This document shows, piece after piece, positions 1-64,000 of a stretch of DNA of 64,000 nucleotides (position 1 is the first letter of the stretch; every line of letters starts with the position of its first letter). The position numbers and the translations under genes are program-made. The notes beneath the pieces are model-generated. The model saw only the letters and a program-made list of their open reading frames with translations, was not told where the DNA came from and ran no database searches. The stretch comes from Zhongshania aquimaris. Its GTDB lineage: Bacteria > Pseudomonadota > Gammaproteobacteria > Pseudomonadales > Spongiibacteraceae. Location of the stretch: contig NZ_JAHWDQ010000001.1 in assembly GCF_019312595.1 (NCBI RefSeq), forward strand, positions 434,001 to 498,000, written 5' to 3'.

Positions 1-1
1 T

Positions 2-520
2 CTGCATCAGCGCGACATCATTAACAGTGTAGATGCCCAAGGTCGCGTTCAGCGCGATGCTTTACTCCAGGCGATTAGAGACCCTTACTTTATTCCAGAA
101 GGCACCCCACTCAATACTCAGCTATTTAATTTTCAGAAACAAAAACGCCGCATGGGCATAGTCGTTGACGAATACGGCGTGATGCAGGGAATTGTGACCT
201 TGGAAGACTTGCTGGAAGAAATTGTCGGCGAATTTACGTCGAACCTAAGTACTGACACCGAGGATATCGTGCATCAGGCGGATGGTACTTACCTGGTAGA
301 CGGCACCACAACAATCCGAGACATTAATAAAAGTATGAAGTGGGACTTACCTACAGATGGGCCAAAAACCTTGAACGGCCTGCTGCTAGAGAAATTGGAA
401 TCGTTTCCAGAAGGCTCAGTCGGGTTAACCATAGATCGCTACTACTTTGAAATTCTCGAAATGAAAGGCAATCTAATCCAGTCCGTTCGAGCTTATAGCA
501 AGGGCAAAAACCGGCGCTAG
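2..520 (+). CDS. HlyC/CorC family protein, C-terminal part (partial)
   Basis: The gene is cut by the left edge; 172 residues are readable in frame 2. What remains is the end of the paired CBS domain, with the motif MGIVVDEYG followed by VTLEDLLEEIVGEF near residues 51-77, and then the small CorC/HlyC C-terminal domain. In this family (YfjD/CorC, CNNM-type) these parts follow an N-terminal membrane domain and are linked to Mg2+/Co2+ transport or export. The membrane part lies outside the window, so membrane-anchored YfjD type and soluble CorC type cannot be told apart. The last codons lie in the arm of a hairpin that terminates the opposing gene. Confidence 0.85.
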   Translation: MHQRDIINSVDAQGRVQRDALLQAIRDPYFIPEGTPLNTQLFNFQKQKRRMGIVVDEYGVMQGIVTLEDLLEEIVGEFTSNLSTDTEDIVHQADGTYLVDGTTTIRDINKSMKWDLPTDGPKTLNGLLLEKLESFPEGSVGLTIDRYYFEILEMKGNLIQSVRAYSKGKNRR

Positions 521-528
521 TGCGCCGG
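506..528 (-). terminator. Rho-independent terminator of the minus-strand DUF1289 operon
   Basis: A perfect 7-bp GC-rich stem (511-517 with 522-528, 4-nt loop) is followed on the minus strand by five T residues (506-510). It sits just downstream of the DUF1289 stop and overlaps the 3' end of the opposing CBS-protein gene. Confidence 0.75.
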
Positions 529-539
529 CAAATATCGCC

Positions 540-737
540 CTAGCCCAGATCGCCATAGCGATTGCGGCAGCGTTTATTTGCCAGCACAATCACTTCACGC
601 TTGCGCACATTATCCATTTCCGACCAGTCGCCAATCTCTTTTAGCGTTCGGTAGCAGCCGGTACACATGTCGTCATTGTCCAATGCGCAAACCGAGACAC
701 AGGGCGACGCTACCGCTTTTTCTTTGCCATCACTCAT
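540..737 (-). CDS. DUF1289 family small cysteine protein
   Basis: This 65-residue protein has the DUF1289 (YdhL-like) signature SPCVSVCALD and the cysteine spacing CX3CX7CX2C, which suggests a bound metal ion; no function is established for the family. A late extra Cys follows in KRCRN. Its start overlaps the stop of the gamma carbonic anhydrase gene by 4 nt, so the two are probably translationally coupled. The pairing of DUF1289 with other small metabolic genes is common in gammaproteobacteria. It is the last gene of the transcript, ended by the hairpin at 506-528. Confidence 0.85.
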   Translation of the reverse strand: MSDGKEKAVASPCVSVCALDNDDMCTGCYRTLKEIGDWSEMDNVRKREVIVLANKRCRNRYGDLG

Positions 738-1264
738 GCCATGTCCTGAGGCTTTAACTGGGCGGCGAAATGATGACCATTTTCAACATAATGCGCAGCA
801 GACATCATCAGTGCCGCCTGTTCTTCAGCGCTTAAGCTACGGCGTATTTTAGCCGGCGACCCCAACACCATTGAGCCATCGGGTATTTCCATACCTTCTG
901 TCACTAACGCGTTTGCACCGATCAAGCAGCCTTTGCCGATCTTGGCACCATTAAGCACGACTGCGTTTATTCCAATTAGGCTGCCTTGACCGATAGTGCA
1001 ACCATGCAACATCGCCTTGTGACCCACCGTGACGTCGTCGCCAATATGCATGGGAAAACCCGCGTCGGTGTGAAGAATCGAGCCGTCTTGAATATTGCTG
1101 CGCGCGCCGATCACGATGTCATCGACATCGCCGCGAATGACCACGTTAAACCAAATACTGGCATTTTCTTTTAGCGTCACCGAGCCGATAACGGTCGCGT
1201 TATCCGCGACAAAATGACCACTGCCCTCAAGCTGAACACGGCGCTCACCCAATTGGTACAACAT
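734..1264 (-). CDS. Gamma carbonic anhydrase family protein (YrdA-like)
   Basis: This 176-residue protein is a left-handed beta-helix hexapeptide-repeat protein of the YrdA/PaaY/CaiE type. Hexapeptide turns recur from about residue 20 to 150 (for example IGSVTL, IGINAVVL, IGKGCLIGANA). The metal-binding histidines of gamma carbonic anhydrases are present in HTDAG and GHKAMLHG. It is expected to be a cytosolic trimer; whether it hydrates CO2 is uncertain because many YrdA proteins show little activity. It overlaps the DUF1289 gene by 4 nt and lies 27 nt downstream of the YqfO-like gene, so it belongs to the same minus-strand run as queA and tgt. Confidence 0.9.
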   Translation of the reverse strand: MLYQLGERRVQLEGSGHFVADNATVIGSVTLKENASIWFNVVIRGDVDDIVIGARSNIQDGSILHTDAGFPMHIGDDVTVGHKAMLHGCTIGQGSLIGINAVVLNGAKIGKGCLIGANALVTEGMEIPDGSMVLGSPAKIRRSLSAEEQAALMMSAAHYVENGHHFAAQLKPQDMA

Positions 1265-1291
1265 AGTGAATCTCCTTAAAAAGGCAACAAT

Positions 1292-2723
<1,432 letters not shown>

Positions 2724-3782
2724 CTAATCCTGTTTCTCGGTATGACTTGATGGGAATACCAACATGGCATCACCATAACTAAAAAAGCGGTATTGCTCGG
2801 CCACAGCCTCGGCGTATGCACCAAGAACCGCATCGCGACCGGCAAAAGCGCTAATCAACATAATCAAGGTTGACTCTGGCAAGTGGAAATTGGTGACGAT
2901 CAGATCAACGCTGCGGAACTGGTAACCCGGATATATAAATATGCGACTGTCGCCAGAAAAGGCCGCTATCTCACCAGACTGTGAGGCTGACTCCAAGCTG
3001 CGCACACTGGTTGTCCCTACCGCCACAACACGACCACCGCGTGCCCGCGTTGCGCGTACCCGCTCACAAACCTCTTCACTCACCTCAATGTACTCGGCGT
3101 GCATTTGGTGATCGCGAATATCGTCTGCGCGCACCGGCTGAAATGTGCCAGCACCGACATGTAAAGTAACAAACGCAATATCAACGCCCTTACGACGACA
3201 TTGCTGCATCAAACCATCGGTGAAATGTAATCCCGCGGTCGGAGCGGCGACCGCCCCATCACGGCTAGCGTATACCGTCTGATAGCGCTCGCGATCGTCC
3301 AACGCATCCTCACGCTCTATATAAGGTGGAAGCGGCATGTGACCGATACGATTAAGCACGTCTAACACTGGCGAGGCAAAAGTCAGCTCAAACAAGGCAT
3401 CGTGACGGCCCAGCACAGTAGCGACATCATCAGTTGGCTCCGCCTCTGCACTCGCACACAAACTCAGCTCAGCACCCGCCTTGGGCGATTTACTCGAGCG
3501 CACATGTGCCAACACTTTATATTGGTCTAGCAAGCGCTCAATGAGTATTTCTATCCGACCGCCGGTCGCCTTCACCGCAAACAATCGTGCCGGGATAACC
3601 CGAGTATTGTTGAAGACCATCAAATCGCCCGCCTGCAAATAAGACGGCAAATCTTTAAACTGCCGATGTTGACAGCGCTGTTCATCATCTAAAACCAATA
3701 GACGACTGCCATCGCGCTCAGGCATGGGATGATAGGCAATTAAGCTTTCAGGAAGCTCAAAATTAAAATCACTGCGCCGCAT
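2724..3782 (-). CDS. queA: S-adenosylmethionine:tRNA ribosyltransferase-isomerase
   Basis: QueA transfers and isomerises the ribosyl part of SAM onto preQ1-tRNA, giving epoxyqueuosine. The 352-residue protein starts at [19 protein letters not shown], the usual QueA N-terminus; an upstream in-frame start (3860) would add 26 residues unlike the family. Recognisable motifs are [24 protein letters not shown] and [11 protein letters not shown]. It is the first gene of the queA-tgt run, with its 5' region facing the tRNA-Leu promoter on the other strand. Together with the glycosyltransferase gene at 9.1-10.2 kb this window is rich in queuosine-related genes. Confidence 0.97.
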
Positions 3783-3900
3783 AATGTCTGCTTTCGTTCG
3801 GAAGGGCGCAAGATTAGCGGAAAATGGCACGGGACTCCACCAGAGTAGATCAATATGCATACAGCCTTTGCCACATTAACAAATAAAATGTCCCAGTCGA

Positions 3901-3928
3901 TTGACCCCACAGAAAAGCTTGTTATAAT
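3901..3928 (+). promoter_or_regulatory. Sigma70 promoter of tRNA-Leu
   Basis: A -35 TTGACC (3901-3906) and a perfect -10 TATAAT (3923-3928) are separated by 16 bp. The predicted start would be about 10 nt before the mature tRNA 5' end, and a short GC-rich stretch follows the -10, as is usual for stable-RNA promoters. Confidence 0.85.
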
Positions 3929-3944
3929 CGCGCCCCACTTACAT

Positions 3945-4031
3945 GCCAGTGTGGTGAAATTGGTAGACACGCTAGATTCAAAATCTGGTTCCTTTGCGGG
4001 AGTGGCGGTTCGAGTCCGCCCACTGGTACCA
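3945..4031 (+). tRNA. tRNA-Leu (CAA anticodon)
   Basis: This 87-nt gene folds as a class II tRNA. The acceptor arm GCCAGTG pairs with CACTGGT (G-U at the first pair), the anticodon stem CTAGA pairs with TCTGG around loop TTCAAAA (anticodon CAA), a long variable arm follows, and the T arm is GGCGG-TTCGAGT-CCGCC. The 3' CCA is encoded (4029-4031). It decodes UUG. No clear terminator is seen downstream. Confidence 0.96.
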
Positions 4032-4218
4032 TGTAAGACGATAAAAACAAGCCGCTAAACCTCTTTTGAGCAACTAGTTTTACACAGTTAGCAATGCGCA
4101 AAAAATACCCCAAGTTCAATGCAAATCTTAAAACTCCGCCAAACAATTAACCCTAATTTTATTTGCGATTCGCCTTAAGTCGTTTTAGCCTTGCACGTCT
4201 CCTAAGATGAATTGACTC

Positions 4219-4902
4219 ATGTGCGGCTATCTCGGCAATGCCATAGATTCACCACTCGCCAAAACCTTAATGCTTATTCTGGGCATTGATCTCGGCTTGC
4301 TCCGCGACAATACCGGAACGGGGCCAGCAGCAAATATCGACATTATTCTGAGTAAGTATGGCCAGCGTACTGTGACGCGTGCAATTTGGTGGCTTTTACT
4401 TGAGCAAACACCAGACGGCCCAAAGCCTTCTAAATACACTAGTTTCAACACACGATCAGATAAATTAAACACGCTCGGTAGCGCAGGGTTTCATGCTTAT
4501 CGTGAAAGCCGTTGCATTATACCTGCCACCTACATAATAGAAGGCAATGGCGCGAAAGGGTCGCGACACTACCATCGCATTGAGCCAACTAGTACTGCAT
4601 TTGCACTTGGCGGGCTCTACAGAGAATGGATAAACCAAAAAACTGGCGAGCAAATTCGCTCCTGCAGCGTGATTACCCTTGCACCACACCCGAAATGGCA
4701 AACGATTCACAACAAGTCGACGCCGCTGTTTTTACCGCCAGAGCAAAGTATTTTGGAGCGCTGGTTATCTGAAGACATCATCGACGTAACGGAATTTAAT
4801 AGCCTACTGGTGCCGTCGATTCCAGAAAGACTGCATTGCACCCCCATCGAACGACCGAGAAAACAAACACCGACTGGAAGCTGCTTTGAAATTACAGATT
4901 AA
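4219..4902 (+). CDS. SOS response-associated peptidase (SRAP/YedK-HMCES) family protein
   Basis: SRAP proteins form a thiazolidine crosslink with abasic sites in single-stranded DNA through Cys2. This 227-residue protein starts MCG, so Cys2 is exposed once Met is removed. It keeps the family blocks FNTRSDKL (NARxE region), CIIPATYIIEG (active Glu), FALGGLYREW, and IHNKSTPLFLPPE with the conserved His. The usual HDRMP stretch is changed to HNKSTP, so it is a divergent member. It is monocistronic, 187 nt after tRNA-Leu. The expected role is protection of abasic sites during replication; I see no LexA box I would defend. Confidence 0.85.
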   Translation: MCGYLGNAIDSPLAKTLMLILGIDLGLLRDNTGTGPAANIDIILSKYGQRTVTRAIWWLLLEQTPDGPKPSKYTSFNTRSDKLNTLGSAGFHAYRESRCIIPATYIIEGNGAKGSRHYHRIEPTSTAFALGGLYREWINQKTGEQIRSCSVITLAPHPKWQTIHNKSTPLFLPPEQSILERWLSEDIIDVTEFNSLLVPSIPERLHCTPIERPRKQTPTGSCFEITD

Positions 4903-5067
4903 GCCCTCCGCAAACCTGCAGTTCATGCACTGATTCCACTCTTTATCGCCATTGGCAACGAAGCTAAGATGAGAAAAATACGGCTTCTAGCTTAGGTTTG
5001 CTTTCCATCAAGGCAAGCTCCTATTACACTCTTGCGCTACTTCATACCGCCATGGGGCAATTAGTAG

Positions 5068-5661
5068 ATGTTGGCCAGCGATCAACAACGTCAGCAACTT
5101 CGCGATATCTGTGAACAACTCAGCGAGGCACTAGAAAGCAGCCAAACGCTAGGAGGAAGCGGCGAGGAGCTCACCCAAATACAGACAACCCTCTTGCAAC
5201 TGAATCAACAGATGGCGGCGTTACGTAACCGCAAAATGATTGAGTTCTATTCACCGGACTACCAAGGAGACTTTCGCAATATATTACCTTGTAGCCCCAT
5301 CACCGGTTACTTTAATCCGATTGCGCCGAACCTTCGCATCTGGCAAGAGAACAACAACGTATACGCGGAAGGTAGCTTCGGCAAAATTCACGAAGGGCCG
5401 CCCAACTGTGTTCACGGTGGTATCATCAGCGCGGTATATGATCAGGTCTTAGCGTTTACCGCTATTGCCAATGATTTGCCCGGCTTAACAGCGAGCCTGA
5501 CAATAAAATATCGTAAACCTACCCCCTTGTTGACACCGCTTCGTTTTACAACGTGGCTAGAAAAGCAAAAAGACCGACAGATTGTGATTCATGGCGAATG
5601 CCATAGCGGTGACACCTTACTTAGCGAAGCCGAAGGGCTTTTCATTCTATATAAAAAATAA
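5068..5661 (+). CDS. PaaI-family hotdog thioesterase
   Basis: This 197-residue protein has a C-terminal hotdog domain from about residue 85. The signature is NCVHGGIISAVYDQ, where the family usually has HGG plus an acidic or polar catalytic residue, followed by LTIKYRKPTPL. It should hydrolyse an acyl-CoA thioester in the cytosol. The first 60 residues are Gln/Leu-rich and probably form a coiled coil (LREICEQLSEAL-like heptads), an extension seen in some members. It ends 31 nt before the TonB receptor start. A shared transcript is likely; a functional link is not evident. Confidence 0.85.
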   Translation: MLASDQQRQQLRDICEQLSEALESSQTLGGSGEELTQIQTTLLQLNQQMAALRNRKMIEFYSPDYQGDFRNILPCSPITGYFNPIAPNLRIWQENNNVYAEGSFGKIHEGPPNCVHGGIISAVYDQVLAFTAIANDLPGLTASLTIKYRKPTPLLTPLRFTTWLEKQKDRQIVIHGECHSGDTLLSEAEGLFILYKK

Positions 5662-5692
5662 GCGGCGAAGACCACAAAGGAATAGCTTAAAC

Positions 5693-7738
5693 ATGATTAA
5701 AAAATACGCTACCCCGCTGGCAATCAGTATCAGTCTGGCGTCCGGCCTAAGTATTGCGGCAAGTGACAAGCCAAACAAGCCTGAAACCGTCGCGGTAACC
5801 GCTGACCGAATTGAGAAACAACTCGGTGACCAGAGCCTGGCAATTAGCGTTATTAGCCAAGAAGACATAGAAAGCATTGGTCATACCCATATCAGCCAAA
5901 TATTAAGCCAAGTACCTGGGGTATCAATTAGTCGCGGCAACGGCCAAGAGAATTTAACGGCTATTCGCTCCGGCGTATTAACCGGCACTGGCAGCTGCGG
6001 TGCATTTTATTTTGCCGAAGACGGCATTCCACTTCGCGCTCCCGGCTTTTGCAACGTAAATCAACTATTCGACGTGAATGCCGAGCAAGCCTCACGCATT
6101 GAAGTTATTCGTGGGCCAGGAACAGCGGTCCACGGTTCCAATGCATTAAATGGCGTGATCAATGTGATTAGCCGAGCATCTTCTGCCGAACCGGAGACCC
6201 ACCTATCATTTGAAGCAGGCCCGGATAAGTACGGCCGCATCAAGGCGAGCCACAGCAATACAACGGGCAAACATGGCTACCGCATAAGCCTGCAAGGCAA
6301 TCACGACGATGGCTTTAAGGATGAATCAGGTTACGATCAGCAAAAAATGAATTTGCGCCACGACTATCATGGCGAAACTTGGAATATTCAATCCATGTTG
6401 GCGGCAAGTAATCTAAACCAGGAAACCGCCGGCTATATTTTAGGCGAAGATGCCTACAAAAATGATGATCGCAAAAGAGAAAATCCAAATCCGGAGGCGT
6501 TTCGCAACAGCACCAGCGTTCGTTATTACAGCCGCTTTGAGCGCGACGGCGAAAGAGACAGCCGCTTTGTTGTGACACCGTATTTACGCTACACCGAAAT
6601 GGAATTTCTCCAACACTTTTTACTCGGTACTCCACTGGAAGAAAACGGCGAGCGCACCGCCGGTCTACAGACCGCGTTTTATCAAAACTACAGCGACAAT
6701 GTCACGCTCTATAACGGCTTCGACATGGAAGTAACCAAAGCCTATTTAAAGCAGTCCCAAAGCCAGGCCACGTTTGGCTCATTTCCCACCGGTCAGCACT
6801 ACGACTATGACGTAGACGCCCTGTACGGCGCATGGTTTATTGGTGGGGATTGGCAGGCAACTAGAAGCACAAAAGTCAATTTCGGCGGCCGCTACGACGT
6901 TCAATTTTACGACTACGACAATTTGATGATCGACGGTAATACCGCGGCAGATGGCAGCGCCTGCCCGTCCGGTACCTGCCGCTACGCGCGCCCTGCGGAC
7001 GACAAGGAACGCTTTCGGAATAGCTCATTTAATCTTGGCGTCGTTCAAAACTTGAGCGATCACACCGACCTAATTGCCAATGCCGGCCACGGCTTCAGAG
7101 CACCTCAAGCCGCTGAACTATACCGACTGCAAGCTCAACAGCTCAATGCAGATCTCGATGAAGAATCGCTCAACAGTATAGAACTAGGTTTACGCGGCAA
7201 TTGGGAGACTTTTCAATATCGCGTTTCAGCCTATGTAATGCATAAAAACGACGTGATTATTCAAGATAGTAATCGCAGCAATATCAACGGCGGCAAAACC
7301 ATAGACCGTGGACTCGAGGCAAATTTCAGCTGGCAAATTGCGCCTAGCTTGCTTTGGCAATTACAGGCTAGCTACAGCAAACACCAATACGCCAACGATG
7401 CGCTTACTGCAGAGGGCAATGAAATAGACTCAGCACCGCGCCAACTAGCAGGTACATTGTTGCGCTGGTCGCCGCTTACCAATACTCGCTTCGAATTAGA
7501 AATTCAGTATCAAGGTGAATACTTCTTAGAAGAAGATAATTTATATCGCTATCCAGGTCACACTCTTAGCAACCTTCGCTGGCGCCAGCAGTACGGCAAG
7601 CAGCTCTACTCTGTTGTTAGAATCAACAACCTGACAGATATTGATTACGCAGAAAGAGCCGACTATGCCTTTGGCAACTACCGTTATTTTGTAGGAGAGC
7701 CACGCGCAGCCTATCTAGAAGTGGGCTTCGATTTCTAA
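5693..7738 (+). CDS. TonB-dependent outer-membrane receptor
   Basis: From the ATG at 5693 (MIKKYATPLAISIS, a good Sec signal peptide) the protein has 681 residues; the longer reading frame from 5591 starts inside the thioesterase gene and is rejected. A TonB-box-like ETVAVTADR is followed by the plug domain (about residues 45-160) with VEVIRGPG-type motif IEVIRGPGTAVHGSNALNGVINV, then a 22-strand-type barrel ending in FDF, the usual terminal aromatic. The plug has a Cys pair (GSCGAFYF and GFCNVNQ) that may form a disulfide. The ligand (siderophore, vitamin or other) cannot be deduced; no Fur box or cobalamin riboswitch was recognised. Confidence 0.93.
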   Translation: MIKKYATPLAISISLASGLSIAASDKPNKPETVAVTADRIEKQLGDQSLAISVISQEDIESIGHTHISQILSQVPGVSISRGNGQENLTAIRSGVLTGTGSCGAFYFAEDGIPLRAPGFCNVNQLFDVNAEQASRIEVIRGPGTAVHGSNALNGVINVISRASSAEPETHLSFEAGPDKYGRIKASHSNTTGKHGYRISLQGNHDDGFKDESGYDQQKMNLRHDYHGETWNIQSMLAASNLNQETAGYILGEDAYKNDDRKRENPNPEAFRNSTSVRYYSRFERDGERDSRFVVTPYLRYTEMEFLQHFLLGTPLEENGERTAGLQTAFYQNYSDNVTLYNGFDMEVTKAYLKQSQSQATFGSFPTGQHYDYDVDALYGAWFIGGDWQATRSTKVNFGGRYDVQFYDYDNLMIDGNTAADGSACPSGTCRYARPADDKERFRNSSFNLGVVQNLSDHTDLIANAGHGFRAPQAAELYRLQAQQLNADLDEESLNSIELGLRGNWETFQYRVSAYVMHKNDVIIQDSNRSNINGGKTIDRGLEANFSWQIAPSLLWQLQASYSKHQYANDALTAEGNEIDSAPRQLAGTLLRWSPLTNTRFELEIQYQGEYFLEEDNLYRYPGHTLSNLRWRQQYGKQLYSVVRINNLTDIDYAERADYAFGNYRYFVGEPRAAYLEVGFDF

Positions 7739-7760
7739 TCTGACTAAGCCGTCAGGCAAT

Positions 7761-7796
7761 AGCGCTTCATTGCACAATACTGTGTGATGAAGCGCT
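7761..7796 (+). terminator. Long hairpin downstream of TonB receptor (possible terminator)
   Basis: Perfect 10-nt arms AGCGCTTCAT (7761-7770) and ATGAAGCGCT (7787-7796) extend inward with G-U and Watson-Crick pairs to a 4-nt loop. Only a short mixed pyrimidine run follows, so termination strength is uncertain. Confidence 0.5.
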
Positions 7797-7849
7797 TCTC
7801 TCAGCTCTGGTATTTAATAAATACGCAATAGCTGACACTGAACTGAAGT

Positions 7850-7885
7850 CGATGTCCATTTGGCTTACCCGCCAAATGGACATCG
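7850..7885. repeat. Perfect 15-bp inverted repeat with 6-nt loop
   Basis: Arms 7850-7864 and 7871-7885 are exact reverse complements around loop TTACCC. The repeat lies between the convergent TonB receptor and trpS genes. No T-tract follows in either direction (an A-run at 7891-7900 lies 6 nt away on the plus strand), so it is not a standard terminator. No second copy was noticed in the window. Confidence 0.8.
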
Positions 7886-7961
7886 TGTCATCACCAGAAA
7901 AAAAAACGGTTCCCACCATCAGCCCCGTCGGCACTTCCTTTGTGTCGACACGTTAAAGCGC

Positions 7962-8966
7962 TTACTTAAACGCGGCCAAACCAACAGCTTTTCGAACCGC
8001 AGCCAGCATTGGCGCCGCTTGCGATCGAGCTTTCTCGGCACCTTTTTTAAGCACTACCTCCAAGTACTGACTGTCTTCAAGAATAGCCTCATAACGCTCG
8101 CGAGCGGGGGCTATATGTGAGTTAATTAATTCAAAAAGCTCCTTTTTTGCCTGTCCCCACGCTATACCGTCAGCAAATTTTTGACGCATATCGGCCGTTT
8201 GCGCAGGCGTTGCAAAAGCCTGCCAAACTTCGAAGACAGTCGATTCGTCAGTATTTTTTGGCTCACCCGGCTCTAAAAGATTGGTTTTGATTTTATTGAT
8301 GTGTTTCTGTAATTTTTTCTCAGGCAGAAACAAGGGGATGGTATTGCCGTAGCTTTTACTCATTTTACGACCATCAAGCCCACTTAATACGGCAACATCA
8401 TCAACTACCGCTTCTGGAAGAACAAAGGTGTCGCCGTAAAGATGATTGAAACGCTGCGCCATATCACGCGCCATTTCAATATGCTGAATTTGATCACGCC
8501 CCACCGGCACTTTACTCGCGTTGAACATAAGTATGTCGGCGGCCATTAATATCGGGTAGCTAAACAACCCCATCGTGACACCAAAATCGGGATCATCACC
8601 GTTTTGCTCATTGGCTTGCACCGCGGCTTTATAGGCGTGCGAGCGATTCATTAAACCCTTTGCGCAGACGCAGGTCAGAATCCAGCTCAGTTCAGTTATC
8701 TCGGGCACGTCAGATTGACGATAAAAGGTGCTGCTGTCTGTGTCCAAGCCCAGTGCCAACCATGTCGCAGCAATCTCGCGACTGGATTGATGCACCATTG
8801 CTGGCTCATGGCTTTTTATAAGCGCATGGTAATCGGCAAGAAAAAAGAAGGCGTCAAATTCGCCGCGCTTACTCTCGGCAATCGCAGGTCGAATTGCGCC
8901 GACGTAGTTTCCCAAATGCGGTGTTCCGGTTGTGGTAATGCCGGTGAGTACCCGCTGCTTTGCCAT
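7962..8966 (-). CDS. trpS: Tryptophanyl-tRNA synthetase
   Basis: TrpS charges tRNA-Trp. The 334-residue protein starts at [20 protein letters not shown]; the reading frame extends 12 codons upstream but the family begins at this point. Class I motifs are [10 protein letters not shown] (HIGH-like) and KMSKS in [13 protein letters not shown]. Length and order match bacterial TrpS. It follows the glycosyltransferase gene on the same strand with a gap of about 120 nt, and probably has its own promoter in that gap. Confidence 0.97.
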
Positions 8967-9084
8967 AGTATTTTCCTGTTTATGTCGGCTGCGAGCGAAC
9001 AATATTCTCTCAGCGTGTAATAAAGGCGCTTATGATACTGGCTCGCCCCAACGCTGTCAGTATCCACCTAAGTTCAAACAATGC

Positions 9085-10188
9085 TTACGAGCTTAGCTCT
9101 TCAAATATACTCAAGTATTTCGGTGCTAAAACATCCCAATCCAACATCGATATATCGACCGAGGACAATCGCCCCGCCTTTTTTTGCACAAGGAGCTCAG
9201 CTAGCTTTGCGCAACAGGCCGCCGCTTCCTCAGTAAGATTATCACTGCTCTGGTAACGGTACTCCGCATTAAACCACTGCGGGTAGCAAAGGCGATCTGG
9301 TACCAGCGGAACACAGCCTGCCGCAACCGCTTGCAAGACTGACAAGCCCTGAAAGTCATGAATAGCGGTAGATAGGGCAATATCACAGCTCGCCAAAACT
9401 TCAGCGTACTGAACCGAGTCTGCTACATAGCCCCACTGTGCCAACACTAAATTATCGCTCGCTGATAGTATTGTCTCGATTTGCTCAAATTCGTCAGGGG
9501 AGTTTCGAAACTGTTGGCCAGCGATATAAAAGTCGATAGCCAAGCCCTGCCGTTCGCACTCTTTGACTAGTGCTAATAGGCGATCCGGCCCCTTGTCGTA
9601 CTCCCAGCGATGATTCCATAAAACTTTCAGCCGAGCTCCGGCGGATAGTCTTCTCGGGGCATTGAGGTCGAGGTCGATACCCACTGGTAACACGTCGCAA
9701 TTTGCCAAGCCGGCAGCAACCTCCGCGCGGGGCGCGAAATCAGGTAAGCGTGCCATTAGGGTATCTACACCGCTTAAAAATGTGCTGCGATTGTATTCGC
9801 TGTTAAACAGCACTCTGTTGGCTGCTAAGGCAGTATACAAATTCAATATCTGCGGTTCGACGCTGTCGCGCTGCAGCGCGCTTTGCGGGTAACTAAATTG
9901 ATTCTCATGAAAATACACCGCCGTCGGAATTTGGCAAAGCGCCGGCACTAAGCCGCGCAAGGCAGATAGATCCGTCATTGACGTTGCTAGAACCACGTCA
10001 TAAGCGGCACTTAACACCTCTCCTTGTTGCATTGCCCAAGTCAGACTGTTACCACGGATGCGCCAACTGAAATAACGGGCGGGCAAACTCAATACTGTCC
10101 ACTCGATATTTGATAGATGCGCCATCAGACCGTCCAGCCAGCAGCGATGGCTGTCTGCATGGTAGGCCGACAAGACCAATATTCTCAT
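9085..10188 (-). CDS. tRNA-queuosine mannosyltransferase-like glycosyltransferase (DUF3524/GTDC1 type)
   Basis: The 367-residue protein begins MRILVLSAYHADSHRCWLDGL and continues with LPARYFSWRIRGNSLTW and VYFHENQFSYP, the signature of the DUF3524 N-terminal domain (about residues 1-170). That domain defines the GTDC1/QTMAN family, whose animal members mannosylate queuosine in tRNA-Asp. The C-terminal half is a GT-B glycosyltransferase domain, with a nucleotide-sugar region around GCVPLVPDRLCYP. It is cytosolic, with no signal peptide. queA and tgt lie about 5-6 kb away on the same strand, which supports a link to queuosine. Family assignment is firm; the bacterial reaction is inferred. Confidence 0.8.
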   Translation of the reverse strand: MRILVLSAYHADSHRCWLDGLMAHLSNIEWTVLSLPARYFSWRIRGNSLTWAMQQGEVLSAAYDVVLATSMTDLSALRGLVPALCQIPTAVYFHENQFSYPQSALQRDSVEPQILNLYTALAANRVLFNSEYNRSTFLSGVDTLMARLPDFAPRAEVAAGLANCDVLPVGIDLDLNAPRRLSAGARLKVLWNHRWEYDKGPDRLLALVKECERQGLAIDFYIAGQQFRNSPDEFEQIETILSASDNLVLAQWGYVADSVQYAEVLASCDIALSTAIHDFQGLSVLQAVAAGCVPLVPDRLCYPQWFNAEYRYQSSDNLTEEAAACCAKLAELLVQKKAGRLSSVDISMLDWDVLAPKYLSIFEELSS

Positions 10189-10293
10189 TCGTTAAATATC
10201 CATTGGTGAAACGATAGTTTTGTGAATTGACGCATGATTACCGCTCCATTACCCTCTTCGCCTTAATACAATTACCGGGATCACACTACCGCT

Positions 10294-11088
10294 ATGCGCG
10301 AATACAATACCTTACAGTGGGAAAATACCAACGGCATTGCCAAAATCACCTTAAATCGCCCCGATGCAGCAAATAGCGTCAATTTAGAAATGGCGCAAGA
10401 GTTGATGCATGTGGCAATGGTGTGCGATGAAGATAGCAGTATTCGCGCAGTGATTCTCACCGCCACTGGCAATATGTTTTGCGCAGGTGGCGACGTCCCT
10501 AGTTTTCTTGCGGCGGGCGACGATGTCGGGTTACTCCTTAAGGATGTAACCGCTTGCCTGCACTCAGCTAATGCCCGCTTCGCGCGTATGGCAGCCCCAC
10601 TTATTGTCGCTATCAACGGCACCGCCGCCGGTGCTGGCTTTAGTCTCGCAGTATCTGGCGATATTGTAATCGCCGCTGAAAAAGCAAAATTCACCATGGC
10701 CTATACGGGTATTGGCGCTAGTCCCGACGGCGGCTCCAGTGTTTACTTACCCAGATTAATCGGCTTGCGCCGTACCCAGGAGCTTATGTTAACGAACCGC
10801 GTTCTTTCTGCTCAGGAAGCACTAGACTGGGGATTGCTGACAAAAGTTGTTGTCACAGAAGAGCTCATGAGCGAAGCGGAAGCGCTTGCCAACAAACTCG
10901 CCAGCGGCCCGCAAATGGCGCACGGCCAAATCAAGCAGCTGTTGCTTGGTAGTTATTCAAATTCCCTGGAAACCCAGCTGGAAATAGAAAGTCGCGGCAT
11001 AGCCCGGTGCGTTAGCAGCCCAGAAGGACGCGAAGGCTTGCTGGCGTTTTCTGAAAAGCGCAAACCCGATTTCAAGTCAGTAAAGTAG
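10294..11088 (+). CDS. Enoyl-CoA hydratase/isomerase family protein
   Basis: This is a 264-residue crotonase-fold protein. The oxyanion-hole segments are AGGDVPSF (about residue 64) and NGTAAGAGFSLAVSGD (about 108-123). At the second active-site position it has GIGASPDGGSS, with Asp where hydratases often carry Glu; this resembles isomerase-type members such as PaaG, so double-bond isomerisation is as likely as hydration. The gene stands alone between two minus-strand genes, divergent from the glycosyltransferase (105-nt gap). The acyl-CoA substrate cannot be told. Confidence 0.88.
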   Translation: MREYNTLQWENTNGIAKITLNRPDAANSVNLEMAQELMHVAMVCDEDSSIRAVILTATGNMFCAGGDVPSFLAAGDDVGLLLKDVTACLHSANARFARMAAPLIVAINGTAAGAGFSLAVSGDIVIAAEKAKFTMAYTGIGASPDGGSSVYLPRLIGLRRTQELMLTNRVLSAQEALDWGLLTKVVVTEELMSEAEALANKLASGPQMAHGQIKQLLLGSYSNSLETQLEIESRGIARCVSSPEGREGLLAFSEKRKPDFKSVK

Positions 11089-11097
11089 TTCGCAAGC

Positions 11098-11128
11098 GCC
11101 GTTGAAAATCGGGGTGACCTTCAACGGC
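11098..11128. terminator. Hairpin between convergent crotonase and aminopeptidase genes
   Basis: Arms GCCGTTGAA (11098-11106) and TTCAACGGC (11120-11128) are perfect complements with a 13-nt loop. There is no U-tract on either side, so it is only a possible transcription end or 3' stabiliser. Confidence 0.35.
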
Positions 11129-11171
11129 CGCTGCTTTCAATGGCGCTCCACTAGCGACAATCAAATACCAA

Positions 11172-12473
11172 TTAATCCGTGCCTGAAACGGAGTCCAGTT
11201 GGAAATATGCGGCCAGTACTTTCGTCAAATTAAACGCATCCTGACTGCCCGCCAACTCTCTAATCGAGTGCATAGCAAAGGTCGGCACACCGATATCCAA
11301 GGTCTTCACACCAATTGCGGAGGCCGTCAAGGGCCCTATCGTGCTACCACAGGCCATATCACTGCGAACTACAAAGCTTTGCACTGGCACGTCAGTTTTC
11401 ACGCACAGGCGGCGAAATAACGAGCTAGTTTCACTGTTTGTCGCATAACGCTGGTTCACATTGTTCTTAATCACCGGGCCGGCGTTTAGGAGAGGGCCGT
11501 GATTACCATCATGCTTATGACTAAAATTGGGGTGTATGCCGTGGGCATTATCCGCTGAAATCATCATTGAATTGGCAATTGCGCGCTGCCAAGAAACTTC
11601 ATCACCCGCTATTCGACGCAGCACCGACTCTAACATAGGGCCTTGTGCACCCACCGCGGACTGGCTGCCCACTTCTTCGTGATCATTGCACACCAACACC
11701 CTGTGCTCGCCGCCACCTGCCGCTAGCAAGGCCTCTAGGCCGATATAACACGACAGCAAATTATCCAGGCGAGCACTGGCAATAAAGTCTTCATTCCAAC
11801 CCACCATCGCCGACGGCTGACAATCGTAAAAACTCAGTTCAAAATCGAGCACCTTAGCAATATCAATGTGTTCTTGACGAGCCAGTTCCACGGCAAGCAT
11901 ATCGCGAAAATCCTGCGAGTTTTCGCTTTGCAGTATCACGACCGGAAGGTCTTTTTGCGGATTAACCGAATGCGCATTATTGGCTTCGCGATCGAGATGA
12001 ATCGCCAGGCTGGGGACAACGCCGACCGGGCGATTAATATTAATTAAGGCGCTACATAACTGCCCCTGCGTACTCTCGTAACTTACCCGCCCAGCCAAGC
12101 CGAGATCACGATCAAACCACGGGTTGAGTAAGGCGCCGCCATACACTTCAACACCAAGTTGAAAATAACCCTGACGATGTAACTCTGGGCTTGGTTTTAC
12201 TTTTAAATTTGGACTGTCGGTATGCGCACCTACCATTCGCCAACCGCGCTCTTGGATCGGATTTTTACCGCAGTGAAACGCAACAATAGAAGACCCATTA
12301 CGAATAAGGTAATACCCCTTACCCGCCTCCAACTTCCAATCATCACGCTCATTCAGCGCGATATAACCCGCATTAAGTAAACGCACCCGCATCTCTTCAA
12401 CGGCATGAAATGGTGTCGGGCTGGCATCTAAAAATGTGCGCAAATTTTTATTAAACAGATTCATCTCAGACAT
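11172..12473 (-). CDS. apeB: M18 family aminopeptidase
   Basis: This is a 433-residue metallo-aminopeptidase of the M18 (aspartyl aminopeptidase) family. Zinc-ligand and catalytic blocks are [13 protein letters not shown] (about residues 82-94), [15 protein letters not shown] with the catalytic Glu-Glu, and [13 protein letters not shown]. These enzymes form large cytosolic dodecamers and remove N-terminal, often acidic, residues from peptides. The start [11 protein letters not shown] is close to the usual N-terminus; a second Met is at residue 4. It appears monocistronic. The symbol follows the name used for PA3247-like proteins and is less certain than the family. Confidence 0.92.
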
Positions 12474-12569
12474 TAGGGCTCCGCTGAATAACTAGAATAT
12501 TTTTTGTATCGACAAGAGCGCACAACGCGGACGCCGCTATGGCGAAAACAGCTTCGAATACAGAGTTCA

Positions 12570-13463
12570 CTAAACCTTTCCATCGCACTGATCTGGCCTC
12601 GAACTTTGCAACGCAAGTAATAAGCTGGAAGTATCTTTACGCCCGCCACCTAAATTCTGAACCTGGGTATAAAACTGATCAACTAATGCAGTTACTGGCA
12701 AGTTGATTTTGCGCTTACGCGCTTCATCCAATACGTAGCCGATATCTTTTCGCATCCAATCAACCGCAAAGCCAAAATCGAACTCATTGGCTAACATGGT
12801 TTTCGCGCGATTATCCATCTGCCAAGATTGCGCTGCTCCGCCGCTAATAACATCGATAACCGCAGGCATATCTAATCCGGCCTGTTCACCGAAGTGCACG
12901 CCCTCGGCCAAGCCTTGTAACAAGCCAGCGATACAGATTTGGTTTACCATTTTTGCGAGCTGCCCAGACCCCACCGGCCCCAGCAGCTGAAAACGAGTCG
13001 CATACGCAGCAAGAATTGGCTCGATGGCATTAAACGCTGTTGAATCACCACCTGCCATCACCGTCAGGCATCCCTTCTCTGCGCCAGCTTGGCCGCCGGA
13101 AACCGGGGCATCAATAAAGTGAAGTTGACGTTCTTGCGCGGCGTCTGCCATGTCTCGGGCAAGACCCGCTGATGTTGTTGAGTGGTCTACGACAATGCCG
13201 TTAGCTGGCATTGAATCAAAAACACCCTGCTTTTCGCATAATACCGCTCTCACGTCTTCGTCGGCGCCCAAACACACGGCGACAACTTCCGCTTCGGCAA
13301 CCGCTTCTGCGATGGTTTCGCTCGCGTCAACGCCAAACTCCGCGGACCATTTTTGTGCTTTCTCTGTGCTGCGATTAAAAACCGATACGGAGTACCCAGC
13401 ACGACATAAATGCCCCGCCATGGGGTAGCCCATTGTACCTAAACCAATAAACGCGACTTTCAT
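12570..13463 (-). CDS. NAD(P)-dependent beta-hydroxyacid dehydrogenase (3-hydroxyisobutyrate dehydrogenase family)
   Basis: The 297-residue protein has the N-terminal Rossmann motif GLGTMGYPMA, the substrate loop DAPVSGGQAGAEKG (about residues 120-133), and the catalytic Lys in GQLAKMVNQ. These place it in the 3-hydroxyisobutyrate dehydrogenase / tartronate semialdehyde reductase / glyoxylate-succinate semialdehyde reductase group. The substrate is not decidable from the sequence; no valine-degradation genes adjoin it. It starts 22 nt after the uppP stop side and may share transcription with tsaB-uppP upstream. Confidence 0.9.
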   Translation of the reverse strand: MKVAFIGLGTMGYPMAGHLCRAGYSVSVFNRSTEKAQKWSAEFGVDASETIAEAVAEAEVVAVCLGADEDVRAVLCEKQGVFDSMPANGIVVDHSTTSAGLARDMADAAQERQLHFIDAPVSGGQAGAEKGCLTVMAGGDSTAFNAIEPILAAYATRFQLLGPVGSGQLAKMVNQICIAGLLQGLAEGVHFGEQAGLDMPAVIDVISGGAAQSWQMDNRAKTMLANEFDFGFAVDWMRKDIGYVLDEARKRKINLPVTALVDQFYTQVQNLGGGRKDTSSLLLALQSSRPDQCDGKV

Positions 13464-13484
13464 TGACCGTAACCCATTTCAGAT

Positions 13485-14291
13485 TTAAGACGCTAGGACG
13501 GCGAATAAGACGCCCGCTAGTAAGACACGATAGATCGCAAACGGCATCATCCCCATACGCTCAACCCAACGCATAAAAACATGAATACAGGCGTAAGCAG
13601 TTAGCGCAGATACCGCCGCACCAATGGCTAGATAATTCCACGCCACCGGGTCACTACTCTCAATCAATTCCAATAATTTATACGAACCTGCCGCGGCGAT
13701 AATTGGCATAGATAGTAAAAACGAAAACCGTGCTGAATCGCTGCGATTAAGCCCCAGCATCAGTGCCGCCGTGATGGTAATACCCGAGCGAGAGGTACCG
13801 GGAATAAGAGCGATGGCCTGAGCAAGGCCAATGATAATGGCAATACGCAGGCCGATATCCGCCAGCTGCTTGCCATGTTTAGCATAGCGATCAACCACAC
13901 CCAGCAGCACCCCAAATACCAGCGTAGTACTGGCGAGAACGTAACCGGACCGCAAATGCGCTTCAATAATGTCGTTGAAGATCAGCCCCGCCAACACAGC
14001 GGGAATCGTCGCAACGATAACCATCCAACCCAAACGGCTATTTTCCGTTTGCTGCTTAGACACCAGGCTAACAATCCAATCGCCCAAGATCGCAGCGACT
14101 TGTAGACGGAAATACCACAACACCGCCAACAGAGACCCGACGTGCACCGCCACATCAAAGGCGAGGCCTTGGTCTTCCCAGCCCAGCAGGGTTTGCGGCA
14201 GAACGAGATGACCGGAGCTGGAAACCGGAAGAAATTCTGTTAATCCTTGAATGGCGGCAAGAATTACCGCTCGTAATGAATCCATCGTCAT
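13485..14291 (-). CDS. uppP: Undecaprenyl-diphosphate phosphatase
   Basis: UppP (BacA) dephosphorylates undecaprenyl pyrophosphate, recycling the lipid carrier of peptidoglycan synthesis in the inner membrane. The 268-residue polytopic protein carries the catalytic motif AAIQGLTEFLPVSSSGH at the N-terminus and PGTSRSG in the middle, and is strongly hydrophobic throughout. Three start codons are clustered (TTG 14294, ATG 14291, ATG 14285); ATG 14291 is preferred because AGGG lies 5 nt upstream. It is 19 nt downstream of tsaB. Confidence 0.96.
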   Translation of the reverse strand: MTMDSLRAVILAAIQGLTEFLPVSSSGHLVLPQTLLGWEDQGLAFDVAVHVGSLLAVLWYFRLQVAAILGDWIVSLVSKQQTENSRLGWMVIVATIPAVLAGLIFNDIIEAHLRSGYVLASTTLVFGVLLGVVDRYAKHGKQLADIGLRIAIIIGLAQAIALIPGTSRSGITITAALMLGLNRSDSARFSFLLSMPIIAAAGSYKLLELIESSDPVAWNYLAIGAAVSALTAYACIHVFMRWVERMGMMPFAIYRVLLAGVLFAVLAS

Positions 14292-14310
14292 CAACGCCCT
14301 AGAGATTTAT

Positions 14311-14994
14311 TTAAGATTTTTGCCACGCGACGCTGTCGCGCAGGTAAACCGGTTGCGCCAACTCCGCAGTCACGTACTCACCGCGCTGAAACGCCAATGT
14401 CGCCAGTTTAAGCACCGCCTGAGCGCGGGGGTAAACATCGATATCGATGCTATTCAAAGCGCCGTCCACGGTAAATCGCGAAATATAATTCCAACCATTA
14501 CCAAATCCATATACCGAATTTTCGCCCGCAATGACCGATATCGACTCAGGTGAACGCAGGCTATCCGCAGTTAGCGGTTCGGCAATGCCATTGCGATAAC
14601 AATACTCGCCCCAATATACCTCGTCCATTCGCGCATCTAGGCTCGGTAAAAGTACGTTGCCCTCAGCTAAGCCAAGCCGATCAGCCTCGCCCTGAGCGAT
14701 TGCCTGCAATGTCGACACCGCGACAACCGGCTTGTCTGCTGCAAAAGCAAGGCCCTGAACTAGACCCGCGCACACGCGTAAGCCTGTAAACGAACCCGGA
14801 CCCGCAGAAAATCCAATAGCATCCAAATCAGCTACACCAATGCCATAATCAGATAATATTTGATCAACCATTGGCAATAAATAGCGGGTGTGAGCTCGAG
14901 GTAAAAGGCGAAAATCTTCACTTTCTTTGCCGTTATAGATCAGCGCCACAGAACATGCTTCTGTTGAAGCCTCAATCGCGAGTAAACTTGTCAT
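14311..14994 (-). CDS. tsaB: tRNA threonylcarbamoyladenosine biosynthesis protein TsaB
   Basis: TsaB is the non-catalytic ASKHA-fold partner of TsaD in making t6A37 in ANN-decoding tRNAs. The 227-residue protein starts MTSLLAIEASTEACSVAL and has the conserved AGPGSFTGLRVC segment (about residues 66-77), which contacts TsaD. Length is normal (E. coli 231). It is the first gene of a minus-strand run with uppP and probably the dehydrogenase. Its 5' side faces mobA. Confidence 0.95.
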   Translation of the reverse strand: MTSLLAIEASTEACSVALIYNGKESEDFRLLPRAHTRYLLPMVDQILSDYGIGVADLDAIGFSAGPGSFTGLRVCAGLVQGLAFAADKPVVAVSTLQAIAQGEADRLGLAEGNVLLPSLDARMDEVYWGEYCYRNGIAEPLTADSLRSPESISVIAGENSVYGFGNGWNYISRFTVDGALNSIDIDVYPRAQAVLKLATLAFQRGEYVTAELAQPVYLRDSVAWQKS

Positions 14995-15172
14995 TAAATC
15001 TGCCGTTGAGCGGGGTTACTATTCAGAGTTTTCATGCGGCAGAATAATAACATAAGGCACATCGCGGGGTTTAGCGGAGTTATCCACGGTCACAAAAATA
15101 GCATCAGCAGAGGGGATGCCCAAACGTCAACAGCCCCTAGACCGATCTAGATGTTTCAAACTGGGAATAAAC

Positions 15173-15757
15173 ATGTCAAAAAATAGTATCTGCGCAAGAG
15201 AGGTTACCGCACTTATTTTAGCCGGCGGCGAAGGTCGCAGAATGGACGGCCAAGACAAGGGCCTACTTACCTGGCGGCGGCGCCCACTTATCACATATAT
15301 GTTAGACGTCATTCCCAAAGACATTGCTCACCTCATTATCAGCTGCAACCGCAACATCGAACAATACAATGCCTATGGTACAACAGTGCAAGATACTAAC
15401 TACGAGGGTCCTTTAGCCGGTATCTACGCGGCAATGCAAATTGCTAACACCTCCTACTTACTAGTATTGCCCTGCGATAGCCCCTTAGCCCCACTAGACA
15501 TTTACGAACAATTAGCGGTGTCGCTAACCTCAAACAATGCCGACATTTGCTACGCACATGATGGCGAACGAGAACAATATTTATTTGCACTAATAAGAAT
15601 ACAGCTAAAGGAATCTCTTCAAGAATATTTAGAAGCGGGTAATCGACAAGTACATCGTTGGTATGAGCAGCACAAAATCGTAAAAGCGGACTTCCGCGGG
15701 CAGCAATTTGCATTTAAAAATTGCAATAGCCAAGCCGATTTGGCAGAACTAAATTAG
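15173..15757 (+). CDS. mobA: Molybdenum cofactor guanylyltransferase
   Basis: MobA attaches GMP to molybdopterin to form the MGD cofactor. The 194-residue protein (ATG 15173, with GGGA upstream) has the nucleotidyltransferase motif LILAGGEGRRMDGQDKGLL at about residues 13-31, and LPCDSPLAP, which carries the metal-binding Asp. The frame could be opened 19 codons earlier, but the family starts near here. It is monocistronic and ends in a strong bidirectional terminator. No molybdoenzyme gene is in the window. Confidence 0.93.
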   Translation: MSKNSICAREVTALILAGGEGRRMDGQDKGLLTWRRRPLITYMLDVIPKDIAHLIISCNRNIEQYNAYGTTVQDTNYEGPLAGIYAAMQIANTSYLLVLPCDSPLAPLDIYEQLAVSLTSNNADICYAHDGEREQYLFALIRIQLKESLQEYLEAGNRQVHRWYEQHKIVKADFRGQQFAFKNCNSQADLAELN

Positions 15758-15778
15758 ACAACTTAATAAGCAGATATT

Positions 15779-15804
15779 AAAAAGGAGGCTTTCGCCTCCT
15801 TTTT
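15779..15804. terminator. Bidirectional rho-independent terminator
   Basis: A perfect 11-bp stem (15779-15789 with 15794-15804) has loop TTTC, a GC core GGAGGC and five A on one side and five T on the other. It serves mobA (plus) and the histone-like gene (minus). Confidence 0.93.
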
Positions 15805-15829
15805 AATTCAAAGCAGAATAATCAAGTGA

Positions 15830-16768
15830 TTATTCTGACTTCGGTGCCTCTACTACAGCTGGTGTAACAACGGCTGCTGGCGCTTTTTTCGCCGGAGCTT
15901 TCTTCGCAGGTGCTTTCTTAGCTGGAGCCTTCTTGGCTACTGCTTTTTTAGCCACTGCTTTTTTGGCCGGCGCTTTTTTAGCGACGGCTTTCTTAGCTGG
16001 CGCCTTTTTTGCTGCTGCTTTCTTAGCTGGAGCCTTCTTGGCTACTGCTTTTTTAGCCACTGCCTTTTTGGCCGGTGCTTTTTTAGCTACGGTTTTCTTA
16101 GCTGGCGCCTTTTTTACAGCTGCTTTCTTAGCTGCAGCCTTTTTGGGTGCTGCTTTTTTGGCGACGGGTGCTTTTGCACTTACTTTAGCAACGGCAGCCA
16201 CTTTTGGGTCGCTAATCTTAGCACTCATCTGTTTTACTGCTTGCTTATGCTTAGCAACCAATTTTTTCTCAATAGCTGCTAACTTCAGCTTATTTGCAGC
16301 CAAACGCTTTTTCTTGAAGCGCTGTTCAAACAACTTAACTGCCTTCGCCAAATCTGCGTCAGCTTTGCTAGCCAGTGCAGTAGAACGCTCAGCAATTTTT
16401 TGCTGAACTGCGGTTTCCGATGCCTTAATGCGAGCCAGGGCTTTAGCATTGGCAACAGCTGCTTTAGTAGCTGCAGCCTTGGCACGAGTTGCTTTCAATT
16501 TTGCGTTAAGTTTGTCAGCTGCAGCAGCCGCACGCTTAACTGCATTTTTATCAGCAGCACGTGAAGTTTTCTTAGCTGTTGCACGAGCAGCATCAACTTT
16601 GGCTTTTGCCGCAGCAAGCGACTTGCGCTCTTCTGCAACCATTGCCTCAACCTTTTTCAAACCCTCTTCGGCTTTCGCTACAACAGGGTTTGTTAAGATT
16701 GCATTTTTAGCTCGCGGCTTGCGCTTGGCTGGCACTTTTTTCACACTGGTTTTACTAGCTGGCATCAT
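15830..16768 (-). CDS. Histone H1-like Ala/Lys/Pro-rich repeat protein (AlgP-like)
   Basis: The 312-residue protein has two parts. Residues 1-190 are Ala/Lys/Glu/Arg-rich and probably form long coiled-coil helices. Residues about 195-300 consist of repeats of [10 protein letters not shown] and KKAAA pentapeptides, as in histone H1 tails and the AlgP (AlgR3) protein of Pseudomonas; the last 12 residues are not repetitive. It is likely a basic DNA-binding nucleoid protein. Two adjacent ATG codons (16768, 16765) follow AGGAG. A near-exact 105-bp tandem duplication lies in the repeat region (15912-16121), so the length probably varies between strains. Regulation of alginate is known only for Pseudomonas AlgP and is not implied here. 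Confidence 0.85.
15912..16121. repeat. Two tandem 105-bp repeats within the histone-like gene
   Basis: The unit at 15912-16016 recurs at 16017-16121 with few differences, and a partial third unit begins at 16122. 105 bp equals 35 codons, so copy-number change keeps the reading frame and adds or removes seven pentapeptides. Confidence 0.85.
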
Positions 16769-16874
16769 TTATTCTCCTTGACGATTACGATGCTGGTATT
16801 TATGGCAATAAAAATAGCACATAAAATAACCAACGCAAAAAAAAGTCTTTTAATTAATGCCTTTTTCTTAATAT

Positions 16875-17873
16875 TTATCGAAAATTTACGTTTTTTTCTT
16901 CCAAAAAAGACCTACAAAGAGAAATTAGGAGATTTTGGTGCGCCTCACCGTCATTTAGACATGGAATATAGCGAAGCTCATTTCCGCCATTTTCGACAAA
17001 AAACTCACGCGCCTCGCCTGCAATTTCTTCTAGCGTTTCTAAACACTCAACAGCGAAAGCCGGACAGATAACATCTAAAGTTTTGCTGCCATTCCGCGCA
17101 AGACTGATCACGGTTTTATCAGTATATGGTTGCAACCATTCCGCCTTGCCTAAACGGGATTGAAATGTACTTATCCACTCGCCGTCAATAAGACCGAGTT
17201 CAAGTGCTAACGCCTCGGCAGTCTTTTCGCAATGCGCCTGATACGGATCCCCTAATTCAACATTGCGCTTAGGAATACCATGAAACGACATCAGCAATAA
17301 TTCAGCTTTGCCGTTTTCAGACCAATGCTGACGAACCGTACTCGCCAACGCTGAAATATATGCAGGATGATCATAATAGCTTTTCACCCAACCCCACTGC
17401 GGTATATCCCTAATCGCAGAAAAGGCTTTGCAAATTTGGTCATGCACCGCAGCGGTTGTAGTTGCCGAGTACTGGGGATATAAAGGAACAAAAAACAATC
17501 GCTCGCACCCAAGATCGATCAATTCGTCGATAGTGCTAGCAATACTGACATCACCGTAAGTCATCGCTAAACGCGTATGGATATCGGCATCTGGATAATC
17601 TACCTCCAACTTTCTGCCGGTACCATCTACTAAGCGCTGCGAGAAATAGCGCAGAGGCGATATATCATTCATCCACACCTGTTTGTAATTGCGCACCGCA
17701 CGGGGCGACCTAAACGGCAGGATAATCAAATAAAGTATCAACACCCAAATGACACGCGGCACCTCTACCACCCGTGGATCCGATAAAAACTCACGCAGAA
17801 ATTTTCTTACCGCCGCCGTATCCGGTGAATCAGGTGTGCCCAAATTGATAAATACGATGCCTGTTGATTTCAT
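16875..17873 (-). CDS. hemH: Ferrochelatase
   Basis: HemH inserts Fe2+ into protoporphyrin IX, the last step of protoheme synthesis. The 332-residue protein starts MKSTGIVFINLGTPDSP, a typical N-terminus, and has the catalytic His in LLMSFHGIPKRN (about residue 200) and the conserved acidic region AVECLETLEEI. Length is normal for proteobacteria. A hydrophobic stretch VIWVLILYLIILPF near residue 45 fits peripheral membrane contact. It is transcribed alone on the minus strand, separated from adk upstream by a terminator. Confidence 0.96.
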   Translation of the reverse strand: MKSTGIVFINLGTPDSPDTAAVRKFLREFLSDPRVVEVPRVIWVLILYLIILPFRSPRAVRNYKQVWMNDISPLRYFSQRLVDGTGRKLEVDYPDADIHTRLAMTYGDVSIASTIDELIDLGCERLFFVPLYPQYSATTTAAVHDQICKAFSAIRDIPQWGWVKSYYDHPAYISALASTVRQHWSENGKAELLLMSFHGIPKRNVELGDPYQAHCEKTAEALALELGLIDGEWISTFQSRLGKAEWLQPYTDKTVISLARNGSKTLDVICPAFAVECLETLEEIAGEAREFFVENGGNELRYIPCLNDGEAHQNLLISLCRSFLEEKNVNFR

Positions 17874-17934
17874 TTCAAGTCTACTGATGTTTTGTCGATA
17901 TACGAATTATCGCTACAATTCGATTAATTAAAAC

Positions 17935-17962
17935 AAAAAAGGCACCCGGAGGTGCCTTTTTT
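17935..17962. terminator. Rho-independent terminator after adk
   Basis: AAAAAAGGCACC (17935-17946) pairs perfectly with GGTGCCTTTTTT (17951-17962) around loop CGGA. It ends adk transcription on the minus strand just before hemH; the symmetric A/T tracts would work in both directions. Confidence 0.93.
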
Positions 17963-17978
17963 ATTTGTGATCCGATTT

Positions 17979-19032
<1,054 letters not shown>

Positions 19033-19368
19033 ATGAAAGTGCGAGAATTATTATCGTTATGGGAACAAACAGCTGCTGGTACCCTAACTGCAGACAGCTA
19101 TGATGTGCGACTTTCTATTAAAGATGCCGCCAGATTAAATGCACTGGCAGAACTATATCCGCGTCGTAATATAGAAGAGCTCATCACGGACCTGTTGACC
19201 GCCGCTCTCGATGAGATGGAAAGTGTCATGCCCTACCAGCAAGGCTCAAAGGTAGTGGCCTTCGACGAGCAAGGTGACCCTCTCTATGAAGATATCGGCC
19301 CTACACCGCGCTATCTGTCTTTGACTGAAAAGCATCTCAGCCGATACAAGCGCTTAGACAATCATTAA
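19033..19368 (+). CDS. Conserved hypothetical protein with ribbon-helix-helix-like segment
   Basis: The 111-residue protein is read from ATG 19033, preceded by AGGAAG at 6 nt; a TTG 48 nt upstream is less likely. The segment YDVRLSIKDAARLNALAEL followed by EELITDLLTAALDEME resembles a strand plus two helices of the ribbon-helix-helix class. A second part has KVVAFDEQGDPLYEDIGPTPRYL. Similar proteins occur across Pseudomonas-like gammaproteobacteria, some labelled pilin assembly protein, without evidence I can cite. There are no signal peptide or membrane segments. DNA binding is only a suggestion from the fold-like pattern. Confidence 0.7.
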   Translation: MKVRELLSLWEQTAAGTLTADSYDVRLSIKDAARLNALAELYPRRNIEELITDLLTAALDEMESVMPYQQGSKVVAFDEQGDPLYEDIGPTPRYLSLTEKHLSRYKRLDNH

Positions 19369-19419
19369 CTACTAGGCCGCACTCTGCGCCCGGGCTTTTA
19401 AACCGATGCGCAACACAAA

Positions 19420-20229
19420 TTAGAGGCCGGCGGCCTTGGCCTCATTCCAAAACAGATCTAACTGGGGGTCTACGGTCCCGCCTTCCCCAGAAACTCCCAT
19501 TTCCTTACAACGCTGCTCAACAAACCGAAACCGTCGCTCAAATTTTTTGCTCGCATTTCTAGTTTCGGTTTCGGCGTCAAGACCGAGATGGCGACTTAGA
19601 TTCACGGCAGAAAAAAGCACATCACCCATTTCATCGGCAATGGCCGCTGCCTCACCGAGAGCTATTGCTTCTTCAAGCTCCTCAAGCTCATCTCGCAATG
19701 AGGTAATTACATGAGAGAGCTCACGCCAGTCAAAACCACTTTGTGATGCACGTTTTTGTAATTTCATAGCTCTAGTTAGTGCTGGCAGCGCCTGCGGGAC
19801 ATCGTCTAGGACACTGTGTTGTGATTTTTGCTGGCGCTCGTCTTGCTTGATCTCCTCCCAACGCGCCTTAATCGCCGCATCATCAGGAGCTATGGTGGCT
19901 CGTCGCGAGGTTAAGCTTCCATCTGGAAATACATGTGGGTGGCGTCGCAACAATTTTTCGACGATATCATTCACGACATTTGAAAAATCAAAACTGCCTT
20001 GTTCAGATGCCAACTGACTATAAAAAATCACTTGGAATAATACATCACCCAGCTCTTGCTGAACCTGCGCTGAGTCACCTTGCTCTATGGCGTCCACTAA
20101 CTCATAAACTTCTTCTAATGTATGCGGAACCACTGTAATTGGGGTTTGCTTAAGGTCCCAGGGACAACCCGTTAGCGGATCACGTAACCTCACCATCAGA
20201 TATTGCAAATCCGCGATCGTATAACTCAC
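19420..20229 (-). CDS. mazG: Nucleoside triphosphate pyrophosphohydrolase MazG
   Basis: MazG hydrolyses NTPs and dNTPs to monophosphates and pyrophosphate, and in E. coli lowers ppGpp. The 269-residue protein has two MazG domains: MVRLRDPLTGCPWDLKQT to about residue 120 with EEVYELVDAIEQGD, and a second with ELEELEEAIALGEAAAIADEMGDVLF. The start is GTG at 20229, 3 nt after the relA stop, which gives the normal N-terminus. It is co-transcribed with relA, a frequent and functionally sensible pairing. Confidence 0.95.
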   Translation of the reverse strand: MSYTIADLQYLMVRLRDPLTGCPWDLKQTPITVVPHTLEEVYELVDAIEQGDSAQVQQELGDVLFQVIFYSQLASEQGSFDFSNVVNDIVEKLLRRHPHVFPDGSLTSRRATIAPDDAAIKARWEEIKQDERQQKSQHSVLDDVPQALPALTRAMKLQKRASQSGFDWRELSHVITSLRDELEELEEAIALGEAAAIADEMGDVLFSAVNLSRHLGLDAETETRNASKKFERRFRFVEQRCKEMGVSGEGGTVDPQLDLFWNEAKAAGL

Positions 20230-20232
20230 CTA

Positions 20233-22464
20233 TCAGCTCTCCCGTATGCGCTTCACGCTTACGACATTCGGTAAACCGTTCAAGCGGCTCAGTACATCTG
20301 ACAATGTCGCAAGATCTCGTATTTCTAACCTGATGTTCATCGTTGCCATATGGTTAGCGGTATCCGTGACGGTATTAAGTGACACGACATTGACCTTTTC
20401 AGTAGCCAATTGCATCGTAATATCGCGCAACAAGCCCTGGCGATCATAGGCTGTCAGCTCTATATCGACAGGATATGTATCAATTTGTGCATCAGCCCAA
20501 TCTACGGCAATAATCCGCTGGGGTTCTACGCTTTGTAGCTGAAGTAATTTATTACAATCTTGGCGGTGAACACTGACGCCACGACCTACAGTGATATATC
20601 CAGAGATCGCCTCACCCGGCAAAGGCTTACAGCAGCGCGCAATGTACGTCATCAAATTGCCGACGCCGCTAATCCGTACCTGACTACCGTCGTTACCTTT
20701 GCTACTTGCAGGCCGCAATCTCAGTATCGACTGACTATTGTCTTCATCTCGGCCAGCAAGGTTATTTGCAGCACGTATCAACTGGAACATGCTAATTTCG
20801 CCTGCGCCAACCGCCGCGTACATGTCGTCTACACTCGCGCAATGCATTTGATCAGCGAGAAATTTGTAATCAATACTATTTAAAGCAAGGCGTTTAAATT
20901 CTTTATCTAAAAGCGCGCGACCAGCAATAATATTGTCTTCTTTTGCCTGCTGGCGAAACCAGTGCTGAACCTTAGTTCTCGCCCGAGATGTTTTTAAGTA
21001 TCCGAGGTTACTTTGCAGCCAATCCCTGCGCGGCTCGCTGTCTTTGCCGGTAAGAATCTCTACTCGTTCGCCGGTTTTAAGCGTGTATGTTAATGGTACA
21101 ATTCGGCCATTAACCTTTGCACCCCGGCAGCGATTGCCCACTTCGGTGTGTATATGAAAAGCAAAGTCCAGCGGTGTTGCGCCATTTTGTAAGTTCACCA
21201 CGTGACCATCTGGAGTAAAGACATAAACCCTGTCTTGTGCACGCGTAAACTGTTCGGCAACGTCGCTGTTACTGCCACTCTCCTCATGCCAGTCAAGAAC
21301 CTGTCGCAACCACGCAATTTTTTCATCGTAGCTGTTTGTGGTTTTGGCACCGCGGTCCGTTCCCTTATACATCCAGTGAGAACACACCCCAAATTCGGCT
21401 TCATCATGCATGGTGCGAGTGCGAATTTGAATTTCCAGCACCTTGCCATCTGGTCCAATTACAGCTGTGTGTAAGGAGCGATAGCCATTTTCTTTGGGAT
21501 TGGCGATGTAATCATCAAACTCGTTGGGAATATTGCGCCACAGCCCATGCACCAAACCTAGGGCGGCGTAGCAGGACTTCGCATCTGGCACCAATACTCG
21601 CAATGCACGAATGTCATACACCTGCGAAAAGCCAATGCCTTTGCGCTGCATTTTTCGCCAAATGCTGTAAATATGTTTCGCTCGACCAGCAATATCAGCC
21701 TGAATATTGTCGGCTTTAAGCGCTTTATCCAGAATATCAATGGCATCTTCGATGTAGTGCTGGCGATCTAACCGCTTTTCATCCAGTAATTTGGCGATCT
21801 TTTTATACGCCAATGGCTGTAAATAGCGGAAGGAAAGGTCTTCTAGCTCCCATTTTATATGCCCGATCCCAAGCCGGTGAGCCAAGGGCGCATAGATATC
21901 AGCGACCTCTCGAGCAACCCGGTAACGCTTGTCCGGCTTATTCTTGACGGAGCGAATTGCAGATGTCCGCTCAGCAAGCTTGATTAGCGCAACGCGCACA
22001 TCATCAACCAGCGCGACCAACATTTTTCGAATCGTTTCGCTCTGCGCCTCTGACTGCCCCAGAACCGGCGTATCGAGCTCAGCATTCACTTTTGAAATAG
22101 CTGCCATGCCCAGTACACCGTCGACCAACTTTGCCACCGGTTTACCAAAATGCTGTTCAAGTTCAGCGAGGCTAAGCCTGTTTTCCCGAACCGCCCTAAA
22201 CAGGGTTGCGGCAATTAAGCTATCCTGATCAAGATGAAGATCAGCTAATATCTCCACCATTTCTAATGCGGTGTAAAAGCTACTTAAATCTTCACCACCC
22301 GCAGTGGACAATTGCTTTGCCGCGCACTGCTCAGCCAGTTCAAAAGCGCGCTGAAGCTGGTCGGTATGAATAACTTGGGTATCGACAGGTAATCGCGCAA
22401 TCCACGCAGCAATATCAACGTGTCCACCTTCCAACCGCGGAAAGTCTTCCCTTACCTTTACCAT
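20233..22464 (-). CDS. relA: GTP diphosphokinase RelA
   Basis: RelA makes (p)ppGpp on starved ribosomes. The 743-residue protein has the normal length and domain order: a degenerate HD domain (about residues 60-200, lacking the clean HD pair of SpoT), the synthetase domain with YDIRALRVLVPD and ENGYRSLHTAV (about 285-345), TGS (VYVFTPDGHVVNLQNGATPLDFAFHIH region, about 415), a zinc-finger region with CCKPLPGEAISGYIT, and a C-terminal ACT domain. Synthetase-only RelA rather than SpoT is indicated by the altered HD segment. It is followed by mazG and preceded by cysM on the same strand. Confidence 0.96.
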   Translation of the reverse strand: MVKVREDFPRLEGGHVDIAAWIARLPVDTQVIHTDQLQRAFELAEQCAAKQLSTAGGEDLSSFYTALEMVEILADLHLDQDSLIAATLFRAVRENRLSLAELEQHFGKPVAKLVDGVLGMAAISKVNAELDTPVLGQSEAQSETIRKMLVALVDDVRVALIKLAERTSAIRSVKNKPDKRYRVAREVADIYAPLAHRLGIGHIKWELEDLSFRYLQPLAYKKIAKLLDEKRLDRQHYIEDAIDILDKALKADNIQADIAGRAKHIYSIWRKMQRKGIGFSQVYDIRALRVLVPDAKSCYAALGLVHGLWRNIPNEFDDYIANPKENGYRSLHTAVIGPDGKVLEIQIRTRTMHDEAEFGVCSHWMYKGTDRGAKTTNSYDEKIAWLRQVLDWHEESGSNSDVAEQFTRAQDRVYVFTPDGHVVNLQNGATPLDFAFHIHTEVGNRCRGAKVNGRIVPLTYTLKTGERVEILTGKDSEPRRDWLQSNLGYLKTSRARTKVQHWFRQQAKEDNIIAGRALLDKEFKRLALNSIDYKFLADQMHCASVDDMYAAVGAGEISMFQLIRAANNLAGRDEDNSQSILRLRPASSKGNDGSQVRISGVGNLMTYIARCCKPLPGEAISGYITVGRGVSVHRQDCNKLLQLQSVEPQRIIAVDWADAQIDTYPVDIELTAYDRQGLLRDITMQLATEKVNVVSLNTVTDTANHMATMNIRLEIRDLATLSDVLSRLNGLPNVVSVKRIRES

Positions 22465-22510
22465 CGCTGATTGCCCACTGCCATATACATCCTAAAAAAC
22501 TCGTATTCGC

Positions 22511-23416
22511 TCAATTAGCCAAAGACGCATCAAAAACACCAGTAGATAAATATCGATCACCGCGGTCGCAAACAATAGCGACAATCAGCGCATTTTCAAC
22601 CGTCTCACTGACACGAAGTGCCCCCGCAACAGCGCCGCCCGATGACACACCACAGAAAATACCTTCTTGTGCCGCCATTGCACGCATCGTGGTTTCCGCG
22701 CTGCGCTGGTCCATATCAATGACACGATCAACGTGAACAGCGTCATATATACTGGGCAGGTAGGCCTCAGGCCAGCGTCTAATTCCAGGAATACTTGAAC
22801 AACCGTCGGGTTGCAGGCCAATTATCTCAATAGCTGAATTTTGTTCTTTCAAGTACCGGGAAACCCCCATAATGGTTCCCGTCGTCCCCATCGAGCTAAC
22901 AAAGTGCGTAATACGCCCGTCGGTTTGACGCCAAATTTCCGGCCCTGTTCCCTCGTAATGCGCCTGAGGGTTGTCGCTATTAGAAAATTGATCAAGTACC
23001 TTCCCCTCGCCCTTCGCCTGCATCGCCAAAGCCAAGTCTCGAGCCCCTTCCATGCCGGAAGCCTGCGAGACCTCGACTAATTCAGCGCCATAGGCAGCCA
23101 TCGCCAATTTACGTTCCGCACTCATGTGGTCAGGCATAATCAAGATCATCTTATAGCCCTTGATGGCGGCCGCCATAGCCAGGGCTATGCCGGTATTACC
23201 ACTGGTAGCTTCAATCAAGGTGTCACCGGGGGTGATGTCGCCCCGCTGCTCTGCTCGCAGAATCATACTCATGGCCGGGCGATCTTTAACCGATCCAGCA
23301 GGGTTATTGCCTTCTAGTTTGACCAAGATTGTATTACTGGTCGCGCCTCCCAAGCGCTGTAAACGCACCAATGGGGTGTTGCCAATAAACTGATCAATCG
23401 TCGGAAACTCTTTCAT
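22511..23416 (-). CDS. cysM: Cysteine synthase B
   Basis: CysM is a PLP-dependent O-acetylserine (thiol) lyase that can use thiosulfate. The 301-residue protein has the PLP Lys in NNPAGSVKDRPA (about residues 34-45; CysK would have a different sequence here), the TSGNTG phosphate or substrate loop, and SSGGAVAGAL. The motif NNPAGSVKDR and the loop GCSSIPGIRRWP support CysM over CysK. It lies divergent from the gacS-type kinase and 46 nt upstream of relA, as in Pseudomonas except that rlmD is missing between them. Confidence 0.94.
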   Translation of the reverse strand: MKEFPTIDQFIGNTPLVRLQRLGGATSNTILVKLEGNNPAGSVKDRPAMSMILRAEQRGDITPGDTLIEATSGNTGIALAMAAAIKGYKMILIMPDHMSAERKLAMAAYGAELVEVSQASGMEGARDLALAMQAKGEGKVLDQFSNSDNPQAHYEGTGPEIWRQTDGRITHFVSSMGTTGTIMGVSRYLKEQNSAIEIIGLQPDGCSSIPGIRRWPEAYLPSIYDAVHVDRVIDMDQRSAETTMRAMAAQEGIFCGVSSGGAVAGALRVSETVENALIVAIVCDRGDRYLSTGVFDASLAN

Positions 23417-23593
23417 AAATACAATCTGTGCCCAGTAGATAAATATCGCCTGCTGATTTTAACACTTTTAGCATTACCACTTACGTAGTAATTTAGGTTC
23501 TAACTTTGCAAACCTATCTTCAAGCCTCATGGCAGCGGCCGCAATTTTCGGTCATGATAATAACACCGCAACAGTAAAAGGCTCCACCAAGCG

Positions 23594-26245
23594 ATGCGCG
23601 CTCGATTGGGAATAAGAAAATTGATCTTGGTTATGGGCCTGTTACCCATTCTCGCTTTATCAGTGGCGCTAAGTGCCTACCTGATGTTCAGTCAGATAAA
23701 TGAACTGCATAATCTGATGACTGAGCGGGCCAAAACCTCAAGCCAACAACTCGCGGTCCTCACTGAGCATGTGCTAGCAGATGGGCATCATGACACTCTC
23801 GCCCATATTACTACCGCATCACTAGAAGAAACCGCAGTAAAGGCAATCGGAATATACTCCGCCGATAGGCAGCTCATTACCCACGCGGGCCCAAAATCTA
23901 ACTTATCAATTACGGCTATACGCCCTGGCGAGCAAGAAGCTCAGTACCAATTGTTAGACGACGGAATGATAATCCGTCAGCCCATTGTTTCTCCTGCTAT
24001 TAATACATCAGCGGTGTCACCGGTAGTAGGCTGGATCGTCATGCAATTTGACTGGCGTCACTTAAAAATACATCTATACCAAACGCTATTATTAGGCACT
24101 GTTTTTTTGGTGCTTGCGTTTATTATGTGCGTCAGCCTGACGAGTTACATTAATCAATCCTTGGCATCAGACCTCGCCACTCTGCGTCAAACCATTCGCA
24201 AGATGGCAACGGGCCCCAAAAACTTCCACGCCCACATACCCGAAAATGGCGAATTTAACGAGATTGCCGAAGAGCTCAATCAACTCAACAATGCGCATCA
24301 AAGAGAGCTACAAGAACTTCAACGAAATGTTGAACAAACTAATATCGACCTCCGAGAGACGCTAGAAACGGTGGAGGTTCAAAATATCGAACTAGATTTA
24401 GCACGTCGCGAAGCCGTGAATGCAAGCCGCATAAAATCAGAGTTCTTAGCCAACACCAGCCATGAGATTCGCACGCCATTGAGCGGCATAATCGGCTTCA
24501 GTAAAATTTTGCTAAAGTCGGAACTAGAAATTCGGCAACGCGATGCCATCGAAACAATACACAACTCTGCCAATAGTTTGCTTACTATCATTAACGATAT
24601 ATTGGATTTCTCTAAGTTAGAAGCGGGGAAGCTGGTTTTAGACAATGCCCCAGTCAACCTTCGTGAAGCCGTGGAAGATACCCTGCAACTTCTCGCTCCT
24701 AGTGCCAATGAAAAAAAACTGGAATTTGTATTAATTATCCAGGAAGGAACACCCGAAACTGTCTTCGTTGACGGCCTCCGTCTGCGACAAATCCTGACCA
24801 ACTTAATTAATAATGCCATTAAGTTCACACCGGCAGGACACATAAAAATCGCCATTTCAAGCAATCAAATAGATGAAAATAATGTCAGCCTTACGATTCA
24901 AATTAGCGATACCGGTATCGGCCTATCCAAGGACCAACAGCAGGAAATTTTCAAAGATTTTAGTCAAGCCGATGCGTCAATTACCCGGCAATACGGTGGC
25001 ACCGGCTTAGGCTTGGTGATCGTAAAAGGCCTAGTGGAGCAGATGGGTGGAGAGATCGGTATTGTTAGCGAACCAGGCCATGGCGCCACGTTCTGGTTTA
25101 CTTTAAATCTGTCTCCCTGCAGTAACGCCATCAAGCTTCGTGAATTTAGCGTATTGAAGGGTAAATCACTCACCCTGTACGACACGAGCGAGTTGCACTA
25201 TCAAGCACTTAACTCGCTATTTTTATCGTGGGGACTCAATGTTCAACACTGCACCAATATACGAGATTTAAAACTTGCCGATTACTATGTTATTAGCGTC
25301 GATGCACGCACAGATTTAAGCAAACTACTCCCAGAGGTCACTCAAGCAGCCGTGATTATCACTGACTATAACGAGCAATCTAGGGACGACACTAAACACG
25401 TTTACTTGAACAAACCTTTTTCTCATATAAAGCTATTTGACGCGCTTTATAAAGGCTTTGAGTACACCACCAAAAAGCAAAGCCAAATCCCAAGCTTCCC
25501 CAACGCCAATATTCTTGCCGTGGATGACAACCCATCAAACTTACATATTTTGGGAAATTTTATGGCTGATATGGCGATCCATACCCACTTTGCTCAAAAT
25601 GGAGCAGAAGCGCTTCAGCAATGTCGCGAAAAAACCTTTGATCTCATTTTTATGGATATTCAAATGCCGCAAATGGACGGCATCGAAACCAGCAGACAGA
25701 TCCGAAACAGCGGATTAAACACCGACACACCGATCATCGCCTTGTCCGCTTACTTATCGCCTGAAAACCCATCGCAGCTGCGTAAGGCAGGTATAAATGA
25801 CTACTTTAGCAAACCAATATCCGAGTCTCAGCTCGCCACCCTACTCAGCAAGCATCTGAAATTACCCATTGTAAATGATGACTTAGATACTCCTAGACCC
25901 GTAGATATTGGCGAATGCCTTCGTCTAACAAAAAATAGACCACAGCTGGCGGCTGACATGCTTGGGATGCTGTTCGAAGCGCTACCGCAACAGCGGCAAG
26001 ACTTGGTAAACGCAGCGCAAAAAGGTGATCAGGAAAGGCTTCGCACTATCAATCACACCTTAAAAGGAGCTTGCTGTTATACCGGCACACCTTCACTAAA
26101 AAAGCAGGTTTTAGCATTTGAACAACTGCTTGAAACCGCAGAAAACGGAGTAGACGGACAGGACGTATCCGCTTTAATTAATGCGATAGACGACTTATTG
26201 CACTGGCAGGATCAACACGACTTAAACGTGGTCTTTGAAGCTTGA
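23594..26245 (+). CDS. gacS: Hybrid sensor histidine kinase BarA/GacS
   Basis: GacS/BarA phosphorylates the response regulator GacA/UvrY, which drives CsrB/RsmY-type sRNAs. The 883-residue protein has TM1 (about residues 10-32), a periplasmic part, TM2 (about 160-185), HAMP, HisKA with phospho-His at about residue 290 in NTSHEIRTPLSG, HATPase (DTGIGLSKDQQ and GGTGLGLVIVKG), a degenerate receiver-like part (about 500-620), a true receiver with acceptor Asp at about 688 in FMDIQMPQMDG, and an Hpt domain with His at about 821 in INHTLKGACC. Its position next to cysM-relA-mazG is the classical gacS locus. Confidence 0.93.
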   Translation: MRARLGIRKLILVMGLLPILALSVALSAYLMFSQINELHNLMTERAKTSSQQLAVLTEHVLADGHHDTLAHITTASLEETAVKAIGIYSADRQLITHAGPKSNLSITAIRPGEQEAQYQLLDDGMIIRQPIVSPAINTSAVSPVVGWIVMQFDWRHLKIHLYQTLLLGTVFLVLAFIMCVSLTSYINQSLASDLATLRQTIRKMATGPKNFHAHIPENGEFNEIAEELNQLNNAHQRELQELQRNVEQTNIDLRETLETVEVQNIELDLARREAVNASRIKSEFLANTSHEIRTPLSGIIGFSKILLKSELEIRQRDAIETIHNSANSLLTIINDILDFSKLEAGKLVLDNAPVNLREAVEDTLQLLAPSANEKKLEFVLIIQEGTPETVFVDGLRLRQILTNLINNAIKFTPAGHIKIAISSNQIDENNVSLTIQISDTGIGLSKDQQQEIFKDFSQADASITRQYGGTGLGLVIVKGLVEQMGGEIGIVSEPGHGATFWFTLNLSPCSNAIKLREFSVLKGKSLTLYDTSELHYQALNSLFLSWGLNVQHCTNIRDLKLADYYVISVDARTDLSKLLPEVTQAAVIITDYNEQSRDDTKHVYLNKPFSHIKLFDALYKGFEYTTKKQSQIPSFPNANILAVDDNPSNLHILGNFMADMAIHTHFAQNGAEALQQCREKTFDLIFMDIQMPQMDGIETSRQIRNSGLNTDTPIIALSAYLSPENPSQLRKAGINDYFSKPISESQLATLLSKHLKLPIVNDDLDTPRPVDIGECLRLTKNRPQLAADMLGMLFEALPQQRQDLVNAAQKGDQERLRTINHTLKGACCYTGTPSLKKQVLAFEQLLETAENGVDGQDVSALINAIDDLLHWQDQHDLNVVFEA

Positions 26246-26289
26246 TGTTGCAGATCACAATTTACTATTTGAATACATAGCAATCAAAC

Positions 26290-27018
26290 TCAGAGATCCA
26301 CTTTTGTCGACACCCCACTATTAGCGAATAATGCCCTACTTTGCAGTGGTTTGTCGCCAAGCAAGGGCTGCAATAATTGGCGGCTTAATTTTTTTGCTGC
26401 ACGTAAAGTGGTGTCATTATATTCATCGACCGCCAACTGTAATAAATCGGCCCCAGAAAAGATAAGCCCCGGCGCATCCCTTGCTACGTGTACAAAGCCC
26501 TCTCCCGCATCAAACCTGTAATGCGCATCAGAATGCACAGCCTCGCCATTGTGGGCGCAAAACGTCAAATTCACGCCGTAGCCTAAGGACTCTAAAAGAC
26601 CAAATTCGAAACGTCTCAGTGTTGGCTCCAGCGGCGCATCGCGCTCAAGCTCACTCAAGCAATGGGTATAACTGAGGAATACATCAGGGTGCGGGTCATG
26701 TCGGTAGAGCAAGCGCTCTAACAATTCATTCATATAAAACCCGCAGTATAAAGATCGGCCTTTTAAGGCGTAACTGCGTTGATGTTGCGCATCGAGCAAA
26801 GATTTTAGTTCCCCTCGCCCCTGCCAACTTACCGATACTAAATTTAAAACCTGCAGTGCCGCACGCCACTGCTGTCGCGAGCGACTCCCCCCCCGCAAAC
26901 CTTTCGCTACACAGGTAAAACGACCGTGGTCTAAACTAAATAACTCAACAAGAGCACTGGTATCGCGGTATGGTCGCAAATGCAAAACAAAACACGGCGC
27001 GCCATCTACCCTATTCAT
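26290..27018 (-). CDS. recO: DNA repair protein RecO
   Basis: RecO loads RecA on SSB-coated DNA with RecR. The 242-residue protein has the N-terminal OB fold (FVLHLRPYRDTSALVELFSLDHGRFTCVAKG region, residues 10-40) and the helical C-terminal domain with YGVNL. The zinc cysteines of some RecO proteins are not conserved, which is normal for gammaproteobacteria. Its start overlaps the era stop by one base, so era and recO are coupled. Confidence 0.94.
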   Translation of the reverse strand: MNRVDGAPCFVLHLRPYRDTSALVELFSLDHGRFTCVAKGLRGGSRSRQQWRAALQVLNLVSVSWQGRGELKSLLDAQHQRSYALKGRSLYCGFYMNELLERLLYRHDPHPDVFLSYTHCLSELERDAPLEPTLRRFEFGLLESLGYGVNLTFCAHNGEAVHSDAHYRFDAGEGFVHVARDAPGLIFSGADLLQLAVDEYNDTTLRAAKKLSRQLLQPLLGDKPLQSRALFANSGVSTKVDL

Positions 27019-27941
27019 TACTTTTTAAAGTCGTTATAACCAAGGCTGCGCAAGGCGCGCTCATCATCAGCCCAACCGGATTTCACTTTCACCCACAAGC
27101 GCAACATCACCTTGTTATCAAAGGCAATTTCCATATCTTTACGAGCTTCTGTACCAATTTGACGAAGGCGACTGCCCCCCTCACCGATGATAATTTTCTT
27201 TTGGCCGTCCCGCTCAACCAAGATCAAGGCACTAATTTCTAGCAGTCGAGGTGACGCTTTAAACTCTTCAATCTCAACAGTCATTGAATAAGGGATCTCT
27301 TCCCCCAATTGACGCATAATTTTTTCGCGCACCAACTCTGCCGCTAAAAATCGTTCACTGCGATCAGTAATTTGATCCTCAGGATACATATGGGCATTTT
27401 CAGGCAAGAACCGCGCAATAACGGCTTCTAACTCTTCTCTATTATGACCACGCAAAGCGGATACAGGTACCACGTGATCAAAGGTATGTCGTGCCTGTAG
27501 CGTTTCAATCATGGGCAAAATTTGCCCTTTATCGTCGAGACGATCAACTTTATTGATAACTACTATCACTGGGCATCGCGCATTTTTTAGATTGCGCAGA
27601 ACCAGCTCGTCGTCATCCGTCCACCGGTCTCTATCCACCAGGAACAGGACTAAATCGACATCCTTCATCGCCGAGCTTGCCGCACGATTCATATAGCGAT
27701 TCAGAGCCTTTTCTTCTTTGAGATGCAAACCCGGTGTATCAACATAGATAAATTGATTCGCACCCTCCGTCTTTATCCCCAGTACTTGGTGCCTAGTAGT
27801 CTGTGGCTTGCGCGACGTAATACTGATTTTCTGACCCAAGATATGATTCAACAACGTCGACTTCCCAACATTAGGGCGTCCAACTATGGCGATAAAGCCA
27901 CAGCGTTGGGTATTGTTGTCGTTTACTACATCGTTACTCAT
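27018..27941 (-). CDS. era: GTPase Era
   Basis: Era binds the 3' end of 16S rRNA and helps 30S assembly. The 307-residue protein has G1 [12 protein letters not shown] (about residues 20-31), G3 DTPGLH, G4 NKVD and a C-terminal KH domain with [13 protein letters not shown] (about 250-262). Its start overlaps the rnc stop by 4 nt, in the conserved rnc-era-recO order. Confidence 0.97.
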
Positions 27942-28615
27942 TCGGCATCCTTTAAGGCGACCAGCACCTTGTCAGCAGCAGCTTGCTCGGCCTTGCGACG
28001 GCTGCTACCCGAGGCCGATATCGTTGATTTCAACAGCGATACCGAACAGCTCACTATAAATGTTTGTTGATGATCGGCGCCTTCCGTTTCGAGAAGCTGA
28101 TAATCAGGCAATGGCAGCTTTCGCGCCTGTAAGAACTCTTGCAGCCGCGTTTTAGCATCTTTATGACTAGATTCTGGGTTGAGCGCCACAAGTCGAGATT
28201 CAAACCAGGACAAAACCCGTTCGCGGCAGGTATCAAAACCTGATTCAATGTAAATCGCGCCTATCAGCGCCTCAACTGCATCTGCAAGGGTTGAATTACG
28301 GCGATGACCACCGGTATTCTTTTCGCCAGCGCCTAAGCGCAGAAAACTGCCTAAGTCGAATTCTGTGGCCAGTTCAGCCAAGGTCTTACCGCTGACTAAC
28401 AAGGCGCGTATTCGACTGAGTTCTCCTTCCCTAAGATCTGGAAAGCGACGATATAAGGCCTCAGCAATGATCATATTGAGCAGGGAATCACCCAAGAACT
28501 CAATTCGTTCATTATTATTTGCACTGAAACTGCGATGAGTAATGGCCATTGCAAGCAAGGACTCATCTTTGAATTGGTAACCGATTCTCTGGCAGAGCTC
28601 GTCAGGAGTTTTCAA
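27938..28615 (-). CDS. rnc: Ribonuclease III
   Basis: RNase III cleaves double-stranded RNA, including the rRNA precursor. The 225-residue protein has the catalytic signature [12 protein letters not shown] (about residues 37-48), the second acidic patch [11 protein letters not shown] (about 115-125), and a C-terminal dsRBD ending near [15 protein letters not shown]. It starts 2 nt after the DUF4845 gene and overlaps era. Confidence 0.97.
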
Positions 28616-28617
28616 AC

Positions 28618-28989
28618 TTAACTCCGAGGCACCACAAACAGTGCTTCATCAAATCGAACCACTGCGTCGATATTAAACATAATCGGCGTTCTCTTTTCGT
28701 AGCGAGCATCAATAACAACACCCTTTTTATCATTGCCGATTTTGATATCGCGCAAAGAAATCGCCTCTACACGATTGGTGATAAAGCGACTAGATAAATC
28801 GCGACGAATACCGGCTGGGGTTGGATCCTCATCCCGGTCTTCAGTAACGACGTCATTAATAATCCGCGTCAATGTCCAATAATCCACATAAATCGGCATT
28901 AATTTTACGGCAATCGTCGCAAAGATGATCACCGATCCTAAAACCAAAAATGCGGAAATCATCCCCATACCAACTTGCTTTTTTCTCAT
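28618..28989 (-). CDS. DUF4845 domain membrane protein
   Basis: The 123-residue protein has one N-terminal membrane helix (MGMISAFLVLGSVIIFATIAVKLMPIYV) and a short soluble domain, matching DUF4845. Proteins of this family are regularly encoded between lepB and rnc in gammaproteobacteria; the function is unknown. The gaps are 15 nt to lepB and 2 nt to rnc, so it is within the operon. A role near the signal peptidase or membrane is only suggested by position. Confidence 0.88.
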   Translation of the reverse strand: MRKKQVGMGMISAFLVLGSVIIFATIAVKLMPIYVDYWTLTRIINDVVTEDRDEDPTPAGIRRDLSSRFITNRVEAISLRDIKIGNDKKGVVIDARYEKRTPIMFNIDAVVRFDEALFVVPRS

Positions 28990-29004
28990 GATTTCGCCCT
29001 ATCG

Positions 29005-30060
29005 CTAACGTATACGACCAACACGATTAAAATTAGGTAACTCTTTAAAGGAGTGCCAATGCATCCAAATAGCAAATGCCTGCCCTACAATATTTTGCTC
29101 TGGCACCTGCCCCCAAACTCGACTATCGCTACTATTGTCACGGTTGTCACCCATCATAAAATAGTGTCCAGCCTCAACGGTAGTGACAAAATCACCTCGG
29201 TAAATACGCTTATCATGGTGTATCAAATGATCAACATTACCCAATTGCTCACTTAAGATCTGTGTCACCGGCTGCAACGGCGGTACTTCTGCAATCAGTG
29301 TCCGCTGGATTAAATTACCATTGATAAAAAGCTGTTTATTAACATAGCGAATTTCATCACCGGGTAGGCCGACAACACGTTTGATAAAATAGCGGCTGTC
29401 GTTCGGCGGGAAAAACACCATCACATCACCGCGCTTCGGCTCGCCAACTTCAAGAATTTTCGTGCCAATAACCGGTAGACGTAATCCGTAGTTAAATTTA
29501 TTCACCAGAATATAATCGCCAACTTCTAGACTAGGTACCATCGACGCCGACGGAATCTGAAACGGCTCAATCACGAAGGAGCGCAAGACCAATACCACCA
29601 ATAATACGGGAAAAAATGATCTCGCATTTTCGGCAATGGGCAGCATTCCACCAAATTCAGATTTTAGAGAATCTTGGTCCTGTTTTACAAAGTAGGTTAT
29701 GTAAACGGCAACATTTCCTGCGTTTACGTAGGCCTGGCGAGCCTTTTCAAATACAAAACGATCTAAACCAGCAATGATGCCGGCAACAATCGTTAACACG
29801 ACTAAGGCAAGTGCGAAATCTCCGTCCTTAAGCAATACAACGCTTGCAATCCACGCGAACCAGGCAAAGACGACTAAACGGTATGTCCACTCAAGCCAGC
29901 CCGGTAATACTTGCTGACGCAAGCTATCTGCATCGCTTGCCGTGCGTTTTTCTGCACACCACTGCAGCGCTTGCTGCATTTGCCGACGGCCTTTTATTTC
30001 TTGAATCAACCAAACGACTAACGATATAGCCGCAACTACCATTAGAATCAAATTCACCAT
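29005..30060 (-). CDS. lepB: Signal peptidase I
   Basis: LepB cleaves Sec signal peptides at the periplasmic face. The catalytic Ser is in PSASMVPSLEVGDYILVNKF (about residue 173) and the Lys in FFPPNDSRYFIKRVVGLPGDE (about 225-235); the C-terminal box GHYFMMGDNRDNSSDSR is intact. At 351 residues it is longer than E. coli LepB (324) because of N-terminal membrane segments (about residues 1-20, 60-95 and 145-160). It lies 15 nt after lepA. The protein acts on the many exported products here, such as TonB receptors. Confidence 0.96.
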   Translation of the reverse strand: MVNLILMVVAAISLVVWLIQEIKGRRQMQQALQWCAEKRTASDADSLRQQVLPGWLEWTYRLVVFAWFAWIASVVLLKDGDFALALVVLTIVAGIIAGLDRFVFEKARQAYVNAGNVAVYITYFVKQDQDSLKSEFGGMLPIAENARSFFPVLLVVLVLRSFVIEPFQIPSASMVPSLEVGDYILVNKFNYGLRLPVIGTKILEVGEPKRGDVMVFFPPNDSRYFIKRVVGLPGDEIRYVNKQLFINGNLIQRTLIAEVPPLQPVTQILSEQLGNVDHLIHHDKRIYRGDFVTTVEAGHYFMMGDNRDNSSDSRVWGQVPEQNIVGQAFAIWMHWHSFKELPNFNRVGRIR

Positions 30061-30075
30061 GCGGCTATTCTTCCT

Positions 30076-31875
30076 TTAGCTATCAATTTTAAGTACGGCC
30101 AAAAACGCGGTCTGTGGAATTTCAACATTGCCCACCTGCTTCATGCGTTTTTTACCCGCTTTTTGTTTTTCTAGTAGCTTGCGCTTGCGGGACACATCAC
30201 CGCCGTAACACTTGGCTGTTACATTTTTCCGCAATGCCTTTACGGTTTGCCTGGCAATAACGTGCCCGCCAATCGCAGCTTGAATCGCAACATCGAACAT
30301 CTGCCGAGGAATTAACTCCTGCATTTTATCAACTAATTGCCGGCCACGATTTTGAGCTATGTCACGATGCACAATTAGCGCAAGGGCATCTACTCTATCG
30401 CCGTTAATCAAGACGTCTAACTTGACTAAGTTTGCCGCTTCAAAGCGATCGAAACTATAGTCCAAGGATGCGAAGCCACGACTCACGGACTTAAGTCTAT
30501 CAAAAAAGTCTAGCACCACCTCACTCATGGGAATTTCCCAATTTAGTGAGACTTGCTGACCTAGAAATTGCATATCTTTTTGAACACCGCGCTTTTCAGC
30601 ACACAAACTAATCACGTTACCCAAGTGCTCTTGTGGCACAAGAATATTCACTCTCGCAATTGGCTCTCGAGTCTCTTCAACCTCACCGGGATCTGGCATC
30701 GACGAGGGATTATCAACCATCACCACCTCGCCATTCTTCTTCAGCACCTCATAGATTACGGTCGGCGCAGTGGTAATTAAATCAAGGTCATACTCACGCT
30801 CCAAACGCTCCTGAATGATTTCCATGTGCAGCGTGCCAAGAAAGCCACAGCGGAAGCCAAAACCGAGTGCGTCTGAACTTTCTGGTTCATAGAACAAAGA
30901 CGCATCATTTAGAGTTAGCTTACTCAAGGCAACTCGAAAATCTTCGTAGTCTTCTGTCGACACCGTGAACAATCCCGCATAAACCTGCGGTTTCACCTTT
31001 TTAAAGCCAGGCAGTGATGCAACTGTTGGCGTAGATGCGTGGGTAAACGTATCGCCAACAGGGGCGCCGTGAATATCTTTGATACCCGCTATAACAAACC
31101 CAACCTCACCGGCGCGCAATATGCCTGTCGCGGTTTGCTTGGGTGTAAAAATACCGCACGAGTCCACGACTTGCGACTTACCAAGAGACTTAGTAATTAT
31201 TTTATCGCCACGTTTGAGCGTGCCGTGTTTAACACGTACCAAGGAGACGACCCCCTGGTAATTGTCGAACCACGAATCAATAATCAAGGCCTGTAACGGT
31301 GCGTCTGGATCGCCAACCGGCGGTGGAATCTTGGCCACCAAATGCTCTAAAGCATCAATAATACCCATGCCCGACTTAGCTGACACCGCAACAGCCTCAC
31401 TGGCATCAACACCAATAATCTCTTCGATTTCATGCTTTACCTTATCAGGATCAGCTTGCGGCAAATCCATTTTATTTAAGATAGGCAGTACTTCTAAGCC
31501 CTGCTCTATCGCCGTATAACAGTTGGCAACCGACTGGGCCTCCACGCCTTGCGCGGCGTCAACAACGAGCAGCGCACCCTCACAGGCAGCCAGTGAGCGC
31601 GATACTTCATAAGAAAAATCGACGTGGCCAGGGGTATCAATAAAGTTAAGCTGGTAGGTTTTGCCGTCAAGAGCGGTGTAGTTAAGTGTGACCGACTGGG
31701 CTTTGATGGTAATACCGCGCTCGCGCTCGATATCCATTGAATCCAATACCTGAGCTGACATTTCACGTTCAGTCAAACCGCCACAGGTTTGGATGAACCG
31801 ATCAGCTAAAGTAGATTTACCGTGATCAATATGAGCAATAATTGAGAAATTGCGAATTAAATCGAGACTAGACAC
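30076..31875 (-). CDS. lepA: Elongation factor 4 (LepA)
   Basis: LepA is a ribosome-binding GTPase that affects translation initiation and elongation. The 599-residue protein has normal length. G motifs are [13 protein letters not shown] (about residues 13-25), DTPGHVDF and NKMDLP, and the LepA-specific C-terminal domain ends with [26 protein letters not shown]. It begins a lepA-lepB-DUF4845-rnc-era-recO run; an 89-nt gap separates it from rseC and may hold a promoter, but no clear hexamer pair was found. Confidence 0.98.
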
Positions 31876-31964
31876 GCTCGGCTTGCACCTCAGAGAAACT
31901 AAATTGATGGAATTTCAGAGGCGCGATTGTATCGCAAAGCCACAGCTCTAGGCTATGAATAGAC

Positions 31965-32456
31965 TCACTCAGAATGGGGACTAACGGTAATAGCAACAGA
32001 ATTAGTTGCGGCGGGGGTAAATTTAGCCACCACAGTTGCTTGATATGCCGGTTTATTCTGAATATACATGGCGTGAAGCCGAACTAAAGCCATGCCAAGC
32101 AAGAAGCCTCCTAATGCACCAAGCGCCGCTGCAACGTCGCCAGACGCATAATTGGATACTAGCCCCATACCAGCAATCATGGTGATCAAAGGCAGTAAAT
32201 ACACCATCATAGCGCCACCTATCAGTGCACGCTCGGGAATACTAATTTCGACTTCATCGTTTAAATGGAAAGTATCGACAGACAGCGAGCCTAGCAAGAC
32301 CCGCAATTGATTTCGGCGACCATCAGTGAACTTATTCATTAAGCCCTGACCGCAGCCCTTTTGGGCCGCGCAGCTGCCACAGGTACTGCGTCGAATGGTT
32401 TCTACCCACAGTGCCTTATCTTCAATTCCGACAACGCGACCTGCTTCAGTAATCAC
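31965..32456 (-). CDS. rseC: SoxR-reducing system / sigma-E regulator RseC (MucC-like)
   Basis: The 163-residue membrane protein has the RseC/MucC N-terminal cysteine cluster (CGSCAAQKGCGQG, about residues 26-38) and two hydrophobic helices (about 78-100 and 105-125). In E. coli RseC is grouped with the Rsx system that reduces SoxR and has a mild effect on sigma-E. Its ATG overlaps the rseB stop by 4 nt. It is the last gene of the rpoE operon, followed by an 89-nt gap to lepA. Confidence 0.92.
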   Translation of the reverse strand: MITEAGRVVGIEDKALWVETIRRSTCGSCAAQKGCGQGLMNKFTDGRRNQLRVLLGSLSVDTFHLNDEVEISIPERALIGGAMMVYLLPLITMIAGMGLVSNYASGDVAAALGALGGFLLGMALVRLHAMYIQNKPAYQATVVAKFTPAATNSVAITVSPHSE

Positions 32457-33373
32457 CGCGGCTCCCAGCTCAATGATTTTGCGACCTGCTTAGCCGTGAG
32501 CATTGGCACCTCACCCACTACCGTAGCAAACATGCCATTTTCGGGGAAAGCCACCGTGTAGCTAACTGACGCACCGCGGCGCATTCCACCTTCGCTTACG
32601 CTTATGGCATCAGATTCCGTTTTCAATAAGGGCTCAACAAACACTGACATCACCGCAAGACCATCAGTATAGGTCAGCGCAGCGTTTTCTTCGCCAGTGT
32701 CTTTTAAAGGAGTAAAACCGGCAGGAATCCAATTTGGTCGCCAAACCCGAATTCGTGCGGTCGTCGCGCCCGCTCCGAGAGCAACATGTTTATGCTCTAC
32801 TTCAATGGCACCATCAACAATCAACTCGTCATCAGGAATATTCAGATCGAGCATGACGTACTGAAAGCGCTCAAGCACCTTTCTCTGCTGGTTCACAATA
32901 TCTGAACGGAGTAATAAACCGGTTTCTTTATCTAAAGACAAGGTGTAGCCCAGCCTGTAAACATCGCGGGGCTTTATTGACAAGGTCACTGTATCGCGGC
33001 CCGCTACACGGCCTTCACCCTCAATATCAACATCATAATAGCGATAAAACCCCTGCTCCTCATCGGCGTTGACTAGACGTATCAACTGAGGTCCCGGATG
33101 GACGCAATTTATATCGTGGCCGTGATGAACTAAGTCTTGATGGTCACCATCTAGTGACTCCAAGGCCTCGAACTCTTTGCCATCATGAACGGTATGGGTA
33201 ATTCGATAACTACTTAGCTGGTCGCCCAATTGATAGGTCACAATGGCGCGATAATTAAGCTCACGATGACTGTGTGTCATCTTATTTAGTAGTTCACTAC
33301 CTGAATCTAAGCTAAAAACGGGGGCACTAGCTAAAACAGCAGCTAGCGCCGCACAAGTGAGCCGAACGATCAC
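32453..33373 (-). CDS. rseB: Sigma-E regulatory periplasmic protein RseB/MucB
   Basis: RseB binds the periplasmic end of RseA and protects it from DegS until lipopolysaccharide or misfolded porin signals release it. The 306-residue protein has a Sec signal peptide (MIVRLTCAALAAVLASAPVFS), an N-terminal LolA-like domain (about residues 30-195) and a C-terminal MucB/RseB domain (about 215-303). It starts one base after the rseA stop region and overlaps rseC. Confidence 0.94.
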   Translation of the reverse strand: MIVRLTCAALAAVLASAPVFSLDSGSELLNKMTHSHRELNYRAIVTYQLGDQLSSYRITHTVHDGKEFEALESLDGDHQDLVHHGHDINCVHPGPQLIRLVNADEEQGFYRYYDVDIEGEGRVAGRDTVTLSIKPRDVYRLGYTLSLDKETGLLLRSDIVNQQRKVLERFQYVMLDLNIPDDELIVDGAIEVEHKHVALGAGATTARIRVWRPNWIPAGFTPLKDTGEENAALTYTDGLAVMSVFVEPLLKTESDAISVSEGGMRRGASVSYTVAFPENGMFATVVGEVPMLTAKQVAKSLSWEPR

Positions 33374-33374
33374 G

Positions 33375-33956
33375 CTATTCAGACTCCTGCGACACTACGC
33401 GTGCGTAGGAAACCATACCTTGCCCGTTATTAAATGCCGCACGGTCCGTATGTTTACGCAAATATGCCTCGAAACGCTTACGCGCCTCAGCGTCATTATT
33501 TAGCAAAGGACCGGCAGGTGACGCTTGCGCCTGAGCACTTACCGCAACACCGCCCACTGTGGCAGATGATGTCTGAGCAGGATAGACACGACCACTGACA
33601 CCATTATTATCGGCAACCATTTGTGATGAGCCACCAAACATATTGCTACCAAGCGAGCCAACAACTACTACTGCGGCAACACTAGCTGCAATAGCGAGCC
33701 CTGAAACCGCCTGCTTCCAGCCTGTTCCCACACTATTAATGAGCTCATCGCCCTCAATCTCTGCCATCACTCGAGCTGAGATATCCCAATTCATATAGGG
33801 ACTAACCTCATTCTTAAGTATTTGCTGAGATCGGTGCAAATCAGCCCATTCTGTGCGAATTGCGTGTTCATCGGCACTCAAAATACGACGAAGCTCAAGC
33901 TCGCTGGCTTCGCCATCCATCAATGCAGATAGGGATTCTCTGACGGTATCGTTCAT
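33375..33956 (-). CDS. rseA: Anti-sigma-E factor RseA/MucA
   Basis: RseA holds sigma-E at the inner membrane and is cut by DegS and RseP under envelope stress. The 193-residue protein has a cytosolic anti-sigma domain ([19 protein letters not shown] to about residue 80), one TM helix around VSGLAIAASVAAVVVVG (about 86-102), and a periplasmic tail rich in Gln, Ala and Ser. It overlaps rpoE by 4 nt and is coupled to it. Confidence 0.94.
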   Translation of the reverse strand: MNDTVRESLSALMDGEASELELRRILSADEHAIRTEWADLHRSQQILKNEVSPYMNWDISARVMAEIEGDELINSVGTGWKQAVSGLAIAASVAAVVVVGSLGSNMFGGSSQMVADNNGVSGRVYPAQTSSATVGGVAVSAQAQASPAGPLLNNDAEARKRFEAYLRKHTDRAAFNNGQGMVSYARVVSQESE

Positions 33957-34549
33957 ACTTCCACCTCTTCGCCACTTATCTGGGCTTTAACTCGCAGATC
34001 GACTGCCTCTCGGGCGCGGAAAATACGCGACCGAACCGTACCGACCGGACAATCCATTACCGATGCAATATCTTCATAACTCAGGCCATCGAACTCACGC
34101 AGGCTAAGTGCCGATCGTAAATCCTCTGGTAGAGCTTTTATAGCGTCCTGTACCACTTTCTTCAACTCCGCGCCGTACAGTTGATTTTCCGGGGTTTCAA
34201 TATCTTTCAGACCAGATGGTCCCTCAAAATATTCCGCGTCCGCAACATCAACATCTACACCGGGTGGACGACGATTTCGTGCTACAAGATAATTCTTTGC
34301 AGTATTAATCGCTATCCGGTAAAGCCACGTATAAAAAGCACTATCACCCCGAAACTTAGGCAGGGCACGATACGCTTTTATAAACGCCTCCTGCGCCACA
34401 TCCTGAATTTCGTCGTTATCTTTCACGTAACGTGAAATTAAGCCGAAGATTTTGTGCTGATACTTGAGCACGAGCATATCAAATGCGCGTTTATCGCCTT
34501 TTTGTACCCGCTCAACTAACTGCTGATCGGTTTGCTTAAGCTCGGCCAT
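33953..34549 (-). CDS. rpoE: RNA polymerase sigma factor RpoE/AlgU
   Basis: This ECF sigma factor drives the envelope-stress response. The 198-residue protein starts [21 protein letters not shown] and has region 2 ([34 protein letters not shown] region, about residues 28-62) and region 4 with [14 protein letters not shown] (about 148-161). It heads rpoE-rseA-rseB-rseC, and a sigma-E-type promoter upstream (34587-34613) predicts autoregulation. GTGAGG precedes the ATG at 4 nt. Confidence 0.97.
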
Positions 34550-34586
34550 ATTGCCTCACCGCAAGCCATTCGGCAGCATCATTTGA

Positions 34587-34613
34587 GTAGACCGCCGAGG
34601 CTAAAAGAAGTTC
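34587..34613 (-). promoter_or_regulatory. Sigma-E/AlgU-type promoter of rpoE
   Basis: On the minus strand GAACTT (34608-34613) is followed after 16 bp by TCTAC (34587-34591), close to the RpoE/AlgU consensus GAACTT-N16/17-TCTGA. The predicted start would be about 30 nt before the rpoE ATG. This suggests positive autoregulation. Confidence 0.7.
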
Positions 34614-34673
34614 TGTCATCGTATCCCTTTTCAGCGTGTAAACCGCTTTATGCGGTGACAACGCAGGCAAATA

Positions 34674-34702
34674 TTGGTAAGGCGACTTTCTATCAGTATA
34701 CT
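34674..34702 (+). promoter_or_regulatory. Sigma70-like promoter of nadB
   Basis: TTGGTA (34674-34679) and TATACT (34697-34702) are 17 bp apart, about 60 nt before the nadB ATG. A GCGGC/GCCGC inverted repeat (about 34722-34739) lies in the predicted leader. Confidence 0.6.
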
Positions 34703-34765
34703 TTGCGCCAATTTAGATCCCGAGCGGCATATTATAGCCGCACTGCGGCAGGAGCAAATAACAAA

Positions 34766-36370
34766 ATGACCCACTACCATTCACATGATGTTCTCGTGAT
34801 AGGCAGCGGCGCCGCAGGTCTCACTTTAGCACTGCAGCTTGCCGATACCGCGCGCATTGCGGTAATAAGCAAAGGTGAGCTCAACGCCGGTTCCACCTAT
34901 TGGGCCCAAGGCGGTATTGCCGCTGTGCTTCACGACGGCGACACAATCGACGCTCACGTTGCAGACACGTTAGTCGCCGGCGCCCAACTCTGCCACGAAG
35001 ACAGTGTACGCTTTACCGTCAAAAACAGCAGCGACAGCATAAAATGGTTGCTATCACAGGGTGTGCAATTCAGTCGCTACGAACAAAGCAGCGAGACATT
35101 CCACCTCACTCGCGAAGGTGGCCATAGTCAACGCCGCATCATTCACGCAGCAGATGCCACCGGCCGCGAAGTGTCTGAAACCCTCACTAACCGCGCGCGT
35201 GAAAATGCCAACATTGAAATATTTACCCGTCACGTCGCAGTAGACCTAATTATCGCACAAGATCGCTGCCACGGCGCCTATGTGCTGAACAGAGACAGCG
35301 GCCACGTTGAATTGTTCCACGCAAAAGCCATAGTGTTAGCAACCGGAGGAGCGAACAAAGTCTATTTGTACACAAGCAACCCAGACGGCGCTAGCGGTGA
35401 TGGCATTGCGATGGCTTGGCGGGCCGGGTGCCGCGTAGCAAATATGGAGTTTAACCAATTTCATCCCACATGCTTGTATCACCCCAAAGCAAAGTCCTTT
35501 CTTATTACTGAAGCTATTCGGGGCGAAGGTGGCAGACTTATCTCAGCAAACGGCGAGCGTTTTATGTTCCGCTACGATGAACGCGGCGAACTAGCCCCCC
35601 GCGACGTCGTTGCCAGGGCCATCGACCACGAGATGAAACGTCTAGGTAGCGATTGCGTTTATCTCGACATCAGTCACAAGTCGCCTGAGTTTTTACTTGA
35701 GCACTTCCCCACTATTAAGGCGCGCTGCCTTGAATTAGGAATCGATATCACCCGTGAACCAATACCTGTGGTTCCTGCAGCGCACTATACCTGCGGCGGC
35801 GTAATAGTGGACCAGCACGGCAAAACCGATATTCCTAGCCTGTATGCGATTGGCGAGACCTCTTTCACAGGCTTGCATGGCGCCAACCGCCTCGCTAGTA
35901 ACTCTCTATTAGAATGCTTTGTCTATGGCACCTCGGCCGCGACTCATATAAGAGAACAGCTCGCGAACTTACCGGCGCCAAATATCGCACTACCCTGGGA
36001 TGAATCACAGGTAACTGATTCTGATGAAGACGTCGTCATTTCCCATAACTGGGATGAGTTACGCCGTTTTATGTGGGACTACGTCGGGATTGTGCGCACA
36101 AACAAACGTCTGCAACGCGCATTAAACAGAGCCGCCCTGCTTCAGCAGGAAATAGACGAGTATTATTCCAATTATAAAGTCAGCAACGATTTACTTGAAC
36201 TGCGAAACCTTGCCATGGTGGCCGAACTTATTATCCGCTCGGCGATGCAGCGCACTGAGAGCCGCGGTTTGCACTATACTCTCGACTATCCCGCCCAACT
36301 AGACAGTGCAGAAGACACTATATTGACGCCCATTAACTACAAACCAGGGGCTTATAATAGCTCGCTCTAA
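34766..36370 (+). CDS. nadB: L-aspartate oxidase
   Basis: NadB is a FAD enzyme that makes iminoaspartate for NAD synthesis. The 534-residue protein is read from ATG 34766 ([20 protein letters not shown]); the frame stays open for 78 more codons upstream, but that part overlaps rpoE and lacks family similarity. Motifs are the Rossmann VIGSGAAGL (about residues 10-18), [24 protein letters not shown] and FHPTCLYHP. The gene is convergent with ygfX, with a 4-nt overlap of stop codons. The rpoE/nadB divergence is standard in gammaproteobacteria. Confidence 0.96.
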
Positions 36371-36819
36371 GAAAGACGAGCAAAATTCGCGACTTGACGC
36401 AATTTCCGGTATTGCCCTGACCTTAGCTGGTCAGGCATTACCACTATAGAGCGGGACCGCCGATAACCCTGCGCGCGAAATCTTAATAGTACGGCGAACG
36501 GCAGCACAGTTGCATCGACGCAATCCACTGGTTGAACGACGATATCACCGCTGCGAACATCGCCGCGATAAATCCGCCACCGATTTTCAGAAAAGGCAAT
36601 TCGACTGACAGCCTGATCACCGAAAAAACAGGTATCGCGAAAAACGTAAAACGCCAGACTTAGGAGCAGAAGAAGCGTACCTATTGAGGCTATGAGCCAC
36701 GGTAAAGCGAGCCATGCACTAATCGCTACAAGCCCATGTAGACCGATAAAATATCCACACAAGTATCGTGACGACCTAAACTTAAGATCGAGGGGTTTTG
36801 GAGAACGTATTGATGTCAT
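36367..36819 (-). CDS. YgfX-like membrane protein
   Basis: This 150-residue protein follows sdhE directly (its start overlaps sdhE by 38 nt) and has two hydrophobic helices near residues 20-60, then a short soluble tail with Arg-rich segments, as in YgfX (CptA). In E. coli YgfX was reported as partner of the adjacent SdhE/YgfY and as a cytoskeleton-affecting toxin; the toxin role is disputed. The start is taken as ATG 36819; two TTG codons lie just upstream. Family assignment rests on position and topology more than on strong motifs. Confidence 0.65.
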
Positions 36820-37042
36820 CAACAATTATCGCCAGATCTCGATCTTCAGGTAGATGCCTACCTAAAAACCACTGAAACAATTCCGTGTCTTCGCACTCCA
36901 ATAAACGAATAAAGCGCTGTTGATTTTCGTCATCTAGCACCCGAAAACGATGCTCAACATAGGGCACCATCACCAAGTCTAACTCCAGCATGCCACGACG
37001 GCAGGCCCAGCAAATTCGCTTGAACTCGTTTTCCGAAACCAT
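36782..37042 (-). CDS. sdhE: FAD assembly factor SdhE
   Basis: SdhE helps covalent attachment of FAD to the succinate dehydrogenase flavoprotein. The 86-residue protein carries the RGxxE motif in ACRRGMLELD (residues 16-20), which is essential in the family. The start MVSENEFKRICW at 37042 matches the family; the frame opens 26 codons earlier but without similarity. It is the first gene of sdhE-ygfX and divergent from ygfZ. Confidence 0.94.
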   Translation of the reverse strand: MVSENEFKRICWACRRGMLELDLVMVPYVEHRFRVLDDENQQRFIRLLECEDTELFQWFLGRHLPEDRDLAIIVDDINTFSKTPRS

Positions 37043-37184
37043 TATTTTCCACTTCGTAACGGTAGCCTGCACATAGCGGCTACAAAAACGCGTATTATAG
37101 CGGCAATCGACTGCAATCACACCGCAACAATCTGTATCCTGCGGAACGAGCCTCGAAATACCAACCGTTTAGCCTTGAGACACT

Positions 37185-38228
37185 ATGAATACATTTTGGG
37201 AATTTTTAGCAGCACAGTATCCAGCAAGCAGCATCTCAAGCAAGGGATACTGGCGAGTTACATCCAAACCAAGCAAGGCCGAAAACGACTGCCATATTAC
37301 CGCGCTTAGTCAATATGGCTTCCTTGCCGTAGAGGGGCCAGATAGCAGTAAATTTCTGCAGGGCCAAACCACCTGTGACTGGCGAAAAATTGATATTGAA
37401 AACGCCTCCCTCGGCAGCTATTGCAATATCAAGGGCCGAATGGTCATTAGTTTCATAGCTGGGATGCGCAACAGCGAAGCTGCACTGCTTAGACTACGCA
37501 GTGACACTGCGGACACTGGCTGCGCGACACTGGCAAAATATATCGTGTTTTCAAAAGCAAAAATTCGCAACGCGACAAACGAATATATTGCCATCGGAAT
37601 TAGCGGTAAGTGCGCTCGCGAACAGCTACAACAATATTTTGGCTTCGCACCAACGGCAATGATGAGACAAGCCACCGACGGCGATACCACACTCGTTCAG
37701 CTGGACTCAGACGGCGAGCAATTTGAATGCTGGACCCCAGCAGCATCAGCGAATGTAATATGGACAACACTTAGCGAAAATGCCTGTGCGATCGACTCCT
37801 GCGAGTGGGAAGCACTTAACATTGCCGCAGGTATCGGCGAGATTTGTGCCGACACGCAAGATATGTTCATTCCACAAATGTTGAACCACCAACTCATAGG
37901 TGGCGTTAGCTTTAATAAGGGATGCTACACAGGGCAAGAAATCGTCGCTCGAATGCAATATCGCGCCAAACTCAAGCGGCGCCTATATAGAGGGCGCCTA
38001 AGCCCCTCTGCCAATGCAGCGAACTACAAACCCGGTACTGATTTGTTCAGTGGCGACGAACCACAGAGTATTGGCAATTTGGTCTCGGTGGTAACACGGG
38101 GAAGTGACGTAGAGTTATTAGCTGTACTCACCGACGAAGCGGCTGCTACAAACCAAGTTCATTTTGCTGGGGAAGCTACCGCGTTAGAAATACTAGCGTT
38201 GCCGTACAGCGTACCCACTGCTGACTAA
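37185..38228 (+). CDS. ygfZ: tRNA-modifying / Fe-S maintenance protein YgfZ
   Basis: YgfZ is a folate-binding protein related to the T protein of glycine cleavage and supports Fe-S enzymes such as MiaB. The 347-residue protein has the key YgfZ signature KGCYTGQEIVARMQYR (about residues 244-260), with the conserved Cys. The N-terminal folate-binding fold begins near LSQYGFLAVEGPDSSKFLQGQ. It is divergent from sdhE (142 nt), a usual arrangement. A long hairpin follows it. Confidence 0.94.
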   Translation: MNTFWEFLAAQYPASSISSKGYWRVTSKPSKAENDCHITALSQYGFLAVEGPDSSKFLQGQTTCDWRKIDIENASLGSYCNIKGRMVISFIAGMRNSEAALLRLRSDTADTGCATLAKYIVFSKAKIRNATNEYIAIGISGKCAREQLQQYFGFAPTAMMRQATDGDTTLVQLDSDGEQFECWTPAASANVIWTTLSENACAIDSCEWEALNIAAGIGEICADTQDMFIPQMLNHQLIGGVSFNKGCYTGQEIVARMQYRAKLKRRLYRGRLSPSANAANYKPGTDLFSGDEPQSIGNLVSVVTRGSDVELLAVLTDEAAATNQVHFAGEATALEILALPYSVPTAD

Positions 38229-38262
38229 CATTATTGGCGCAAAAAATTCTGCGCCAATAATG
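38229..38262. repeat. Perfect 13-bp inverted repeat between convergent genes
   Basis: CATTATTGGCGCA (38229-38241) and TGCGCCAATAATG (38250-38262) are exact complements with an 8-nt loop. It begins right after the ygfZ stop and ends 14 nt before the SDR stop. No T-tract follows, so it may act as an intrinsic hairpin for both transcripts rather than a classical terminator. Confidence 0.6.
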
Positions 38263-38275
38263 AACTCCCACACCC

Positions 38276-39118
38276 TTAGATTCGCTTCAATACCAAACGT
38301 GTTCCCACATTCATTAATGGCACTAGTAAACGATCATAGCTCGCGGGGAACAAACGCTGAATAATATCTAGCAATCGCGCATCGCTGCCAATTAATACTC
38401 GCACCTTAGATTTGCGCATACCACGCATGATGACCGCCGCTGCTTTCTCTGGCGTCGTCGCCGCAATACTATTAAAAATTTCGGCTGTTTTAGCCACATC
38501 AGCTGCATTGCCGGTAATCGAGTTAAGATGTCGGCCATTATTTGCGATATTGGTTTTTATGCCCCCCGGATGCACTGTCACGACCTTCACCGCAGTGTCA
38601 CGCATGTCTTGGCGCAGGGATTCTGAATAACCTCTCACCGCAAATTTCGCGGCATTATAGGAAGATTGTGAGGGAACCGAAAGCAAACCGAACAAAGACG
38701 ATATATTCACCACACATGCTTCGGGACGATCAAGCAATTCAGGCAAAAACGCCTCTACGCCATTAATAACGCCCCAGTAATTCACGCCAAACAACCACTC
38801 CATTTGCTCGCGCGGCTGCTCCGCTGCGTGGCAGCTTAACGCCACACCGGCATTATTGATAATACCGTCAACCACTCCAAAATGGCTTTTCACAGCCTTT
38901 GCCCAAGCCTTCACAGCGGCATTATCGCTAACATCTAATTTTGATAGCAGTAGCTCAGACTCGCCACCATACTCTCGAAGTGCCTGTAAATTCCCCTCGA
39001 CAATATCGGAAGCGGCAACACGAGCACCTGCGGCTCGCAAACCAATCACTAGAGCTCGACCAATTCCAGATCCCGCGCCCGTTACGGCGATGACTTTATT
39101 GTTAAAATTTTTCACCAC
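38276..39118 (-). CDS. SDR family oxidoreductase (SadH-like)
   Basis: The 280-residue protein has the cofactor motif TGAGSGIGRAL (residues 14-24), NNAG, and the catalytic Ser and YNAAK pair (SSLFGLLSVPSQSSYNAAKFA). It resembles short-chain dehydrogenases encoded with monooxygenases and esterases, such as mycobacterial SadH in the mymA operon. It is the last gene of the four-gene operon 42525-38276, 12 nt after the monooxygenase gene. Its likely role is oxidation of an alcohol to the ketone substrate of the neighbouring monooxygenase, or the reverse. The C-terminus is hydrophobic, which may allow membrane contact. Confidence 0.88.
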   Translation of the reverse strand: MVKNFNNKVIAVTGAGSGIGRALVIGLRAAGARVAASDIVEGNLQALREYGGESELLLSKLDVSDNAAVKAWAKAVKSHFGVVDGIINNAGVALSCHAAEQPREQMEWLFGVNYWGVINGVEAFLPELLDRPEACVVNISSLFGLLSVPSQSSYNAAKFAVRGYSESLRQDMRDTAVKVVTVHPGGIKTNIANNGRHLNSITGNAADVAKTAEIFNSIAATTPEKAAAVIMRGMRKSKVRVLIGSDARLLDIIQRLFPASYDRLLVPLMNVGTRLVLKRI

Positions 39119-39130
39119 ACACCTCTAAAT

Positions 39131-40666
39131 TTAAGCCGTCGTCACTGCATTTCGATCTGGCGCTGCAACTTCACTTGAGGCAGTTATACATTCATACTCT
39201 GACACCGAAAAATGACGCGTCGTTAAGCGGTACTGCCAAGAAAAACTGGGCCACAAGGTGGTGTTTTTGCCGTCTTTGGTTAGATACCAACTATTACAGC
39301 CAGAAGTCCAAGTGGTACCTTTAAATCGCTCCTGGATATCAGCATTAAACTCCCGCTGCACCATTGGTTTAAGATCTAAATACGTATTCTGATTTCTTCT
39401 CAGCGTCTTCAAGTATTTCAAAATGTAATTGATCTGCGATTCTATATAGAAAATAACTGAGGTATTTCCCGGTCCAGTGTTCGGGCCCATCACATAAAGC
39501 ATATTCGGATAGCCCGATACGGCGACGCCTTTATACGCTTCGCTACCAATTGCCCAATCCTTTTCAAGCAGTCTCCCACCAACCCCTCGAATGGGGACCG
39601 GCGCACCCGAGACTGGCACTTTAAATCCAGTTGCAAATACAATGGCATCCACTTCGTGACGTTTTCCATCACTAGTGCATATCGCCGTTTCATCAATTTT
39701 ATCGATGCCCTCAACGCAGACATTGACGTTGCGCTTTGCCAGTGCAGGATAATAGTCATCCGACAATAAAACGCGCTTACAGCCCATGGCATAATTAGGA
39801 GACAATTTTTCTCGCAAGACCGGATCGCTTATCACTTTTCCTAAGTAACGACGCCCCATCGCCTCGCCAAAGCGAGTGAGAAAACTGTCCCACATAAACG
39901 CCGGCACCAAGCTTTCCATAAACAGATACTGAAGATTGCGCACCATGCGCTGAACGATTGGCCAGCGTCTATACAAGCGCTGCCGAGCTGGCGTAACGGG
40001 CTTGTCGGACTTTGGCATGACCCACGGCGGCGTGCGCTGAAATACATGTAGATCACTAACCACGCTTTGAATGGACGGTATAACCTGAATTGCACTGGCG
40101 CCGGTACCAATCACAGCGACCCGCTTGCCATCTAAACTGTATTCCCGATCCCACTCCGCGGTGTGCATCACTTTGCCGCCGAAGCTATCGACCCCTTTAA
40201 TTTCGGGATACTGCGGAACATTTAAGGCGCCAATTGCCATCACGACGGAGCGTGCTCGGCGCTTATTGCCATCGGCAAATGTTAATTTCCATGTTCCGCT
40301 GGCTTCGCAAAAAGTCATATCACTTAAGGAAGTATTAAATTTTATTTTTTCGCGTAACTTATATTTATCGGCACAATGTCGCAGATACCTGTATATCTCC
40401 TGTTGCGGGCCGAAAGTTCTGCCCCAGTCAGGCTTAGGTTCAAACGAAAAAGAATACAAGTGCGAAGGCACATCACAGGCCGCGCCAGGGTAGACATTAT
40501 CTCGCCACACACCACCGACATCCCCTGCCCGTTCGTAAATAGCAAAGTCATTCAGACCCTGTTGCTGCATACGAATAGCGACACCCAATCCGCCGAAGCC
40601 AGCGCCAATAATAGCGACTTCATCAATACTGTCGTTACGCTTGGTATTATTTTTATGTTCCGTCAT
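39131..40666 (-). CDS. Flavin-containing Baeyer-Villiger-type monooxygenase
   Basis: This is a 511-residue class I BVMO/FMO-type enzyme that would insert oxygen into a ketone using NADPH and O2. The FAD-binding GAGFGGLG is at residues 21-28. The BVMO fingerprint is FGGKVMHTAEWD (162-173), which keeps the Phe, Gly, His, Trp and Asp of the consensus. The second dinucleotide site is GTGASA (187-192), and FATGF follows later. Like many long-chain type enzymes it lacks a signal peptide. It is the third gene of the operon, 3 nt after the hydrolase gene. The native substrate is unknown; MymA and AlmA relatives suggest long-chain or hydrophobic ketones, but cyclic ketones are also possible. Confidence 0.88.
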   Translation of the reverse strand: MTEHKNNTKRNDSIDEVAIIGAGFGGLGVAIRMQQQGLNDFAIYERAGDVGGVWRDNVYPGAACDVPSHLYSFSFEPKPDWGRTFGPQQEIYRYLRHCADKYKLREKIKFNTSLSDMTFCEASGTWKLTFADGNKRRARSVVMAIGALNVPQYPEIKGVDSFGGKVMHTAEWDREYSLDGKRVAVIGTGASAIQVIPSIQSVVSDLHVFQRTPPWVMPKSDKPVTPARQRLYRRWPIVQRMVRNLQYLFMESLVPAFMWDSFLTRFGEAMGRRYLGKVISDPVLREKLSPNYAMGCKRVLLSDDYYPALAKRNVNVCVEGIDKIDETAICTSDGKRHEVDAIVFATGFKVPVSGAPVPIRGVGGRLLEKDWAIGSEAYKGVAVSGYPNMLYVMGPNTGPGNTSVIFYIESQINYILKYLKTLRRNQNTYLDLKPMVQREFNADIQERFKGTTWTSGCNSWYLTKDGKNTTLWPSFSWQYRLTTRHFSVSEYECITASSEVAAPDRNAVTTA

Positions 40667-40669
40667 TGT

Positions 40670-41671
40670 CTATATCACTCTCGTTCCAGCACACCAGAAA
40701 TCACTTAGCACTCTGGCTGTTAAGGCCGGCTCTTCTATCATGGGTAAGTGCCCAACGGCGGGTAAGATCATCGCCTTTGCATCAGAAATTTGGTCGCAAA
40801 ACTGATCGGCACAGCTCACATCCAAGACCTGATCAGAATCCCCCCACAGCACTAATGTTGGGGCGGTAATCTTGTTCAAGTTCAAAAATGTATCTTTTAA
40901 AGAGTCGACTAAGTGCGAAAAAATAAAATCATTTACGCGCTTGCGATGACTCATCGCTCCCGCGAGAAAAAAGCTTAAAATCATGCCAATGAAACGTTGA
41001 CGCCGGTGTAAGGCAATGGCAAAAACCAGCCATGTATCGCGCGGCGACGACGGAGCGAGGTAGTTCTTACCCGCCGCTAAACCGCTTTCCAACTGACTAA
41101 GATGCTTTCCGGGCACGCCAGCCGAATTCATTAAGCAAAGCGTTTCGACAAGCTGCGGATGTCTCGCCGCTAGCTGCGCCGCAATTGCGCCGCCCATCGA
41201 GCTACCGGCGAAATGCGCTTTCTCTATCCCCAAGCCTTTCAGCCATGACGCAACCCGGTCCGCCTGGGCCGCCATTCGGTAATCCGCATCGGGGTGAAAA
41301 TCACTATCACCAAAACCCGCCAAGTCCGGTACTAATAAGTAACAGTCTTTGCGCAGCCTTGCCGCCAAATAGCTCCAGTTCTCTTTGCTAGAACCAAAAC
41401 CATGTAGCAAAACAACCACGCGACCCGCACTATTTCCGCCTGCCCAATAACATATATTGTGGTCGTCAACCTTGGCCACACGGCGCTTTAAGCCCGCCTG
41501 CAGGCTCATTAAGGGTTGCAGACGCTGCCACAAACTCCCGCTAGGCTGCCACCTAGCGAGTGCCGCTTTATCAATATCGGCCAATGGCGTTGCCAAATAC
41601 CGATCTCGCATTGCGTCCAGCTCGGTCAAAATCGCAGCATTTTCAGCTACGATTCCATTTACCGCATTCAT
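40670..41671 (-). CDS. Alpha/beta hydrolase (Ser-type, esterase-like)
   Basis: The 333-residue hydrolase has HGFGSSKENW as oxyanion loop (about residues 89-98), a nucleophile Ser in AGSSMGGAIA (about 156-165), a triad Asp in LWGDSDQVLD and a triad His in VGHLPMIEEP. It is predicted to hydrolyse an ester or lactone, which fits cleavage of the product of the neighbouring monooxygenase. There is no signal peptide, so it is cytosolic. Its start overlaps the diiron-like gene by 4 nt and its stop lies 3 nt before the BVMO gene. Confidence 0.87.
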   Translation of the reverse strand: MNAVNGIVAENAAILTELDAMRDRYLATPLADIDKAALARWQPSGSLWQRLQPLMSLQAGLKRRVAKVDDHNICYWAGGNSAGRVVVLLHGFGSSKENWSYLAARLRKDCYLLVPDLAGFGDSDFHPDADYRMAAQADRVASWLKGLGIEKAHFAGSSMGGAIAAQLAARHPQLVETLCLMNSAGVPGKHLSQLESGLAAGKNYLAPSSPRDTWLVFAIALHRRQRFIGMILSFFLAGAMSHRKRVNDFIFSHLVDSLKDTFLNLNKITAPTLVLWGDSDQVLDVSCADQFCDQISDAKAMILPAVGHLPMIEEPALTARVLSDFWCAGTRVI

Positions 41672-42525
41672 GCAGCAGCGCCAACGGCTGAATCGCCATA
41701 CGCCGTCACTTCATCAACTAGCGAGTCGACTTCCGCCAAGTACTGGGCATTGTCATGATCCCAAGGATGGAATCCTGGTTTAAAGTAATCCAACCAGTCA
41801 GGAATCGTTCTGCGCAGCATTCCTGGCGATCCCCACAAGAAATTCATCACCTTAATCCAACCCATCACGTTGAAAAGCTGACCTTCACGTCTCACCAAGC
41901 CAATATGGAATGGAATAACCATTAGCCAGAAAATACTCGTCGCAGTAATCAACGCGAAACAGCGATGTAAATAGCCAATCAATCCGCCACCCAAAACCTC
42001 CTGATATACGTCATAGGCAACCGCTTTGTGCTCGGTTTCTTCAAGTGCGTGCCACTTCCACAATGCACCATAGCGGGGCTCTGCGCCCTCCAAGCTGCGA
42101 GGCTCACTCAGCACCATATTGGCTAAAATCGCCGTTAAGTGCTCTAAGGCAATCGTCCCTGCTAACTGGGCAGACTTAGGTGAAAATCGAGTAAGGAACT
42201 TCAAAAGGCGAACAACAATACGGCCGTAACGATCAGCCGGCATACCTTTTTCGACCAAGGCATCGTTGTATTCTTCATGCTCGCGGCCGTGCATTGCCTC
42301 TTGGCCAATAAACCCGCGTACAGACTCTTTTAATTCGGGATCATGAATCCGATCGCGATAGTGGCGTACGCTATCAATGAAAAAGCGCTCACCATCTGGA
42401 AAGAAAATCGACAAGGCATTAAAGAAGTGAGTAATGTGCGCACCGCCGGCGTGCCAATCGCCAATGCGGTCTTTTGGCAAATGAAACTCAAGATTACGGC
42501 GTACCGGTTGAACTATCGTTTTCAT
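41668..42525 (-). CDS. PF10118 'metal-dependent hydrolase' family protein with diiron ligand pattern
   Basis: The 285-residue protein belongs to the family named predicted metal-dependent hydrolase (PF10118). I read the ligands E46, E76-x2-H79, E128 and E163-x2-H166, which is the E/EXXH/E/EXXH spacing of ferritin-like carboxylate-bridged diiron proteins. So it may bind two irons and use O2, rather than hydrolyse. It is the first gene of the operon, with RBS AAGGAGATG, and its promoter carries the shared palindrome. Related genes in actinobacteria and gammaproteobacteria occur beside SDR and monooxygenase genes. Function not demonstrated. Confidence 0.82.
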   Translation of the reverse strand: MKTIVQPVRRNLEFHLPKDRIGDWHAGGAHITHFFNALSIFFPDGERFFIDSVRHYRDRIHDPELKESVRGFIGQEAMHGREHEEYNDALVEKGMPADRYGRIVVRLLKFLTRFSPKSAQLAGTIALEHLTAILANMVLSEPRSLEGAEPRYGALWKWHALEETEHKAVAYDVYQEVLGGGLIGYLHRCFALITATSIFWLMVIPFHIGLVRREGQLFNVMGWIKVMNFLWGSPGMLRRTIPDWLDYFKPGFHPWDHDNAQYLAEVDSLVDEVTAYGDSAVGAAA

Positions 42526-42553
42526 AAAGCATCTCCTTATGAATCATTTTATT

Positions 42554-42577
42554 ATGTAACACCAGGTGATGTAACAT
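42554..42577. promoter_or_regulatory. 24-bp palindromic operator, copy 1
   Basis: Half-sites ATGTAACACCAG and GTGATGTAACAT (24 bp; half-sites TGTNACAYCA and TGATGNNACA) flank the centre. It overlaps the -10 box of the diiron/hydrolase/BVMO/SDR operon and the leader after it. A near-identical copy lies upstream of the TonB receptor gene (46900-46923). Confidence 0.75.
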
Positions 42578-42602
42578 TAATCTTGACATCAATTAATGTC
42601 AA
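42574..42602 (-). promoter_or_regulatory. Promoter of the diiron-hydrolase-BVMO-SDR operon
   Basis: TTGACA (42597-42602, minus strand) and TAATGT (42574-42579) are 17 bp apart. A palindrome (42582-42603, 10 of 11 pairs) also covers the -35 and spacer. Matches in the promoter of the TonB gene extend over TTGACAT, GATTAATGT, CATCA, CTG and ACATA at the same spacing. Confidence 0.75.
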
Positions 42603-42603
42603 G
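42582..42603. promoter_or_regulatory. Second palindrome over -35 and spacer
   Basis: CTTGACATCAA and TTAATGTCAAG are inverted copies (10 of 11 pairs match) covering the -35 and spacer of the operon promoter. It is not repeated at the TonB promoter, so it could bind a separate regulator or a second dimer. Confidence 0.55.
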
Positions 42604-42625
42604 TACAATCGAATGAATATTTACC

Positions 42626-43579
42626 CTAAGTTCTTGCAACGGCTGAATCGGCCTGAAACGCCCCGTCAGCTATGAAATCCGCCACAAGGCGCGCCAACTC
42701 CTTAGGCCTGCTTAGCGGCAACCAATGTCCACCCTCGATGTGTCGAATACAGAGATTTGGCGCCCACTGCGACATTCCGTCGTATAAATTTTTGCCAAGA
42801 AAGCGATCATTCATTGGAATAACAAGTTGTACCGGCACAACACTGCTGCGCCGCCGCGGCGCGCGAAAACGAGGAAGGCAATTCGCCCTGTAAAGCTCAA
42901 TCCCATTGATCCCGTCACGCTTGCGCTGAGCGCTTGTCACTAGGGCGTGCTCATCAATATTTACACCTTCCACAAAGCGCATTAATCGACGCCAATTTCG
43001 ACCCAGAGCAACCCGCCAAAGCATGGGTGCCAACAAGGGAAAATGAAAAAACCAGATATACCAGGAGCGAAAAATTTGATGAATAACTAATTTAGTACTG
43101 CCACTCTCGCCCCAACACTGGCGAAACCAATAGCCAACATGATCCAGACAGGGACCGGAGATAGAGGTATACGATAAGATTTTGTGCTGGGAGTTCGGTG
43201 AGCATACAGACTCCCAACTTTGCACAGAGCCCCAGTCATGACCGACAAGATGAAACTGGGGACGACTACAAAACTGTGCAGTAACCGCTGCTAAATCCGC
43301 TTGCAATAACGCGAGTGAATAGCCATTGCGATTGGAAGGCGCCGACGAAAGCCCGGCCCCCCGCACGTCGTACCTAATAATATAAAAGTCATCTACCAGG
43401 TAATCTACCAACAGGTCCCAAACAGAGTTGTTATCTGGGTAGCCATGTACCAACACTATATTGGGCTTACTCGACTGCCCCTGACAATAAACTGCTATGC
43501 GCACGTCACCGGAGTAACAAAATTGCGGGGCTGGCCGCCTTGCATCTATCCGAGCTGCATCAGAGCCAGCAACATCCAT
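42626..43579 (-). CDS. Alpha/beta hydrolase, epoxide hydrolase-like (Asp nucleophile)
   Basis: The 317-residue protein has the oxyanion motif HGYPDNNSVW (about residues 44-53), a nucleophile Asp in VGHDWGS (about 113-119) instead of Ser, triad His in GGHWLPL, and Asp in MNDRFLG. GHDWG with HGxP is typical of epoxide hydrolases and haloalkane dehalogenases. It is the last gene of the TonB-START-hydrolase operon and stops 23 bp before the next operon's -35 box. Its cytosolic target may be an epoxide or ester of the same compound. Confidence 0.86.
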   Translation of the reverse strand: MDVAGSDAARIDARRPAPQFCYSGDVRIAVYCQGQSSKPNIVLVHGYPDNNSVWDLLVDYLVDDFYIIRYDVRGAGLSSAPSNRNGYSLALLQADLAAVTAQFCSRPQFHLVGHDWGSVQSWESVCSPNSQHKILSYTSISGPCLDHVGYWFRQCWGESGSTKLVIHQIFRSWYIWFFHFPLLAPMLWRVALGRNWRRLMRFVEGVNIDEHALVTSAQRKRDGINGIELYRANCLPRFRAPRRRSSVVPVQLVIPMNDRFLGKNLYDGMSQWAPNLCIRHIEGGHWLPLSRPKELARLVADFIADGAFQADSAVART

Positions 43580-43621
43580 TTTTATCTCTCGCCGAATGTT
43601 TGAATCAGGGGACTTCGGGTC

Positions 43622-44287
43622 TTAGAAGGGATTAAAGTTTGCGTATTCCGGCAACACAACTCGATTGCGCATTGCCTTTAGTGTTTCAAATGGATTATCT
43701 ACTATCATGGCATTTACCAGGCCTGAGGGCAGCGCGCCAACCGGGTTCAAATGCAATTGAAACACTACCTTGGTCTGTGCATCACTTAGTGGCGTCAACT
43801 CAAAAAAGCCCTCTACTTCCTCTACCCTTACAGCATCCGATTTCTTAGGTAGGGCCGCTTTAGCTGACTCTGGTAGCGCCTGCACATCCACACCTGTCAG
43901 CTTCACTAGAGTAATTCGGCTAACTGGATCTTGAGATATTTCATTGCGTAGAATCATGTCTCGATCCGCCGCCGGCCAGGGAAAATCATTCTGCAAATAC
44001 TGATAGCGATCCAATAAACTCGCCTTGTATAAAAGTTTTGGATTTTTACAATTAAACATCCAGTGAACAAAACCATTGGTGTCATCCAGCAAGGCCATCA
44101 CTTGGTTCAACTCGGCATTAATAATGGCTTCACCACGAAACTCTTTATAATTAGAACCCTCAACAGCCCGCGTATAAACTTGGATTCCGTCCTTGTCTTT
44201 TTCTAGCTGCCACTCGCCTGCACAAAGCGAGACACTCACCAACAGCATGGCAATTAACGCGAGGCACTTATTCCCTAACGTTTTCAT
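43622..44287 (-). CDS. Periplasmic START domain lipid-binding protein
   Basis: START domains bind sterols and other hydrophobic ligands. The 221-residue protein has a Sec signal peptide (MKTLGNKCLALIAMLLVSVSLCAG) and then a single START domain (WQLEKDKDGIQVYTRAVEGSNYKEFRGE region to about residue 215, with FPWPAADRDMILRN). It probably carries a hydrophobic molecule through the periplasm. It sits between the TonB receptor and the epoxide-hydrolase-like gene in one operon (93 and 42 nt gaps), which supports cooperation in uptake. Confidence 0.87.
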   Translation of the reverse strand: MKTLGNKCLALIAMLLVSVSLCAGEWQLEKDKDGIQVYTRAVEGSNYKEFRGEAIINAELNQVMALLDDTNGFVHWMFNCKNPKLLYKASLLDRYQYLQNDFPWPAADRDMILRNEISQDPVSRITLVKLTGVDVQALPESAKAALPKKSDAVRVEEVEGFFELTPLSDAQTKVVFQLHLNPVGALPSGLVNAMIVDNPFETLKAMRNRVVLPEYANFNPF

Positions 44288-44380
44288 CTTGCATCTCCAG
44301 CATTCAAATCAATCGCATGCCTAAGCATCGTCATCACAAGTTACCACCAACAAGCTGTTAAGCTTTTGGCGGAAATCAGG

Positions 44381-46855
44381 CTACATCCGGTACGTGAATT
44401 GCATCGCTATAGAGCGTGGCGGCTCAACGAATGCAGTGTGGCTGGTGGCACCAAATATGGTTTTCGATAAGGGGGTATCAGCGGCATACACCACAACCAC
44501 TTTATCCGTTAAGTTCTTCCCCACCAGCGCCAACTCCCACTGTTTATCGATCGGACCTATGCCAATACGGCCATTCACCTTAACAAATCCATCTTGCTCG
44601 ACACGTTCATCAAGATTAGAAGATGGGTTGTAATTATCTGTGAATACAAAATCTAAGCCCATACCAATACCCATGGTTGGGCTAATTGGACGAACATAGC
44701 CAATTAAGAAAGTACCTGACCAGTCAGCGACATACTGATTGCTCTGACCGGTGTAATCGCAGTACAAACCATCATCAGATGTTGGCACCTGATCCTGCTT
44801 ACACTGGCCATTCTCAAAGTCAGTGAATTCAAAATCTAAAATCGCAAGGGCGCCGCCCAAGCTGAAGTAATCGGTAATCTGCCAGCGCCCATCCATTTCT
44901 ATGCCCATGGTGATAGCTTCTTTGGCGTTGCCGACGTTAAATCCTAATGTGCCATCAAAAAGACTAATCTGAAGATCGTTATACTGGGTGTAGAAAGCGG
45001 CGATGTTAAATTCAGCTGCGCCGTCCAACAAACCGGTTTTCAGGCCTAGTTCAAGACTGGTCGCCTCCTCCTCTTCATACTCAAAGGTACCAATCAGAAC
45101 CTGCTGATTTGAGATCGCAGCATTCGGATTCCGCGGCGTAGGATCGGCACTAGGTGACATATTTGACCGCGCATCAAAGCCACCGGCTTTAACACCCTTA
45201 GTGGCAGTGAAGTAGGCCATACCCTCATCTGAGTAATCCCACTGAACATTCAACAAAGGAGAAAAGGACTTTTCGGTACGCTTGCCCTTCAAGTCGTGAC
45301 GCTCAGCCGAGAACGTAATAGCCGCTACCGTATCCACTTCACCGATGGGCAATACATTGCCCTCTAAATCAGCAAATTCCAACTTGCGACTACCGGTTTT
45401 CTGCTCTAAGGTTCCGCGCCCGCCTAGGGTCAAACGAAGACTGTCGCCAAGATGGAAAGTTGTTTGCAAAAATGCAGAGAAAATATTCGACGTACTCAAG
45501 AATTGTCGAGGAGCTGTAATATCGGCCACAGCATTACCGGCATCACCAATACCGGCTATCTCCTCAGGACCACCACCAAGCTGCAGTGGGTCGATATCAC
45601 CTCGAGCACCACCTTCTGTTAAGTCTGCTGCATTCAGTAACTGCACAACTGTCGCCGAGTCTTGAATTAATTTGTCACGAAAATCAAGTTCGTTGCGCTG
45701 CATATACAGACCACCGATATATTCTACATCTTGATCTGCCGGCGAAACCCAACGAAATTCCTGACTGTATTGAGTGTAATCTTCACCCAAAGCCAACTTA
45801 AACAATTCAGCAGCAGTTGCATCACAGTCACAAAGGTCACTGTACGTGTAATGTAAATAACCTGTGATTGCCGTGAACTCATGACCACTATCAGTGACTC
45901 TAGTAATATTTGTCGTTAAATTAATAGTGTCATTATTGCTGAAATCGCCATTTGAGGTGCGTTTAAAATCTTGAAAGTTATTCAGCACAGAGTCGTCGAT
46001 ATTTACGTTAACGACACCAGGAAATTGTGTGTTATTTAGTATTTCGGCTTCTGTCTTACCTGTAAAAAGAAACACATCTGAAGTCGATGGTTCATCGTTA
46101 ACAATTTCGGCTTGGCGACCCAAGCTATCAAACTTGCCAGTTTCAATTTTCGCTAGCAACGTTGTCCTATCATCTATCTCCCAAGCTGCTTTTAAACGAA
46201 AAGTCGCCTGATCATATTGAGGTTCATCACGGTCCAAAAATAAATTTTCGACAAAGCCGCCGTATTCGCGCACACGAGCAGAAAAGCGCAGGCCCAAAGT
46301 ATCCGTGACAGGACCAGACAGCATAACATCGGCAACTTTCTCGTCGTACTTCGGTTCATATAAAGTCGAGAACAAGGCTTCGAAATAATCTGAGGGATTT
46401 GCTGTGATAAGATTTACCGCACCGGCAATACTGTTTTTACCATGGAGAATATTCTGCGGCCCACGCAATACTTCCACCCGCGCCAAATCCAAAAACGGCG
46501 CCCGAGCCAATTGGGCACGACCATAGTAAATACCGTCGACATACATCCCCACCGACTGCTCAAACCCCTGATTCATCCCAGTACCGATACCACGAATAAA
46601 TATGTCCGTACTAATCCCACTCTCGGTCACCGTGAGGTTAGGCACGTAGGCTTGTAAATCTTCCATGCGATTAATACCAGCTTCCATCATTTTCTCGCCG
46701 CCAATGGCGCTGACAGAAACCGGAACATCTTGGAGACTCTGGGTTCTGTGTTGAGCAGTAACTACCACCTCCTCTAACATTGCAGCCATTGCCCCCGATG
46801 AGGCAAAAGAAAGTAGAAAGAGGAAATTCGAAACGGATGCTTTAGGACTAACCAT
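44381..46855 (-). CDS. TonB-dependent outer-membrane receptor
   Basis: The 824-residue receptor has a signal peptide (MVSPKASVSNFLFLLSFASSGAMA), a TonB-box-like EEVVVTAQHR, a plug domain (about residues 40-160) with RVEVLRGPQNILHGKNSIAGAVNL, and a barrel of average length. The C-terminus ends TYRM, so the usual terminal aromatic residue is not at the very end. It heads an operon with START and epoxide-hydrolase-like genes and is driven by a promoter matching that of the BVMO operon. The ligand is probably a hydrophobic carbon source rather than a siderophore, an inference from context only. Confidence 0.9.
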   Translation of the reverse strand: MVSPKASVSNFLFLLSFASSGAMAAMLEEVVVTAQHRTQSLQDVPVSVSAIGGEKMMEAGINRMEDLQAYVPNLTVTESGISTDIFIRGIGTGMNQGFEQSVGMYVDGIYYGRAQLARAPFLDLARVEVLRGPQNILHGKNSIAGAVNLITANPSDYFEALFSTLYEPKYDEKVADVMLSGPVTDTLGLRFSARVREYGGFVENLFLDRDEPQYDQATFRLKAAWEIDDRTTLLAKIETGKFDSLGRQAEIVNDEPSTSDVFLFTGKTEAEILNNTQFPGVVNVNIDDSVLNNFQDFKRTSNGDFSNNDTINLTTNITRVTDSGHEFTAITGYLHYTYSDLCDCDATAAELFKLALGEDYTQYSQEFRWVSPADQDVEYIGGLYMQRNELDFRDKLIQDSATVVQLLNAADLTEGGARGDIDPLQLGGGPEEIAGIGDAGNAVADITAPRQFLSTSNIFSAFLQTTFHLGDSLRLTLGGRGTLEQKTGSRKLEFADLEGNVLPIGEVDTVAAITFSAERHDLKGKRTEKSFSPLLNVQWDYSDEGMAYFTATKGVKAGGFDARSNMSPSADPTPRNPNAAISNQQVLIGTFEYEEEEATSLELGLKTGLLDGAAEFNIAAFYTQYNDLQISLFDGTLGFNVGNAKEAITMGIEMDGRWQITDYFSLGGALAILDFEFTDFENGQCKQDQVPTSDDGLYCDYTGQSNQYVADWSGTFLIGYVRPISPTMGIGMGLDFVFTDNYNPSSNLDERVEQDGFVKVNGRIGIGPIDKQWELALVGKNLTDKVVVVYAADTPLSKTIFGATSHTAFVEPPRSIAMQFTYRM

Positions 46856-46899
46856 AATTCAAGACCTACAATTGCTTTATTGTTATACTACACGCCACT

Positions 46900-46923
46900 A
46901 TGTGACATCAGATGATGAGACAT
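46900..46923. promoter_or_regulatory. 24-bp palindromic operator, copy 2
   Basis: Half-sites ATGTGACATCAG and ATGATGAGACAT (centre inverted repeat of TGTNNCATCA) match copy 1 at 42554-42577 in most positions. It overlaps the -10 of the TonB receptor promoter on the minus strand and lies 197 bp before the MerR gene. Confidence 0.75.
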
Positions 46924-46948
46924 TAATCGCAGCAAGGCTGTATGTCAA
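46920..46948 (-). promoter_or_regulatory. Promoter of the TonB receptor operon
   Basis: Minus-strand TTGACA (46943-46948) and TAATGT (46920-46925) are separated by 17 bp, the same hexamers and spacing as the BVMO operon promoter, and enter the palindrome. The start lies about 70 nt before the TonB ATG. Confidence 0.75.
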
Positions 46949-47018
46949 GAAATATGTTGACGATGACACCATTGATTCATTTTCATTTACAGCCACAGGA
47001 AGCAAATCAAGCACCGCG

Positions 47019-47045
47019 CCACGAATTCAGAACAAGTATTCGTGG
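47019..47045. promoter_or_regulatory. Inverted repeat upstream of merR-family gene
   Basis: CCACGAAT (47019-47026) and ATTCGTGG (47038-47045) are exact complements with an 11-nt spacer, about 75 bp before the MerR start. It could be an autoregulatory operator; there is no direct evidence. Confidence 0.45.
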
Positions 47046-47119
47046 AAATAGCCGAGTAGAACCAGTCTTCTATTACTGGCTGCACTTAATAAGAGAGGGC
47101 GCGACGCGCAGTGAAGAGC

Positions 47120-47965
47120 ATGAAATTCCCAGAAGAAACAATCAGCAACATGGCACAGCTACTCCCGCAAACGAATTTAGCCAACGACACAGCGAACACC
47201 GAACACCAACGCAACTACTCGGTTGAAGAACTGGCCATCGCCGCCAACACCACCGTTAGGAATATTCGCGCCTATCAAGATCGTGGCGTTCTTCCCCCCC
47301 CAGCCTTACAGGGGCGAAAAGGGATCTATAACAACGTCCATCTGTCCCGACTGCGCCTGATTGCCAACTTACTTGACCGCGGCTACACCCTTTCGAGCAT
47401 CAAAGAGTTAATTTCTGCGCTGGAAGAAGGTGTTGGTCTTAGCGAAGTCTTAGGTATTGAATCAGCACTGAACTCGCCGTGGACAAACGAGGCGCCGACA
47501 ACAATTGCCATGACCGAACTGGTTAAAATGTTCGGGACAAAACTAACCCCATCGGCGGTAAAAACGGCTCATGATTTAGGTTTGTTCAGTATTTCAGGCA
47601 CTCAATTGAGGGTCTCAAGTATGAATACTCTGAAGGTGTCTGAAGAATTATGTGCGACCGGCATTCCGTTAGATGAGCTACTCGATATATTGCGAATGAT
47701 GCGTGGCAACGTTCAACGGGTCGCCAATGAATTCGTGAAACTGGTTTCGCGACATGTATTAGAGCCTTACGCGGAACAGAAATTACCGCCGCCAGAAGAG
47801 CTACCCAAAATTGCGGAACTCATTTGGAAGCTGCGACCGCTAGCCGAAAAAGTGGTAGATGCAGAACTAGGCAGGGCGATGGAGATCGCCGCAAGTCAAT
47901 TCTTAGCGGACACCTTAGAATCGATTATGGACGACCTGCCAAAAGACTCGCCTTACAAGCCCTAG
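47120..47965 (+). CDS. MerR-family transcriptional regulator
   Basis: The protein has 281 residues from ATG 47120 (alternatives GTG 47111 or ATG 47150 remain possible; no strong RBS decides). The winged HTH is YSVEELAIAANTTVRNIRAYQDRG (about residues 33-56) with HLSRLRLIANLLDRGYTLSSIKELI (about 74-98). The rest is a long C-terminal domain without cysteine clusters, so it is an organic-ligand rather than a metal-sensing type. It is divergent from the TonB operon; the shared palindromes lie in between and at the BVMO operon, which makes it the best candidate regulator. Confidence 0.87.
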   Translation: MKFPEETISNMAQLLPQTNLANDTANTEHQRNYSVEELAIAANTTVRNIRAYQDRGVLPPPALQGRKGIYNNVHLSRLRLIANLLDRGYTLSSIKELISALEEGVGLSEVLGIESALNSPWTNEAPTTIAMTELVKMFGTKLTPSAVKTAHDLGLFSISGTQLRVSSMNTLKVSEELCATGIPLDELLDILRMMRGNVQRVANEFVKLVSRHVLEPYAEQKLPPPEELPKIAELIWKLRPLAEKVVDAELGRAMEIAASQFLADTLESIMDDLPKDSPYKP

Positions 47966-47983
47966 GGTCCGCCGCGCGCTGGC

Positions 47984-48655
47984 CTAAAGCCGCCAATCTA
48001 GCGGCGATTGGCCACGCGCTTGCAGATATGCATTTGCTTTAGAGAAATGACCACAACCCAAAAAACCGCGATGCGCTGACAGAGGTGATGGGTGAGGCGC
48101 CTCTAAAACCAAATGGCGCTGTCGATCGATTGACGCACCCTTCTTTTGCGCATGGCTTCCCCAGAGTAAAAACACCACACCTTCTCGACCGGCATTTAAT
48201 CGCTGAATTATCACGTCGGAAAATTTCTCCCAACCCCGCCCTTGATGTGAGCCGGCAGCGCCATCCTCTACTGTCAACACGCTATTGAGCAGCAATACTC
48301 CGCGCTCGGCCCACGGCTGCAAGCAACCATGCTTAGGGATATCAATGCCCAAGTCAGCATGCAACTCTTTATAAATATTTCGCAAAGACGGAGGAATTTT
48401 TACCTCTGGTGGCACCGAAAAACTAAGGCCATGCGCTTGGCCAAAACCGTGATAGGGGTCCTGCCCTAGTATCACTACTTTTACGTCATTAAAAGGTGTG
48501 TAATCCAGGGCAGAAAACCATTGCTCTAAGGGAGGATAAACCGCTGCGGATGAAGCTTTACGGCTTTCTATATATTGAAGCAAGTCTTGAAAATACGGCT
48601 GACTAAGCTGTTCGCCAATCTCGACCCTCCACGAGGGTTCTAACATTAATGCCAT
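47984..48655 (-). CDS. ung: Uracil-DNA glycosylase
   Basis: Ung removes uracil from DNA. The 223-residue protein has the catalytic loop [21 protein letters not shown] (with the active Asp, about residues 60-80) and the minor-groove loop [18 protein letters not shown]. The start ATG 48655 or 48646 (MLEPSWR) are both possible. The gene converges on the MerR gene with 18 bp between stops. It is a housekeeping gene without visible link to the neighbours. Confidence 0.96.
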
Positions 48656-48718
48656 AACACCGGCCTGTAATTATCGATAGGAAATCGAAATGCATTCCAA
48701 GCCAAGTTTAACAAACTT

Positions 48719-49411
48719 TCAGTAGACGTACTCGCTCGTTGGCACCACATCAATTTCATCAAAATCGATAAAATTAACACAGCTATCTATCATCCGCTTC
48801 ATATTGTCTTGTTGCTTTTGACTGTTTCCCTCAGCGTTGTAAAACACCTCTGGATTCGTCATCGCCAATGCGGGAAAACACTCCTCGACTATCGCGTGAT
48901 AACACCCGACATCTTTTCCTGCGACGTCACTGACAATATTCTGCACATAGCGAAAGGTTGACTGGGTTTCTAAAGCCACTGTGGTATGTGTATTTTGCCA
49001 ATAATCCAGCCACGCTTGATATTCCAACCGTCGCGGGCAACGCAGCAACGCTATTTGACTAAACCCTGGCGTTCGCTGTCCCGCTTCTGTTTGGTGCTGG
49101 GTATTTGGCAGACGTTCAATTTCATTGACATGGTAGCGACTAAACTGTGCGCAAAATGCCTGCACCTGTTTATCAATAGTCGCGCCACTAACCGTGTCGT
49201 CCAAGTAGACACTGCACATGGCATCAAAGGCTGCAGCGGAATTTTCCATGCGCAACTCCGCAGCTGCTTCGACATCACTATCGACGATATTAAGCTGAAT
49301 CCTGCACACTCCCTTGGTTTCCCTTAAACGGGGAACCAATTCCCTGTGTAGGGCATCTGCAAATCGTTCTTCTGCAGTTTCAAACCACAGCAAATAAATA
49401 AGCTTCCGCAT
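48719..49411 (-). CDS. EthD-like dimeric alpha-beta barrel protein (two domains)
   Basis: The 230-residue protein looks like two EthD/dimeric alpha-beta barrel domains in tandem: about residues 1-105 (MRKLIYLLWFETAEERFADAL) and 120-215 (RLEYQAWLDYWQNTHTTVALE, resembling the EthD motif). EthD proteins assist or catalyse small reactions in ether and polyketide degradation. The ATG at 49411 is preferred to a GTG two codons earlier. It follows the SDR gene on the minus strand by 27 nt and probably shares its transcript. The exact reaction is unknown. Confidence 0.65.
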   Translation of the reverse strand: MRKLIYLLWFETAEERFADALHRELVPRLRETKGVCRIQLNIVDSDVEAAAELRMENSAAAFDAMCSVYLDDTVSGATIDKQVQAFCAQFSRYHVNEIERLPNTQHQTEAGQRTPGFSQIALLRCPRRLEYQAWLDYWQNTHTTVALETQSTFRYVQNIVSDVAGKDVGCYHAIVEECFPALAMTNPEVFYNAEGNSQKQQDNMKRMIDSCVNFIDFDEIDVVPTSEYVY

Positions 49412-49438
49412 TACCACTCCGTGCTGTACCTATTTCGG

Positions 49439-50215
49439 TTAGATACCGATTGGCGGCGTCGCCGTAGATGCATTATCAATCAGCATTTCCGCAGCGTTTA
49501 TAAAGCGCGACTCATCTGATGCCAAGTAAAGCACTAATGACGCAATATCTTCAGGTTCACACATCGGATTTGCTTCGGTAGACAAAGATTCAATTTCTTC
49601 CCTGCTCGCCGTTTCTTGACCGGTAGCCACTTTAAACACCATTGGCGTTTTCACACCATCCGGGTGAATAGAATTACAGCGGATGCCGTTGCGCTTCTCC
49701 CGGCAATATAGCGCTACCGACTTGGTCAACGCCATAACCGCGCCCTTACTCGCGCTGTATGCTGCAACAAAAGACATACCGTGCATCGCGGCTACCGACG
49801 ACATATTTATAATGGAACCGCCGTTTCCCGCGGCTTCCATCGCGGGAATTGCGGTCTTACAACCCAAAAATACCCCTTCACTATTGACTGCATTAACCCG
49901 TCTATAATCTTCCAGGCTACACTCAACCACATTCCCCAGCGCCATCATGCCAGCATTATTGACCAGCACATCTAAACGACCGAAACGCTCAACGGCGGTA
50001 CTAACCACATGCTGCCAATCAGATTCGCTGGTCACATTGTGCTTAATAAAAATCGCGCGCTCACCAATCTGCGCCGCCACCGCCTGACCGTCTTTTTCAT
50101 TCAAATCGGTAAGCACAACAAATGCGCCCTGCTCAGCCAGCATCACCGCATCGGCCTTACCCATACCGCTAGCGGCGCCCGTAATAATACATACCTTACC
50201 TTCAACGCGGCCCAT
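49439..50215 (-). CDS. SDR family oxidoreductase
   Basis: The 258-residue classical SDR has TGAASGMGKADA as cofactor motif (about residues 12-23), NNAGMMALG, Ser in INMSSVAAMHG, and YSASKGA (about residues 155-161). An acidic residue after the second strand (LTDLNEKDG) suggests NAD rather than NADP. It precedes the EthD-like gene (27 nt), so the two probably act on one compound. The substrate alcohol or ketone is unknown. Confidence 0.88.
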   Translation of the reverse strand: MGRVEGKVCIITGAASGMGKADAVMLAEQGAFVVLTDLNEKDGQAVAAQIGERAIFIKHNVTSESDWQHVVSTAVERFGRLDVLVNNAGMMALGNVVECSLEDYRRVNAVNSEGVFLGCKTAIPAMEAAGNGGSIINMSSVAAMHGMSFVAAYSASKGAVMALTKSVALYCREKRNGIRCNSIHPDGVKTPMVFKVATGQETASREEIESLSTEANPMCEPEDIASLVLYLASDESRFINAAEMLIDNASTATPPIGI

Positions 50216-50403
50216 ACCTTACCTCAACATTGTTATTGGTTTCTAAATTTGCGTGACGTGTTTGTCATAGCAAGCACCTGTATTCATTATCGCAACAAAA
50301 GTTACAGGATTCTAACCGCAAGTAAATCACGCATTTGATCAAAAAAAAAGCGCAGAGTAATTACCCTTTGGTAAGATTAGTCAGACATCGACTTGGAGCC
50401 ACT

Positions 50404-51102
50404 ATGAATATCCCCTCACTGACCAATAAAATCGCGATAACCTCATTATTACTATTAGCTCTAGGCGCAGCTGGCGTTCGATTCCATTGGTATACCTTTC
50501 AAATTGGTTTACTGATGTTTAGCCTTGCCGCCTTGCTAGGTTTTATCAGTATTTGTGCCTCCGCGCTCTTTACTCGACGCACGTCAGATCCAATCGGCCG
50601 ACGCCAACTCAGCCAAGCTGCCATCATCGCGCTGCCAGCCATCATTTTTTTTAGCCTCAGCCTATTTCGCGGCGCCGGCGCACCACTCATCCACGATATT
50701 ACGACAGATACTGAAAACCCGCCGCAATTCATAGCAGCCAAGCAAAACCGTCTGCCAAGTGATAATAGCCTGAACTATCAGACGAGCAACTCATCGCTTC
50801 AAAAGCAAGCTTATCCGGACGTGCAAACAATCCCTAGCGTACTGTCAATTGATGAGGCACAAGGAAAGGCGATCACCATTGCCAAAGAACTAGGCTGGGA
50901 CATCAACTACCAAGAACATGGACATATAGAAGCTAGCGTCAGAAGTTTTTGGTTCGGCTTTACTGATGATATTGTAATTCGTATAGCGCAAACGCCTAGC
51001 GGATCGATCATAGATCTTCGTTCATCCTCCCGAGTGGGCAAAGGTGATCTTGGCGAAAATGCCAAACGGATTCGACAATTTACCGAGCTCTACCTAAAGT
51101 AA
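50404..51102 (+). CDS. DUF1499 domain membrane protein
   Basis: Read from ATG 50404 (MNIPSLTNKIAITSLL), the 232-residue protein has three hydrophobic segments in the first 110 residues and then a DUF1499 domain (SVLSIDEAQGKAITIAKELGWDINYQEHG region, about residues 140-230, with RSSSRVGKGDLGENA). The family has no defined function. The frame could open 23 codons earlier, but this start matches the membrane-first design. It is monocistronic. Confidence 0.82.
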   Translation: MNIPSLTNKIAITSLLLLALGAAGVRFHWYTFQIGLLMFSLAALLGFISICASALFTRRTSDPIGRRQLSQAAIIALPAIIFFSLSLFRGAGAPLIHDITTDTENPPQFIAAKQNRLPSDNSLNYQTSNSSLQKQAYPDVQTIPSVLSIDEAQGKAITIAKELGWDINYQEHGHIEASVRSFWFGFTDDIVIRIAQTPSGSIIDLRSSSRVGKGDLGENAKRIRQFTELYLK

Positions 51103-51478
51103 GCTAGCGAATAGATAGCTCACAAAAATAAGGCGGCAGGTGCTCGACAACAGGACTATACTTCGCTGGAAGTTTACGTTTACCCTGTTCAGCTATGTCT
51201 TACCATTAATGCAAACTAAGCATAGACAACATTCAGAATAACAGTTGTATATGGGGGGACTGGCGATTCAGATGTCAAACGCTCAGGCTAGCCTAGTGGC
51301 AAAACTAACTGCTGGTAGATATAGCAAAATAGGATAGATCTCAAATGACAGCAGCAGTAGGTGGGTTCTTATTCTGAAAAACAATACATCAAAGCCAACA
51401 TCGAGCCGAAGCCAAAAAAATGGCAAAGGTAGCGGTAAATACCTTGGTCTGCAGCGGAAATTAAGTAGCGTCCTATTT
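51103..51478. other. Leader region of the GGDEF/EAL gene with open frame lacking a normal start
   Basis: The interval has no tRNA or terminator that I recognise. From 51338 onward the frame of the GGDEF/EAL protein is open and reads like a basic cytosolic leader plus the first part of a membrane helix, but contains no ATG, GTG or TTG before 51479. An SD-like AGGTGG (51359-51364) is 6 nt before an ATT codon at 51371. A short ATG frame (51345-51377) in another phase overlaps this. Confidence 0.6.
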
Positions 51479-54244
51479 TTGGCAATTGCCTTAGTCATGG
51501 GTGCACGCGGCTACTACACATATGTACAAACCAGTGCCGACCACCACGAAGCTATCAACGACGATTTATTGCAACTTGAGAACACCCTCTTATCATTGCA
51601 GCGTCACGCCAATGACGAGCTGTTCCGCGTGGCATACAGCCAAATTATTCCAGATATACGAAACCTTGAAAACTCAGGCCTAGACGGCCAAACCACTTCC
51701 CACGAAGCGCATGCGCTATCACTGTCTGGCATTGATTCAATTAACTACCTCACGATTGATGGACAGCTCATTTCAAGCTCTCGCCAAGCTTCATCCATGT
51801 TAGAACTAAGCCATACCCAAATTCAGCGTGCGCTTAAAGCTATAGCGAACAACAAACACCCATTCGCCACCTTAGATTGCAATTCTCAGTGTTATCAACA
51901 GGTGTTCGTCCCCAGCGCAGATCACAATGGTATAAACTTTATTATTAATATAAATCGCCCCGTGAAAATTTTGATAGACGATTTTTGGGATATTACTGGC
52001 TCAGAATTGGCCATAGTCGGGATTGAGAATAGTCACGGCAGCCTACGAAACCAGCTAACGATGCTAGCCAATCGCTCTTCCAATACCAGTGAACTTTTGC
52101 AAAAATTCGCTAAAAATATTGATCGCGGAGATCTGGTGCGCCGCAATTATATCGGCCACAAGGAAAAACACAGCGCACGCTTTTTTCCTCTCCCGCCAAG
52201 TGCTTCGGGGCAATTTTATGTCGCCATAATAAAAGATAATGCTCAGGTTCACGGACATGAACTTAAAACAGTAAAAGAAATATTTTTAAGCTCTCTAATA
52301 ACCCTTGCCTTAATCATGCTACTCATCGCGGTAATTCTAAGGCCGTCCCTAAACCGGCTACTAGGGCTGGCCAAAATACTGCCACTACTACCTCAAGGTC
52401 GATTTGACGACGCCCGACAATCACTTAACAAACTTGAGTCGAACTCTCGCTGGGGCGACGAGATCGATATCCTTGCGACCACTTTTGAGAAAGTGATTAC
52501 CTCGCTAGATAGCATGGATCAGATAGTAAACGACCACAGGAACGAACTCGCTTCAAAAATTGACGCCCTGACCGAGGCTAAGGTATTCAATGAAACCTTA
52601 CTAGACAGCTCCCCCCTCGCCATTATTATCCACGACGCCGAGGGCCAAATTCGCAATATCAACAAATTGGGGCGCCAACTCTGCGGCTTAAGTGAACAAA
52701 CACCACCCGATGCCAATATCAATAGTTGGGTAAAGAACGATCGTCAATCAACGAGTCTCACCAAGTCATTGCACCCTATTTTGAATTCTGAGGGCAAAAA
52801 AACCCAAGGTGAGACGTCATTTTTTACCAGCGACGGCAGGAAACTTGATTTTCTATGGACTCACAGCAGCCTGTTTATAAGCGGTGAACTCAGCATATTG
52901 TCTCTTGGCATAGATATCACCGAACGTCGTGAAGCAAGCGAAAGTTTGCGCTGGCTGGGGCAGCATGACCGAGTAACCGGCTTGCTAAATCGCAACAGTT
53001 TTACCGAGGATGCGAATAACTACATCAGTCGATATCAAAAAGTGATGTTAATCGAACTTCTGATGATCGATATCGACGACTTCGCCATTTTTAATGACCG
53101 TCATGGCTTTGAGGCGGGCGACAAACTACTCAACGATCTTGCAGCTCATCTCCACCAGTCGCTGCCGCAGGACACCCTGCTATCAAGAACCGGTTCAGGT
53201 GAGTTTTGTGCATTGATTCACCATGAACTAGACACTCAACTTAGCGCCAGAGACCTGTGCCTAGACCATCTTATGAGTTACACATTTAAGTATGGTGACG
53301 ACGAAGAGCAAATAAGCTTATCTGGCGTTATTGATTCGTTTAATGAAAATCTGAGTGGGATCGACGAACTCATTTCAAACACGACATCAACAATGTTGAG
53401 AGTCAAAAACAAATTCCGCGGTCATTTATTCTATGCCGATGGCGAGGACGACGACAGCAGTCGCTCCTCTCGGCACAAAAAATACCAGATGAAGGAACAA
53501 TTGCTATCCGCATTAAATGACAATCGTTTAGTGCTATTTTACCAACCGATTTTGGACCTAAACACCAACACGATTAGTCACTGTGAATGCTTAGTCCGCT
53601 TACTCGACAACGAAGGTCAATTTATCGCGCCGGCAAAATTCCTTGGCATTGCCTCTGAATCAGGGCTGCTTCCCAAGCTCGATTATTCGGTAATTGAAAA
53701 AGCAATGCGCCAGCAATATCTTTGGGAGGAGTCCGGAATCACTACCGGCTTAAGTATTAACATTACCGCGCCGACCTTAGAGCAAGCTGATTTCAAAGAG
53801 CGTATCGAAGAACTGATTCATTTAACGGGCGCTAATCCACACCGACTTATTTTTGAAATTGTCGAAACCGATGCCATTTCAAACTTACATGTTACCCACG
53901 ATTTACTAAACCACTTTAAAGACATCGGCGCCAAAATCGCCTTTGACGATTTTGGCATAGGCTTCACCTCTTTTGAGTACGTTCGCGATCTGCCCGTTGA
54001 TTATATTAAAATCGACCAGTCTTTTATTCGTTTTATCCACGAGCGGGAGCAAGATCAGGTTCTCGTTAAATCCATGGTCGAAATGAGCCACAGCCTCGGT
54101 AAAAAAGTGATCGTCGAGGGCGTCGAGAACAAAGCGGCCCTCAAAATAGTGAAAGATATGGGTGTTGAGTATGTTCAGGGATACTACGTGTGCCGCCCCA
54201 TGCCAATAAGCGCGCTAGATCTGTCGCTACACTTACGTCACTAG
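51479..54244 (+). CDS. PAS-GGDEF-EAL c-di-GMP protein with degenerate GGDEF
   Basis: The protein controls c-di-GMP. From TTG 51479 it has 921 residues, but the first membrane helix would be cut short, so the true start is probably 30-36 codons upstream (see region 51103-51478). Order: TM1, a periplasmic sensor (about residues 30-250), TM2 (about 265-285), a HAMP-like linker, PAS (about 370-470), GGDEF (about 490-640) and EAL (about 675-915). The GGDEF site reads GSGEF, so cyclase activity is doubtful. EAL residues are retained: ECLVRL, NIT, FEIVET, DDFG, IKIDQSF, EGVEN and QGYY. It is therefore likely a phosphodiesterase. Confidence 0.88.
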   Translation: MAIALVMGARGYYTYVQTSADHHEAINDDLLQLENTLLSLQRHANDELFRVAYSQIIPDIRNLENSGLDGQTTSHEAHALSLSGIDSINYLTIDGQLISSSRQASSMLELSHTQIQRALKAIANNKHPFATLDCNSQCYQQVFVPSADHNGINFIININRPVKILIDDFWDITGSELAIVGIENSHGSLRNQLTMLANRSSNTSELLQKFAKNIDRGDLVRRNYIGHKEKHSARFFPLPPSASGQFYVAIIKDNAQVHGHELKTVKEIFLSSLITLALIMLLIAVILRPSLNRLLGLAKILPLLPQGRFDDARQSLNKLESNSRWGDEIDILATTFEKVITSLDSMDQIVNDHRNELASKIDALTEAKVFNETLLDSSPLAIIIHDAEGQIRNINKLGRQLCGLSEQTPPDANINSWVKNDRQSTSLTKSLHPILNSEGKKTQGETSFFTSDGRKLDFLWTHSSLFISGELSILSLGIDITERREASESLRWLGQHDRVTGLLNRNSFTEDANNYISRYQKVMLIELLMIDIDDFAIFNDRHGFEAGDKLLNDLAAHLHQSLPQDTLLSRTGSGEFCALIHHELDTQLSARDLCLDHLMSYTFKYGDDEEQISLSGVIDSFNENLSGIDELISNTTSTMLRVKNKFRGHLFYADGEDDDSSRSSRHKKYQMKEQLLSALNDNRLVLFYQPILDLNTNTISHCECLVRLLDNEGQFIAPAKFLGIASESGLLPKLDYSVIEKAMRQQYLWEESGITTGLSINITAPTLEQADFKERIEELIHLTGANPHRLIFEIVETDAISNLHVTHDLLNHFKDIGAKIAFDDFGIGFTSFEYVRDLPVDYIKIDQSFIRFIHEREQDQVLVKSMVEMSHSLGKKVIVEGVENKAALKIVKDMGVEYVQGYYVCRPMPISALDLSLHLRH

Positions 54245-54270
54245 GGTGGCGTACACCGGCCCTGACCTGC

Positions 54271-55755
54271 TCAGTGCGTGCTACGTACCCTGGACACGGC
54301 ATTCTTCCAACCGGTATACCGCCGGGCTCGGTCCACTTCATTCATCGCAGGATCAAAGCCGCTTTCGCAGCGCCACAATGCCCCAATTTCGTCTAGAGAC
54401 TGGTAAACACCAAGCTGCAATCCTGCTAAGTATGCGGCACCAAGTGCCGTGGTTTCGGTAACCTGAGGGCGTTCGCAGCGACAATCCAAGGTATCAGCCA
54501 AGCGCTGCACAACCCAGTTATTCGCAACCATGCCGCCATCAACGCGCAAAGTCGTAAAATCAGCACCATCGCCACGCATAGCTTCTAGTAAATCTCGGGT
54601 TTGATAACAGACCGATTCCAATGTCGCCCTTGCGATATGGGCGATACCGGTATCACGGGTAATACCCAGAATAGCGCCGCGAGCGTCGGGATCCCAATAC
54701 GGCGCGCCTAATCCGGTAAAAGCCGGCACCATATACACGCCGTTGGAGCTCTCAACACTTTCCGCAAGAGGCTGGGTTTCCGCCGCCGACCCGATTAATT
54801 GTAAACCGTCGCGCAACCATTGCACCGCCGCACCAGCAACAAAAATACTGCCCTCTAGGGCGTAGCACACTTCACCACGGATACGATACGCAACCGTTGT
54901 GAGTAATCTGTGCTCGGAACGCAATGCCACTGTTCCCGTATTCAAGACCACAAAGCAGCCTGTTCCATAAGTGCTTTTCGCCATACCGGGCTCAAAACAT
55001 GCCTGACCAACGGTCGCGGCTTGCTGGTCGCCAATGAGAGCGCAAATGGGAATATCTGCGCCAAACCACTGACTGTCACAGCGGCCATAATCATCACAGC
55101 TATCTTTTACTTCCGGCAACATGGATTCAGGGATATTGAATAATGCCAGCAGATCGGCATCCCATTGCTGGCTATGAATATTAAACAACAGCGTCCTGGA
55201 GGCATTAGTCGCATCAGTGGCGTGTTCAGCGCCGCCAGTAAGCCGCCAAAGTAAAAAACTATCCACGGTTCCAAAAGCGAGTTCACCGGCTAGTGCGCGC
55301 GCTCTCACGCCACTGACATTATCTAAAATCCAGCCAACTTTACTGCCAGAGAAATACGGGTCTAGGAGTAATCCACTGCGCTGCGAGACAATGCTCTCAA
55401 CGCCCTGTCCCTTAAGCTCTGCGCACCGAGCGGCCGTCCTTCTATCTTGCCAAACAATCGCCGGATACACCGCTTCACCGGTTTTTCGGTCCCAAACAAT
55501 CGTGGTTTCTCGCTGATTAGTAATCCCGATACCAGCGATATCCGCAGCGCTAATGCCAGCCGCCGAAATCGCTTTGCGACAACTATTTAATGTGGTTTCC
55601 CAAATTTCTTCTGGGTCGTGTTCAACCCAAGCATCTTGAGGGTAATACTGGGTAAACTCCTGTTGACCAACACCGCAAATTTCGCCACTTTGATTAAACA
55701 CGATGGCACGCGAACTCGTGGTGCCCTGATCAATAGCCAGAATAAAATTATCCAT
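54271..55755 (-). CDS. glpK: Glycerol kinase
   Basis: GlpK makes sn-glycerol 3-phosphate from glycerol and ATP. The 494-residue protein starts [20 protein letters not shown], the FGGY signature, and has the ATP-site motifs [11 protein letters not shown] and [12 protein letters not shown] (about residues 260-400). Length is normal. It stands alone here: no glpF, glpD or glpR neighbours. Its 3' end is 26 bp from the convergent GGDEF/EAL gene. Confidence 0.95.
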
Positions 55756-55852
55756 TCGCCCTCCCCTCCTTCAAGTCATCATCGCGCTATGATGGCAGAG
55801 ACAAAGGGCGGCGACCAGAAGCTAAGCCGCCTGTGGCATCAAGAATCTAGGT

Positions 55853-56602
55853 TTAAGCGAGAATTCCACCGTCAACACGAATATGTTCACCCGTAATATG
55901 GCAGCCGTCTTCAGACGCAAGCATGGCAATAACACCCGCCACCACCTCAGGCCCTTTTGCACCCGTTAGCGACGTGATTCGCGTTAACAAATCAAAATCT
56001 GCGTCGGCGGGAAAGGTCACACCCTGTGCCATATTGGTATTAATATCGCCGGGGCAAACACAGTTAGCTCTTACACCACGCTTAGCGTATTCCACCGCAA
56101 TGCTGCGTGTCATCGACAACACCCCGCCTTTGCTGGCGGCGTAAGCCACGCCCCAAGGCAAGCCTTGCAGCGATGCGGTAGACGCCGCATTGACGATATT
56201 ACCCTTGGTTTTTAGCAACTCCGGCAGCACTGCTTTGCACAGCAAAAACGTGCCAGTAAGGTTAACAGCAATGACCTGCTCCCACACCGACAAATCTAAC
56301 TCGTGACAGTTAGAAAATCGCAAAATACCAGCCATGTTCACCACCGCATCAAGCCGCCCGAATTCATTGACGCAAGCTTCAACACAACGCTCTGCGGCGC
56401 CGGCTTCACTGATATCAAAACGGTGGGCTACGGCGCGTCCGCCAAGCGAGGAAATGTCATCAACCAAGCTTAGTAAATCGGCCTCATTGATATCTGTACA
56501 CCATACACTAGCGCCCTCAGCGGCAACTCTCAATGCGCTCGCCCGACCTATCCCAGCCCCTGCACCCGTGACCATGACTACTTTGTTTTCAAATCGATTC
56601 AT
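55853..56602 (-). CDS. SDR family oxidoreductase
   Basis: From ATG 56602 (MNRFENKVVMVTGAGAGIGRAS) the protein has 249 residues; the frame continues 24 codons upstream without family similarity, and AAGGT precedes this ATG. Motifs are TGAGAGIGRA, VNMAGI (NNAG-like), and YAASKGGVLS as active site. The Asp in CTDINEADL favours NAD. It is divergent from an acyl-CoA dehydrogenase pair and may act in the same acyl-CoA or alcohol pathway. Confidence 0.88.
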   Translation of the reverse strand: MNRFENKVVMVTGAGAGIGRASALRVAAEGASVWCTDINEADLLSLVDDISSLGGRAVAHRFDISEAGAAERCVEACVNEFGRLDAVVNMAGILRFSNCHELDLSVWEQVIAVNLTGTFLLCKAVLPELLKTKGNIVNAASTASLQGLPWGVAYAASKGGVLSMTRSIAVEYAKRGVRANCVCPGDINTNMAQGVTFPADADFDLLTRITSLTGAKGPEVVAGVIAMLASEDGCHITGEHIRVDGGILA

Positions 56603-56932
56603 TTTTTTACCTTTTATTATTGTTACGTCACCACCATTCCCAGCGGCACAAACCGGTCGTAACATGGCAGACAATTGCCTCTGTCGTCTACCCTTACCAC
56701 ATCACATGAATGATAAGTTCAAAAATACATACCAGCCAGCCACACCAAGTAAGGTCCATACCATTCAACAACTGACCGCTTTTGATAGTCTGTATGACGT
56801 GTTTCGTCCTTGTCTTTAAAGCCCCGTCGGCTAAGCTAATCTCACATTTATTGCAGACAAAATTAGCCGAAAACAGTCGCATTGGCGACTGCTAGGTTCT
56901 GCGCGTCAACCCACTATGTTAAGGAGACCGAC

Positions 56933-58123
56933 GTGAGCGATCTCGATCAATTCCGCCAAACTGTTAGCGCTTGGCTGGAAGAAAACTGCCCACCTTCACA
57001 GCGCACTCCCATCACGCGTGAAGAACAAGTTTGGGCAGGCAAAAACAAAGCATTCCCAAGCAGCGATGCCAAGCTGTGGTTTGAGCGCATGCGCGACAAA
57101 GGCTGGACTGTGCCCGAATGGCCACTAGAACTAGGTGGCGGCGGCCTAGACGAGCGCCAAGCTAAAATACTAAAAGATGAAATGAAGCGATTGGGATGCA
57201 GAACGCCGCTATTCGACCTGGGCATTTGGATGCTAGGTCCCGCCGTGCTGGAGTTCGGCAACGATCAACAAAAGCAGCAGCATATTCCCGCAATTGCACG
57301 GGGCGATGTTCGCTGGTGTCAGGGCTATTCGGAACCCGGCGCGGGTTCCGACTTGGCCAGCCTGCAAACTCGCGCAGAAGACAAAGGCGATCACTTTTTA
57401 GTAAACGGTACAAAAATCTGGACCACCAATGCCGACAAAGCAGACTGGATTTTCTGCTTGGTACGCACCGACCCCAACGCTAAAAAACAAGAAGGTATCA
57501 GTTTTTTATTGATCGATATGGACGACCCCGGCGTGTCTACCACGCCCATTGAACTCATCAGTGGCGAGTCAGAGTTCTGCCAGACGTTCTTTGACAATGT
57601 CAAAGTGCCCAAGACAAACCTGGTTGGCGAACTCAATAAGGGCTGGTCGGTTGCTAAAGCCCTGTTAAAACACGAACGCAAGCTCATGGCAGAAATTGGT
57701 GGCGATACCCCCGGACCAAGTTTCAGCCCAGTGCAAGCTGCCCTTGAATACGTGGGGGTGGATGATAACGGCAAACTAAAAGATGTCGGCCTGCGCGATC
57801 AGTTGGTCAGGCACGAAATGGCTTTTCGCGCTATTGGTCTCACCCATTTCCGCAGCTTTGAAGAGCGCATGAACGGCGTAGCCGACAACAATGTGCCCTT
57901 GATTATGAAATACGTGGGCACTGAAGAGAGCAAACGTAAGGAAGAAGTGCTGATGGCGGTACTCGGACACCGCGCTTTAGGCTGGAACGACAGCGAGTTT
58001 AACGACGATGAACTCCTAACCAACCGCGGCTGGCTATTTTCTAAAGCACTCTCAATCGCGGGTGGTACCTCTGAGGTGCAGCTCAATATTATTGCAAAAC
58101 GTGTGCTCGGCTTACCAGATTAA
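56933..58123 (+). CDS. Acyl-CoA dehydrogenase (subunit 1 of a pair)
   Basis: A GTG start at 56933 is preceded by AAGGAG at 6 nt, giving 396 residues; the open frame begins 17 codons earlier. The FAD-contact motif GYSEPGAGSDLAS (about residue 131) and the C-terminal GGTSEVQLN (about 377) are intact. It is followed 54 nt downstream by a shorter second acyl-CoA dehydrogenase gene. Adjacent pairs of different length are typical of the alpha2-beta2 ACADs of steroid side-chain or branched acyl-CoA catabolism. The substrate is not determined. Confidence 0.9.
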   Translation: MSDLDQFRQTVSAWLEENCPPSQRTPITREEQVWAGKNKAFPSSDAKLWFERMRDKGWTVPEWPLELGGGGLDERQAKILKDEMKRLGCRTPLFDLGIWMLGPAVLEFGNDQQKQQHIPAIARGDVRWCQGYSEPGAGSDLASLQTRAEDKGDHFLVNGTKIWTTNADKADWIFCLVRTDPNAKKQEGISFLLIDMDDPGVSTTPIELISGESEFCQTFFDNVKVPKTNLVGELNKGWSVAKALLKHERKLMAEIGGDTPGPSFSPVQAALEYVGVDDNGKLKDVGLRDQLVRHEMAFRAIGLTHFRSFEERMNGVADNNVPLIMKYVGTEESKRKEEVLMAVLGHRALGWNDSEFNDDELLTNRGWLFSKALSIAGGTSEVQLNIIAKRVLGLPD

Positions 58124-58177
58124 CGCTGACCCAATACTGCCCACACATTGACACCGCGAACAAACCGGAGAGCAAAT

Positions 58178-59299
58178 ATGACACTGGTATTAAACGAAGA
58201 GCAGCGATTACTCAAAGATACCGCAAAAGATTTTTTGAATCGCATTATGCCGGTATCGGCACTGCGTCAATTGCGAGACCAAAAAGATTCACTAGGCTAT
58301 AAGCGCGAACACTGGCAACAAATGACTGATCTTGGCTGGGCGAGCATGGTGCTGCCCGAAGCCTACGATGGCCTGGACTTTGGTTACTTAGGTTTGGGCG
58401 CCGTTATTGAAGAGAGCGGCCGCACCCTTGCCGCTTCGCCCCTGTTTTCAACCGTTGTTCTCTGCTCAACTATTCTTATCGATGGTGGCGATGAAGAGCA
58501 AAAGTCTGCCCTGCTTCCACGCATTGCCGCTGGCGAGCTCAGCCTCGCACTGGCATTGGAAGAAAAGCCACACCACCAACCAAATGCGTTCACAACGACC
58601 GCGACGACCGGTGACGGTGGCTATGTCATTAATGGTAAAAAACTCTTTGTTCTCGATGGCCATAGCGCTGACCAACTTATTGTGGCCACAAGTCTTGCGT
58701 CAGGAGTAGGTCTCTTCATTATCGATGCGAATACCCCTGGTATTGTACGTCGTCGCCACCATCTAATTGATAGTCGCAACGCCGCAAGTATTGAGTTCAA
58801 TCAAGTAAAGGTCAGCCAGTCAGCCCTTATTAGCAGTCCAGAGCAGGGGCAAGATATTCTGAATAAGGCTTTGGACTATGGTCGTATTTGCCTCGCCGCA
58901 GAAATGCTGGGCTCGGCAACTGAATGCTTTGAACGCACCGTTGCATATCTAAAAGAACGAGATCAATTCGGCGTAAAAATTGGCAGCTTCCAAGCCCTGC
59001 AGCACCGCGCTGCGAAAATGTATATCGAATTAGAACTTTCAAAATCTGTGGTGTTGGATGCGCTATCAGCCATAGATGATAAACGCGCAGACCTGCCCCA
59101 GCTGGCGAGTCTTGCCAAAGCGCGGCTAAACGATGTATTTGAATTGGTAAGCAATGAAGCCGTACAAATGCACGGTGGCATTGGCGTCACTGATGAGCTC
59201 GATATTGGCTTTTTTCTAAAGCGCTCGCGGGTCGCAAGCCAAATACTTGGCAATAGCAGTTTTCATCGCGATAGATATGCAAGCTTGTGTGGATACTGA
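58178..59299 (+). CDS. Acyl-CoA dehydrogenase (subunit 2 of a pair)
   Basis: From ATG 58178 (GGAG at 8 nt) the protein has 373 residues; 10 extra codons upstream are possible but unlikely. It has the ACAD fold with WASMVLPEAYDGLDF, QALQHRAAKMYIELEL and MHGGIGVTDELDIGFFLKR (about residues 331-349). The first FAD motif seen in the partner (GYSEP) is absent, and the corresponding region reads ALALEEKPHH. This asymmetry is expected of the second chain in heteromeric ACADs. A hairpin follows. Confidence 0.87.
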   Translation: MTLVLNEEQRLLKDTAKDFLNRIMPVSALRQLRDQKDSLGYKREHWQQMTDLGWASMVLPEAYDGLDFGYLGLGAVIEESGRTLAASPLFSTVVLCSTILIDGGDEEQKSALLPRIAAGELSLALALEEKPHHQPNAFTTTATTGDGGYVINGKKLFVLDGHSADQLIVATSLASGVGLFIIDANTPGIVRRRHHLIDSRNAASIEFNQVKVSQSALISSPEQGQDILNKALDYGRICLAAEMLGSATECFERTVAYLKERDQFGVKIGSFQALQHRAAKMYIELELSKSVVLDALSAIDDKRADLPQLASLAKARLNDVFELVSNEAVQMHGGIGVTDELDIGFFLKRSRVASQILGNSSFHRDRYASLCGY

Positions 59300-59320
59300 T
59301 TAGCTAATTTTACACTGCGT

Positions 59321-59363
59321 AAAGACCTTGTTTGTACGTTGAATTAAAGCCATCAAGGTCTTT
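59321..59363. terminator. Hairpin between acyl-CoA dehydrogenase and gspN
   Basis: AAAGACCTTG (59321-59330) and CAAGGTCTTT (59354-59363) are exact complements with a 23-nt loop. It lies between the two convergent genes and has a moderately T-rich surround, so it may end both transcripts. Confidence 0.5.
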
Positions 59364-59374
59364 GCAAATTACTT

Positions 59375-60097
59375 TTAGAGCCGCAGTACGAAATCTTTAC
59401 CGTTAGACGGACGCCCCATAAATTGCGTCAAACTTTTAAACAGTGGCGTACCTGGATCAGGTGTTAATAATAGCTGGCCATTCATATGACCTTTGACAGA
59501 AATCCGAACGACACCGCGCACCTTCGCACTATTATTTTCGTCAATATCTAAAACGATTCGCTTATTTTCACAGCGCAATGCGGCGCTGACTGGTGCAATG
59601 GTTTCAACGCCTTCGACATCACCCGATAGCGAGTTCAAGGTTAATGTGCCGCTTAAAGATTGACAGCCATCTGCATTTATCTGGGCTTCATCCAGTACCA
59701 ATGTAATCCCACCATCAAAGCCCATACTCGGAAAATTCATCGCATTAAGCAGTCTCTCGAGCTGCCCATCTACACTCACACTATGCAAGTGCAAGGTTTC
59801 GTCACTGCCAATTCCGATATTCCCTTCACCGGTCACCGGCTCAGTTACTGCAATGGCCAGTGGCAGGCCACTGAAAATACCCCATGGACGGAGAGTCCAA
59901 CTAATGCCGCTAAGGGTAATGCCCTGATATTGAACGACATCTAACTCGCCGCTCCAAACCCGCCCACTGACATTTCCCACCGCCATAGCGGGCTGCTGTT
60001 TGATCAGTATGTCGCGCACAATCCAAGCCGGGGTAGCCACAACTAAACAGGCAACAAAAAATAGCAGGCCCGTGAAAATCCAAATACGACGCGTCAT
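59375..60097 (-). CDS. gspN: Type II secretion system protein N
   Basis: GspN is an accessory, often dispensable, inner-membrane component of the type II secretion system. The 240-residue protein has one N-terminal TM helix (IWIFTGLLFFVACLVVATPAWIV) and a periplasmic domain; it contains the SGISWTLRPWGIFSG segment typical of GspN. It overlaps gspM by 4 nt and is the last gene of the operon as visible. Confidence 0.9.
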   Translation of the reverse strand: MTRRIWIFTGLLFFVACLVVATPAWIVRDILIKQQPAMAVGNVSGRVWSGELDVVQYQGITLSGISWTLRPWGIFSGLPLAIAVTEPVTGEGNIGIGSDETLHLHSVSVDGQLERLLNAMNFPSMGFDGGITLVLDEAQINADGCQSLSGTLTLNSLSGDVEGVETIAPVSAALRCENKRIVLDIDENNSAKVRGVVRISVKGHMNGQLLLTPDPGTPLFKSLTQFMGRPSNGKDFVLRL

Positions 60098-60576
60098 TCG
60101 GCGACACCCAAGGACGCCCGTAGCGAAACACTACCCGGTGAGTCCAATAAGGTCATATTCGCTGAATACAAAGTCATACCTGCCACTGATAAGGTTTCTA
60201 TAAATTGAACCGCACTGCTGTAATCTGTTTTGGCTACCCACACACTGTAGCGCCCGCCAGACTGCGGCTCGATACGATTTATATTGACGGCTAAGGCAGC
60301 CGCGGCACCGGTAATTTGCTGCTGCGGAGAACCTGTTAACGCGGCCGACTGGGACACACTTCCGCGCATCGCTGTCACCGTCGCTGCGGCCTGCTGCATC
60401 CAGGCATAGGACTGACGACGCTGATCGAGACGCGCCTCAGCTGCTTCATTGGCTTTTAGTAATGGCTGCCAAATGAGCATCCAAATAATAAGCGGTATCG
60501 CGACAATGGCACCGATAATTAAGATCTGACGTTCACGCTCGTTGCGCCCTTCCAGAAGTCGGTCTATCAATTTCAT
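60094..60576 (-). CDS. gspM: Type II secretion system protein M
   Basis: GspM is an inner-membrane partner of GspL in the assembly platform. The 160-residue protein has a short cytosolic start (MKLIDRLLEGRNERER), one TM helix (about residues 20-40) and a periplasmic ferredoxin-like domain. Translation overlaps gspL and gspN by 4 nt each. Confidence 0.92.
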   Translation of the reverse strand: MKLIDRLLEGRNERERQILIIGAIVAIPLIIWMLIWQPLLKANEAAEARLDQRRQSYAWMQQAAATVTAMRGSVSQSAALTGSPQQQITGAAAALAVNINRIEPQSGGRYSVWVAKTDYSSAVQFIETLSVAGMTLYSANMTLLDSPGSVSLRASLGVAE

Positions 60577-61763
60577 TGCGCCGCCCCCCGGATACTAACC
60601 TGACCAGCAATACCGCTACCTTCCTGCCCAAAGGCACCGCGCTCCACCGCTAAACCCTGTGCCTTTAAAGCGGGTAACCACTGATCAACCTGCTCATAAG
60701 ACTTGGCTTTTACCAATAGTTTCATCACCGGCGGGTCATTTTCAAAATTTAACTGACTTAAACTAATTTCGCTGCGGCCGCGCGTGGCCGCCGCCACTTT
60801 GTCTAACCAGGGCATCATTGCACCGCTGGTTCCGGCATTTTCCAAAGCATTCAGCTGGCTGCGCATTTGGCTGCGCGCATTGACGACCCGTGCTCCCGGG
60901 AATGCCTGCTGATAGAGTTCGACCATTGCTTGATCAAGGGCCTCAGCTTCACGCCCCATTGTTCGCGTTTGCACAGCCAAACCAAACCAATGCACAAACA
61001 ACAATGCGGTTAGTAAAATTAAGGGCCAACGCAAGCGGCCTAAGGCTTCGCCGCTCTCATCTTTAAGCAAATAGTCCCCGCTTAATAACGACAGCGACCA
61101 CGGCGTAAAGTTACACGCAAAGGCCTGTAATCGGTTCGGGCAATGAATAGCATTAGCAGGCGCCTGCTCAGTTAGTTCGCCTTGGTAATCGCCGCTAAAG
61201 TACCATTGCACCTCTTGATCTGCCTGTTCACCCGCAGTGGCCAATTGCTGCCATACCGCAAAATTAGCGGTAGTGGTGCCGGCTGATTTGGCGTGATAAT
61301 TTGCTGCTACTTGCTGACCTGTTACAACGACGGCGTTTTCAGCCAATACCGCATAATCTGGCAGTAGTGCCTTGATCCGCAAGCCACTACTGCGCAACAC
61401 ATCTAAGCAATACGCGGCAAGATCGCGCGCCAGAACAAGCACATCCGCCGCTTGATTAGCCTTTATCACTCCCGTCGCGATATGAACACTATCAAGATCA
61501 CTACAAAGCTTATCTTCTAGCTGAAACGGGAGCGCAGACAAACCCACTCGCCCGCCTTTTGGTAACACAACGCGATGCGCGCTAACCGCTTCCCCCGGTA
61601 TTATCACATAGCAAGGTAGGCCTGAAGCCTTATCTGCTAAGCTTGCCAGCTCACTACTATTCGCCAATACACCCTCAGCGATCACATTGCCGTTATCCCA
61701 ATGCAACCACGCGACCGGCGCTTCCGGGGTCAGCGGTAAATCTATTAACAACATCGCAGTCAA
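60573..61763 (-). CDS. gspL: Type II secretion system protein L
   Basis: GspL links the ATPase GspE to the periplasmic parts. The 396-residue protein has an actin-like cytosolic domain (residues 1-240), one TM helix (about 247-265, LRWPLILLTALLFVHWFGLA) and a periplasmic ferredoxin-like end. The TTG at 61763 is favoured because GGAGAAG lies at proper distance, and it overlaps the gspK stop as TTGA; ATG 61754 is an alternative. Confidence 0.92.
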   Translation of the reverse strand: MTAMLLIDLPLTPEAPVAWLHWDNGNVIAEGVLANSSELASLADKASGLPCYVIIPGEAVSAHRVVLPKGGRVGLSALPFQLEDKLCSDLDSVHIATGVIKANQAADVLVLARDLAAYCLDVLRSSGLRIKALLPDYAVLAENAVVVTGQQVAANYHAKSAGTTTANFAVWQQLATAGEQADQEVQWYFSGDYQGELTEQAPANAIHCPNRLQAFACNFTPWSLSLLSGDYLLKDESGEALGRLRWPLILLTALLFVHWFGLAVQTRTMGREAEALDQAMVELYQQAFPGARVVNARSQMRSQLNALENAGTSGAMMPWLDKVAAATRGRSEISLSQLNFENDPPVMKLLVKAKSYEQVDQWLPALKAQGLAVERGAFGQEGSGIAGQVSIRGAAQ

Positions 61764-62743
61764 AAAACTTCTCCATACTCACGGCCGTAAACAAGGGCCT
61801 TGCCGTTTTTTAATACCACTCGACTAAACAAACGCATTTGACGTTGCTCGTAAAACACATCCGCCAAACCTCTAAAATAATGCGATTTCACACCAATGCC
61901 TTGTAAAAGTTTACTCGGTACGGTTTCGTCGGCTGATAAATTCAAGGCGGTTACGAAACTGGCTATATCCGCCCAGCCATTTTCTGGACGATTTTCTAGC
62001 ACCACTCGAAGCTCTTCCGGAGACAACACATTACCAATCGCCGCTGCCAGCAAGGCCGATTTATCTACTGTTATCGTATTCACATTAATCACTGTATTCA
62101 CTTCTGGCAAAGCACATAAAAAAGGCGTGATGCGCTTTTGTTCACCTTCTTCAAACTCTGCGTATAGTGTCATTTCACTGATCGAATCTAATAAACTATT
62201 GGCCGGCAGATACGGATAATCTAAAGCGGTGTAGGTCAAGTCTTCGGCGCCGTAAATACCCTCAGGCGAAAAATCTTCATCAATCCAGTCCTGGGTGCGA
62301 CCAATAATAAACTCCGCACGCTGCGGTGAAATCTCCAGATTTTCCAACAAGGCGGTAAACACTAACTCCGCTGCGCTAACGTCTTCTACTTCCCCATTTG
62401 CGGGCTCTGCTCGATACAGCGAATTCATATTAAAACACGCTTGCTCGTCGATGATTAAACCCGCAATGGAGCCGCCATCGATAGGGAAAGCAATGTCTTT
62501 TCTCGCCCAATCTTGATTTAACGCTGTAACCACGTCACTGGCGACATCTTCTAGTGCAAACACTGCAATACGCTCTCCACCAAGCGCATACCAGTAACCT
62601 TGATCCATCAACCGCTGGTTCAACAAACGCTGGCTGCTATAGCGCACTCCGTCAGTTAAACCGACCGCAACAACAACCATAATGGCAACAATGAGCAACA
62701 CCATAATCAACGCAGCGCCGCGCTGCTGCTGAGGTATTTTCAT
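61760..62743 (-). CDS. gspK: Type II secretion system minor pseudopilin GspK
   Basis: GspK caps the pseudopilus tip. The start ATG 62743 (MKIPQQQRGAALIMVLLIVAIM) gives 327 residues and overlaps the gspJ stop by 4 nt; a longer frame (62788) would add 15 residues. The prepilin site is RG|AALIM; the residue at +5 is not Glu, which is normal for GspK. The large periplasmic domain follows. Confidence 0.93.
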   Translation of the reverse strand: MKIPQQQRGAALIMVLLIVAIMVVVAVGLTDGVRYSSQRLLNQRLMDQGYWYALGGERIAVFALEDVASDVVTALNQDWARKDIAFPIDGGSIAGLIIDEQACFNMNSLYRAEPANGEVEDVSAAELVFTALLENLEISPQRAEFIIGRTQDWIDEDFSPEGIYGAEDLTYTALDYPYLPANSLLDSISEMTLYAEFEEGEQKRITPFLCALPEVNTVINVNTITVDKSALLAAAIGNVLSPEELRVVLENRPENGWADIASFVTALNLSADETVPSKLLQGIGVKSHYFRGLADVFYEQRQMRLFSRVVLKNGKALVYGREYGEVF

Positions 62744-63366
62744 CGCCCTAACTCTGGCATTAACACATTCAGCTGGATGTCTGGCCACATACTGGTCGAT
62801 ACCGTCATCCGCAAAGATCTCGGCTGAGTCGCATTTACTTGTGTACTAGGCGGCCAAAATACTGACCACCGGCTACCGTCATAGAGCTCTACAATAAACT
62901 CACTGACATCTTTCATTAACACTTGACGCTGCCATGTGGTATTTCCCGCCGGATCGGCTACCGCTGCGCTATAGCGAATGAGTTCATTTTCCTCTCGCAC
63001 GTATCGCACACGCTCAAGGGTACTCGCTAACCCTCGGCCGGGCAGCACTCGTTTGCCACCATGTACAAACTCCAACTCGCTATTTTCCCCAACCTGCTCG
63101 GCGACGATATTGGCTGCCATTGCATCGCCCTGTGAATCGCGGGGAATACGCTGGGTTATCTGCTCTACATCCCGCCTAAAAATCGTAAGTGCTAAAGCTA
63201 CTCGCTCTAAAGCCTGCTGCCGCGTCTCAATGGCCGCTTGATTCTCCAAAGAGCTATTAAGGAGTAACGAGCCGATTGTTCCCAGCAGCGCCATGATGCC
63301 CACCGCAATAAGCAGTTCAACCATGGTGAAGCCGTTCTGGCGCTTAACGCCCCTATGCACTGTCAT
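62740..63366 (-). CDS. gspJ: Type II secretion system minor pseudopilin GspJ
   Basis: The 208-residue protein has the prepilin peptidase site NG|FTMVELLIAVGIM with Glu at +5, then a hydrophobic helix and a globular domain. It interacts with GspI and GspK at the tip of the pseudopilus. It overlaps gspI by 4 nt and gspK by 4 nt. Confidence 0.93.
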   Translation of the reverse strand: MTVHRGVKRQNGFTMVELLIAVGIMALLGTIGSLLLNSSLENQAAIETRQQALERVALALTIFRRDVEQITQRIPRDSQGDAMAANIVAEQVGENSELEFVHGGKRVLPGRGLASTLERVRYVREENELIRYSAAVADPAGNTTWQRQVLMKDVSEFIVELYDGSRWSVFWPPSTQVNATQPRSLRMTVSTSMWPDIQLNVLMPELGR

Positions 63367-63749
63367 TTGCCGAGGAACGCAGATCTACTCGCGAGAAGAT
63401 CTTTGCCAGTGTTTAAATACACCTCAACATCGACGCGGCGTATATTGGGGTGCGGTGTTTGTTCGACATTACGCTGCCACCGGTAGTCGAAACCGGCCAA
63501 GCTCACTTTGCCACTATTAGTATTGCCGTAGCCATCTCGCAAAATATCCACCAACACGTTGTGAGCCACCAAATCAGCAAACTGACGCTGCTCAATCTCA
63601 CCAACATTGTTCGCGCTCTCGCTTAAGCTTTTACTTAAGGCCACCGCCGCCGTTGCAAAAATGACCAAGGCCACCATCACTTCTAACAAGGTAAATCCCT
63701 TGCTGCGGCAGTTTACGAATTGGCTATGGCGCTTGCGAATTAACAACAT
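63363..63749 (-). CDS. gspI: Type II secretion system minor pseudopilin GspI
   Basis: The 128-residue protein has the type IV prepilin-like site KG|FTLLEVMVALVIF with Glu at +5 and starts MLLIRKRHSQF. It is the core of the GspIJK tip complex. It follows gspH by 3 nt and overlaps gspJ by 4 nt. Confidence 0.93.
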   Translation of the reverse strand: MLLIRKRHSQFVNCRSKGFTLLEVMVALVIFATAAVALSKSLSESANNVGEIEQRQFADLVAHNVLVDILRDGYGNTNSGKVSLAGFDYRWQRNVEQTPHPNIRRVDVEVYLNTGKDLLASRSAFLGK

Positions 63750-63752
63750 AGC

Positions 63753-64000
63753 TTAGCGTTCAATTGTGAGCTGTTCATCTAGCACCACCGACTCAGCCCC
63801 CTCGGATGACAAACGCCACTCAAAAGGAGAAATTTGTCCGTCACCGAGAAAGACTATTTGGGGCGTGGTTTCTTGTGTTTCATCACGCTTAGCGGAGTCA
63901 TCGTCAGTCACGTTTTTGATTGGCTCACCCGCCACGGTAATCAATGACCTGACCCGCTCATCTAGTTCCAGCTGTTTTGCTAGCACACCTTCCTGAATAA
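63753..64000 (-). CDS. gspH: Type II secretion system protein H, C-terminal part (partial)
   Basis: The frame is open to the right edge of the window; the visible 82 residues (ending DEQLTIER) are the C-terminus of a minor pseudopilin. The order before gspI identifies it as gspH. The apparent start at GTG 63986 is not a true start because the frame continues upstream. The prepilin N-terminus is outside the window. Confidence 0.82.
   Translation of the reverse strand, partial: IQEGVLAKQLELDERVRSLITVAGEPIKNVTDDDSAKRDETQETTPQIVFLGDGQISPFEWRLSSEGAESVVLDEQLTIER

Follow-up and report, generated by a model that had tools for sequence, protein, structure and literature searches.

Regulation of two adjoining operons

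Two minus-strand promoters in the window (the whole 64,000-nucleotide stretch of DNA analyzed here) are so alike that they raise the question of whether a single regulator governs both operons behind them. An earlier note on this DNA had read each promoter (42574-42602 and 46920-46948) as TTGACAT, 13 bases, and GATTAATGT, followed by a 24-bp palindrome (ATGTNNCATCANNTGATGNNACAT), with CATCA, CTG, and TGTNACATA also common to the two regions, and re-reading the sequence confirmed all of these features (Table 1). We consider it likely, judging from the sequence, that a MerR-type repressor acts at both palindromes, is released by a hydrophobic ligand, and controls genes for uptake and oxidation. 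The observations themselves are the sites, their conservation, the linkage of the genes, the co-occurrence with merR, and the fixed spacing of TTGAC.

The seven genes had been named as a diiron-like protein, a hydrolase, a Baeyer-Villiger monooxygenase (BVMO), a short-chain dehydrogenase (SDR), a TonB receptor, a START protein, and an epoxide-hydrolase-like enzyme, and these names hold. Type I BVMOs are marked by the fingerprint FxGxxxHxxxW[PD], flanked by two Rossmann motifs; the window enzyme belongs to this type, with FGGKVMHTAEWD at residue 162, GAGFGG at residue 21, and GTGASA at residue 187.

Table 1. Features of the two operons and the divergent regulator, in window positions
Feature	Position	Strand	Basis or remark
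MerR-family regulator, divergent	47111..47965	+	Pfam MerR_1 4e-17; start 47111 GTG or 47120 ATG
-35 TTGACA of TBDR promoter	46943..46948	-	
Proposed -10 TAATGT, TBDR promoter	46920..46925	-	Inferred from spacing; overlaps operator left arm
Main operator O-TBDR, 24-bp palindrome ATGTCTCATCATCTGATGTCACAT	46900..46923	-	Score 25.8, matrix trained outside own family
TonB-dependent receptor (824 aa), first gene of operon 1	44381..46855	-	Pfam TonB_dep_Rec_b-barrel and Plug
START-domain protein, hydrophobic N terminus	43622..44287	-	Pfam START 9e-6
ABH1, alpha/beta hydrolase, epoxide-hydrolase-like, GHDWG	42626..43579	-	Profile match, motif
-35 TTGACA of MHyd promoter	42597..42602	-	TTGAC spacing conserved in family sites
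Second, weaker operator, core TTGACATTAATTGATGTCAA	42581..42604	-	Score 12.4; overlaps -35; 27 bp upstream of O-MHyd
Proposed -10 TAATGT, MHyd promoter	42574..42579	-	Inferred from 17-bp spacing; weak hexamer (3/6); overlaps operator left arm
Main operator O-MHyd, 24-bp palindrome ATGTTACATCACCTGGTGTTACAT	42554..42577	-	Score 29.2, matrix trained outside own family
Possible third half-site ATGATTCAT	42539..42547	-	Downstream of O-MHyd palindrome
MHyd, PF10118, first gene of operon 2	41668..42525	-	PF10118 1.3e-90
ABH2, alpha/beta hydrolase (GSSMG)	40670..41671	-	Profile match, motif
Type I Baeyer-Villiger monooxygenase, 511 aa	39131..40666	-	Phenylacetone monooxygenase 7e-73
Short-chain dehydrogenase	38276..39118	-	Pfam adh_short 9e-46; TGAGSGIG, YNAAK

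The palindrome is rare. With up to 3 mismatches it was found twice in the window, against 0.09 expected from shuffles, and a joint 30-base pattern, itself written from these two sites, was also found twice (0.00 expected). In the whole 4.25-Mb genome the palindrome matches perfectly at one of these two sites and with 1 mismatch at the other, nowhere else within 2 mismatches, and once more at 3 mismatches. A looser pattern gave nothing more at up to 2 mismatches; at exactly 3 it matched 16 places, compared with 8 at up to 3 for a reversed control. The idea that the regulon extends elsewhere in this genome was therefore rejected. The one 3-mismatch place whose genes were inspected, L063, has only weak dehydrogenase likenesses among them.

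Conservation of the operators in relatives

At a score limit of 12, set after the scores had been seen (the highest non-target score was 7.0), a matrix whose training set was 14 sites, all from outside the family, detected an operator upstream of the TonB receptor gene in all 20 family loci and upstream of the PF10118 gene in 17 of them; for seven other genes it gave 0 of 114. The three loci lacking a PF10118 site are those of the sister genus, where the internal promoter site is absent and one main operator stands ahead of the block, which there lacks ABH1; in genus 1 both operators are conserved in synteny. ABH1 itself was found in 5 of the 20 family loci. The full matrix was built from 46 hand-picked sites adjoining target genes (45 distinct; 32 from the family and 14 from outside).

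Outside the family, PF10118 genes are preceded by the palindrome in many Gammaproteobacteria. Among 58 PF10118 upstream regions from named loci (L101 to L170), 33 scored above the 99th percentile of resampled sequence and 23 beat all 1,160 resampled sequences (with the training contig L105 left out, 32 and 22 of 57), while 25 had no clear site; these controls were resampled from each sequence's own dinucleotides and are not exact shuffles. The 23 top sites lie at most 51 bp from the aligned gene start in 17 cases and 71 to 120 bp from it in the other 6. The TonB receptor, the START protein, and the receptor's operator are common only within the family, and no linkage of the receptor was seen outside it among the MerR loci compared.

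Promoter geometry

In 30 of 32 family sites TTGAC begins 24 or 25 bp upstream of the palindrome, so that the operator would cover the presumed -10 and start site, an arrangement that fits repression. The proposed -10 does not appear in the list from a generic promoter scan, which returned 12 promoter-like sites (13.4 in shuffles) and 15 terminator-like sites (11.2 in shuffles; sd 3.6), and several related species read TATGTT at this position of the TBDR promoter. Family f7 (L049 and L050) has a promoter of another kind, TTGCCA/TTGATA-17-TACATT, whose end lies 5 bp upstream of the operator.

Classical MerR-family activators (MerR, CueR, CadR, and BmrR) have their operator within a 19- to 20-bp spacer, with the site center 7 to 8 bp from the -35 according to PMC5045206. 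Here the operator lies over the presumed -10/+1, its center is ∼31 bp from the TTGACA -35, and the spacer to the proposed -10 is 17 bp, as had been pointed out before; because of this misfit to the proposed promoter, classical MerR activation was rejected as the likely mode. MerR might still bind and activate if transcription began from a downstream promoter such as GTTACA-18-TAAAAT (42575-42546), in whose spacer most of the operator would lie, as in the classical systems. We regard this as unlikely: a pattern scan did list that promoter, ACATAATA follows the operator in many relatives, and MerR proteins act classically from the spacer (PMC9909328), but the upstream TTGAC keeps its spacing, the downstream -10 is not conserved by eye at main-clade TBDR promoters, the f43 operators (L055, L056, and L081) end 19 bp before the start codon, and the site center is again far from the -35 by the standard cited above.

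Co-occurrence of the operator with a MerR-family regulator

The divergent protein has the N-terminal winged-helix DNA-binding domain of the MerR family, and full-length orthologs are present in 20 of 21 family genomes. One genome of the genus, G014, lacks full-length MerR, and with it both a PF10118 match at 1e-30 and an operator at 2 mismatches. Outside the family, a palindrome with 2 or fewer mismatches was found in 6 of 13 MerR-positive genomes versus 5 of 111 MerR-negative ones (Fisher P = 1.4e-4), and MerR and operator are 0.5 and 2.3 Mb apart in G139 and G112, yet both are present. Further PF10118 upstream regions of MerR-positive genomes scored at least 11.9 in 8 of 20 cases (7 of 19 once a training site was set aside). 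None of 20 such regions in MerR-negative genomes exceeded the 99th percentile of sequences resampled in the way described above, a control (20 PF10118 matches, taken from 13 of the 19 MerR-negative genomes with one at E 1e-30) that is weakened because the matches are mostly more distant paralogs, 42 to 48% identical in most cases.

PF10118 is present in 57 of 80 MerR loci, and the families that recur near 20 out-of-family operators include PF10118, MerR, SDR, and BVMO, among others; a scan of eight further recurring groups there found no DNA-binding domain. MerR, which the earlier note had named as the nearest candidate, is the only DNA-binding regulator found recurring near the operator. This linkage is not independent, because all 80 MerR loci and 13 of the 20 out-of-family operator loci were fetched through MerR.

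The palindrome could instead be bound by some other protein, such as a TetR-family regulator with its gene elsewhere, and MerR would then be a conserved neighbor with other targets. TetR proteins commonly have long palindromes at start sites as their operators, and at the operator of one genome (G084, locus L058) the divergent gene codes for a TetR protein rather than for MerR. This TetR, however, is without counterpart in the other 125 loci longer than 5 kb, save one weak 27% match (L122), and the presence of MerR predicts that of the operator across genomes, including the distant pairs described above. Judged from regulators encoded near the operators, this alternative has quite a small chance. 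That the promoters are alike through recent local duplication or chance, with no regulatory meaning, is hardly credible. In its favor, there are only two sites, 4.3 kb apart; against it, the sites are kept in other genera and families, where the flanking sequence diverges but the target genes stay the same.

Some palindromes with 2 or fewer mismatches adjoin no target-type gene: one each in the MerR-positive genomes G084, G068, and G026 (L057, L054, and L053) and a third palindrome in G004 (L051). The MerR-negative genomes with a palindrome are G083, G087, G089, G093, and G141, and in the two loci inspected (L060 in G087 and L061 in G141) no gene resembles those of the window. Beside MerR in L076 is a molybdopterin oxidoreductase, among the proteins of 776 to 807 residues in L076 to L078, rather than a receptor.

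We aligned the window MerR with 30 of 35 MerR stretches, omitting L043, L044, L045, L062 (a duplicate), and L089 (interrupted by one in-frame stop). In a structural model (mean pLDDT of 70) the secondary structure at residues 130 to 182 would fit a second winged helix; comparison of profiles for the two domains, a check for an internal repeat, gave no similarity. Profile searches matched the C-terminal part to no metal-sensor family. In having a predicted further winged-helix-like segment behind the first, the protein recalls Rv1828/FtsR of Actinobacteria, which belongs to another phylum and has other targets. The match to the NCBIfam FtsR model is weak (residues 48 to 238) and fails its cutoff (NF050798; 23.5 bits versus 150), and the Rv1828 C-terminal domain is among the structural matches but aligned to the N-terminal domain of the window protein. 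A table in PMC9909328 sets Rv1828 beside "Fatty acids".

The PF10118 protein and the proposed pathway

R2/AurF-like diiron oxygenases have a ferritin-like four-helix fold with the ligands E, ExxH, E, and ExxH. MHyd, annotated as a "predicted metal-dependent hydrolase," is predicted from its model to be such a diiron protein, and in an alignment with 21 of 32 PF10118 stretches E46, E76xxH79, E128, and E163xxH166 are invariant in all 22 rows. Its identity to R2-like, AurF, and CmlI diiron and Mn/Fe oxygenases is 8 to 15% among the matches listed, and a sequence search for solved relatives of PF10118 returned none up to E = 1. The model and the neighboring genes alike suggest that PF10118 is an oxygenase and not a hydrolase. 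The accession PF10118 is mentioned in one open-access PubMed Central paper.

In the mechanism that we propose, the MerR-family protein would bind each palindrome as a dimer, covering the -10 and start site and repressing both operons until a hydrophobic ligand, a substrate or pathway intermediate that is perhaps fatty-acid-like, binds its C-terminal part and lifts the block. The TonB receptor and START protein would take up a hydrophobic compound, to be oxidized by the diiron PF10118 enzyme, the dehydrogenase, the BVMO, and the two alpha/beta hydrolases in the order hydroxylation, ketone, ester, and hydrolysis. We infer in this scheme the -10, the start site, binding, repression, ligand, substrate, and reaction order; the seven-gene module, in or near Zhongshania, probably serves subterminal oxidation of a hydrophobic substrate.

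Thalassolituus oleivorans offers a parallel: it shows an increase of BVMO, of an esterase, and of a TonB receptor on n-C28, and an alcohol-ketone-ester route was proposed for subterminal oxidation of long-chain alkanes, with no specific subterminal hydroxylase identified there (PMC6304351; a term search of its text found neither "MerR" nor "metal-dependent hydrolase"). A bolder reading of the regulon, which we hold rather doubtful, is that throughout the Gammaproteobacteria a two-winged-helix MerR repressor senses a lipid-like intermediate and controls PF10118 enzymes. These would then be soluble diiron hydroxylases, so far missing, for the first step in the subterminal oxidation of hydrophobic compounds of the long-chain or polycyclic kind. 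Regulation of AlmA, a flavin monooxygenase for hydrophobic substrates, is also comparable, as described in PMC11784139: AlmR of Alcanivorax is a repressor whose gene lies near almA, and APR1 of Acinetobacter differs in being an activator of the AraC/XylS type. AlmR was rejected as the same regulator, since it is described with a predicted Ig-like domain, and a term search of that text found no mention of a palindrome.

No description of this combination of operator, regulator, and target set was found in open-access PubMed Central papers. All three are defined from sequence alone and recur in many Gammaproteobacteria, and they offer a way to approach PF10118, an enzyme family that is little understood, through its regulation. 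The operator could be used in a biosensor once the inducer is known.

A second operator at the catabolic promoter

The 17-bp spacer had been described as otherwise not conserved, which holds for the window pair but not across species. The spacer of the 42.6-kb promoter is itself palindromic and corresponds in relatives to a second, weaker operator overlapping the -35, which would perhaps give the catabolic operon tighter control. At an offset of -26 to -29, this second site scores above 6 in 14 of the 15 listed genus-1 MHyd promoters and in none of 14 genus-1 TBDR promoters; the three sister-genus TBDR promoters have a weak score of 6.7 to 7.1 there. By plain count, TG at +8/+9, which belongs to the possible third half-site, is present in 30 of 32 family sites and in the listed f7 and f28 sites.

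A proposed seven-gene regulon and its operators

The comparative evidence supports a regulon of seven genes sharing one operator design, with the divergent MerR-family gene as the candidate regulator, as an earlier note on this DNA had proposed. Operon 1 encodes a TonB-dependent receptor, a START protein, and an alpha/beta hydrolase (ABH1), and operon 2 encodes a PF10118 protein (MHyd, a predicted R2/AurF-like diiron protein), a second hydrolase (ABH2), a Baeyer-Villiger monooxygenase (BVMO), and a short-chain dehydrogenase (SDR); merR is divergent. Gaps within the operons range from a 4-base overlap up to 93 bp, and the second promoter lies inside the 100-bp interval between ABH1 and MHyd. 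The sequence bears out the claim that two promoters on the minus strand (42.6 and 46.9 kb) have a common -35/-10 spacing and a 24-bp palindrome on the -10. We found 2 matches to ATGTNNCATCANNTGATGNNACAT in the window at up to 3 mismatches, against 0.09 expected from shuffles; these two sites (0 and 1 mismatch) are the only ones with up to 2 mismatches in the whole 4.25-Mb genome, with one other place at 3. A looser palindrome pattern recovered 18 places genome-wide, 16 of them with 3 mismatches, versus 8 for the reversed control. At the stringency used, both operators are private to this locus within the genome.

Features of the window
Feature	Coordinates	Strand
Sigma factor gene	33953-34549	
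FAD-binding flavoprotein gene	34532-36370	
Cpta_toxin (Pfam) match	36367-36825	
Operator before MHyd	42554-42577	-
Operator before receptor	46900-46923	-
merR	47111-47965	+
Uracil-DNA glycosylase gene	47984-48655	

The window MerR is 95% identical to one from Zhongshania sp. BJYM1, which places the window in or very close to this genus. The uracil-DNA glycosylase gene adjoins merR in the window's clade, but in congeneric species it lies past the SDR gene (compared at L032, L035, L038, L042, and L043), indicating a rearrangement of the block with respect to that gene. Elsewhere in the window, a gene matching Cpta_toxin (a Pfam family of membrane toxin-antitoxin components) lies near the sigma factor and flavoprotein genes.

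Conservation within the family

The search covered 145 genomes, counting that of the window, and the palindrome was present with up to 2 mismatches in 29: 18 of 21 in the window's family and 11 of 124 outside it. Cluster synteny is kept across the family, with ABH1 in only 5 of 20 loci. A matrix trained solely on 14 out-of-family sites and applied to 20 family loci with a score limit of 12 recovered the operator before the receptor in all 20 and before MHyd in 17; the exceptions are the three sister-genus loci (L046 to L048), where START is followed directly by MHyd, the internal site is absent, and a single main site is left upstream of the receptor. With the same matrix, none of 114 upstream regions of START, ABH1, ABH2, BVMO, SDR, uracil-DNA glycosylase, and GcvT genes reached 12 (top score, 7.0), and those of merR did so in 17 of 20 family loci via the site common with the receptor. 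G009 and G015, family genomes in which no site fell within the 2-mismatch limit, nevertheless have sites by this matrix (L087 and L088). G014, also of the family, has no full-length MerR, PF10118 match at 1e-30, or operator.

Promoter geometry

In 30 of 32 family sites the palindrome is preceded by TTGAC starting 24 or 25 bp upstream; the remaining two carry TTTAC at different spacings. Given a 17-bp spacer, the left arm would hold the -10 (TAATGT or TATGTT-like), and +1 would lie close to the dyad center. A second, weaker operator lies at an offset of -26 to -29 in 14 of 15 listed MHyd promoters of the window's genus (in the exception, L035, a similar sequence lies closer in, beyond the scanned range), in none of its 14 receptor promoters, and, weakly, in all three sister-genus receptor promoters. 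TTGAC is retained in receptor promoters that have no second palindrome in the spacer, so it is apparently kept as a -35 and not as operator alone. A candidate third half-site, TG at +8/+9, occurs in 30 of 32 family sites.

Family f7 has another type of promoter, TTGCCA/TTGATA-17-TACATT, whose end lies 5 bp upstream of the operator in L049 and L050 (L052 has a comparable 18-bp layout), and in family f43 the operator stops 19 bp short of the start codon. That such unlike promoters each have the operator on or right behind them argues for repression. Published accounts of MerR-activated promoters describe site centers 7 to 8 bp from the -35 and 19- to 20-bp spacers (PMC5045206, PMC9909328), unlike the window promoters, with centers ~31 bp from the -35 and 17-bp spacers.

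At the operator before PF10118 in family f28 (L076 to L078), the palindrome is lengthened to ~42 bp, with arms CATTRTTTTATATTACAT and ATGTAACATAAAAYAATG in L076 and L077; an R/Y position varies between species, both arms changing together.

Association with MerR

Of the 21 family genomes, 20 have a full-length MerR orthologue (E < 1e-50), as do 13 of the 124 others. Among the out-of-family genomes, the palindrome is present at up to 2 mismatches in 6 of the 13 that are MerR positive versus 5 of the 111 that are MerR negative (one-sided Fisher P = 1.4e-4). The full matrix places a site scoring 14.9 or higher by a target-type gene in all 13 MerR-positive genomes (1,200 resampled controls: maximum, 15.5; 99th percentile, 6.9), with training sites drawn from 9 of the 13 and none from G112, G047, G118, or G054. 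The operator lies 0.5 Mb from merR in G139 and 2.3 Mb in G112, indicating a link beyond adjacency. No PF10118 upstream region in MerR-negative genomes exceeded the 99th percentile (0 of 20), versus 8 of 20 further regions scoring at least 11.9 in MerR-positive genomes, including the training site L210; this contrast is suggestive, as the sets differ in identity to the window protein. Against MerR as the binder, 3 of 11 sites with up to 2 mismatches in MerR-positive out-of-family genomes lack a target-type neighbor (L053, L054, and L057), as does a third site in the family genome G004 (L051).

Around 20 out-of-family operators, a survey of encoded proteins to a distance of 6 kb found PF10118 (19 operators), MerR (14; 13 of the 20 loci had been retrieved via MerR), SDR (10), and BVMO (7); eight further recurring groups were hydrolase, acyl-CoA dehydrogenase, GGDEF/EAL, molybdopterin, DUF4382, or of no family, and one representative scanned from each had no DNA-binding domain. 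A TetR gene is divergent at the operator in L058, with one weak likeness in another locus. We retain MerR as the candidate regulator of a putative new MerR-type regulon, supported by comparison and of an already known general kind.

In two genomes (G016 and G017; L089 and L090), a second MerR, 40 to 42% identical, is accompanied by a separate PF10118/SDR/BVMO/ABH1 set, with operator-like sites upstream of a Peptidase_M24-domain gene; the G016 copy of this MerR has an in-frame stop.

Putative pathway and wider distribution

The putative diiron hydroxylase, dehydrogenase, BVMO, and esterase would together carry out subterminal oxidation of a hydrophobic substrate handled by the receptor and START protein; this may be an alkane, sterol, or terpenoid. 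A study of Thalassolituus on n-C28 reports a BVMO, an esterase, and a TonB receptor all upregulated, and it identified no specific subterminal hydroxylase (PMC6304351).

A MerR scan of named genomes returned 80 loci, in Spongiibacter, Litorivivens, Ketobacter, Solimonas, Salinisphaera, Nevskia, Hydrocarboniphaga, Alcanivorax, and Halovibrio among others. PF10118 is present in 57, and the receptor is restricted to the ten family loci, as START nearly always is, which makes the uptake operon a family-specific addition to a more widespread PF10118 core. Across L101 to L170, 33 of 58 PF10118 upstream regions exceeded the 99th percentile of their own resampled controls and 23 topped all 1,160 (32 and 22 of 57 without L105, on the contig of a training locus). 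For ABH1, 10 of 13 upstream regions topped all of their controls. Some loci are close pairs (L101/L106, L103/L104, and L111/L116), which means that these counts do not represent independent events.

PF10118 is strongly multiplied in G041, G047, G081, G126, and G142, where 10 to 12 copies match at E 1e-30; this may reflect a number of substrate-specific subfamilies. In L076, molybdopterin oxidoreductase and DUF4382 genes (5660-8083) adjoin merR, with relatives in L077 and L078 (oxidoreductase) and also in L101 and L106.
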